Positions 1 to 34,152 of a DNA stretch of 34,152 bases are shown here, piece after piece. The stretch comes from Flavobacteriales bacterium (GTDB taxonomy: Bacteria; Bacteroidota; Bacteroidia; Flavobacteriales; Schleiferiaceae). The stretch is from contig JAAXJR010000029.1 of the NCBI GenBank assembly GCA_012269745.1, positions 1 through 34,152 on the forward strand, in the 5' to 3' direction. A model generated the notes under the pieces. That model saw only the letters and a list, made by a program, of their open reading frames with translations. It was not told the origin of the DNA and did not search any database. Each line of letters begins with the position of its first letter. Position 1 is the first letter of the stretch. A program made the translations under genes and the position numbers.

Positions 1-1983
1 ATTAAATCGACCGCAAACAAGGACCAAATGATTGCCTTGAACAAGACGATCAATTGGAAACCGGCATCTACGGGAACGGGGCGCTTCGGGAATTGGCTTG
101 AAAACCTCAACGATTGGAACTTAAGCCGCTCAAGATTCTGGGGCATTCCATTGCCTATTTGGAGCACCGAAGAAGGCGATGAAAACATCTGTATCGGTAG
201 TGTAGAGCAGTTGCAACAGGAGATTGAAAAATCTATTGCAGCAGGCAACATGGACCACAATCCTTTGGAAGGTTTCGTGGCTGGCGATATGAGCCGTGAG
301 AACTACGACAAGATTGACCTGCACCGCCACATTATGGATACGGTGGTGCTGACTAGTGCCTCCGGAAAAGCGATGCGACGAGAAAGCGATCTGATCGATG
401 TTTGGTTCGACAGTGGTTCTATGCCGTACGCACAATGGCATTACCCGTTCGAAAACAAAGACAAGGTCGATAACGGCGGTGCCTACCCTGCAAACTTCAT
501 TGCAGAAGGTGTGGATCAAACGCGTGGTTGGTTCTTTACCCTACACGCCATTTCATCGATGGTATTCGATAAAGTCGCCTACAAGAATGTGATCTCGAAC
601 GGGTTGGTACTGGACAAGAACGGCATGAAGATGTCAAAGCGTCTAGGCAATGCAGTAGATCCATTTACTACCATGGATAAATACGGCGCGGATGCCCTGC
701 GCTGGTACATGTTGACCAATGCTTCGCCTTGGGACAACTTGCGCTTTGACATGGACGGACTGGACGAGGTTCGCCGCAAATTCTTTGGCACCCTTCACAA
801 TACTTACGCTTTCTTCGCGCTGTATGCGAATGTGGATGGCTTCAAATTTGAGGAAGCGCCAATTCCGGTTGCCGACCGCCCAGAAATGGATCAGTGGATT
901 CTTTCCGAACTCAATACATTGATTGCTCAGGTGGTCGATGGAATGGAAGCTTTCGAGCCTACTCGTGCCTTCCGTCCTATCCAGGAGTTTACCACTGAAA
1001 AGCTCTCGAACTGGTACGTACGTCTCGGTCGTCGTCGCTTCTGGAAAGGCGAGTACGCTGCCGACAAGATCAGCGCCTACCAAACGCTTTGGACGTGTCT
1101 CGAGACCTTGAGCCGATTAATGGCACCGCTCGCACCGTTCTATGCAGACAAACTCTATCAAGACCTCTACAGCGGCATTGCCCTAGAAGGTGAAAACAGC
1201 GTGCATTTGACCCAATTCCCAGTGTCGGATGATTCACTAGTTAACCCTGTACTTGAGCACAAAATCAATACGGCACGCAAGCTGACTTCGCTCGTACTGA
1301 GCATCCGTAAGAAAGAGAACTTGAAAGTACGTCAGCCGCTAGCGCGCGTTTTAGTGCCGGCGCTGAACCAGCAAGATGCAGAAGTATTAGAGAGCATTCA
1401 AAACATCCTGTTGGCAGAGGTCAACGTAAAAGCACTAGAGATCATCGCTCCAGATGCGGGTGTCTTTGTCAAAAAGGTAAAGCCAAACTTCAAGGCCTTG
1501 GGTCCAAAAGTTGGGCGTCACATGAAAGCGGTAAAAGCATTCATTGAAGGCATGGAGAGTGCAGCAATAGATGCCTTTGAAACTTCAGGTGAGGTGCGCT
1601 TTGAAGACCAAGGTCAAACCGTTACCATCAGCATTGAAGATTGTGAGGTGGTTACCGAAGACATTCCAGGAATGTTGGTCGCAACAGGCGATGGATTAAC
1701 GGTCGCACTAGATGCCGAACTAACAGAAGCATTGAAGAACGAAGGATTGGCCAGAGAGCTTGTTAACCGCTTGCAGAACCTTCGCAAATCTTCTGGCTTG
1801 GATGTAGTAGATAGAATATCAATCACCATTCAGGCAGATGACGAATTCAAATCAAATTTGAAAGCCTTCGAAAACTACGTTAAAGAAGAGGTTCTTGCGA
1901 ATGCTATAATTTGGGGAAATACAGATGAAAATACTACAGATGTAGAAGGGCACGAGATTTGCATTTCTATTTCTAAGATTTAA
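1..1983 (+). CDS. ileS: Isoleucyl-tRNA synthetase, 3' part (5' end outside window)
   Basis: Class I aminoacyl-tRNA synthetase that charges tRNA-Ile in the cytoplasm. The reading frame is open from base 1, so the gene enters from the left; the ATG at 28 is internal. About 660 residues are present. The visible part starts near the end of the CP1 editing insertion, followed by the catalytic-fold segments SRSRFWGIPLPIW, DVWFDSGSMP and GVDQTRGWFF, then KMSKR at 628-642, and an anticodon-binding domain with a C-terminal extension. The HIGH motif and most of the editing domain lie outside the window. The KMSKR form and the lack of a C-terminal Cys4 zinc finger suggest the eukaryote-like type II IleRS common in Bacteroidota, which is usually mupirocin-tolerant (family knowledge, not tested here). 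The stop is TAA at 1981-1983. A TraR/DksA gene follows after 43 bases. Confidence 0.97.
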   Translation: MKSTANKDQMIALNKTINWKPASTGTGRFGNWLENLNDWNLSRSRFWGIPLPIWSTEEGDENICIGSVEQLQQEIEKSIAAGNMDHNPLEGFVAGDMSRENYDKIDLHRHIMDTVVLTSASGKAMRRESDLIDVWFDSGSMPYAQWHYPFENKDKVDNGGAYPANFIAEGVDQTRGWFFTLHAISSMVFDKVAYKNVISNGLVLDKNGMKMSKRLGNAVDPFTTMDKYGADALRWYMLTNASPWDNLRFDMDGLDEVRRKFFGTLHNTYAFFALYANVDGFKFEEAPIPVADRPEMDQWILSELNTLIAQVVDGMEAFEPTRAFRPIQEFTTEKLSNWYVRLGRRRFWKGEYAADKISAYQTLWTCLETLSRLMAPLAPFYADKLYQDLYSGIALEGENSVHLTQFPVSDDSLVNPVLEHKINTARKLTSLVLSIRKKENLKVRQPLARVLVPALNQQDAEVLESIQNILLAEVNVKALEIIAPDAGVFVKKVKPNFKALGPKVGRHMKAVKAFIEGMESAAIDAFETSGEVRFEDQGQTVTISIEDCEVVTEDIPGMLVATGDGLTVALDAELTEALKNEGLARELVNRLQNLRKSSGLDVVDRISITIQADDEFKSNLKAFENYVKEEVLANAIIWGNTDENTTDVEGHEICISISKI

Positions 1984-2026
1984 CTAAATTCGTGCCTCTC
2001 CGACCTAGCACACAAAATTTTGAGAC

Positions 2027-2410
2027 ATGTCAGATCAAGAAAAAACAAGATACAATGACGCTGAACTTCAGGAGTTCAGAGAAATCATTGAAAAGAAAAT
2101 CGCTAAGGCGGAGGAAGATTTAGCACTACTTCGCGAGCAGTTCGCAAACGACATGAACAACGGCACTGACGACACATCACCACAGTTCAAATCGTTTGAA
2201 GAAGGTTCTATGACCATGAGTAAGGAGCGTAACTCGCAACTAGCTTCACGTCAAGAAAAATTTATTCGCGACCTCAAAAACGCAATCATCCGTATCGAGA
2301 ACAAAACCTACGGCATATGTCGTGTAACAGGCAAGCTGATCGAGGCTGATCGACTTAAGTTAGTCCCTCATGCAACTCTTAGCATGGAAGCGAAACTGAA
2401 GCAGCGTTGA
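2027..2410 (+). CDS. TraR/DksA family zinc-finger-like transcriptional regulator
   Basis: 127-residue protein of the TraR/DksA family, whose members bind RNA polymerase through the secondary channel. Residues 10-90 are highly charged and probably form the helical coiled coil. The C-terminal segment YGICRVTGKLIEADRL to VPHATLS (95-118) is the zinc-finger region. Only one Cys (98) remains of the four in E. coli DksA, so zinc binding is doubtful; this degenerate form is usual in Bacteroidota. The gene lies between ileS and lspA, and its stop overlaps the lspA start, which suggests co-transcription and translational coupling. The acidic DxxDxA tip motif of DksA is not evident, so its effect on transcription cannot be inferred. 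Confidence 0.9.
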   Translation: MSDQEKTRYNDAELQEFREIIEKKIAKAEEDLALLREQFANDMNNGTDDTSPQFKSFEEGSMTMSKERNSQLASRQEKFIRDLKNAIIRIENKTYGICRVTGKLIEADRLKLVPHATLSMEAKLKQR

Positions 2411-2994
2411 GAAAAGCGACCTTAATCGTTTTAGCAGTTCTTATTGTTGACCAAGCTGTAAAGCTCTGGGTTAAGAGTACTATGTATTTGGGCCAGAGCT
2501 ATGAAATCACGCCTTGGTTCTTCATTCATTTTACCGAAAATCCAGGAATGGCCTTTGGTTTAGAATTGGGCGGGGTTGCTGGAAAATTAGCGTTAACTAT
2601 ATTTAGAATTGGCGCTATTGCTGGTATCATTTATTGGCTTCGTTCCACCATCAAAGCTGGTACGACCAATGTAGCTATCTGGGGGATCAGTCTCATCCTG
2701 GCAGGTGCCATTGGCAATGTCCTAGACAGCCTGTATTACGGACTAATCTTTTCAGACTCATTGGGACGTGTAGCCGAATTCATGCCAGAAGCAGGCGGCT
2801 ATGCACCTGTGCTGCAAGGGAAGGTTGTAGACATGCTCTACTTCCCACTGTACGCAGGGAATTTGCCTGAGTGGGTACCTGTTTGGGGCGGCCAATTCTT
2901 CACTTTTTTCCGACCAATCTTTAACATCGCCGATACTGCCATCTCGGTAGGTGTTGGCTTATTGTTTCTCTTCCAAAGAAGTGTTTTTAAATAA
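2407..2994 (+). CDS. lspA: Lipoprotein signal peptidase (signal peptidase II)
   Basis: Inner-membrane aspartyl protease that removes the signal peptide of diacylated prolipoproteins. Visible features are hydrophobic helices near residues 4-20, 60-78, 89-110 and 172-190, the TENPGMAFG segment (43-51), GNVLD (103-107), and the two family catalytic aspartates, here D142 in GKVVDML and D176 in FNIADTA. At 195 residues it is longer than E. coli LspA (164). The extra length is mainly a loop around 115-165, typical of Bacteroidota. The start is TTG at 2407; it shares bases with the upstream TGA stop (TTGA), and this is the only start that preserves the N-terminal helix. It ends in TAATG, overlapping the pdeM start. 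Confidence 0.96.
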   Translation: MRKATLIVLAVLIVDQAVKLWVKSTMYLGQSYEITPWFFIHFTENPGMAFGLELGGVAGKLALTIFRIGAIAGIIYWLRSTIKAGTTNVAIWGISLILAGAIGNVLDSLYYGLIFSDSLGRVAEFMPEAGGYAPVLQGKVVDMLYFPLYAGNLPEWVPVWGGQFFTFFRPIFNIADTAISVGVGLLFLFQRSVFK

Positions 2995-3698
2995 TGGAGC
3001 AATGGCTGAACTACACGTTCGGCGGCCACTCTTGTCGCTTGTTTTTCGACGGCTCTTTGTATGTTGAAGCACTCGACACACTCTTTCTATCAGATATACA
3101 TTTAGGCAAAGGAGGCCAATTCAGAAAAGAAGGCATCCCTACTCCCATAGCCGTGCACAGGTTCGGTATGAAGCGCCTTTCGTCAGCTATCGACCGACAC
3201 CCAAATGCGCGTATCGTTTTTCTGGGCGATCTCTTTGAGGGCGCGCAAAACAAGGAAACCTCTGAACTGCTTACCTTCATAAAGCAGCGCCCCAATCGCG
3301 AGTTTATACTCGTGAAGGGCAATCATGATTTTGATCTACCTACCTGGTCTGAATTAAAGGTTTACGATGAGTACCACCTTGGAAATTTCATCTGTCTTCA
3401 CGAACCACCTGGTTCAAATTTTGACAAGAACATTTCCTTTGATTTCGAAAAAGCCCGTTTACAGTATCGAGAAATGTCTGAGGGAAAAGTACTGATTTGC
3501 GGTCATTTACATCCAGGTGCTAGCCTAAAGGGCAAGGGCCGGTTTCGTGTAAAAATGAAGGCCTTTTTCTTCAACCAATGGATAGGCGTTTTACCTGCCT
3601 TTGGAGCACTCACAGGTCATTATTCACTGGCAGAAAAAGGAACCTATTTCGGTATAGCTGAAAACTATGTCGTTCCGCTCGGGGATTGGGATAAATAG
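2994..3698 (+). CDS. pdeM: Ligase-associated DNA damage response endonuclease PdeM (metallophosphoesterase)
   Basis: 234-residue calcineurin-like metallophosphoesterase. All metal-binding blocks are present: DIHLGK (D34, H36), GDLFEG (D79), GNHDFD (N110, H111), LHEPPG (H136) and CGHLHPG (H171, H173). The overall order and the tail match PdeM, which in many bacteria sits with an ATP-dependent ligase, an exonuclease and an Lhr-type helicase in a DNA repair cluster. None of those partners is present in this window, so the assignment rests on sequence pattern alone. The start overlaps the lspA stop by one base (TAATG). Another metallophosphoesterase function cannot be excluded. Confidence 0.85.
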   Translation: MEQWLNYTFGGHSCRLFFDGSLYVEALDTLFLSDIHLGKGGQFRKEGIPTPIAVHRFGMKRLSSAIDRHPNARIVFLGDLFEGAQNKETSELLTFIKQRPNREFILVKGNHDFDLPTWSELKVYDEYHLGNFICLHEPPGSNFDKNISFDFEKARLQYREMSEGKVLICGHLHPGASLKGKGRFRVKMKAFFFNQWIGVLPAFGALTGHYSLAEKGTYFGIAENYVVPLGDWDK

Positions 3699-3773
3699 CG
3701 GTATTTTAACCCTCCTTTAACCATTCAGAAAGGACAGATTATGTTCTTTTGAATCCACAAAAATTCAATACAT

Positions 3774-4769
3774 ATGGAAACTGCTCCGGATATTGTTGCG
3801 TTGAACGAATCGATCAAAAACGAAAGTGCATTTATTGACTTGCTCCAAAATGAGCTAAGCAAGGTAATTGTTGGCCAAAAAGGCATGGTCGAGGGATTGC
3901 TTATAGGTCTTTTAGCGGATGGTCACATTTTGCTCGAAGGTGTTCCAGGTCTAGCAAAAACTTTAGCTATTAATAGCTTGAGCAAAACTATTGGCGCTTC
4001 CTTTTCACGGGTACAGTTTACACCGGATCTTCTCCCTTCAGATGTAGTAGGTACCCAGATCTACAACATGAAGGAGCACAAATTTGAAACAAAGCAGGGT
4101 CCAATATTCAGCAACTTCGTATTAGCTGATGAGATAAACCGTGCACCTGCCAAAGTCCAAAGTGCTTTACTCGAAGCTATGCAAGAGCGCCAGGTCACGC
4201 TTGGCGACATGAGTTATCCGCTGCCAAAGCCTTTCTTGGTAATGGCTACGCAAAACCCGGTAGAGCAAGAAGGAACTTACCCTTTGCCTGAAGCTCAAAT
4301 GGACCGCTTTCTTTTGAAAATCACATTGACCTACCCAGAGCGTGAGGACGAAAGAACCATTATGCGCAACCAACTAAGCGGTGGTTTGGCCTCATTAAAC
4401 ACGGTGGTAAGTACGGATCAAATCTTGAAAGCTCGTAAGGCCGTGGACAGCATATATATGGATGAGAAGATTGAATCTTACATTCTCGACATCGTCTTTG
4501 CCACAAGATTCCCTGAGAAATTCAATATCGTAGGATTGAACAATAAAATAAGTTTCGGAGCCTCCCCGCGTGGCTCTATTGCATTGGCCAAGGCCGCGAA
4601 GTGTCACGCATTTCTGCGACACCGTGGCTTTGTTATTCCTGAGGATGTTCGTGCTGTTGCACCGTCGGTATTGCGCCATAGAATTGGCCTGACCTACGAG
4701 GCAGAAGCAGAGGAAATCACTCAGGACGGCATCGTAACTGAGATTCTAAACACATTGATGGTGCCTTAA
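3774..4769 (+). CDS. moxR: MoxR-family AAA+ ATPase of the Bat operon
   Basis: 331-residue cytoplasmic AAA+ ATPase. Walker A is GVPGLAKT (56-63), Walker B is VLADEINRAP (116-125), and there is a MATQNP sensor-1 segment and a PLPEAQMDRF stretch, all typical of MoxR. MoxR proteins act as chaperone-like partners of the VWA-domain proteins encoded next to them. It is the first gene of the Bat operon, with the DUF58 gene following after 13 bases. A 75-base gap after pdeM probably holds the operon promoter, but I could not identify a clear TAnnTTTG element there. A conserved ORF start (ACATATGG) fixes the initiation codon. Confidence 0.95.
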   Translation: METAPDIVALNESIKNESAFIDLLQNELSKVIVGQKGMVEGLLIGLLADGHILLEGVPGLAKTLAINSLSKTIGASFSRVQFTPDLLPSDVVGTQIYNMKEHKFETKQGPIFSNFVLADEINRAPAKVQSALLEAMQERQVTLGDMSYPLPKPFLVMATQNPVEQEGTYPLPEAQMDRFLLKITLTYPEREDERTIMRNQLSGGLASLNTVVSTDQILKARKAVDSIYMDEKIESYILDIVFATRFPEKFNIVGLNNKISFGASPRGSIALAKAAKCHAFLRHRGFVIPEDVRAVAPSVLRHRIGLTYEAEAEEITQDGIVTEILNTLMVP

Positions 4770-4782
4770 AAAAGGACGCAAC

Positions 4783-5652
4783 GTGGACGCAACTACCTTA
4801 TTACAAAAAGTTCGACGCATCGAAATCAAGACGCGTAGACTGAGCGATCAACTCTTCTCTGGAGAGTACCAAAGTTCGTTCAAAGGACGAGGTATGAGCT
4901 TTGCCGAGGTACGTCCGTATCAAAGCGGCGACGATGTTCGCAGCATTGACTGGAACGTAACTGCCCGAAAGCGTGCACCGTACATCAAAGTTTTTGAAGA
5001 AGAACGAGAATTGACCTTATATCTGGTCATAGACATAAGCCGAAGTACTGAATTTGGAACCAGCGACCGAAGCAAGAGAGACCTTCAAACTGAGATTGCC
5101 GCAACCCTTGCGTTTAGCGCTATGGGCAATAATGATAAAATTGGGTTGATTCTTTTTGCCGGTCGGGTGGAAAAAGTCATTCCACCAAAGAAGGGCAAAA
5201 AGCACGTCATGCGCATCATTCAAACGTTGCTCGAGCATGAATCGCAAAGCGAAGGAACCAATGTAGATGGTGCCATTGAGCATTTGCTCAAAATCCAAAA
5301 ACGCCACAGCAACGTGTTTTTGATGAGCGATTTCTTGGGCGAAGTACCCTCGAAGAATTTTAAAATAGCCGCAAAGCGCTTTGACCTCTGTGCTATTCAC
5401 AGCTATGACAAGAAAGAAGTTGTCTTGCCGAAAGTAGGAATGCTCCCGCTACGAGACGCAGAAACTGGTAATGTTAGTTGGGTTAATTCTAACAGTAAAG
5501 AATTTGCTGCGCGACTCCGAGAAAGACACATGGCTAAAAAGGTGCAGTTAAATGCCTTGACTAAAAGATCTGGAGCGGGGTTAATATCCATAGAAATGAA
5601 CGAGGACTATGTTCCTCCAATGTTACAATACTTAAAATCTAAGTCGAAATGA
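4783..5652 (+). CDS. DUF58 protein with VWA-like domain, Bat operon
   Basis: 289-residue DUF58 protein, the usual direct partner of MoxR. The DUF58 signature is visible around residues 37-70 (MSFAEVRPYQSGDDVRSIDWN then ARKRAPYIKVFEEER). It is followed by a VWA-type metal site, DISRS (D84, S86, S88), and a Rossmann-like remainder. There is no signal peptide or membrane helix, so it is probably cytoplasmic. The start is GTG at 4783, preceded by AAAGGA, an unusually recognisable Shine-Dalgarno-like sequence for this group. The stop overlaps the next gene by ATGA at 5649-5652. Its exact role is not established; the gene order places it in the envelope-associated Bat complex. Confidence 0.92.
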   Translation: MDATTLLQKVRRIEIKTRRLSDQLFSGEYQSSFKGRGMSFAEVRPYQSGDDVRSIDWNVTARKRAPYIKVFEEERELTLYLVIDISRSTEFGTSDRSKRDLQTEIAATLAFSAMGNNDKIGLILFAGRVEKVIPPKKGKKHVMRIIQTLLEHESQSEGTNVDGAIEHLLKIQKRHSNVFLMSDFLGEVPSKNFKIAAKRFDLCAIHSYDKKEVVLPKVGMLPLRDAETGNVSWVNSNSKEFAARLRERHMAKKVQLNALTKRSGAGLISIEMNEDYVPPMLQYLKSKSK

Positions 5653-6557
5653 TGCGCAGATTGTTCTTCATATTGACCTTAGTTCTTTCTGTTTCCACTC
5701 ACGCTCAGGAAAAGTATCGCGCCGTAGACAATTCTGTCTTAAGTGCTTTCACAGATTCCACGAATTACTTCGTTGGCGGTACCGTAGACCTTATTATAGA
5801 GCATCGCATTGGGGTTGAAAATTTCTTCTTAGATACGGCTCATGGTCTGGCTATGCTCGGTGAGCGAGTAGATACCATAGGCGAAAGATTACGCAGAACT
5901 ACCTCCTATCTCGTGCTTGATTCAGGCAGTATTACTATGCCGATTGCGACCTTGGATTATACTGGAGATTTCTACACCACCGAATCACTAGTCATCAATG
6001 CGATAATTATCCCCCAACAGGAAGGAGTCGATCGGGCACCGAACCGAGAGCTGGTGGATATTGAATTTAACCTGTGGCATTGGCTGGATCATTTTAAATG
6101 GTACATCCTCGGTGGTTTTGGCTTCATCGCACTTTTGCTCGTTATTCGAAGAGTATTGAAAAGGCTTAAAAAAAGTACTCTGGGTGAAGAATTGGTCCCG
6201 GAAAAAGATTGGTTTGGAGATACGATGAGGGAGCTCCAAGCACTTCGCGAGAAGAAGCCTTGGGAGGTTGACGAAAAAGCTTACTATGTGAGTATTGGAA
6301 ATATATTGAGGCTTTACCTTGGTACTCAAACAGGACTCCCTATCAGTGAGCAGACTACGAATGAAAGCTTGAATTTGCTAAGAGATAAATGGACTTCAAC
6401 CCAATTGCAAAGCTTTGAGTTCATCATGACTAGGGCCGATTTTGTGAAGTTCGCCAAAGGTCAAATGACTGTCCAAGACCACTTAGATTGTTTGCGAAGA
6501 GCAGAGCAGTTAGTACTCGATTTCAAACCTAAAGAAGAAGGCGATGGAATGGAGTAA
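5649..6557 (+). CDS. Bat operon membrane protein of unknown function
   Basis: 302 residues. Residues 1-19 look like a Sec signal peptide ending ...STHA before Q20. There is a periplasmic beta-rich domain to about 145, one membrane helix at 151-168 (WYILGGFGFIALLLVI) followed by a basic stop-transfer stretch, then a cytoplasmic helical domain of about 130 residues. Proteins of this layout commonly occupy this slot between DUF58 and batA in Bacteroidota and resemble the BatD architecture, but I cannot name a characterised family. It overlaps the upstream gene by ATGA and batA by 14 bases, so it is tightly coupled to the operon. Confidence 0.85.
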   Translation: MMRRLFFILTLVLSVSTHAQEKYRAVDNSVLSAFTDSTNYFVGGTVDLIIEHRIGVENFFLDTAHGLAMLGERVDTIGERLRRTTSYLVLDSGSITMPIATLDYTGDFYTTESLVINAIIIPQQEGVDRAPNRELVDIEFNLWHWLDHFKWYILGGFGFIALLLVIRRVLKRLKKSTLGEELVPEKDWFGDTMRELQALREKKPWEVDEKAYYVSIGNILRLYLGTQTGLPISEQTTNESLNLLRDKWTSTQLQSFEFIMTRADFVKFAKGQMTVQDHLDCLRRAEQLVLDFKPKEEGDGME

Positions 6558-7545
6558 TTGGGAATTTAATCAGCCCCTTTGGCTTGCTGGGTTAGTGCTC
6601 ATACCTATGGCGGCGATTTTCATGGGTGTCATACGCTCGAAGCGATTCGGTCATTTCACCTACTCGCTTCTTGACGGCTTAGGTCAAAATTTCGCTGGAC
6701 GAGCGAAGAATTTCACGGCCCTACTCTCTTGGTTTGCCTTAGGATCCTTGTGTATTGCTTTGGCACGACCTCAAACTTCAGAGATTATTCAGCAACCCTC
6801 TCAAAATCTAGGGATAGATATGATGCTCTCCTTGGATATCAGCGCCTCGATGTTGGCGAAGGATTTAAAGCCGAACCGATTAGAAGCGCTCAAAGAAGTC
6901 GCTACAGATTTTGTTAGCCGACGTAAAGTAGACCGTATTGGTCTGGTGATCTATGCAGGCGAAGCCTACAGCCCAGTTCCACTGACCACTGACCATAGTC
7001 TATTGAACGAACAAATAAGATCCTTAGAATATGACATGCTCGATGGCGGTACCGCCATTGGCATGGGGTTAAGTACAGCTGCCAACAGATTGTCTGAAAG
7101 TAATGCCAAGAGCAAGGTGGTCATTTTACTCACTGATGGCGAAAACAATGCAGGTCTAGTTGACCCTATTCAAGCCGGAGAACTTTGCGCGAGCTTGGGG
7201 ATCAAAGTATATACGATTGGATTGGGAACCAACGGGGTAGCCTCTATGCCAGTGGCTATAGACCCGATGACACAAGAAATCATCTACCGTCCCCAGCAAG
7301 TGACCATCGATGAAGATTTATTAAAGCGTATTTCAGACATCACCGGGGGTAAGTACTTCAGAGCCACGGACAGAACCTCATTGGAGAACATCTATGACAT
7401 CATTGACGGGTTAGAAAAAAGCGAGATTGAAGGCTTCCAATTCTACCGTTACACTGAGCATTACAGCATCTTTGTTTGGATTGCGTTGGGCTTAATCGCC
7501 TTGGAGTTATTGTTGAATTTTGTGCTATTAAAATCGGCTTTCTAA
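6544..7545 (+). CDS. batA: BatA, VWA-domain membrane protein
   Basis: 333 residues. N-terminal membrane helices lie at about 11-30 and 57-75, followed by a VWA domain with an intact MIDAS metal site, DISAS (D98, S100, S102) with DGGTAIG and LLTDGENN further on. A C-terminal membrane helix lies at about 309-331. The topology places the VWA domain in the periplasm (inference from the helices). Bat proteins were named for aerotolerance in Bacteroides fragilis; the molecular function is unresolved. The start is inside the end of the preceding gene, and batB follows after one base. Confidence 0.94.
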   Translation: MEWSNWEFNQPLWLAGLVLIPMAAIFMGVIRSKRFGHFTYSLLDGLGQNFAGRAKNFTALLSWFALGSLCIALARPQTSEIIQQPSQNLGIDMMLSLDISASMLAKDLKPNRLEALKEVATDFVSRRKVDRIGLVIYAGEAYSPVPLTTDHSLLNEQIRSLEYDMLDGGTAIGMGLSTAANRLSESNAKSKVVILLTDGENNAGLVDPIQAGELCASLGIKVYTIGLGTNGVASMPVAIDPMTQEIIYRPQQVTIDEDLLKRISDITGGKYFRATDRTSLENIYDIIDGLEKSEIEGFQFYRYTEHYSIFVWIALGLIALELLLNFVLLKSAF

Positions 7546-7546
7546 G

Positions 7547-9415
7547 ATGGAATTTAAATGGCAACATCCTGAATTACTCTGGCTGGGACCTGCATTGTTT
7601 GCGCTTGTTCTTTTGGGAGCCATTCTATTCCACAGGTGGCGTAAAAAGGCATGGTCTACCCTTGGTTTAGATGCCAGTTTAGAACGCAAAAAATTTGGCG
7701 CCATTCGCTATTTCACCCGCCACACTCTGCTCGCCCTCGCTGCACTATTTCTTGGCTTGAGTTTAGCGAATCTTCAGATGGGCGGTCAAAAACAAAAGGT
7801 CAATAGAAAGGGTACTGATGTGATTTTCGCACTTGATGTCAGTCGTTCCATGTTGGCAGAAGACATTGCTCCCTCGCGTTTGGACAAGGCGAAGCTCCTT
7901 ATCTCTAGATCGCTGGAAACTTTAAGTGGAGACCGCGTGGGTATTGTGGCCTATGCCGGTAGCGCCTACCCTGCCCTTCCCATTACCACTGATTATGTAG
8001 CGGCGAAAATGGCTTTAAATGCAGCAAGTCCGGATGCCGTGCCTTCTCAAGGGACTAATCTTGCCGCTGCCTTAGAATATGCCTTTGGCTATTTCAATCC
8101 GGCTTCTCCTGCAGGGAGATTCGTTGTGGTCTTTTCCGACGGTGAAGATCATGAGACCTTGGCGGGTTTGGAGATGCCAGATTTCCCGGTAGACATCCTC
8201 ATTGTTGGTTTAGGCACGCAGAGTGGCGGACCCATTCCAATCCAAAAAAGTAGGCGAGGAACGACCTACAAAAAAGACAAGAATGGTGAGGTGGTCATCA
8301 CCAAAAGAGATGAACGTATTCTTTCTTCGTTGATGGAAGAATTGGGTGCAAATTATCTTGATGGAAATAGAACTGAGCAAGCTGTTAAGGGTATAGAGGA
8401 ATTTATTTCAAAAGGAGAAAAGGCCGACATAAGCGAGGAGATTGCCATTGATTATGACCCTCAATTCCATTGGTTCCTTTTACCAGCTTTGTTGTTCTTA
8501 TTGCTCTACCTCATTTTACCATCGAAAGTAGGCTCTCCATTCAAATACGGTCCACTCGTCTTCCTACTTTTTGCGCAAAGTGCTTATGGTCAAGCGACCG
8601 ATTCAACGATGACCCTCGAACCCGTTACAGGCTCTGCATGGGAATACGACCAGGCTGTAAATAGAGGCAAGACCTTAAAAGAGAACGGCGATCTGCAGAG
8701 CGCTTCGAAGGAGTTACTTGATGCAGTGCAGATGGACCCGGACGGTTTTGAAGGCTGGTATAATCTGGGCTCAACATTGATTGAAAGCGGCATGGCTGAG
8801 GAAGGTGAAGCCGCTTTGAAGGAGAGCGTGACGAAGGCGCAGACTGATGAACAGCTATCTGACGCCTTGTATAATCTTGGTGATGCTGCCTTTGACGGAC
8901 AACGTTTTGAAGAAGCCCTGAATTACTATAAGGAGAGTCTACTGAGAGACCCTACCAGAAAAGATGCTCAATACAACTTCAGCCGAGCGTACGAGAGGCT
9001 GCAGCAGCAAGAGCAAGAGCAGAATCAGGAAGAGCAGCAAAACGAAGATCAGGACCAACAAGAACAGCAGGAGAAAGAGGACGAAAAGGAGCCTCCAAAA
9101 TCGGACAAGGATGATCCGCAAGAAGAGAATCCAGAAGACGATAATTCTAAAGACAAACAAGACCAGCAAGACCAAAGTGGTCAAAATGGGGACGAGAATA
9201 AGGATAGCCAAGAAAACGAGAATGGCGATCCTGAAGACAACGAGAATAGCGAGAAAAATGAGCCTGAAAAAGGCGGTGAAAGCACCGCTAAGATGACCCC
9301 AGAGGAGATTAAGGGGTTATTGGAAGCTATACAGCGTGCCGAAGAAAAGACGGCCGAAAAAGTGACGGCAAAGAAGGCTAAAGGAAAGAAAAAGAGCGGT
9401 GAAAAGGATTGGTAA
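7547..9415 (+). CDS. batB-batC: BatB-BatC fusion: VWA domain joined to TPR domain
   Basis: 622 residues. The BatB part has helices at about 11-28 and 59-76, a VWA domain with MIDAS DVSRS (D97, S99, S101) and FSDGED, and a helix at 308-324. The BatC part has TPR repeats at about 365-480 (YDQAVNRGKTL, GWYNLGSTL, ALYNLGDAAF) and a long Q/E/D/N/K-rich tail at 485-600. BatB and BatC are usually separate proteins. The joint is at about 325-350: two lysines, a short hydrophobic run (335-344) and SAYGQA, which looks like BatC's old signal peptide without its start codon. No stop codon or frameshift separates the parts. The coding start of batD lies 17 bases inside the 3' end. Processing into two proteins is possible but unproven. 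Confidence 0.92.
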   Translation: MEFKWQHPELLWLGPALFALVLLGAILFHRWRKKAWSTLGLDASLERKKFGAIRYFTRHTLLALAALFLGLSLANLQMGGQKQKVNRKGTDVIFALDVSRSMLAEDIAPSRLDKAKLLISRSLETLSGDRVGIVAYAGSAYPALPITTDYVAAKMALNAASPDAVPSQGTNLAAALEYAFGYFNPASPAGRFVVVFSDGEDHETLAGLEMPDFPVDILIVGLGTQSGGPIPIQKSRRGTTYKKDKNGEVVITKRDERILSSLMEELGANYLDGNRTEQAVKGIEEFISKGEKADISEEIAIDYDPQFHWFLLPALLFLLLYLILPSKVGSPFKYGPLVFLLFAQSAYGQATDSTMTLEPVTGSAWEYDQAVNRGKTLKENGDLQSASKELLDAVQMDPDGFEGWYNLGSTLIESGMAEEGEAALKESVTKAQTDEQLSDALYNLGDAAFDGQRFEEALNYYKESLLRDPTRKDAQYNFSRAYERLQQQEQEQNQEEQQNEDQDQQEQQEKEDEKEPPKSDKDDPQEENPEDDNSKDKQDQQDQSGQNGDENKDSQENENGDPEDNENSEKNEPEKGGESTAKMTPEEIKGLLEAIQRAEEKTAEKVTAKKAKGKKKSGEKDW

Positions 9416-11075
9416 AATTTTAATAGTCTTTGCCCTGTTGCTGAGTTCTAGCGCTTTTGGGCAAAACATTGAGCTTACAGCGAGTTGTTCGCGAACCTCT
9501 GTGGACCTCAACGAACCCTTCAGGGTGACCTTTGCCACTAATTCGCGAAAGGGAGATATTCAGCCGCCGAACTTCAAGAAATTCATTGTGGTCAATGGCC
9601 CGTTTCAATCGAGCCAAACACAGATCATCAACGGACGCGTAAGCTCGCAGCGCTCCTTGACTTACGAGATAGTTGCGCAGCAAGAGGGTGAGTTCACTTT
9701 GCCTTCTGCTAGCATTTTAGTAGATGGGAAGCTCATTGAAAGCAATAGATTGAAGATTTCAGTAAAAGCAGGAACGAAGCGTAAAAACACCTTGTCTCAA
9801 AAGGCTAAAGAGAGTTTCAACGTGAGCATTCTTGCGTCGAAAAAATCAGTGTATGTGGGTGAGCCGGTGATCCTGAAATTTAGAGCTACTCTTCTGGATC
9901 CGGTACGCGACCTGAGCATACTTCAAGCGCCCAATTTTGAGAATGTCCTTCAGAAACAATTGGAATTTAAGCAGCAGAGCCAGCGAGAAGTTATTGGTAA
10001 CAAGGTGGCTACGGTATTAGATTTTGATAAACGACTCATACTACCAAACAAACCGGGAACCTTGGGTGGCCAAGAGCTCAAGATTAGCGGTCAGGTTCAG
10101 GTGCCTACAGGTCGAAGAGACTTCTTCAATATGCCTTTGACCAAATTTGTACCCGAGGTGGCGACGGCTAAAATTCCTGCGGTGAAGATCAAACCACTCC
10201 CAAGTGGTGCGCCAAATTCTTTTGAGGGCGGTGTGGGCGAATTGAAATTGGTCCGTGAGATAAGCCGTAAAGAGGTGAGTGGAGAGGAAAGCATCACCAT
10301 CAAATTACGCATTGAAGGTGCGGGGAATTTCAACACGTTGGAGGTGCCAGAATTGGACAAGCCTGAAGGGTTTGATGTCTATGATCCTAAATACAACGAG
10401 GACATTAGTTACAGCGAGCGCGGCATTCGAGGGTATAAGGAGTACGAGTATTTATTAGTACCGCAATACCGTGGAGAATTTATCCTACCACAAATGAGCT
10501 GGAGCTATTTTAATACAGCATCTGAAAAGTACGAGACTATTAACGTTGCCGCGGATACCTTGGTGGTGAACAACCCAGCATTGGCTGGTGTACAACAAAG
10601 CAGCCTACCGGGCACAGTGAAGCGCGAAGTAAGCACGATTGAGGACGATATTCGCTACCTCCAAGAGGGCCAATTTGAACCTTACCAAGAGATCAGACTC
10701 AAGCGCTGGTCTCTGGTTCTTCTGGGAATTTTAGGAGTGTTTTGGTTGTGGCAATTGGCGCCGAATAGAGAGAAAGTTTCGAGTGGTGTAAATTGGAAAA
10801 AGTCGCAACTGAAATCGGTGCAAAAAGCCTTTATGGTCAATGATGATCAGCGTTATGGTGTCATGCTCAATGCCCTAGAATTTGCCTTGGTTAAAAAGGG
10901 ACTCAACCTAGAATCTGTAAGTCAAGCTGCGCTTGAGAAGCCTTTTGGCGGAGAAATAGCAAAACAAATTATTGCTTTGATTGAACAGTGCAACATGGCG
11001 CAATATGCACCTTTAGCGGTAAGCGATGAAAGTAATAACCTGAAAACTTTTGTAGAGGTATGGGAACAGATTTAA
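9399..11075 (+). CDS. batD: BatD, BatD/BatD-like oxygen-tolerance family membrane protein
   Basis: 558 residues. The start is GTG at 9399 inside the end of the batBC gene; it gives a good signal peptide, MKRIGKILIV through SSAFG, with Q22 as mature N terminus. Several beta-sandwich repeats follow up to about 400, consistent with a periplasmic domain. One membrane helix lies near 435-455 (WSLVLLGILGVFWLW), then a cytoplasmic helical tail of about 100 residues. This is the architecture of BatD. Its C-terminal coding region overlaps the start of batE by 16 bases. It probably forms a complex with BatA, BatB/C and BatE (operon inference). Confidence 0.93.
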   Translation: MKRIGKILIVFALLLSSSAFGQNIELTASCSRTSVDLNEPFRVTFATNSRKGDIQPPNFKKFIVVNGPFQSSQTQIINGRVSSQRSLTYEIVAQQEGEFTLPSASILVDGKLIESNRLKISVKAGTKRKNTLSQKAKESFNVSILASKKSVYVGEPVILKFRATLLDPVRDLSILQAPNFENVLQKQLEFKQQSQREVIGNKVATVLDFDKRLILPNKPGTLGGQELKISGQVQVPTGRRDFFNMPLTKFVPEVATAKIPAVKIKPLPSGAPNSFEGGVGELKLVREISRKEVSGEESITIKLRIEGAGNFNTLEVPELDKPEGFDVYDPKYNEDISYSERGIRGYKEYEYLLVPQYRGEFILPQMSWSYFNTASEKYETINVAADTLVVNNPALAGVQQSSLPGTVKREVSTIEDDIRYLQEGQFEPYQEIRLKRWSLVLLGILGVFWLWQLAPNREKVSSGVNWKKSQLKSVQKAFMVNDDQRYGVMLNALEFALVKKGLNLESVSQAALEKPFGGEIAKQIIALIEQCNMAQYAPLAVSDESNNLKTFVEVWEQI

Positions 11076-11758
11076 ACGCTATTGCGGATAGTGCTAGGTC
11101 GCTCTACGATCAAGGATTGTATCGCGAGGCGCTCGAGAACTATGAACAGCTGTTTACTTCTCAAGTCAAGAACGATGAGCTTTTCTACAACATGGGCAAC
11201 TGTTATGCACGCCTGGGGGAGCTCGGCGAAGCTAAGTTGTTTTACGAACGTGCGCTTATTTACAACCCTTCTAATGCCGATGCAAGCCACAATTTGGATT
11301 GGGTGAACCTAAGAATCACTGATGCATTAGTTGAACCCCGTCAAGAATTGATTGAGTGGGTAGGACAATGGGGACGATCTATCACTGATGCCGATACTTG
11401 GGCGCTTGTAGGCTGGGGGATAATTGGCGTTAGTATACTGCTATTGATTGCACGCAAAACTTTTGCGAAATCTCTGAACTGGCGTTGGCCTTTCACTACG
11501 AGCATCCTTGCGCTACTGATTATTCTAGTAGGTAACCTCAGTGTTCCTCGAATGAAAAAAGCCATTGTGGTCGAAAGGAATTCTTATGGATATAGCGAGC
11601 CCTCAACCAACAGCAAAAGAATAGTGCTGTTAAGTGAGGGCAGCGCGGGTACTATCGTTAGTACAAATGATTCATGGTACTACGTCGAATTAGGCGATGG
11701 GCGTTTGGCTTGGTTTAATACTAAAGAATGGAAATACGTTCTTCCAGGTTTAGATTAA
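11060..11758 (+). CDS. batE: BatE, TPR plus SH3-like membrane protein lacking a signal peptide
   Basis: 232 residues. TPR repeats occupy about 8-80 (SARSLYDQGLYREALENYEQ, LFYNMGNCYARLGELGEAKL). Two membrane helices lie at about 113-131 and 146-162, separated by a basic loop (RKTFAKSLNWRW). A C-terminal SH3-like domain lies at about 170-230. Family members usually begin with a signal peptide; here an in-frame TGA at 11042 excludes an upstream extension and the protein starts directly before the TPR. The positive loop suggests that both ends face the periplasm, which conflicts with the missing signal. The start is inside batD. The stop TAA shares two bases with the stop of the convergent gene. 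Confidence 0.9.
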   Translation: MGTDLNAIADSARSLYDQGLYREALENYEQLFTSQVKNDELFYNMGNCYARLGELGEAKLFYERALIYNPSNADASHNLDWVNLRITDALVEPRQELIEWVGQWGRSITDADTWALVGWGIIGVSILLLIARKTFAKSLNWRWPFTTSILALLIILVGNLSVPRMKKAIVVERNSYGYSEPSTNSKRIVLLSEGSAGTIVSTNDSWYYVELGDGRLAWFNTKEWKYVLPGLD

Positions 11759-12153
11759 ACTAGCTTAGGTAACCACGTTTTAACAGAAGACTTGATTCCC
11801 ATAGCTTCTTTGTAGCTGTTTGGGAATGCACGAACTACATTTTTAGCTTCGTTCCATCTCGGATGTGTTTTATCCCCTGATGCATACACCGCAAAAAGGT
11901 ACTTTGCATTTCGAATAGCTTGCTCCATCTGATCTTCATTCAACGTATCAAATCCAGGGAGCGAAGACATCGTGCCTTCTTCAAAAGAAGCTTGCAGCGT
12001 TTTCTGTTGATCAATAGGTGATTTCCAGATTGGGAAAAAGAACGGGTAGCCGTAGATAAGGTTGTTTACAATCTTGTCTTCCATAAGAGTAGCATTTATT
12101 GGTTGGTTCTCTAAAAGTACAACTAAGTATAAATTACCACTTAGATTACTCAT
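11755..12153 (-). CDS. Hypothetical protein, 132 aa
   Basis: Not recognised. The ATG at 12153 (MSNLSGN) is preferred over a TTG at 12174; a later ATG at 12084 (MEDKIVN) would also give a plausible 109-residue protein. There is no signal peptide or convincing membrane helix. The sequence has normal amphipathic composition, with an aromatic stretch GYPFFFPIWKSP in the middle and a C-terminal half rich in helical residues (DQMEQAIRNAKYLFAVYASGD). It is convergent with batE and separated from thiL by 84 bases of AT-rich sequence. Coding status is inferred from its length and protein-like composition in an otherwise empty slot. Confidence 0.65.
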   Translation of the reverse strand: MSNLSGNLYLVVLLENQPINATLMEDKIVNNLIYGYPFFFPIWKSPIDQQKTLQASFEEGTMSSLPGFDTLNEDQMEQAIRNAKYLFAVYASGDKTHPRWNEAKNVVRAFPNSYKEAMGIKSSVKTWLPKLV

Positions 12154-12237
12154 AAATAGTACCAAATGAGACAAAAACGCTATCTATTCTCACCTAAAAG
12201 TGAAAATTCAAAATTTAAAAGGTAAAATATAGGCAAT

Positions 12238-13278
12238 TTAGCCGTGGTGATTGAATCCTTGCGCCTTGAGTTCGATTACTTTTTCATCGCGCGTAATCAG
12301 ATTTGCACCTGAACCACCCTTCACGTAACCAATGACCGTAAGGTTTGGATTCGCCTTGATCTTGTCGTGGTCGCCAATATTAATGGTGAACAATAACTCG
12401 TAGTCTTCTCCCCCGTTCAATGCCACAGTGGTGGTGTTCATATTGAACTCTTCACACAAGGTGTAGATGCTCGGATCAATTGGAATCTTATTCTCGTAAA
12501 TGTTGAACTGCGCACCAGAGGCTTTGCTCAAGTGTAGAATTTCCGAGCTCAACCCATCACTGATATCAATCATTGAGGTAGGATGGACGTCCAGTCCCTT
12601 CAATAATTCAACAATGTCTCTACGAGCTTCAGGCTTGAGCTGGCGCTCTAGAATGTATTCGTGACCACCTAATTCCGGTTGCATATCGGGATTCTCAAGG
12701 AATACCTGCTTCTCTCGTTCCAAAATTTGAAGTCCCATGTAGGCACCGCCAACATCGCCACTAACAACGATCAAATCATTATCGCCTGCACCTGAACGCT
12801 TGGCTTCCGCACCTTTTTCTACGCGACCAGTAGCTGTAATACTAATCATTAGGCCCGATTGTGAAGCTGTGGTGTCGCCTCCAACCAGATCTACGTTGTA
12901 GCGTTCACAAGCGAGATGAATGCCCTCGTAAATTTCTTCTAGCGCCTCTACTGGGAATCTGTTTGACACGGCAATACCCACTGTGATGTGTTCGGCGACG
13001 CCATTCATGGCATAGATGTCGCTTAAGTTCACCACGACACTTTTGTAGCCCAAGTGCTTTAATGGCACATAGCTCAGATCAAAATGAACGCCCTCTACCA
13101 GCAGGTCAGTGGAGATGGCGGTGTAATGGTTGCCTTGGTCAATCAATGCAGCATCATCGCCTACCGCAAGCGCGGTATTTGAAAGCTTCGTTTTTGCATT
13201 TTTTACCAGGTGATCAATTAGGCCAAATTCGCCTAAATCTGAGATTGGGGTACGCTGAGGGTTCTTCGAATCAAACAT
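12238..13278 (-). CDS. thiL: Thiamine-monophosphate kinase
   Basis: 346 residues. It phosphorylates thiamine monophosphate to the diphosphate cofactor using ATP, in the cytoplasm. Family marks are TPISDLGEFGLIDHL near the N terminus, GDDAALID (40-47), STDLLVEGVHFDL, the NLSDIYAMNG segment, VGGDTTAS, and DISDGLSSE in the C-terminal half. These are the Mg-ATP and substrate loops of the PurM-like fold. Length and order match ThiL. It is transcribed divergently from the suf operon; a TAACTTTG promoter-like element ends only four bases before its ATG, so the mRNA may be nearly leaderless. No other thiamine gene is in the window. Confidence 0.96.
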   Translation of the reverse strand: MFDSKNPQRTPISDLGEFGLIDHLVKNAKTKLSNTALAVGDDAALIDQGNHYTAISTDLLVEGVHFDLSYVPLKHLGYKSVVVNLSDIYAMNGVAEHITVGIAVSNRFPVEALEEIYEGIHLACERYNVDLVGGDTTASQSGLMISITATGRVEKGAEAKRSGAGDNDLIVVSGDVGGAYMGLQILEREKQVFLENPDMQPELGGHEYILERQLKPEARRDIVELLKGLDVHPTSMIDISDGLSSEILHLSKASGAQFNIYENKIPIDPSIYTLCEEFNMNTTTVALNGGEDYELLFTINIGDHDKIKANPNLTVIGYVKGGSGANLITRDEKVIELKAQGFNHHG

Positions 13279-13282
13279 AGAG

Positions 13283-13314
13283 CAAAGTTATCACCTTATA
13301 CGACTCGATTGCAA
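13283..13314 (-). promoter_or_regulatory. Putative Bacteroidota-type promoter of thiL
   Basis: On the minus strand TAACTTTG (13290 down to 13283) matches the -7 consensus TAnnTTTG of Bacteroidota sigma factors. A TTG (13314-13312) lies 21 bases upstream and fits the -33 element. The -7 box ends four bases before the thiL ATG, so initiation at the usual distance would give a leaderless or almost leaderless transcript. Assigned by pattern only. Confidence 0.5.
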
Positions 13315-13342
13315 GATAAAAGGCCCATATTCATTAACTTTG
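13309..13342 (+). promoter_or_regulatory. Putative Bacteroidota-type promoter of the suf operon
   Basis: TAACTTTG at 13335-13342 matches TAnnTTTG, with a TTG at 13309-13311 lying 23 bases upstream. The sufA ATG is at 13374, leaving a leader of roughly 25 bases. The -33 TTG abuts that of the divergent thiL promoter, forming the palindrome TTGCAA. No recognisable IscR or SufR operator was found. Assigned by pattern only. Confidence 0.55.
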
Positions 13343-13373
13343 CAGAGCTTTTTTAGAATTAGTCTAAATACAT

Positions 13374-13703
13374 ATGGTTAAAGTATCAACTTCAGCAAAA
13401 GACAAATTGACTTCCTTGATGGCAGAGGAAGGCAAGAGTCTTGAGACTACCTACATCAGCGTTGGCGTGGAAAGCGGCGGTTGTTCCGGATTGTCCTACA
13501 AGATGGAATTTACCCCTGATATGCCCGAAAACGCTGAACTCTATGAAGATAATGGAGTTAAGGTGGTAGTTGAAAAAAAGAGCCTGCTTTACCTCATCGG
13601 AACGACGCTTGAATATAGCGGCGGACTGAACGGTAAAGGCTTCAATTTTAATAACCCGAACGCTACGCGCACCTGTGGGTGTGGTGAGAGCTTCGCAGTA
13701 TAA
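13374..13703 (+). CDS. sufA: SufA/IscA-type iron-sulfur carrier
   Basis: 109-residue A-type carrier of the HesB/IscA family that accepts an Fe-S cluster from the SufBCD scaffold and passes it to apoproteins. The three conserved cysteines are present: C37 in SGGCSGLSY, and C101 and C103 in RTCGCGESF at the C terminus. It is the first gene of the suf operon, six bases before sufB. The position with sufB favours SufA rather than a stand-alone ErpA or IscA. The start ATG at 13374 has a leader of about 25 bases after the predicted promoter. Confidence 0.93.
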   Translation: MVKVSTSAKDKLTSLMAEEGKSLETTYISVGVESGGCSGLSYKMEFTPDMPENAELYEDNGVKVVVEKKSLLYLIGTTLEYSGGLNGKGFNFNNPNATRTCGCGESFAV

Positions 13704-13709
13704 TACCCC

Positions 13710-15146
13710 ATGAGCGACGAAATCTTAGACGAAATCACCGCATCGGAGTATAAGTATGGATTCACCACTGATATCGAAAGTGATAAGGTGCCCCCAGGCT
13801 TAAATGAGGATGTGATTCGATTGATTAGCGCAAAAAAGAACGAACCCGAATGGATGCTCGAATGGCGCTTAGACGCCTTCCGCACTTGGTCAGAAATGAT
13901 CGAACCGGAGTGGCCTAATGTGACCTACGAGAAACCAGATTTTCAGGCCATTTCTTACTACAGCGCCCCGAAGCAAAAGAAAACTTTGGACAGTTTGGAC
14001 GAGGTAGATCCTGAACTCTTGAAGACATTCGAAAAGTTGGGCATTAGCCTTGACGAGCAAAAACGCTTGACTGGGGTGGCCATGGATGTTGTGGTCGATT
14101 CTGTTTCGGTAGCAACCACCTTCAAGGAGACCTTAGCTGAAAAAGGCATCATCTTCTGTTCGATGAGTGAAGCCATACAAGAGCACCCGGAGCTCGTTCG
14201 TAAGCATTTGGGAACCGTAGTACCTAAGCGCGATAATTTCTATGCGGCTCTCAACAGCGCCGTCTTCACCGACGGTTCGTTCTGTTACATTCCTAAAGGC
14301 GTTCACTGTCCTATGGAATTGAGCACCTACTTCCGTATCAATGAAGCAGGCACGGGTCAGTTTGAGCGCACGCTTCTTGTGGCCGACGAAGGTTCTTATG
14401 TAAGTTACCTCGAAGGCTGTACAGCACCTTCTCGCGACGAAAACCAGTTGCACGCTGCAGTGGTTGAGCTCGTTGCAATGGAAGATGCGGAGATTAAATA
14501 CAGCACTGTACAAAACTGGTTCCCGGGTGATGCCGAAGGAAAAGGTGGTGTCTTCAACTTTGTGACCAAGCGCGGCATCTGTGAGCGCAATGCGAAGATC
14601 AGCTGGACACAAGTCGAAACTGGTTCTGCAGTGACTTGGAAATATCCTTCGTGTATACTCAAAGGGGATAATAGCGTGGGTGAGTTCTACAGCGTTGCAG
14701 TAACGAACAAATTCCAGCAAGCCGATACCGGAACCAAGATGATTCACTTGGGCAAAAACACCAAGAGTACCATCATCTCTAAAGGTATCAGTGCCGGTAA
14801 GAGCCACAACAGCTACAGAGGTCTTGTTCGCGTAGGCGCTCGTGCAGAAAATGCTCGAAACTTCAGCCAGTGTGATTCGCTGCTGATGGGCGACCAATGT
14901 GGTGCGCATACCTTCCCATATATCGAGGCGCAACACCCAAGTGCACAGATTGAGCACGAGGCGACCACTTCGAAGATTGGTGAGGACCAAATTTTCTACT
15001 GTAACCAAAGAGGAATTGGTACAGAAGAAGCTATTGCCCTAATCGTAAATGGGTACTGTAAAGAAGTATTGAACCAGCTTCCCATGGAGTTTGCCGTGGA
15101 AGCACAAAAACTATTGGAAGTCTCTTTAGAAGGCTCAGTAGGATAA
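13710..15146 (+). CDS. sufB: Fe-S cluster assembly scaffold SufB
   Basis: 478 residues, normal for SufB. It forms the SufBC2D complex on which Fe-S clusters are assembled. It carries the conserved CxxP-like early segments, the right-handed beta-helix core ([16 protein letters not shown]-like region near 250-280), and the C-terminal [20 protein letters not shown] segment that holds the conserved Cys and the SufD interface. No intein is present. It is followed by sufC after three bases. The large antisense open frames over this gene are shadows. Confidence 0.98.
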
Positions 15147-15149
15147 GCC

Positions 15150-15899
15150 ATGATTAAAATCAAAGATTTACAAGCACGCGTTGAGGAAAAGGAAATTCTC
15201 CGCGGCATTAATTTAGAAATAGGTCCGGGTGAAGTTCACGCCATCATGGGACCAAACGGTTCGGGTAAAAGTACCTTGAGTAGCGTCATCGCTGGTCGTG
15301 AGGATTACGAAGTAACCGGTGGTGCTATCGACTTTGAAGGCGAAGACCTGTTGGACCTCGACCCAGAGGAGCGCGCTCACAAGGGGATCTTCCTAAGCTT
15401 CCAGTACCCTGTTGAAATTCCAGGTGTAACGGTGAGCAACTTTATCAAAACAGCCATCAACGAGAGCCGTAAAGGCCGCGGTGAAGAGCCGATGGAGGCG
15501 AGAGAGATGTTGGCAAAGATGCGCGAGAAGACTGCGCTTCTAGAGATGGATAAGAGCTACCTCAGCCGTAGCTTGAACGAAGGATTCTCCGGTGGTGAGA
15601 AAAAGCGTAATGAGATTTTCCAGATGGCGATGTTGGAACCAAAATTGGCCATCCTTGATGAGACCGATTCTGGTTTGGATATTGACGCCCTTCGCATTGT
15701 AGCAAACGGTGTCAACAAACTGCGTAGTGAAGACAATGCAGTGGTAGTTATCACCCACTACCAGCGTTTGTTGGATTACATTGAGCCAGATTTTGTACAC
15801 GTGTTGTACAACGGTAAGATTGTGAAGAGCGGCGATAAGAATTTGGCCCTCGAACTAGAAGCAAAAGGATACGACTGGATCAAGGCAGAAAACGCATGA
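15150..15899 (+). CDS. sufC: SufC, ABC-type ATPase of the SufBCD complex
   Basis: 249 residues. Walker A GPNGSGKST (34-42), the ABC signature SGGEKKR, and Walker B with the D-loop, AILDETDSGLD, are all intact. The SGGEKKR form followed by NEIFQMAMLEP is characteristic of SufC rather than of transporter ATPases. ATP hydrolysis drives the conformational change of SufB and SufD during cluster assembly. The stop overlaps the sufD start (ATGA at 15896-15899), so translation of the two is probably coupled. Confidence 0.98.
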   Translation: MIKIKDLQARVEEKEILRGINLEIGPGEVHAIMGPNGSGKSTLSSVIAGREDYEVTGGAIDFEGEDLLDLDPEERAHKGIFLSFQYPVEIPGVTVSNFIKTAINESRKGRGEEPMEAREMLAKMREKTALLEMDKSYLSRSLNEGFSGGEKKRNEIFQMAMLEPKLAILDETDSGLDIDALRIVANGVNKLRSEDNAVVVITHYQRLLDYIEPDFVHVLYNGKIVKSGDKNLALELEAKGYDWIKAENA

Positions 15900-17215
15900 C
15901 AGATTTAGCACAGGATTTACTCTCTTCATTCGTCGTTGCAGAAGCCGGCTTGAACGGGGCCAAGAATTTGGGTGTGGTCAACATGCGCAAAGAAGCATTG
16001 GACCGTTTTGAAGCTACCGGATTCCCAACTACGCGTGACGAAGAGTGGAAATACACCAACCTCAAGCCCGTTCTGAAGCACGACTATAAGATCATGCTGA
16101 AGAGCGAGAGCGCTGTATCGTTCGGAGATATCAAACAGTACCTACTCAGCGATCTAGATACCTACAAACTGGTATTCATCAACGGTAAGTACAGCTCATG
16201 GTTGAGCGAATCGACCCACCAGAGCTATGACATTTGCACCTTTGCTGCTGCTTTGAACAAATACCCTGATATTCTTGCCGAATACTTGGGCAAAGCTGCT
16301 CCAGCTGGAGAAACGTTCGTAGACCTCAACACGGCTTTTGCCGATGACGGTGCGTACATCCGGATCAAGGCGAATCAGACGGTGGATAAGCCGATTGAGA
16401 TTCTCTACATCACCACAGATGAAAATGGCACTTCGTTCTCACAGAACCGCAACCTCATTATTGTGGAGCAAAACGCGGAGGTGCAGATCTTAGAGCGTCA
16501 CCAGAATCTTGGCGATACTGAAAGCTTTACAAATTTTGTGAGTGAAGTATTTGCTGCTCGTGATGCTCGCGTGAGCTACTACAAAGTGCAGAACGACAGC
16601 GATAAGGCTTCCTTGGTGGACAACACCCACGTGAAGCAAGCAAGCGGTTCTAACGTGCATGTAGGCACCTACAGTTTCGGTGGAAAATTGGTCCGCAATA
16701 ACCTACACTTCTACTCCGGTGGCGAACACGCTGAAAGCCACATGGACGGCATCACTATTATCGGTGACGGCCAAACTGTAGACCACCACACCTTAGTAGA
16801 CCACCAGGAGCCGAATTGCTACAGCCGTGAGTTATACAAGGGCATCTACCTTGGCAAAAGCCACGGTGTGTTCAACGGTAAGGTATTGGTACGCCAAAAG
16901 GCACAAAAGACCAATGCCTTCCAACAGAACGACAATATTCTATTGAGCGATAAAGCGAAGGTGGATACGAAACCTCAATTGGAAATTTTTGCAGATGATG
17001 TGCGTTGTTCACACGGATGTACCGTGGGACAATTGGACAAAAATGCCTTGTTCTACTTGCGTTCTCGTGGTATTCCAAAGCGTGAAGCCGAGGGTCTGAT
17101 GACCTATGCTTTTGCTTCTGATGCGCTAGAATATGTGAAAATCCCTCAGTTAGAGAAGCGTCTGAACGGCGTAATCGCTGAAAAACTCGGTATCAACCTA
17201 GAGTTTGCATTATAA
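15896..17215 (+). CDS. sufD: Fe-S cluster assembly protein SufD
   Basis: 439 residues. It is the SufB paralogue that pairs with SufB in the SufBC2D scaffold. It has an N-terminal helical domain including TTRDEEWKYTNLKP (about 41-54), typical of SufD, then a beta-helix core, and the C-terminal DVRCSHGCTVGQLD segment with the family histidine and cysteines. It begins within sufC (ATGA) and ends TAATG, overlapping sufS by one base. Confidence 0.97.
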   Translation: MTDLAQDLLSSFVVAEAGLNGAKNLGVVNMRKEALDRFEATGFPTTRDEEWKYTNLKPVLKHDYKIMLKSESAVSFGDIKQYLLSDLDTYKLVFINGKYSSWLSESTHQSYDICTFAAALNKYPDILAEYLGKAAPAGETFVDLNTAFADDGAYIRIKANQTVDKPIEILYITTDENGTSFSQNRNLIIVEQNAEVQILERHQNLGDTESFTNFVSEVFAARDARVSYYKVQNDSDKASLVDNTHVKQASGSNVHVGTYSFGGKLVRNNLHFYSGGEHAESHMDGITIIGDGQTVDHHTLVDHQEPNCYSRELYKGIYLGKSHGVFNGKVLVRQKAQKTNAFQQNDNILLSDKAKVDTKPQLEIFADDVRCSHGCTVGQLDKNALFYLRSRGIPKREAEGLMTYAFASDALEYVKIPQLEKRLNGVIAEKLGINLEFAL

Positions 17216-18432
17216 TGAGCTACGATGTCCAAGCCATACGCCAGCAATTCCCTATCCTGAATCAAGAGATTCACGGAAGGCCGTTGGTGTATTTGGACAA
17301 TGCTGCTACTGCGCAGAAGCCCATCGCAGTCATTGATGCTATTTCAGATTATTACCTGAACTACAATGCCAATGTACACCGTGGTGTGCACACATTGAGT
17401 CAGCGCGCGACCGATGCCATGGAGGCCGTTCGCGAAGATGTTCGCGCGCACATTAATGCAGCGGAAACGGCTGAAATCATCTTTACACGAGGCATTACCG
17501 ACAGTATCAACACCATAGCCTTTGGGATGGGAGCCCTAGTGAAGAAGGGTCAAAATATCGTGATCACTGCCGTTGAGCACCACAGTAATATTGTGCCTTG
17601 GCAAATGCTGTGTCAGCGCACGGGTGCAGAGCTTCGTCACCTGCCGATGAACGAGCACGGTGAGGTTGTTTTGGAAGGTATTGAGGAGATCATTGACGAG
17701 CATACCGCGATGGTTGCCTTCAATCACATCTCCAATGCACTTGGGACTATTAATCCCGTAGAGGAAATTTTGCAGCGCGCCCAGAAAGTAGGCGCTTGGA
17801 CCTTAGTGGACGGTGCACAAAGTGGACCCCACGCCAGAGTAGATGTACGCGCTTGGGATGTTGACTTCTTCACACTCAGCAGTCACAAAATGTACGGTCC
17901 TACCGGCCTTGGTGTACTTTACGGCAAACGTGAAAGACTAGAAGCTCTTCCGCCTTATCAAGGCGGTGGCGAAATGATTGCCACAGTGACCTTAGAAGAG
18001 AGCACCTATGCTGGACTTCCACACAAATTTGAAGCGGGCACACCGCATATCGAAGGGATAATAGGTTTTGGGGCTGCGCTGAAGTTTATAAACGAAGTAG
18101 GTGTTGAAGCAATCGCAGCCCACGAGAAAGAGCTGTTAGAATATGCGACGCAAGAGTGCTCAGAGATTGAAGGGTTCCGCGTCATAGGTGATTCAAAGAA
18201 TAAAGCAAGTGTTTTAAGTTTTGTGGTGGATGGAACGCATCCCTATGATTTGGGTGTGTTGCTCGATCAACAGGGCGTGGCTGTTCGTACCGGCCAACAC
18301 TGTACGCAACCTATCATGGACGCCTTTTGCATTAGTGGAACGGCAAGAGCCAGTTTTGCGATGTACAATACCAAAGAAGAAATTGACCTGTTCAAGGCTG
18401 CCCTTGAGAAGGCCGTAACGATGCTGCGCTAA
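17215..18432 (+). CDS. sufS: Cysteine desulfurase SufS
   Basis: 405 residues. It is a PLP-dependent class V aminotransferase-fold enzyme that releases sulfur from cysteine as a persulfide for cluster assembly. It has the PLP lysine K225 in SSHKMYGPTG, H123 in VEHHSN that stacks over PLP, and the active-site Cys C363 in RTGQHCTQP. The short loop around the Cys marks the type II (SufS) rather than IscS group. It overlaps both neighbours by one base (TAATG), next to sufE, its sulfur acceptor. Confidence 0.98.
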   Translation: MSYDVQAIRQQFPILNQEIHGRPLVYLDNAATAQKPIAVIDAISDYYLNYNANVHRGVHTLSQRATDAMEAVREDVRAHINAAETAEIIFTRGITDSINTIAFGMGALVKKGQNIVITAVEHHSNIVPWQMLCQRTGAELRHLPMNEHGEVVLEGIEEIIDEHTAMVAFNHISNALGTINPVEEILQRAQKVGAWTLVDGAQSGPHARVDVRAWDVDFFTLSSHKMYGPTGLGVLYGKRERLEALPPYQGGGEMIATVTLEESTYAGLPHKFEAGTPHIEGIIGFGAALKFINEVGVEAIAAHEKELLEYATQECSEIEGFRVIGDSKNKASVLSFVVDGTHPYDLGVLLDQQGVAVRTGQHCTQPIMDAFCISGTARASFAMYNTKEEIDLFKAALEKAVTMLR

Positions 18433-18848
18433 TGGCAACGATTCAAGAAAGACAAGACGTATTGGTCGAGGAATTTGAATTCTTCGACGAATGGATGGAC
18501 AAATACAACCACATCATTGAGATGGGCAAGGCGTTGAACAAGATGCCTGAGGAGCTTAAAAATGACGATTTACTAGTTCAAGGCTGCCAAAGCAAGGTTT
18601 GGCTTCACGCCGAGAAGAACGGTGAAAATGTGAGGTTTAAAGCAGATGCAGACGCCATCATTGCCAAGGGTATTGTAGCGATGTTGATTGATGTTTTTGA
18701 TAATCAACCTGCGAAAGAAGTCGCCGCTGCTGACCTTGGGTTCTTGGAAGAGATCGGCTTGAAAGACCATCTCAGCCCAACAAGAGCGAACGGTCTGATG
18801 AGCATGATCAAACAAATGAAATTTTACGCCTTGGCTTTTGCCGGGTAA
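18432..18848 (+). CDS. sufE: Sulfur acceptor SufE
   Basis: 138 residues. It accepts the persulfide from SufS and hands it to SufB. The acceptor cysteine is C52 in the conserved LVQGCQSKVW segment, at the same position as E. coli SufE C51. The FEFFDEWMDKY and LGFLEEIGLKDHLSPTRANG segments also match the family. The gene overlaps the sufS stop by one base and precedes sufT by 12 bases. Confidence 0.97.
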   Translation: MATIQERQDVLVEEFEFFDEWMDKYNHIIEMGKALNKMPEELKNDDLLVQGCQSKVWLHAEKNGENVRFKADADAIIAKGIVAMLIDVFDNQPAKEVAAADLGFLEEIGLKDHLSPTRANGLMSMIKQMKFYALAFAG

Positions 18849-18860
18849 TACAGAAGTGCC

Positions 18861-19193
18861 ATGAGTGAAGAGTTGACGCACAGCGAGATGCAAAAGATTG
18901 GAGAAGAGGTCGTAGGAGTTCTTTGTACCATCTTTGATCCTGAAATTCCTGTGGATATATATCAATTGGGGTTGATTTACGATGTGAAGGTCAGTACAGA
19001 GCGTGATGTGCATATTTTGATGACGTTGACCTCGCCGAATTGTCCCGTAGCAGAAAGCTTACCGCAAGAAGTGAAAGAGAAGTCTAGAGCTTTGGACAGT
19101 GTGAATGATGTTGAGGTGGAAATCACCTTCGACCCGCCGTGGGATAAGAGTATGATGAGCGAAGAGGCGAAACTCGAGCTCGGCATGCTTTAA
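18861..19193 (+). CDS. sufT: SufT-like Fe-S assembly protein (DUF59/MIP18)
   Basis: 110-residue DUF59 domain protein. Family marks are IFDPEIPVDIYQLGLIYDV (about 24-42), LTSPNCPVAESLP with the conserved Cys, and FDPPWDKSMMSEEAKLELGM. This form, encoded at the end of a suf operon, is usually called SufT and helps deliver clusters to apoproteins, by comparison with MIP18 and PaaD. It is the last gene of the operon and is followed by a hairpin with a U run. Confidence 0.92.
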   Translation: MSEELTHSEMQKIGEEVVGVLCTIFDPEIPVDIYQLGLIYDVKVSTERDVHILMTLTSPNCPVAESLPQEVKEKSRALDSVNDVEVEITFDPPWDKSMMSEEAKLELGML

Positions 19194-19268
19194 TTGTCCC
19201 AATTCTTTAAAATTTTCCCAAAACGAGAACCTTATTGCGTTGAATCCGTTAAGGATAACGTTAATTTG

Positions 19269-19301
19269 TTGCTCGCTATTCAAAGAATCGAGCGATTTTT
19301 T
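19269..19301 (+). terminator. Probable rho-independent terminator after sufT
   Basis: GCTCG (19271-19275) pairs with CGAGC (19289-19293), and ATTC (19278-19281) with GAAT (19285-19288), around an AAA loop with a two-base bulge. A run of six T follows at 19296-19301. It lies 75 bases after the sufT stop but only 25 bases before the next ATG, so it could also act as an attenuator for the HMG-CoA synthase gene. Confidence 0.55.
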
Positions 19302-19325
19302 GTGAATTAGAAAAATATCCGCCAA

Positions 19326-20765
19326 ATGAAAATTGGAATTGACGCCATTTCATACTACGTACCTAGCCACTACCTCCCCATCGAAGCACTTGCGAATGCA
19401 AGAAACATTGAATACGCCAAGCTGAACAAGGGCTTGGGTCTCACTTCTATGTCCTTCCCGGATGTCGACGAAGATGCTGCCTCAATGGGAGCGAATGCAG
19501 TTCTCGACATGTTCCAAAGAGAATCTCTAGATCCAGCCACAGTGGGCAGAATGTACCTCGGTACAGAAAGTGCTTTAGATAGTGCTAAACCTACTGCGAC
19601 GTACATTCTAGATTTAGTAGAGAAAGAATTAGCTGCCGAGCACGGTGAGCGTTGCTTGAAAAACGTAGATGCCGTAGATATGACCTTCGCGTGTATCGGT
19701 GCAGTAGATGCGTTGGAGAATGCATGCCTTTATGTGCAGCAAAACCCAGATAAGAAAGCCATTATTATCGCGGCAGATTTGGCCAAATATGACCTAGGCT
19801 CAACAGGAGAATACACCCAAGGTGCCGGTGCTGTGGCATTACTCGTGAGTGTAGATCCAGCCATTGTCGCATTGGATGCCGAGATCGGCGTAGCCACCAA
19901 AGGTGAGCGTGATTTCTTCAAACCGCGCAGAACACACACCAAAGCTTCTGTTCTCGTTCAAGCAGCCTCATTGTTAGGGGTTGAATTGAGTGAAGAGGAG
20001 GCAGCGGCAAAGCTTCTAGGGGCCGAAGGTTTCTGGGGCGGAAACAGCATGATCCGCAGCTATGTTGAAGAGCCAGTTTTTGACGGTCAATACAGCAACG
20101 GCGCTTATGTAGGCCGTATCCAAGAGGCACTCGCTCATTTTGAAAGCAAAGTGGATCTAAATCCTGCATTGGATTGGGACCGTGTAGTCATGCACTTACC
20201 TTATGCCTTCCAAGGGCGCCGTATGTTGGTGAATTTCTACCTGAATTGGATGAACGCTAACGGAAAATGGGAAGAAGTAGTTGCTGCTATGGGCGGCGAC
20301 AAACCAGCAGATAAAGACGAGGCGAAAGCTTGGGTAAAAGCATTTAGCAAGAGCGATTACTACCGCGCTTATGTAGCTAAAGCCTTGGCCCCTGCCGAAC
20401 GTGCGTCGAGCCTCATCGGTAATATGTACACCGCTTCCATCTTCATGGGATTGCTCAGTACGCTGTGTGATGCTGCCGATAAAGGCGAAGCCATCGAAGG
20501 TGCGTGTATCGGTTTTATGGGCTACGGTTCAGGAAGCAAGGCGAAGGTCTTCCAAGGTCACGTGCAACCGGGGTGGTCGAAAGTTGCAGGATTAGACCTG
20601 TTCGGCAGTCTAGAGAACCGTACGGCCGTGGATTTCACTACGTATGAGAACTGGCACAATGAGCGTTTAACTAGCCCAATTCTTCCTTCGAAATCCGGCT
20701 TCGTTTTTGACGGTCTCAGAACAGCAGAAAACCAAGAATTTTTCCGAGATTACAAGAAACAGTAA
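19326..20765 (+). CDS. mvaS: Hydroxymethylglutaryl-CoA synthase
   Basis: 479 residues, thiolase-fold family. It condenses acetoacetyl-CoA with acetyl-CoA to HMG-CoA, an early step of the mevalonate route to isoprenoids. The triad can be placed at E81 (LGTESALDSAKP), C123 (DMTFACIGAVDAL) and H290 (VVMHLPYAFQGRRM); the NMYTASIFMG and MGYGSGS segments also fit. It is longer than many bacterial MvaS proteins (near 390), and the active-site flanks are divergent, as in Bacteroidota homologues. No other mevalonate gene lies nearby. The substrate is inferred from the family; a related condensing activity is less likely. Confidence 0.88.
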   Translation: MKIGIDAISYYVPSHYLPIEALANARNIEYAKLNKGLGLTSMSFPDVDEDAASMGANAVLDMFQRESLDPATVGRMYLGTESALDSAKPTATYILDLVEKELAAEHGERCLKNVDAVDMTFACIGAVDALENACLYVQQNPDKKAIIIAADLAKYDLGSTGEYTQGAGAVALLVSVDPAIVALDAEIGVATKGERDFFKPRRTHTKASVLVQAASLLGVELSEEEAAAKLLGAEGFWGGNSMIRSYVEEPVFDGQYSNGAYVGRIQEALAHFESKVDLNPALDWDRVVMHLPYAFQGRRMLVNFYLNWMNANGKWEEVVAAMGGDKPADKDEAKAWVKAFSKSDYYRAYVAKALAPAERASSLIGNMYTASIFMGLLSTLCDAADKGEAIEGACIGFMGYGSGSKAKVFQGHVQPGWSKVAGLDLFGSLENRTAVDFTTYENWHNERLTSPILPSKSGFVFDGLRTAENQEFFRDYKKQ

Positions 20766-20774
20766 TCCGTTGTT

Positions 20775-21275
20775 ATGGCCGAGGGGGAAATCGTAAACAA
20801 AGTCGCGCAGAGCCCACTAATTACCTTCAATCTTGAAGACTATCTTCCTGCAAAGGTGGAGCAATTAGATATTGCTCAGTTCCTTGATGGAGGATACCTC
20901 TTGCGTGAAATAGAGTTTCGAGCTGCTCTTAAAGATTTCGATTATTCACCGTTCGTTGGTGCCGCAGTTCGTATTCATTGTTCCACAGATGCCATACTCC
21001 CCGCATGGGCTTCTATTTTGGTCGCTTCAAAGCTTAGTGATAGGGATATCAGGAGTTTTTGGGCACCTACAGATGAAGCCTTTTTTGCGCAGTACTATCG
21101 GTGGAAGTTGGCCCAAATACATTGGTCATCTTTCGAAGGAAAACCGGTCATCATCAAGGGATGTGGCGATGCTCGCATTCCTCAAGATGCCTATATCCAA
21201 ACGGCAGATGCGCTCAAAGGGATCGCAAAGAAAATCAGCTACGGGGAGGCCTGCTCCGCAGTACCCCTGAAATAA
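20775..21275 (+). CDS. DUF2480 family protein
   Basis: 166 residues. The sequence matches my recollection of DUF2480, a Bacteroidota-restricted family often located near SUF genes (LITFNLEDYLP near the N terminus; AVRIHCSTDAILPAWAS; KGCGDARIPQDAYIQ near the C terminus). Its function is unknown. There is no signal peptide or membrane helix. The Cys and His residues (IHCS, KGCGD) could bind a metal, but this is speculation. It follows mvaS after nine bases and is probably co-transcribed. Its stop abuts the stop of the next, convergent gene with no spacer. Confidence 0.82.
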   Translation: MAEGEIVNKVAQSPLITFNLEDYLPAKVEQLDIAQFLDGGYLLREIEFRAALKDFDYSPFVGAAVRIHCSTDAILPAWASILVASKLSDRDIRSFWAPTDEAFFAQYYRWKLAQIHWSSFEGKPVIIKGCGDARIPQDAYIQTADALKGIAKKISYGEACSAVPLK

Positions 21276-21944
21276 CTAGAGCGTTATCGACAGCCCGATG
21301 TTCTGGCTCGTCGCAGCCCCTAATTCTGGCACCAATACACCAGATTCAACAATTGGATTTAAGCCGTAGTAGTAATACAAGTTGAACGGTCCTCGGCCTG
21401 CCTTGAAATAGGCACCGTATCGAAGGGTACTGAACCCGCCAATATTGTAAAACTTCACGCGGTAGTTCTCCGTTTCTAAATAGGAATAGGAATCGGTTAA
21501 ATATCCAATAAGACCACCCACGTAAATCCTGGTATATCGCCCGTTTTTATTAGCGTTTGACCTGTACCTCAACTCAAGAATACCATCTACATATTCAGTT
21601 GCTAATCGATTCGAAATATAAGACTGACCATCTAGATTCTCCAGGATCTGCTGCCCATTAGAAGCAACATCAACGTGTAAGTTTCCATGGTAAAAATGAC
21701 CGCTGTATCCTACTCCATATGCCAAGCCGAAATGAGACAATCCTATGGTGTTTTCTCGAAGCAACTGAAACTCTTGAGAGTTCGCCTTCCATGAAGAAGT
21801 AAAAGATCCCGGAGCGCCAACGACCATCAACGAAGAAGTATTGAAGGAAAGGCCCTCTCCCGGCTCAGGAATAAATGCTTTGGCCTGCCCAAAAGCACCT
21901 AGGCTAAATACAAATGCAACAAGTATAACGGCTGCTTTTTTCAT
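21276..21944 (-). CDS. Predicted outer-membrane beta-barrel protein (PorT-like)
   Basis: 222 residues. The signal peptide is MKKAAVILVAFVFSLGAFG, cleaved before Q20. The rest shows alternating hydrophobic and polar strands rich in Tyr and Gly (GLAYGVGYSGHFYHG, RYTRIYVGGLIGYLTDSYSYL, LRYGAYFKAGRGPFNLYYYYGLNP), and it ends in a hydrophobic strand, NIGLSITL, as expected of an outer-membrane barrel. It resembles the PorT/OmpW-like group, but I cannot assign a precise family. A TATTTTTG element lies 45 bases upstream of the start. Confidence 0.75.
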   Translation of the reverse strand: MKKAAVILVAFVFSLGAFGQAKAFIPEPGEGLSFNTSSLMVVGAPGSFTSSWKANSQEFQLLRENTIGLSHFGLAYGVGYSGHFYHGNLHVDVASNGQQILENLDGQSYISNRLATEYVDGILELRYRSNANKNGRYTRIYVGGLIGYLTDSYSYLETENYRVKFYNIGGFSTLRYGAYFKAGRGPFNLYYYYGLNPIVESGVLVPELGAATSQNIGLSITL

Positions 21945-21989
21945 AGTCTCAAGGTAGTAAATGAACCCACGAAAGGGCCGCTAAGTCTT

Positions 21990-21997
21990 CAAAAATA
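21990..21997 (-). promoter_or_regulatory. Possible -7 promoter element of the beta-barrel gene
   Basis: TATTTTTG on the minus strand matches TAnnTTTG and lies 45 bases upstream of the ATG at 21944. No convincing -33 TTG is at the expected distance, so support is weak. Confidence 0.3.
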
Positions 21998-22081
21998 CAA
22001 ACCTTTGAAGGGATACGTACTTTCTAGTGAAGAAGAGCCCTAGTAACGATTTCAATACCCTGTTATTCATACTTTCATAAG

Positions 22082-23251
22082 ATGGATATATATGCTTTCA
22101 AAACCCACTGGAATCAAAAAAGCTTCGCTTTTATCGCTATGATTGCAGTTAATGCTGTTTTTCTTGGCAGCTATTTATTGGAAGTTAGTGATGGATTTTA
22201 CTACCTGCTGGGTCAAATCTTCCTCCTTCCTTTTACAGGGTTAATTTTAAATCGCAAAGCCCCAAGGCTAGAAGCATTCGTAGATATAAAACTCTTGTCT
22301 TTTTATTTTTGGTACTATTATTTTGCGATAAATGTTACTGGTTTTTATTTAACCGCAATATTTTTTTCAACCATTCTGCTGCGAATTGGCGTTCACTCCG
22401 CTTCACTAAGAGGCGAAACTATATTCTTGAGGTGTAGTCTATACTTTGGTCCAGTGATTGCTTTCTTCCTTATTGCATTTGACATTCAGCCTTGGTTCGA
22501 ATGGCCTTTGCCAGCAGAAAAAGAGTTGAAATTCTCATCGTCCGTAGTCTTTGTTCTCATGTTACTTTTCTCATTTCGAACAAGTGAGGGCTATATAACA
22601 ACTATCAATCAACTAGAGGATAAAGAGAACGAACTAAGCGTCCGTTATACCCAAGTTCTTGAGCTAAATCAAATCTTAAATCATAATATTAGGACACCTT
22701 TGGCCACTGCCATTGGACAACTAGAAATTGCCAAGCTAAAAAATAAAGACAACGTCCATATCGAAAAATCACGTCAGGCACTAGAAGTGGTACTTGAGCA
22801 AACACAAAGTGTGAATAATGCTAAAAAAGCGTTTGCAAGGTCTTCGAATATCACTGAGTTTTTCGAGAATTGGAAAACCATCTATAATTATCCAATGGTC
22901 GAATTAATCGTTGGTAAGGAAGTAGATTCGCTTATTATAAATGAGCAGTCCATGATTGCCATAGCTGTATCACTAGATATATTCACAATCAACTCATTTG
23001 AGGCAGAAGCAACAAATATTCAAATACATGTTTCAAGAAATGAGAATCAGATTTTAATAAGGCATGTAGATAATGGCCTTGGAGTTTCTAACGAAATACT
23101 GGAGATGTTTGGGAAACCCATAAACAGTCAAAAGGGGTCCGGGCTGGGAACCTATCTCGCTCAACGACTTCTAAGAAGCGCCGGGGCAATAAACGTTCAG
23201 TTCGCAAATCGAACAGGACACCAAGGTTTCGAAGTGTCTATCCTACTTTAG
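22082..23251 (+). CDS. Membrane histidine kinase, orphan (paralogue 1)
   Basis: 389 residues. The N-terminal membrane domain has about five or six helices (about 15-33, 41-57, 71-100, 118-134, 152-166). A linker helix leads to a HisKA-type dimerisation domain with the phosphoacceptor H201 in LNHNIRTPL. The ATPase domain has the N box N304 (DIFTINSFEAEA), G1 box VDNGLG (D330) and G2 box GSGLGTYLA (352-360). The residue after the His is Asn rather than Glu, a variant frequent in Bacteroidota. No response regulator is encoded nearby. The gene is visibly more A/T-rich than its neighbours. It is paralogous to the kinase at 24537-25721. Its stop TAG overlaps the convergent stop. Confidence 0.88.
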   Translation: MDIYAFKTHWNQKSFAFIAMIAVNAVFLGSYLLEVSDGFYYLLGQIFLLPFTGLILNRKAPRLEAFVDIKLLSFYFWYYYFAINVTGFYLTAIFFSTILLRIGVHSASLRGETIFLRCSLYFGPVIAFFLIAFDIQPWFEWPLPAEKELKFSSSVVFVLMLLFSFRTSEGYITTINQLEDKENELSVRYTQVLELNQILNHNIRTPLATAIGQLEIAKLKNKDNVHIEKSRQALEVVLEQTQSVNNAKKAFARSSNITEFFENWKTIYNYPMVELIVGKEVDSLIINEQSMIAIAVSLDIFTINSFEAEATNIQIHVSRNENQILIRHVDNGLGVSNEILEMFGKPINSQKGSGLGTYLAQRLLRSAGAINVQFANRTGHQGFEVSILL

Positions 23252-23532
23252 TCTTTAAAGTCTTCCCCTGTCTCAAAGTTGTCATCGCTGTCACTAGCGT
23301 CCTCAAACTCGTCCAGATCAAAAGCTTCGAACTGCTTCTCTAAAGAGGCGCTCAGTTTAATGAGGTATTTGGTGTCCTCTGTTTCTAAGGGGACACACTC
23401 CACACGCTCACCTTTGGCATTGGTAAAGAATTCGGTTTCACCATCAAAACCATCGGGGTACTCTTTTACGAGTAAAGCCATTAACGCTTCATCGACTGAC
23501 TTCACGTCTTTGATCACAAATCGCTTTGCCAT
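23248..23532 (-). CDS. Small acidic protein, 94 aa, unknown function
   Basis: 94 residues. The N-terminal half is compact (MAKRFVIKDVKSVDEALMAL, then KEYPDGFDGETEFFTNAKGE). The C-terminal third is strongly acidic (FDLDEFEDASDSDDNFETGEDF). There are no membrane segments. Similar small proteins occur in Bacteroidota next to polyamine genes in my recollection, sometimes annotated as DNA primase without basis; I do not adopt that name. Here it lies directly downstream, in the same direction, of the wrecked polyamine locus, so it may be the surviving last gene of that operon. Its stop shares two bases with the kinase stop. Confidence 0.72.
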   Translation of the reverse strand: MAKRFVIKDVKSVDEALMALLVKEYPDGFDGETEFFTNAKGERVECVPLETEDTKYLIKLSASLEKQFEAFDLDEFEDASDSDDNFETGEDFKD

Positions 23533-23634
23533 TTGCTAATATGTATTTGATATAAACTAGTAATGCTGAGAGGCTAAAACACACATTATTAAGCTAATAT
23601 CACGACGAGCGTTGTTCTCGCCGTACGCGGCTAA

Positions 23635-23730
23635 TTACTTATCTAATATCCAAGAAAAAATCAAAGGAGCGACAATTGTAGCATCACTTTCAACAATAAA
23701 TTTTGGTTTATCAGCATCCAATTTTCCCCA
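23635..23730 (-). pseudogene. 3' remnant of a deoxyhypusine-synthase-like gene
   Basis: About 31 codons, WGKLDADKPKFIVESDA then TIVAPLIFSWILDK and TAA. This matches, from memory, the extreme C terminus of the Bacteroidota deoxyhypusine-synthase-like family (typically ...TWGKLD..TPKFI.ESDATIVAPL.FAW.LDK). It is joined in frame to the arginine decarboxylase remnant at the tryptophan codon near 23728-23736, where both parents would have a Thr-Trp-like junction. The catalytic domain is completely absent. Confidence 0.8.
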
Positions 23731-24489
23731 AGTATCTGGAAGGGTGGTCACAAAAGAACTGTCAATCATGTACCAAGTTTCGCGATCATTTTGTTTCTTT
23801 TGGCCGAGGATCCTGTAGAAATTGGCCCCAGATTCTCCTACGGTGTACGAACCAAATTCACTAAAAATATGTGGCTCCGGCACATCTGCGTAATCACACA
23901 TCATTTTGATTTGATTGATGATCTCCTCGGCCATGTATTCGTAGTCGAAGTCCATGCCCAGACTAGTCTTGATGGGGAATCCACCACCGATATTTAGACC
24001 ATCCAAAGAAGGGCAGATGCGCTTTAGGTCAATGTATACATTTGCGCAGCTCGTTCCAGTAATAAGCAGCGTCCTTTATGACTGTATTGATGAAGAAATG
24101 GAGCATTTTTAATTCTGACCTCTCATTCTCCTGGATCTTCGATCTATAGAAGTCTACTATATCGCGGTAACCAATTCCCAGACGCGAAGTATAAAACTCA
24201 AATTTCGACTCTTCCTCAGAAGCAATTCTAATGCCTAGTTTGACTTTCTTTTGAGTTCTGGATTGCAATTCAGCCAATTCCTCTACGTGATCAATAACCG
24301 TTATGGTATTGTTATAACCTTGTTCGTAGAGCCTGGCAATGTTATCCAAATAGCGATCTGTTTTATAGCCATTGAAACAACGTGACGGTCCTTTGGCAAT
24401 TTACCTGAAGCTGCCATGTTACGGATAATGTTGATGTCAAAGACACTAGAGGTCTCTAGGTGCACTTCATTTTCAAGCACTTTAAACAC
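23731..24489 (-). pseudogene. speA: Arginine decarboxylase (speA) remnant, truncated and frameshifted
   Basis: Three frames together spell a middle section of biosynthetic arginine decarboxylase: VHLETSSVFDINIIRN and GKLPKDRHVV (frame 1); NIARLYEQGYNNTITVIDHV, GIRIASEEESKFEFYTSRLG and ELKMLHFFINT (frame 2); LNIGGGFPIKTSLG, FSEFGSYTVGESG and NDRETWYMIDSSFVTTLPDTW (frame 3). The first break, near 24374-24378, fits loss of one base. The second, near 24035-24042, creates TGA at 24031-24029. Everything N-terminal of VLENEVHLE, including the PLP lysine, is missing, and stops precede it. The C-terminal domain is replaced by another gene's tail. The enzyme would convert arginine to agmatine; this copy cannot. 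The good conservation of the segments suggests recent loss. Confidence 0.9.
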
Positions 24490-24536
24490 GCTTTAACTTA
24501 TATATATATTCTTTAAGTATTGATGTCATCTCAATT

Positions 24537-25721
24537 GTGAATAAGCAAAATCTTTATAAGATTGTATTAATGCAAACACGTCACAAAACGTCTTATTGGG
24601 ATATTGCCACAATCACATTGATACCGGCTATCTTATTTCTTGTTGGCTTCTCAAAATCCTCGGTCTTACTTCAGATAGCTTCTTCTTTCGTGCTAGTGAT
24701 CCTCTCAGAAATTGCAGTAAGCAGATTTCATAAAATCGCTGGATCTGTTGTTGATCTTGTTGGAGTTAGTATTGTTGGGGTTATATATCATTATACATTA
24801 GTCAGTTCACCAATTTTGACCATGTCCTTCTTACTGGTCTTAATCACTAGGCTCTTCATTCATCTATTCGATAATGAACTTGATAAGAAACACATCATCG
24901 GATTTACAATCATTGTTTTCTTTTGTATTTCACAACTTTTTGAGCGCTTTTTTATTTTTTCTTGGCTAAAGCCGTCTACATTATTGACTACGACTGAGGA
25001 AATTATATGGATATGCTGTACTTATGGGGTAGTCTTCTCACAGATCTTCAATACGGCAAATACGATGCAGACTGAAAGACGAACGATCAACATGAAAAAT
25101 GTTTCGCTAAGTGTACGTTACCATCAAATTATTGAGATGTATCAAGTACTCAATCATAATTTGAAGACACCCCTTGCCAATGCGCTAGGTAAAGTGGAGA
25201 TCGCACTTTTAACCAAGGATGTTTCACGTCTTCAGGAAACTAAAGAATCCATGCTCTCGGCGTTGGAGAAATTGAATACTCTTACCATAGTCAAGAAGAT
25301 TGTCGCACAAACTAATCGCTTGGATGAGTTCCTCAAGGAATGGCAGATTACGTTCAACCACCAAGACATCGCCATTAATGCTAATTCTGAGAAAGCACAA
25401 AGCTTTCAAATCATTGAAGAATCTGGGATCGCACTGGCCATCGCCCTTGACATCTTTGCACATAATTCAAAGGAGGCTGGTGCTGATGCAATTGAGATTG
25501 GTCTCGAGATTAAACATTCAAGAATAATGGTCTGTTTCCGAGACAATGGTCCAGGATTGGATGAAAAACGACTGGAACTCTTCGGCCAGATACAACAAAG
25601 CACCAAAGGAAGTAGTGGCTTGGGAACCTATCTAGCTGTACGACTTTTAAAGGCTGCCAACATCGAATTGAATTACTTCAATAGACCTTCGGGAGGTTTT
25701 GAAGTGCAATTGGCGCTTTAA
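24537..25721 (+). CDS. Membrane histidine kinase, orphan (paralogue 2)
   Basis: 394 residues from a GTG start at 24537; an ATG at 24570 (codon 12) is a possible alternative. It has about five or six membrane helices (about 22-37, 43-60, 73-88, 92-110, 118-143, 155-170). The phosphoacceptor is H207 in LNHNLKTPL, the N box N310 (DIFAHNSKEAGA), the G1 box RDNGPG (D336) and the G2 box GSSGLGTYLA (358-367). It aligns with paralogue 1 throughout the kinase core and C terminus (EVQLAL versus EVSILL), while the membrane parts differ. No response regulator is nearby. It begins 47 bases from the truncated end of the speA remnant and ends with a TTAA shared with the convergent stop. Confidence 0.88.
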   Translation: MNKQNLYKIVLMQTRHKTSYWDIATITLIPAILFLVGFSKSSVLLQIASSFVLVILSEIAVSRFHKIAGSVVDLVGVSIVGVIYHYTLVSSPILTMSFLLVLITRLFIHLFDNELDKKHIIGFTIIVFFCISQLFERFFIFSWLKPSTLLTTTEEIIWICCTYGVVFSQIFNTANTMQTERRTINMKNVSLSVRYHQIIEMYQVLNHNLKTPLANALGKVEIALLTKDVSRLQETKESMLSALEKLNTLTIVKKIVAQTNRLDEFLKEWQITFNHQDIAINANSEKAQSFQIIEESGIALAIALDIFAHNSKEAGADAIEIGLEIKHSRIMVCFRDNGPGLDEKRLELFGQIQQSTKGSSGLGTYLAVRLLKAANIELNYFNRPSGGFEVQLAL

Positions 25722-26491
25722 GTAATCTGCAAAGCGATGGTCTCGAAGCCCTCAATCTCCAAACGGATTTCGTCATCTTGTTGTACTGGAACCATAGGAC
25801 CTAAAGCGCCTGAAAGTAGGATTTCCCCTTTCGTTAACGGCTCGCCCTGATCGGCCATCTTTTGAGCCAACCACAAACCAGCATTTAGTGGATTGTCCAT
25901 ACAAGCCATACCGGTTCCTTCGCTACAAAGTTCGCCGTTTTTAAACAGACGCATCGTGGCCTTGGAAGGATCCATTTCTTTCAAGGTTTTGTAATCTTTT
26001 CCTATGATGAAGTGAGAACCTGAGGCGTTGTCTGCGATGGTATCCGAGATTCGTATGTTCCATCCTTCCACACGAGAATCTACAATTTCAATGGATGCAC
26101 GAATCTCGGAAATACTCTCCATCAAGAGGTCCATCGTAATGTCCTTTGTGGTGATGTCCTTGCCCAATACAAAAGTGAGCTCGCCTTCGACTTTAGGCAA
26201 TATGGCTTTTGAGGTGTTAAAAATACCTGAAGAACTTACGTCCATGGTATCGAACAAGATGCCGTAATCGGGCTGATCTACGCCTAACTGCTCTTGTACT
26301 GCGAACGAAGTGAGTCCTATTTTCTTGCCGACCACCTTTTCACCGCGGGCTTTACGTAGGGCTACCAGTTCTTTTTGGATGTCGTAAGCCGCATCAATGT
26401 CGTTGTTGATTTGATCGCGAAGGGGCGCGATACTTTGGCCAGAGTTTAGGCTGTCGAACAATTGTTTTCCTAGGTCTTTGTGCAATGACAT
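25718..26491 (-). CDS. 2-keto-4-pentenoate hydratase family protein (MhpD-like)
   Basis: 257 residues of the fumarylacetoacetase-fold hydratase/decarboxylase family (MhpD, HpaH, DmpE/DmpH). Family marks are GKKIGLTSFAVQEQLGVDQPDYG (about 55-77), the metal-binding PKVEGELTFVLGKD region with its Glu pair, ASIEIVDSRVEGW, and NPLNAGLWLAQKM. The family hydrates 2-hydroxypenta-2,4-dienoates or decarboxylates oxalocrotonate in meta-cleavage pathways. Here no meta-cleavage dioxygenase is present, and the gene is divergent from the homogentisate operon, so the substrate is uncertain. It may act on a related 2-keto acid. Its stop shares two bases with the kinase stop. Confidence 0.85.
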   Translation of the reverse strand: MSLHKDLGKQLFDSLNSGQSIAPLRDQINNDIDAAYDIQKELVALRKARGEKVVGKKIGLTSFAVQEQLGVDQPDYGILFDTMDVSSSGIFNTSKAILPKVEGELTFVLGKDITTKDITMDLLMESISEIRASIEIVDSRVEGWNIRISDTIADNASGSHFIIGKDYKTLKEMDPSKATMRLFKNGELCSEGTGMACMDNPLNAGLWLAQKMADQGEPLTKGEILLSGALGPMVPVQQDDEIRLEIEGFETIALQIT

Positions 26492-26521
26492 ATGTCAAAT
26501 TTTAACTCCTCTAAAGTAGTG

Positions 26522-26529
26522 TATATTTG
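26522..26529 (+). promoter_or_regulatory. Putative -7 promoter element of the hmgA operon
   Basis: TATATTTG is an exact match to TAnnTTTG, 33 bases upstream of the hmgA ATG. No TTG is found at the usual distance upstream, so the -33 box is weak or absent. The element lies in the 71-base divergent gap with the MhpD-like gene. Confidence 0.5.
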
Positions 26530-26562
26530 TAGGGAACCCGCACAAACAAAAGAGTCAATCCT

Positions 26563-27720
26563 ATGCCGTTTTATCAAAAGCAAGGACAGTTTCCGCACAA
26601 GCGCCATACCCAGTTTCGTAAAGGAGACGGCAGCCTGTACCACGAAGAACTTTTTGGAACAATAGGCTTTGACGGCATGTCGTCATTGCTCTACCATAAT
26701 CATCCGCCAACAATGGTGAAAGAAATCGGTGAGAGTAAGAATGTCGCGCCGAAAATAGCCGTTGAGAAAAACATGAAGGCCTACCGTCTGAAAGGCTTTG
26801 ATGTGCCGCCTACAGAAGATTATTTAGAGAGCCGTGTACCGGTATTAACCAATAAAGATTGTACCATCACCTTGGCCGCACCTTCAGGGTCGATGACTGA
26901 TTATTTCTATAAAAATGCGCAGAACGACGAGGTTGTTTTTGTGCATGAAGGCAGTGGTACATTAAAGACGCAGTTTGGTGATTTGACCTTTGGTGAGGGT
27001 GATTATCTGGTCATTCCTCGCGGGATGATACAGCAATTTCATTTTGATACGGCAAAGAATCGTCTCTTTATAGTGGAGAGCGGTCACCCAGTATATACAC
27101 CGAAGAGGTACCGCAACTGGTTCGGGCAATTGCTCGAGCACAGTCCTTATTGTGAGCGCGATTTGCGTGCGCCAGTTTTGGGGCCAGCGAGTGACGAGAT
27201 GGGTGATTTTACCATCAAAGTGAAAAAAGAAGATATGTTGCATTCGTACACCTACGCTGCCCACCCGTTTGGCGTGGTAGGTTGGGACGGATTCAATTAC
27301 CCTTATGCCTTTAGCATTCACGATTTTGAACCCATTACCGGTCGTGTCCACCAACCGCCTCCGGTGCACCAGACTTTTGAAACAGGAGCATTTGTGATCT
27401 GTTCGTTTGTGCCGCGTCTGTATGACTATCATCCAGAATCGATTCCAGCTCCTTATAACCACAGCAATATAGATTCAGACGAAGTCCTCTATTATGTGGA
27501 TGGTGATTTTATGTCGCGAAATAACATAGGTCGTGGGCAAATTACCCTGCACCCTGCTGGCGTTCCTCACGGCCCTCACCCTGGAACTTACGAGGGAAGT
27601 ATTGGGAAGAAAGAAACACTGGAATTGGCGGTGATGGTCGATACTTTTGCCCCACTTAAAATAACTGAACAAGCCCTGGCTCTTGATGCTGGTGATTACC
27701 ACAAGAGTTGGATCAAATAA
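26563..27720 (+). CDS. hmgA: Homogentisate 1,2-dioxygenase
   Basis: 385 residues. This iron(II) enzyme opens the ring of homogentisate to maleylacetoacetate in tyrosine catabolism. Iron ligands expected from the family can be placed at H300 and E307 in NHSNIDSDEVLYY and H336 in GVPHGPHPG. Other family segments are GFDGMSSLLYHNHPPT, DEVVFVHEGSG, GDYLVIPRGM, and WDGFNYPYAFSIHDFEP. It is shorter than the animal enzyme (about 445 residues), as in other Bacteroidota. It is the first gene of the operon hmgA-hppD-fahA, with a ten-base gap before hppD. Confidence 0.96.
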   Translation: MPFYQKQGQFPHKRHTQFRKGDGSLYHEELFGTIGFDGMSSLLYHNHPPTMVKEIGESKNVAPKIAVEKNMKAYRLKGFDVPPTEDYLESRVPVLTNKDCTITLAAPSGSMTDYFYKNAQNDEVVFVHEGSGTLKTQFGDLTFGEGDYLVIPRGMIQQFHFDTAKNRLFIVESGHPVYTPKRYRNWFGQLLEHSPYCERDLRAPVLGPASDEMGDFTIKVKKEDMLHSYTYAAHPFGVVGWDGFNYPYAFSIHDFEPITGRVHQPPPVHQTFETGAFVICSFVPRLYDYHPESIPAPYNHSNIDSDEVLYYVDGDFMSRNNIGRGQITLHPAGVPHGPHPGTYEGSIGKKETLELAVMVDTFAPLKITEQALALDAGDYHKSWIK

Positions 27721-27730
27721 CCCTATCACA

Positions 27731-28855
27731 ATGACCAACACATTACCTAAACAATACGAAGACGCACAAGATTTCTTAGAGCTTTGGGGTACGGACCACG
27801 TAGAAATTTACGTGGGCAACGCCAAGCAAAGCGCCTACTACTTCAAGACCGCATTCGGGTTTCAAGAAGTTGCGTATGCAGGCCTAGAAACAGGCGTGAC
27901 AGACCGCACTTCGTATGTCTTGCAACAAGATAAAATTCGCCTAGTGATCACCTCTTCTATGGTGAAAGACAGCGATATCAACAGACACCTCAATGACCAC
28001 GGCGACGGCGTAAAATTTGTCGCACTTTGGGTGCCAGATGCCGCCAAGGCATTTGAAGAAACGACCAAGCGCGGTGCGAAGCCGTTCCAAGAACCAAAGG
28101 TGATCGAAGATGCTAATGGGAAGGTCGTGACTTCTGGAATCTACACCTACGGCGAGACTGTGCACATGTTTGTAGAACGCCACGAGTACGACGGGCCATT
28201 TTTGCCGGGTTACGTTGCACGAAGCCCCAAGTACCAGCCAGGACCGGTTGGCCTGAAATACATTGACCACATGGTAGGAAATGTAGATTGGGGTCAGATG
28301 AACACATGGGTGAAATTCTATGCCGAGGTCATGGGATTCTCACAAATCATCTCTTTCGACGACAAGGACATCTCTACGGATTACACGGCACTAATGTCAA
28401 AGGTGATGTCGAACGGCAACGGTCGCATTAAATTCCCAATCAACGAACCGGCCGAAGGTAAGAAGCGCTCTCAGATTGAAGAGTACATCAACTTCTATAA
28501 TGGTGCAGGCGTTCAGCATTTGGCCTTAGCTACGGATAACATCATTCACACCATTCACGAGCTTCGTGAGCGCGGTGTGGAGTTCCTAGATGTCCCGGAT
28601 ACCTACTATGATGACCTTAAGGATCGCGTAGGCGCTATCGATGAAGACATGGAAGTCTTGAAGAAATACAAGATTCTCGTGGACCGCGACGATGAAGGCT
28701 ACTTGCTTCAGCTGTTCACTAAGCCGCTCATGGACCGCCCGACCGTCTTTATTGAGATTATTCAGCGTAAAGGTGCGACGAGTTTTGGTAAGGGGAATTT
28801 TAAAGCGCTATTCGAAGCCATTGAGAGAGAACAAGAAAATAGAGGTACGCTATAA
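27731..28855 (+). CDS. hppD: 4-hydroxyphenylpyruvate dioxygenase
   Basis: 374 residues from the ATG at 27731 (MTNTLPKQY). An upstream in-frame ATG at 27683 lies inside hmgA and would add sixteen residues with no family match. The iron(II) enzyme converts 4-hydroxyphenylpyruvate to homogentisate, feeding HmgA. Both vicinal-oxygen-chelate domains are present. The iron ligands fit H180 (YIDHMVGNV), H263 (GVQHLALAT) and E342 (FIEIIQRKG), and the C-terminal LLQLFTKP and GATSFGKGNFKALFEAIE segments are typical. A 30-base gap separates it from fahA. Confidence 0.97.
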   Translation: MTNTLPKQYEDAQDFLELWGTDHVEIYVGNAKQSAYYFKTAFGFQEVAYAGLETGVTDRTSYVLQQDKIRLVITSSMVKDSDINRHLNDHGDGVKFVALWVPDAAKAFEETTKRGAKPFQEPKVIEDANGKVVTSGIYTYGETVHMFVERHEYDGPFLPGYVARSPKYQPGPVGLKYIDHMVGNVDWGQMNTWVKFYAEVMGFSQIISFDDKDISTDYTALMSKVMSNGNGRIKFPINEPAEGKKRSQIEEYINFYNGAGVQHLALATDNIIHTIHELRERGVEFLDVPDTYYDDLKDRVGAIDEDMEVLKKYKILVDRDDEGYLLQLFTKPLMDRPTVFIEIIQRKGATSFGKGNFKALFEAIEREQENRGTL

Positions 28856-28885
28856 TTCGTACCATCATACCCAAATACAACAAAC

Positions 28886-30166
28886 ATGGACCTATTAGCA
28901 AACGACCCCTCTAGAAAAAGCTGGATCCCCGTTCCTTCTGGCAGTGATTTTCCCATTCAGAACCTTCCTTTTGGCGTCTTTATTCCAGAGGATGATATTA
29001 TTACCACAGGCACAAGAATTGGCGATACAGCCATTGACTTAAGTGTGTTGCAACAGCTCGGATATTTTGAAGGAATTGACCTGCCGGACGATGTTTTCTT
29101 GCAGGATACCTTGAATGACTTCATTGCCCTAGGCCGCCCAGTGTGGAGAGCGGTTCGTAACCGATTAGCAGAGCTTTTCGACGAGAACAACACGACCCTC
29201 AAGGCGAATGTGGCGCATCAAAACAAGGCACTATTCCCCGTGAGTCAAGTACAAATGTTAATGCCTGTCTTCGTTCAAGACTACACGGATTTCTACAGCT
29301 CTATCGAGCATGCTACCAATGTGGGTAAGATGTTCCGCGACCCGGACAATGCCTTGTTGCCAAACTGGAAGCACATTCCAGTGGGCTACCACGGTAGAAG
29401 TTCTTCTATCGTGATTAGTGGCGTGGATGTACACCGTCCGAAAGGACAGCGCATGGCACCTGGCGCCGAAGCACCGACTTTTGGGCCAAGTGTACGCATG
29501 GATTTTGAGCTGGAATTGGCCTTCATTACTGGTGAGGGGAAGCCATTGGGACACCGCATTAAAGCTGAGGAGGCGGATGAATACATCTTTGGGATGGTCT
29601 TGTTTAATGACTGGAGTGCCCGTGATATTCAAAAGTGGGAGTATGTGCCTTTAGGTCCATTCCTTGGAAAAAACTTTGGATCGAGCATTAGCCCGTGGGT
29701 CGTGACGATGGATGCTTTGGAGCCGTTTAAAGTGGAAGGACCGCTGCAGGTTCCGCCTGTGCTTCCGTATTTGAAAACGGAGGGCAAGAATAACTATGAC
29801 ATTAAGTTGGAAGTGGAATTGGCCCCGGATGGAAAAGAGGGGACCGTAATCTCACGTTCGAACTACAAATACATGTACTGGAACCAGCGTCAGCAGCTTG
29901 CGCATCACACCGTGAACGGCTGTAACATTAATGCTGGCGATATGATGGCTTCCGGGACCATTTCTGGGAAGTCGAAAGACAGCTATGGTTCTATGCTGGA
30001 GCTGAGCTGGGCAGGTAAAGAGCCTATTACTTTGGATACTGGTGAGACCCGTACGTTCATTGAAGATGGAGATACCATTAGTATGCGCGGGCATTGCGAC
30101 AATGGTGAAGTTCGCATTGGTTTTGGCGAGGTAAGTACGAAGCTTCTTCCGGCCATTGAAGATTAA
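28886..30166 (+). CDS. fahA: Fumarylacetoacetase
   Basis: 426 residues. It cleaves fumarylacetoacetate to fumarate and acetoacetate, the last step of tyrosine breakdown. Residues equivalent to those of mouse FAH are visible: D135 and catalytic H142 (DYTDFYSSIEHATNVG), E208 and E210 (MDFELELAF), and D242 (NDWSARDIQKWEY), with the same spacings as in mouse FAH (D126, H133, E199, E201, D233, from memory). GYHGRSSSIVISG is also present. It is the last gene of the hmgA operon, followed by a terminator. No maleylacetoacetate isomerase gene is found in the operon. Confidence 0.97.
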   Translation: MDLLANDPSRKSWIPVPSGSDFPIQNLPFGVFIPEDDIITTGTRIGDTAIDLSVLQQLGYFEGIDLPDDVFLQDTLNDFIALGRPVWRAVRNRLAELFDENNTTLKANVAHQNKALFPVSQVQMLMPVFVQDYTDFYSSIEHATNVGKMFRDPDNALLPNWKHIPVGYHGRSSSIVISGVDVHRPKGQRMAPGAEAPTFGPSVRMDFELELAFITGEGKPLGHRIKAEEADEYIFGMVLFNDWSARDIQKWEYVPLGPFLGKNFGSSISPWVVTMDALEPFKVEGPLQVPPVLPYLKTEGKNNYDIKLEVELAPDGKEGTVISRSNYKYMYWNQRQQLAHHTVNGCNINAGDMMASGTISGKSKDSYGSMLELSWAGKEPITLDTGETRTFIEDGDTISMRGHCDNGEVRIGFGEVSTKLLPAIED

Positions 30167-30177
30167 GACATTCAGGT

Positions 30178-30216
30178 AAAGCCCTTTTGTTGCTCGAACA
30201 ATGAAGGGGCTTTTTT
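30178..30216 (+). terminator. Rho-independent terminator after fahA
   Basis: AAAGCCC (30178-30184) followed by TTTTGTTG pairs with AACAATGAAGGGGCTTT (30197-30213), with minor mismatches, around a CTCG loop. The hairpin is followed by T residues to 30216. It lies 11 bases after the fahA stop and separates the hmgA operon from the CoA-transferase genes. Confidence 0.8.
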
Positions 30217-30250
30217 CTTACCTTTTTAGTCGACCTAATTTACCCATAAT

Positions 30251-30967
30251 ATGTCACAGACAAACTACATCTCTAAGGTGGTTTCGGATGCCCATGCGGC
30301 ACTGGACGGCTTAGAGGACAACATGACCGTAATGTTCGGCGGATTTGGATTGTGCGGTATTCCCGAGAATTCAATTGCAGCCATTCGCGATAAAGGCACC
30401 ACTGGCATCACTTGTATTTCCAATAATGCTGGGGTGGACGATTTCGGACTGGGCCTCCTTTTGCAGACCCGTCAGATTAAGAAAATGATCGCCTCTTATG
30501 TCGGAGAAAACGACGAGTTCGAGCGCCAGATGCTTTCTGGAGAGCTTAAGGTGGACCTCGTTCCGCAAGGCACGCTTGCAGAGCGCTGCCGCGCCGCAGG
30601 CGCGGGCATACCAGCCTTCTTCACTCCTGCCGGTTATGGCACTGAGGTAGCCGAAGGCAAGGAAGTACGCGTATTTAACGGCAAGCCGCATATTCTCGAG
30701 CATGCCTTTGATGCGCCGTTCGCCTTTGTAAAAGCTTGGAAAGGTGATAAAGCGGGTAATTTGATTTTCAAAGGAACCGCTAGAAACTTTAACCCCATGA
30801 TGGCCATGGCGGGTAAAATTACCGTTGCTGAAGTAGAGGAATTGGTGGAAGTGGGAGAATTGGACCCGAATGATATTCATGTGCCCGGGATTTTTGTCCA
30901 GCGCATTTTCCAGGGGACCGATTACGAGAAACGTATTGAACAACGCACCGTGCGTGCAAAAAGCTGA
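30251..30967 (+). CDS. scoA: 3-oxoacid CoA-transferase, subunit A
   Basis: 238 residues of CoA-transferase family I, alpha subunit. Marks are [16 protein letters not shown] (about 27-42), [13 protein letters not shown], the [10 protein letters not shown] segment, and [29 protein letters not shown]. Together with subunit B it transfers CoA from succinyl-CoA to acetoacetate. The product of the tyrosine operon immediately upstream is acetoacetate, which supports this substrate. The alternative, a butyrate or acetate CoA-transferase of the AtoDA type, is not excluded. Subunit B starts five bases after its stop. Confidence 0.93.
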
Positions 30968-30972
30968 TAATT

Positions 30973-31632
30973 ATGGGATTGAGTAAAGATCAAATAGCAC
31001 AGCGCATCGCACAGGAACTGCGCGACGGATGGTACGTGAACCTCGGTATTGGCATTCCAACGTTGGTAGCGAACCACATTCCTGAGGGTATCAACATTGA
31101 GTTTCAAAGTGAAAATGGCATTTTGGGCATGGGCCCCTTCCCTGTTGAAGGCGAAGAAGATGCCGATTTAATCAACGCCGGAAAACAAACCATCACAGCA
31201 ATGCCCGGGGCTTCGTTCTTTTCGAGCGCCACCAGCTTTGCCATGATTCGTGGCCAGCACGTCCAACTCACCGTATTAGGTGCTATGGAGGTTAGTGACG
31301 GCGGGGATATTGCCAACTGGAAAATCCCTGGAAAGATGGTCAAAGGTATGGGCGGCGCCATGGATTTGGTAGCGTCGGCCGAGAACATCATCGTGGCCAT
31401 GCAACACACTAACCGACGTGGGGAGAGCAAGCTGCTTTCTGCTTGTTCGCTGCCGCTAACTGGAGTGGCCTGTGTAAAGAAAGTGGTCACCGATCTCGCT
31501 GTTTTAGAAATAGACCCGGATCGCGGTTTCGTACTCTTGGAGCGCGCGCCGGGTGTAAGTGTTGAGGAAATTCAGGAGAAGACTGCCGGACGATTGGTCG
31601 TTGAAGGCGATGTCCCGGAGATGATGTTGTAG
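30973..31632 (+). CDS. scoB: 3-oxoacid CoA-transferase, subunit B
   Basis: 219 residues of the beta subunit of CoA-transferase family I. The catalytic glutamate, which forms the covalent CoA thioester, is E47 in FQSENGILGMGP. GIGIPTLVANH precedes it, and GAMEVSDGGDIANWKIPGKMVKGMGGAMDL follows, both family signatures. It forms the heteromer with subunit A encoded just upstream. A strong terminator is located 38 bases after its stop. The acetoacetyl-CoA produced could go to thiolysis or to the HMG-CoA synthase encoded in the window. Confidence 0.95.
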   Translation: MGLSKDQIAQRIAQELRDGWYVNLGIGIPTLVANHIPEGINIEFQSENGILGMGPFPVEGEEDADLINAGKQTITAMPGASFFSSATSFAMIRGQHVQLTVLGAMEVSDGGDIANWKIPGKMVKGMGGAMDLVASAENIIVAMQHTNRRGESKLLSACSLPLTGVACVKKVVTDLAVLEIDPDRGFVLLERAPGVSVEEIQEKTAGRLVVEGDVPEMML

Positions 31633-31669
31633 CTGCTTTGCGAAAGCGAAATAGCCGAAATTTTTAGTT

Positions 31670-31699
31670 AAAAAAGGCGCCCCGTGGGGCGCCTTTTTT
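31670..31699. terminator. Bidirectional rho-independent terminator
   Basis: A perfect inverted repeat: AAAAAAGGCGCCCC (31670-31683), GT, then GGGGCGCCTTTTTT (31686-31699). It ends with T runs on both strands, so it can terminate scoB from the left and the OsmC operon from the right. It is the clearest hairpin in the window. Confidence 0.9.
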
Positions 31700-31706
31700 G
31701 TGTCCT

Positions 31707-32117
31707 TTATTTTTTCGTCGTAGAAATTTCGAAGGAACCTTGCAACAAGCGGTGGACGTAGCATCTGCCAGCTGCTCCCATGATTTTTTCCGTTATTTCC
31801 TCTGAGGTCTCTGTGTCCCAGTCAAGATCTACGGTGATGTTCGAAGCAAGGCTTCTTCCCTCGCCTTTGCCAGTTTCTATGCTTAGGGTAGCACGAATTT
31901 CGCCTAATTCAACTCCTAGCTTATTAGCCTTCGCTCTAACGGTAACCACCTTACATTCAGCAAGACCGGCCAAGACTAAATCCACAGGATCCATCCCCTT
32001 ATCTGTACCGCCTAAATCTTCAGGCTCGTCGGCAGTGACTGTATGACGGCCATTGGTGATATGGCTCTCGTAGGAATTGACCTTGTTTGTAATTGTAATG
32101 GTTTTTGGGATTGCCAT
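31707..32117 (-). CDS. OsmC/Ohr family peroxide-reducing protein
   Basis: 136 residues. OsmC-fold protein with the two family redox cysteines, C55 in LAGLAECKVVTV and C119 in AAGRCYVHRLL, and the GGTDKGMDPVDLVL segment. Family members reduce organic peroxides or persulfides with thiols, in the cytoplasm. The subgroup (OsmC, Ohr or YhfA-like) cannot be fixed by eye. It is the last gene of a minus-strand cluster, six bases after the cytochrome b561 gene and seven bases upstream of a bidirectional terminator. Confidence 0.9.
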   Translation of the reverse strand: MAIPKTITITNKVNSYESHITNGRHTVTADEPEDLGGTDKGMDPVDLVLAGLAECKVVTVRAKANKLGVELGEIRATLSIETGKGEGRSLASNITVDLDWDTETSEEITEKIMGAAGRCYVHRLLQGSFEISTTKK

Positions 32118-32123
32118 AAGCGG

Positions 32124-32615
32124 TTATAAAATGCGTTTAAGGGTATTTTCTTTCTTTCGAACGTAGTGTCTAACCACACCTCCTACGTGCGCAACAACGA
32201 GTAAAATCATGGCGAAAGTGGTCAGACCGTGCACTGGTTTAACCGGCGTTTTGTGGATGAGTGAAGCGTCCATGACTTTAAAAGCTTCCTGGTATCCACC
32301 GGTGGCTGCAGTACCCATTCCACTAAAAATAGCCACAAAAATGAGCACGTAAAATGCGCGGTGCACGAAATACATCAGCTTTTGATTCCACACTTTGCCC
32401 GTATCAATCGGCGCTGGACGTTCCTTTTTAAACAGCAACCAAGTCCTATAAATAGTGAGAAAAAGCAACAAATAGCCACCAATGGAGTGAACGGGTAAAA
32501 TGGACATCACAGTGTCCGGGCCTTGTTTCTCCATCACCTTACCAATGATGAATAGACCTATGATTAACAATGCTGAAATGCTGTGGATGATTCTTGTGTG
32601 CTTGTGGTACTTCAT
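32124..32615 (-). CDS. Cytochrome b561-type membrane protein
   Basis: 163 residues with four membrane helices (about 9-27, 43-62, 84-100, 130-150). Candidate heme ligands are H11, H43, H85, H129 and H143, an arrangement that fits the bacterial b561 family (two b hemes, four helices). It begins HKHTRIIHSISALLIIG, typical of the family, and carries VHRAFYV and VHGLTTFAM. It probably transfers electrons from quinol in the inner membrane; the partner is unknown. It sits between TolC and OsmC genes with gaps of 12 and 6 bases. Confidence 0.85.
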   Translation of the reverse strand: MKYHKHTRIIHSISALLIIGLFIIGKVMEKQGPDTVMSILPVHSIGGYLLLFLTIYRTWLLFKKERPAPIDTGKVWNQKLMYFVHRAFYVLIFVAIFSGMGTAATGGYQEAFKVMDASLIHKTPVKPVHGLTTFAMILLVVAHVGGVVRHYVRKKENTLKRIL

Positions 32616-32627
32616 GGCGTTTTAGGT

Positions 32628-33941
32628 TTATTTCTCGGTAATGAGCAATGTACCCATCAGCTGGTACAGGGCAATCTGTGCATTGACGGCCCTAAACTGG
32701 GCGGATGATTTTCCATTTTCAGCGGCCAACCAAGCCAGCTGGGCTTGACGCTGCTCCAAGGAGGAAGCTTGTCCAAGGCTGTAAAGCTCATTCACTTTAA
32801 GCATGCGCTGGTTCGCAACCTCAGCGTTATCCGCTTCAATCTTGGCCACAGCAGCCGCATTGTTGAAGACGCGCACTGCATTCTTCACTGTGTTCTCGAT
32901 AAGCTCCTGGGTTTGTGCCTCGCGGTGCTCCGCTTTCAAGACTTCTAACTTCGCATTTTGACGCTGCGTACGGCTCTGGAAACCGCTAAACAGGTTGTAT
33001 TGTAAGCTGAGACCTGCATTCAAACCCGTCTGTTGCGATGCCGTTAAGAAACCTGCTTCCGCTTGGCTCTGATTAAGACCATAGCTCGCTTGTGCTGCGA
33101 TAGTTGGGAAGAGCGTCGCCTGTTGCAATTGCTGCTGAATACGCGCTGTTTCTGCCGAAATGTTAGCTAGCTGCAAAGCCGTGTTGCTAGAACGCATGAT
33201 GGCTAAGGTTTCTGCTTCATCGAATTGCTCTTCGAGGTTCAAACCAGTCTGATCAGAAACGGTAAATGCATCTTCGTATCCTATGAATGCTGCAAATGAA
33301 TTCTTGGCCGATTCCAACTGTGTCTCCGCCTCCATCAATTCCACCTTATCGCGGTTCATGTCCACTTTCGCGGCCATAAGGTCCGTTGAATTTGATCCGC
33401 CAAGCTCATTGGTCAATTGTGCCTTATCAAAGCGCTCCTTGCTAATGTTGAAGTTCTCTGCTGCCGTTGCTACGGTGCGCTGCAACAACGAAATCCCAGT
33501 ATACTGCGACCATACCTGAGCGATAGTATTCTCCATGGCCTGCTTTTGAGCGAGGTCTGCTGCTTTTTTGGCACTATTCAACAATTGGTAGCTGCGCTGT
33601 ATGCGGCCTCCGGCAAACAGGACCTGACTTACGCCCAAAGACGCATTCTGTGAGAGCGACTCCGCGCCTTCGACATCTTGGGTCTGCCCCGTAGCAAATT
33701 CGAGATTTGAATTTTGATTGCTGTAGTTGGTACCCGCCGAAGCTGTTAAAGTAGGCAGGCGTCCGGCATTGCCCTGGGTTGCAGAATTTGCCGCCTGCTC
33801 AGCATCTAGGCGAGCAATGTGTAAATCGTGGTTGTGCTCCAATGCCAAGCTCAATGCATTGTCCAACGTCAACACATTCTGTCCGTAGCTGCTCCAACCT
33901 AGAAGCAGTGCTGCGACGATGAAGATTCTCTTATTCAGCAT
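32628..33941 (-). CDS. TolC family outer-membrane efflux channel
   Basis: 437 residues. The signal peptide is MLNKRIFIVAALLLGWSSYG, cleaved before Q21. The body has the two internal repeats of the outer-membrane efflux family (LSLALEHNHDLHIARLDAEQAAN near the N terminus; AENGKSSAQFRAVNAQIALYQLMG near the C terminus), rich in Ala, Gln and Asn and helical, as in TolC/OprM. It forms the outer-membrane exit of a tripartite pump. Its start overlaps the stop of the RND transporter gene by 11 bases, so they are probably one pump. The adaptor protein gene is not in the window and may lie upstream. Confidence 0.94.
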   Translation of the reverse strand: MLNKRIFIVAALLLGWSSYGQNVLTLDNALSLALEHNHDLHIARLDAEQAANSATQGNAGRLPTLTASAGTNYSNQNSNLEFATGQTQDVEGAESLSQNASLGVSQVLFAGGRIQRSYQLLNSAKKAADLAQKQAMENTIAQVWSQYTGISLLQRTVATAAENFNISKERFDKAQLTNELGGSNSTDLMAAKVDMNRDKVELMEAETQLESAKNSFAAFIGYEDAFTVSDQTGLNLEEQFDEAETLAIMRSSNTALQLANISAETARIQQQLQQATLFPTIAAQASYGLNQSQAEAGFLTASQQTGLNAGLSLQYNLFSGFQSRTQRQNAKLEVLKAEHREAQTQELIENTVKNAVRVFNNAAAVAKIEADNAEVANQRMLKVNELYSLGQASSLEQRQAQLAWLAAENGKSSAQFRAVNAQIALYQLMGTLLITEK

Positions 33942-34152
33942 TGTTCAATTCTTTAAAGTATTGTTCACTCTTCATTTCCTTAATGGCCGGCTCGACTTCT
34001 TCGCGAGTAGGCTTCTCATTCGTCCAGATGTGACGAATCAAAACGCGCGCATCATTCACTAGAGCCATCATCGACGGCAAGACCACTAGGGTCAACATCG
34101 TCGCAAAACCAATTCCGTAAGCAATCGCCACCGCCATCGGGATGAGGAACTG
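33931..34152 (-). CDS. RND efflux transporter, C-terminal end (rest outside window)
   Basis: The frame is open to the right edge, so the gene continues beyond 34152; about 73 codons are present. The sequence begins QFLIPMAVAIAYGIGFATMLTLVVLPSMMALVND, the last membrane helix and its flank of an AcrB/HAE1-type RND pump, followed by a charged cytoplasmic tail (EEVEPAIKEMKSEQYF). The ATG at 34137 is internal. The gene overlaps the TolC gene by 11 bases, which indicates coupled expression. The substrate cannot be told from this fragment. Confidence 0.85.
   Translation of the reverse strand, partial: QFLIPMAVAIAYGIGFATMLTLVVLPSMMALVNDARVLIRHIWTNEKPTREEVEPAIKEMKSEQYFKELNNAE

Follow-up and report, generated by a model that had tools for sequence, protein, structure and literature searches.

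Agmatine is the product of the arginine decarboxylase SpeA. The described enzymes that stand closest to the second gene considered here belong to the deoxyhypusine synthase (DHS) family: the SpeY proteins, DHS homologues that, as presented in PMC9992855, act as homospermidine synthases, and the Thermus enzyme CdmS, which is described as coupling two agmatine molecules and in which both of the aspartates that correspond to Asp243 and Asp316 of human DHS are replaced, by Phe and Leu (PMC10981699). For two type strains of Flavobacterium, sym-homospermidine is given as the major polyamine (PMC8570120). In searches of open-licence PMC papers, we found no report of the loss of a speA-dhs operon in Bacteroidota, where dhs denotes the gene for a deoxyhypusine-synthase-like (DHS-like) protein.

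The locus described here lies in a window of 34,152 nucleotides, the whole stretch of DNA that was analysed (contig JAAXJR010000029.1 of assembly GCA_012269745.1), and its source genome (G000) comprises 2.27 Mb in 87 contigs, with a listed completeness of 100 and a listed contamination of 2.33. We hold with good confidence that this window carries the remnant of a dead two-gene operon at its ancestral locus, decayed by deletions and situated on a segment most likely imported from an unsampled congener. The operon would have consisted of speA, whose product would have converted arginine to agmatine, and of an overlapping DHS-like gene probably leading to homospermidine. As an event, this is an ordinary pseudogene produced by a deletion inside an operon; it is its setting that is informative.

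On the minus strand, from 24486 down to 23635, a SpeA-type arginine decarboxylase can be read in three frames, followed in frame by the 31 last residues of a DHS-like protein. The SpeA protein of an intact congener locus (L034 of genome G016; 467 residues) aligned by tblastn with this strand in three collinear pieces. Its residues 243-349 match positions 23728-24051 with 84% identity, and residues 132-245 match positions 24032-24373 with 77% identity (E = 9e-104 for this linked pair). The third piece, located by tblastn and alignment at 24373-24486 and corresponding to SpeA residues ~95-131, scored 45% identity (E = 1e-12) over a tblastn span of residues 85-148 that overruns a frameshift, the true homology starting at about residue 96. 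The final 31 codons and the stop of the DHS-like gene occupy 23635-23730, as found by protein search, and the tail is 69% identical to the congener DHS-like protein over 51 amino acids (E = 4e-18).

Aligning the remnant with seven intact speA genes of congeners fixed the sites of four lesions. The N terminus is gone, with no speA homology upstream of ~24486 in this alignment, so that about 95 codons are missing; one base is deleted at 24374-24375 and eight bases at 24038-24039, each shifting the frame; and a deletion with its junction at 23727-23736 joins speA to dhs. Tblastn, the congener loci and the alignment place the switch from one gene to the other at the Trp codon 23728-23730, at which the codon for Trp349 of SpeA is joined to that for Trp294 of the DHS-like protein. 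In the scenario that we infer, for which the order of the lesions is likewise presumed, one deletion would have fused these two codons, the frame would have been broken by the 1- and 8-base deletions, and roughly the first 95 codons would have been lost beside a kinase-like gene. A sequence-only reading of this DNA had already described SpeA in three frames running into a DHS-like tail, with two frameshifts and no N terminus; the tblastn search and the congener alignment bear this out and place its coordinates within about 2 bases of ours.

The same reading had attributed the chimera to a deletion inside an operon at a shared Thr-Trp-like junction, and the aligned Trp codons support it. In intact operons, the two Trp codons are separated by 1231 bp, or by 1240 bp in L009 and L035 (12 congener loci from 10 genomes, two of them duplicated). 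At the junction site the intact loci have AGY TGG in speA and ACN TGG in dhs, and the remnant has ACT TGG; the homology available for the joining could thus have been up to seven bases if the broken speA had ACT, or as few as one if it had AGY. The suggestion that a gene between speA and dhs might have been removed as well was wrong: the two genes overlap by 8 bases in all 12 congener loci from the 10 genomes, which rules out an intervening gene for the genus. In a wider set, 27 of 61 same-strand speA-dhs pairs are at most 50 bp apart, and some are separated by 0.8-1.7 kb.

The remnant is dead as an enzyme, since it lacks the N-terminal region that holds the YCTK lysine, the last 118 residues of SpeA and nearly all of the DHS-like protein. 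The YCTK lysine, which we take to be the PLP-binding residue of SpeA, is residue 85 of the L034 protein and falls in the missing part. By descent the remnant is a speA gene, with the identities given above and the same neighbours as the intact congener speA, but it covers only about residues 95-349 of 467, split over three frames, and 31 of the 324 DHS-like residues, so that a complete PF01916 domain is absent. A search of the genome for intact speA and dhs genes, proposed along with the earlier reading, recovered no intact copy. No DHS was found elsewhere in G000 by PF01916 family search, which detected the congener DHS-like protein at 140.8 bits as a control, and the protein search returned just the remnant tail; family and protein searches did not find a second SpeA either. 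Compensation through another PF02784 protein was considered and rejected: one of the two others in G000 is LysA, at 388 bits against a cut-off of 297.9, and the second, at 163 bits, is LysA-like. PF02784 matches of similar size are also present in other genomes of the genus.

A SpeA protein that natively ends in the DHS-like tail, the case named earlier as speaking against a chimera, was sought among relatives and not found. Among 108 SpeA loci taken from the best 80 of 589 relatives (some loci duplicated, at least three being counted twice), 104 give alignments longer than 400 of the 467 residues, and these SpeA proteins therefore extend beyond the junction; the four exceptions (L019, L047, L053 and L091) are partial or split. 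The TLPDxW motif occurs in 98 of the loci and is followed by a DHS-like tail in none of them, with the window as positive control, and the ten loci without the motif (L092 included) are all among the 104 long alignments. On these loci, a native SpeA-DHS fusion is rejected. One might still ask if the fused frame of 123 codons, which runs uninterrupted between a TTG at 24006 and the stop at 23635 and sits in a remnant whose conserved SpeA sites are mostly unchanged, is expressed as a small protein that serves a separate function. We regard this as extremely improbable: the fusion was seen neither in the other 24 congeners nor in the 98 SpeA loci tested, the frame combines parts of two different folds, and conserved sites would also be kept in a young remnant.

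The remnant sits at the ancestral locus of the operon. In the intact congener locus L034 the gene order is FAA-speA-dhs-(94-aa gene)-ORF222, and L035 (of genome G020) is alike without the 94-aa gene. In the window, the upstream neighbour of speA in congeners, a gene of the FAA-hydrolase family (PF01557), is found at 25718-26491 (minus strand), and the downstream neighbour ORF222 at 21276-21944 (minus strand). The 94-aa gene at 23248-23532 (minus strand), which has no Pfam or NCBIfam match, is 71% identical over 73 aa to the gene that follows dhs in L034. This gene is absent from the six operon-less loci considered below, but also from the neighbourhood of the intact L035 operon. The window also has two histidine-kinase-like genes on the plus strand here: one at 24537-25721 separates the FAA gene from the remnant, at a place where L034 and L035 have no such gene, and adjoins the site of the missing first ~95 codons; the second, at 22082-23251, lies between the 94-aa gene and ORF222. 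The best matches of both outside G000 are at the same locus in genomes G011 and G012, those of the first gene being 37-41% identical. Their family has 12 matches in G000 versus 0-4 in each other congener, and further G000 contigs with members are C35, C54, C10, C42, C61, C8, C39, C27 and C66. We recognised no mobile element within 21900-26000, where the repeats listed are a direct repeat of 30 nt, located within the two kinase genes, and an inverted repeat of 19 nt. Farther to the right, the genes that we take from their sequences to be HGO (26563-27720) and HPPD (from 27721) are adjacent in the window; between their counterparts, a gene for 415-416 aa is present in L034 (1851-3098) and L035 (1765-3015).

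Within the genus (25 genomes), ten genomes have intact speA and dhs, G000 has the remnant, G012 has the end of a DHS-like gene at a contig edge, and 13 have neither gene. Since the listed completeness of these 13 is mostly 58-92% (99% for G017), absence by itself is weak evidence. At six readable loci (G017, G019, G004, G013, G001 and G024), however, the FAA gene abuts ORF222, and the operon and the 94-aa gene are gone; in G011, and on contig C134 of G012, the operon is likewise missing from the locus and kinase-like genes are in its place. In a tree of HMGCS, the name that we give from its sequence to the gene at 19326-20765, the operon-less genomes fall into a group of G000, G017, G003 and G011, a pair of G013 and G001, and G024, the last two within a group of operon bearers. 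This suggests at least three losses of the operon in the genus, a count drawn from a one-gene tree in which the two relevant nodes have support values of 65 and 67 only. Genome G012 was considered as a second bearer of a remnant and rejected, as its DHS match (residues 284-322) is cut off by the contig end. The contig in question, C58 (L166; 3383 bases), carries this DHS end together with a gene distantly homologous to the 94-aa gene (29% identity), and the FAA-ORF222 locus of the same genome is on the separate contig C134 (L156), without the operon; C58 may hold a copy that has moved, or it may be of foreign origin. Outside the genus, P0001 had matches in 11 of the 12 genomes that represent other genera of the family and in 7 of 23 elsewhere in the order. 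The earlier view of the absence as unusual is supported neither for the genus, in which 13 of 24 congeners have neither gene, nor for the order.

The remnant looks young. It has changed 2 of the 56 covered sites that are invariant across 104 SpeA sequences and 6 of 98 sites conserved to at least 95%, two of these at the frameshift joints; at the latter class of sites the ten congeners show 0-2 changes, and the 104 controls 1.26 on average with a maximum of 22. Measured against eight outgroup sequences over 255 codons, the excess dN of the remnant over its congeners is 0.008, which does not differ from zero given a bootstrap range of -0.025 to 0.041, and the control genome G020 gave -0.011 (-0.037 to 0.018). 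There is thus no measurable excess of amino-acid changes. As the upper bound of about 0.04 for neutral change since the death of speA compares with a pairwise dS of 0.25 between G000 and G017 at HMGCS, speA would have died after these two lineages split, provided that their rates are similar. G017 and G019, the nearest relatives with readable loci, already carry the clean deletion.

The segment with the remnant has a history unlike that of the DNA to its left. There, the window is 91-97% identical to the relative G021 over 12.5-21.5 kb; across ~21,450, where an exact match of 53 bases ends, identity drops from 98 to 70%; to the right of the break it is 62-82% as far as ORF222 can be aligned. 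At HMGCS and at DUF2480 (the latter, like FAA, named by family search), G000 and G017 share 94.8% identity, whereas at the FAA gene G000 has only 73.5% nucleotide identity to G017 and likewise to G004. AU tests of a topology in which G000 groups with the G017 group reject it for ORF222 (p = 0.0034), FAA (p = 0.0035) and HGO (p = 0.0126), but not for HMGCS (p = 0.584), DUF2480 (p = 0.598) or HPPD (p = 0.251). The opposite constraint, which places G000 outside the group formed by G017, G004 and G003 kin, is rejected for none of the six genes (p = 0.276 for HMGCS and 0.078 for DUF2480). Because neither topology is rejected to the left of the break, the contrast in history rests there on identity; ORF222, with the break inside it, yields a mixed tree; and HPPD (27.7-28.9 kb) fits both topologies, which bears on the right edge of the segment. 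Conflicting gene trees and a sharp breakpoint, here at ~21,459, are what homologous recombination is expected to leave. The segment was therefore probably imported in this way, from an unsampled congener and into the G000 lineage, a direction that we presume; it would reach from ~21,459 across the FAA gene and take in at least the gene that follows (26563-27720). No donor is found among the 24 congeners, and the contigs of G021 and G007, which are among the closest relatives, end short of the locus.

Both the ancestral position and the youth of the remnant would also be expected under plain vertical decay, in which the old operon persisted in the G000 line until its recent death, the sister lines deleted theirs separately and the segment is simply an old haplotype. 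We consider this improbable. The similarity of G017 and G004 at FAA (83.7%) is within the range of other genes (78.1-85.5%), so that it is G000, distant from both at this gene but so close to G017 at HMGCS and DUF2480, that is the odd one out at the segment. That the contig joins two congeners by misassembly at ~21,459, the remnant belonging to the other one, seems quite improbable to us as well. The listed contamination and the sharpness of the break, right at the end of the 53-base match, would agree with such a chimera, but ORF222 is open across the break, the gene order on both sides is that of the genus, and several identity levels rather than two are encountered (62-86% over 1.5-12 kb, 91-97%, 72-76% and 79-94%), although no one of these points is decisive. 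In the interval 1500-12000, identity to G021 (L169) dips to these lowest values between stretches of more than 90%, and the contig thus looks mosaic elsewhere too. With import by recombination as the preferred explanation, the earlier statement that the strain had recently lost the route stands as regards recency, which the dN and conserved-site data uphold; as an account of a loss by the strain itself it is too simple and probably incomplete, because the segment that carries the remnant appears to be imported.

The lost pathway was probably the homospermidine route. The best NCBIfam model for the congener DHS-like protein is a homospermidine biosynthesis protein (114.5 bits, cut-off 450), and the intact DHS-like proteins of congeners fall below every NCBIfam cut-off. 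The catalytic lysine is kept in all 60 alignments that span the site (63 loci, some duplicated). In the DHS-like proteins encoded beside speA (e.g., L034:6629-7600), the residue corresponding to Asp243 of human DHS is Asn in 59/59 and that corresponding to Asp316 is Tyr in 60/60; judged from sequence, these replacements suggest a changed substrate, perhaps agmatine as in the Thermus enzyme. A high-scoring ureohydrolase (E < 1e-36) is present in 7 of 10 operon bearers versus 1 of 15 other genomes (G010), counts that are not independent observations, and the ureohydrolase of G009 reaches 164 bits against an agmatinase model with a cut-off of 174.3. The overlap of speA with dhs and an unlinked agmatinase-like gene are compatible with a SpeY-like or a CdmS-like route alike.

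As to other sources of polyamines, PF01276 has no match in G000 and weak matches, none above cut-off, in 13 of the 25 genomes of the genus; PF01564 has none in any of the 25; and PF13416, which should cover PotD, has none in G000 and is matched in four of the 25 (G005, G010, G013 and G022). Across G000 and the genomes close to it (G017, G021, G019, G007, G003 and G004), we found neither SpeA, the DHS-like enzyme and a high-scoring agmatinase nor spermidine synthase, OKR-type decarboxylases above cut-off and PotD-type binding proteins. It is a tentative idea, and one we think rather unlikely, that this is a free-living lineage without a recognised polyamine supply, that the genus lost the operon several times, and that G000 regained a copy through recombination, which then died in its turn.

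Polyamines are commonly described as near-universal. A genus that keeps a probable homospermidine route in some species and has cleanly deleted it in relatives, the genes being speA, the dhs-like gene and, at another place, one resembling agmatinase, offers a natural experiment on the need for this route in free-living bacteria, and the remnant shows one such loss part-way. It also teaches that a pseudogene in a genome may not mark a loss in that genome's own descent.

Compared with functional Bacteroidota-type SpeA, a PLP-dependent arginine decarboxylase (PF02784, related to NF003763 and TIGR01273), the remnant pieces are 75-84% identical to the congener protein and lie at the same locus, but ~95 N-terminal and 118 C-terminal residues are absent and the frame is broken twice. 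With bacterial pseudogenes that arise by operon-internal deletion, the remnant shares the deletion of one gene into the next and the additional small indels; it differs from them in its in-frame fusion at an aligned Trp codon and in its position on a segment with a history other than that of its left flank. With SpeY and the caldomycin synthase CdmS of Thermus, finally, it has in common that its tail derives from a protein of the DHS family whose catalytic lysine is kept in congeners; in contrast to these enzymes, the window retains just 31 residues, and the congeners carry Asn and Tyr in place of Asp243 and Asp316 of the human protein.
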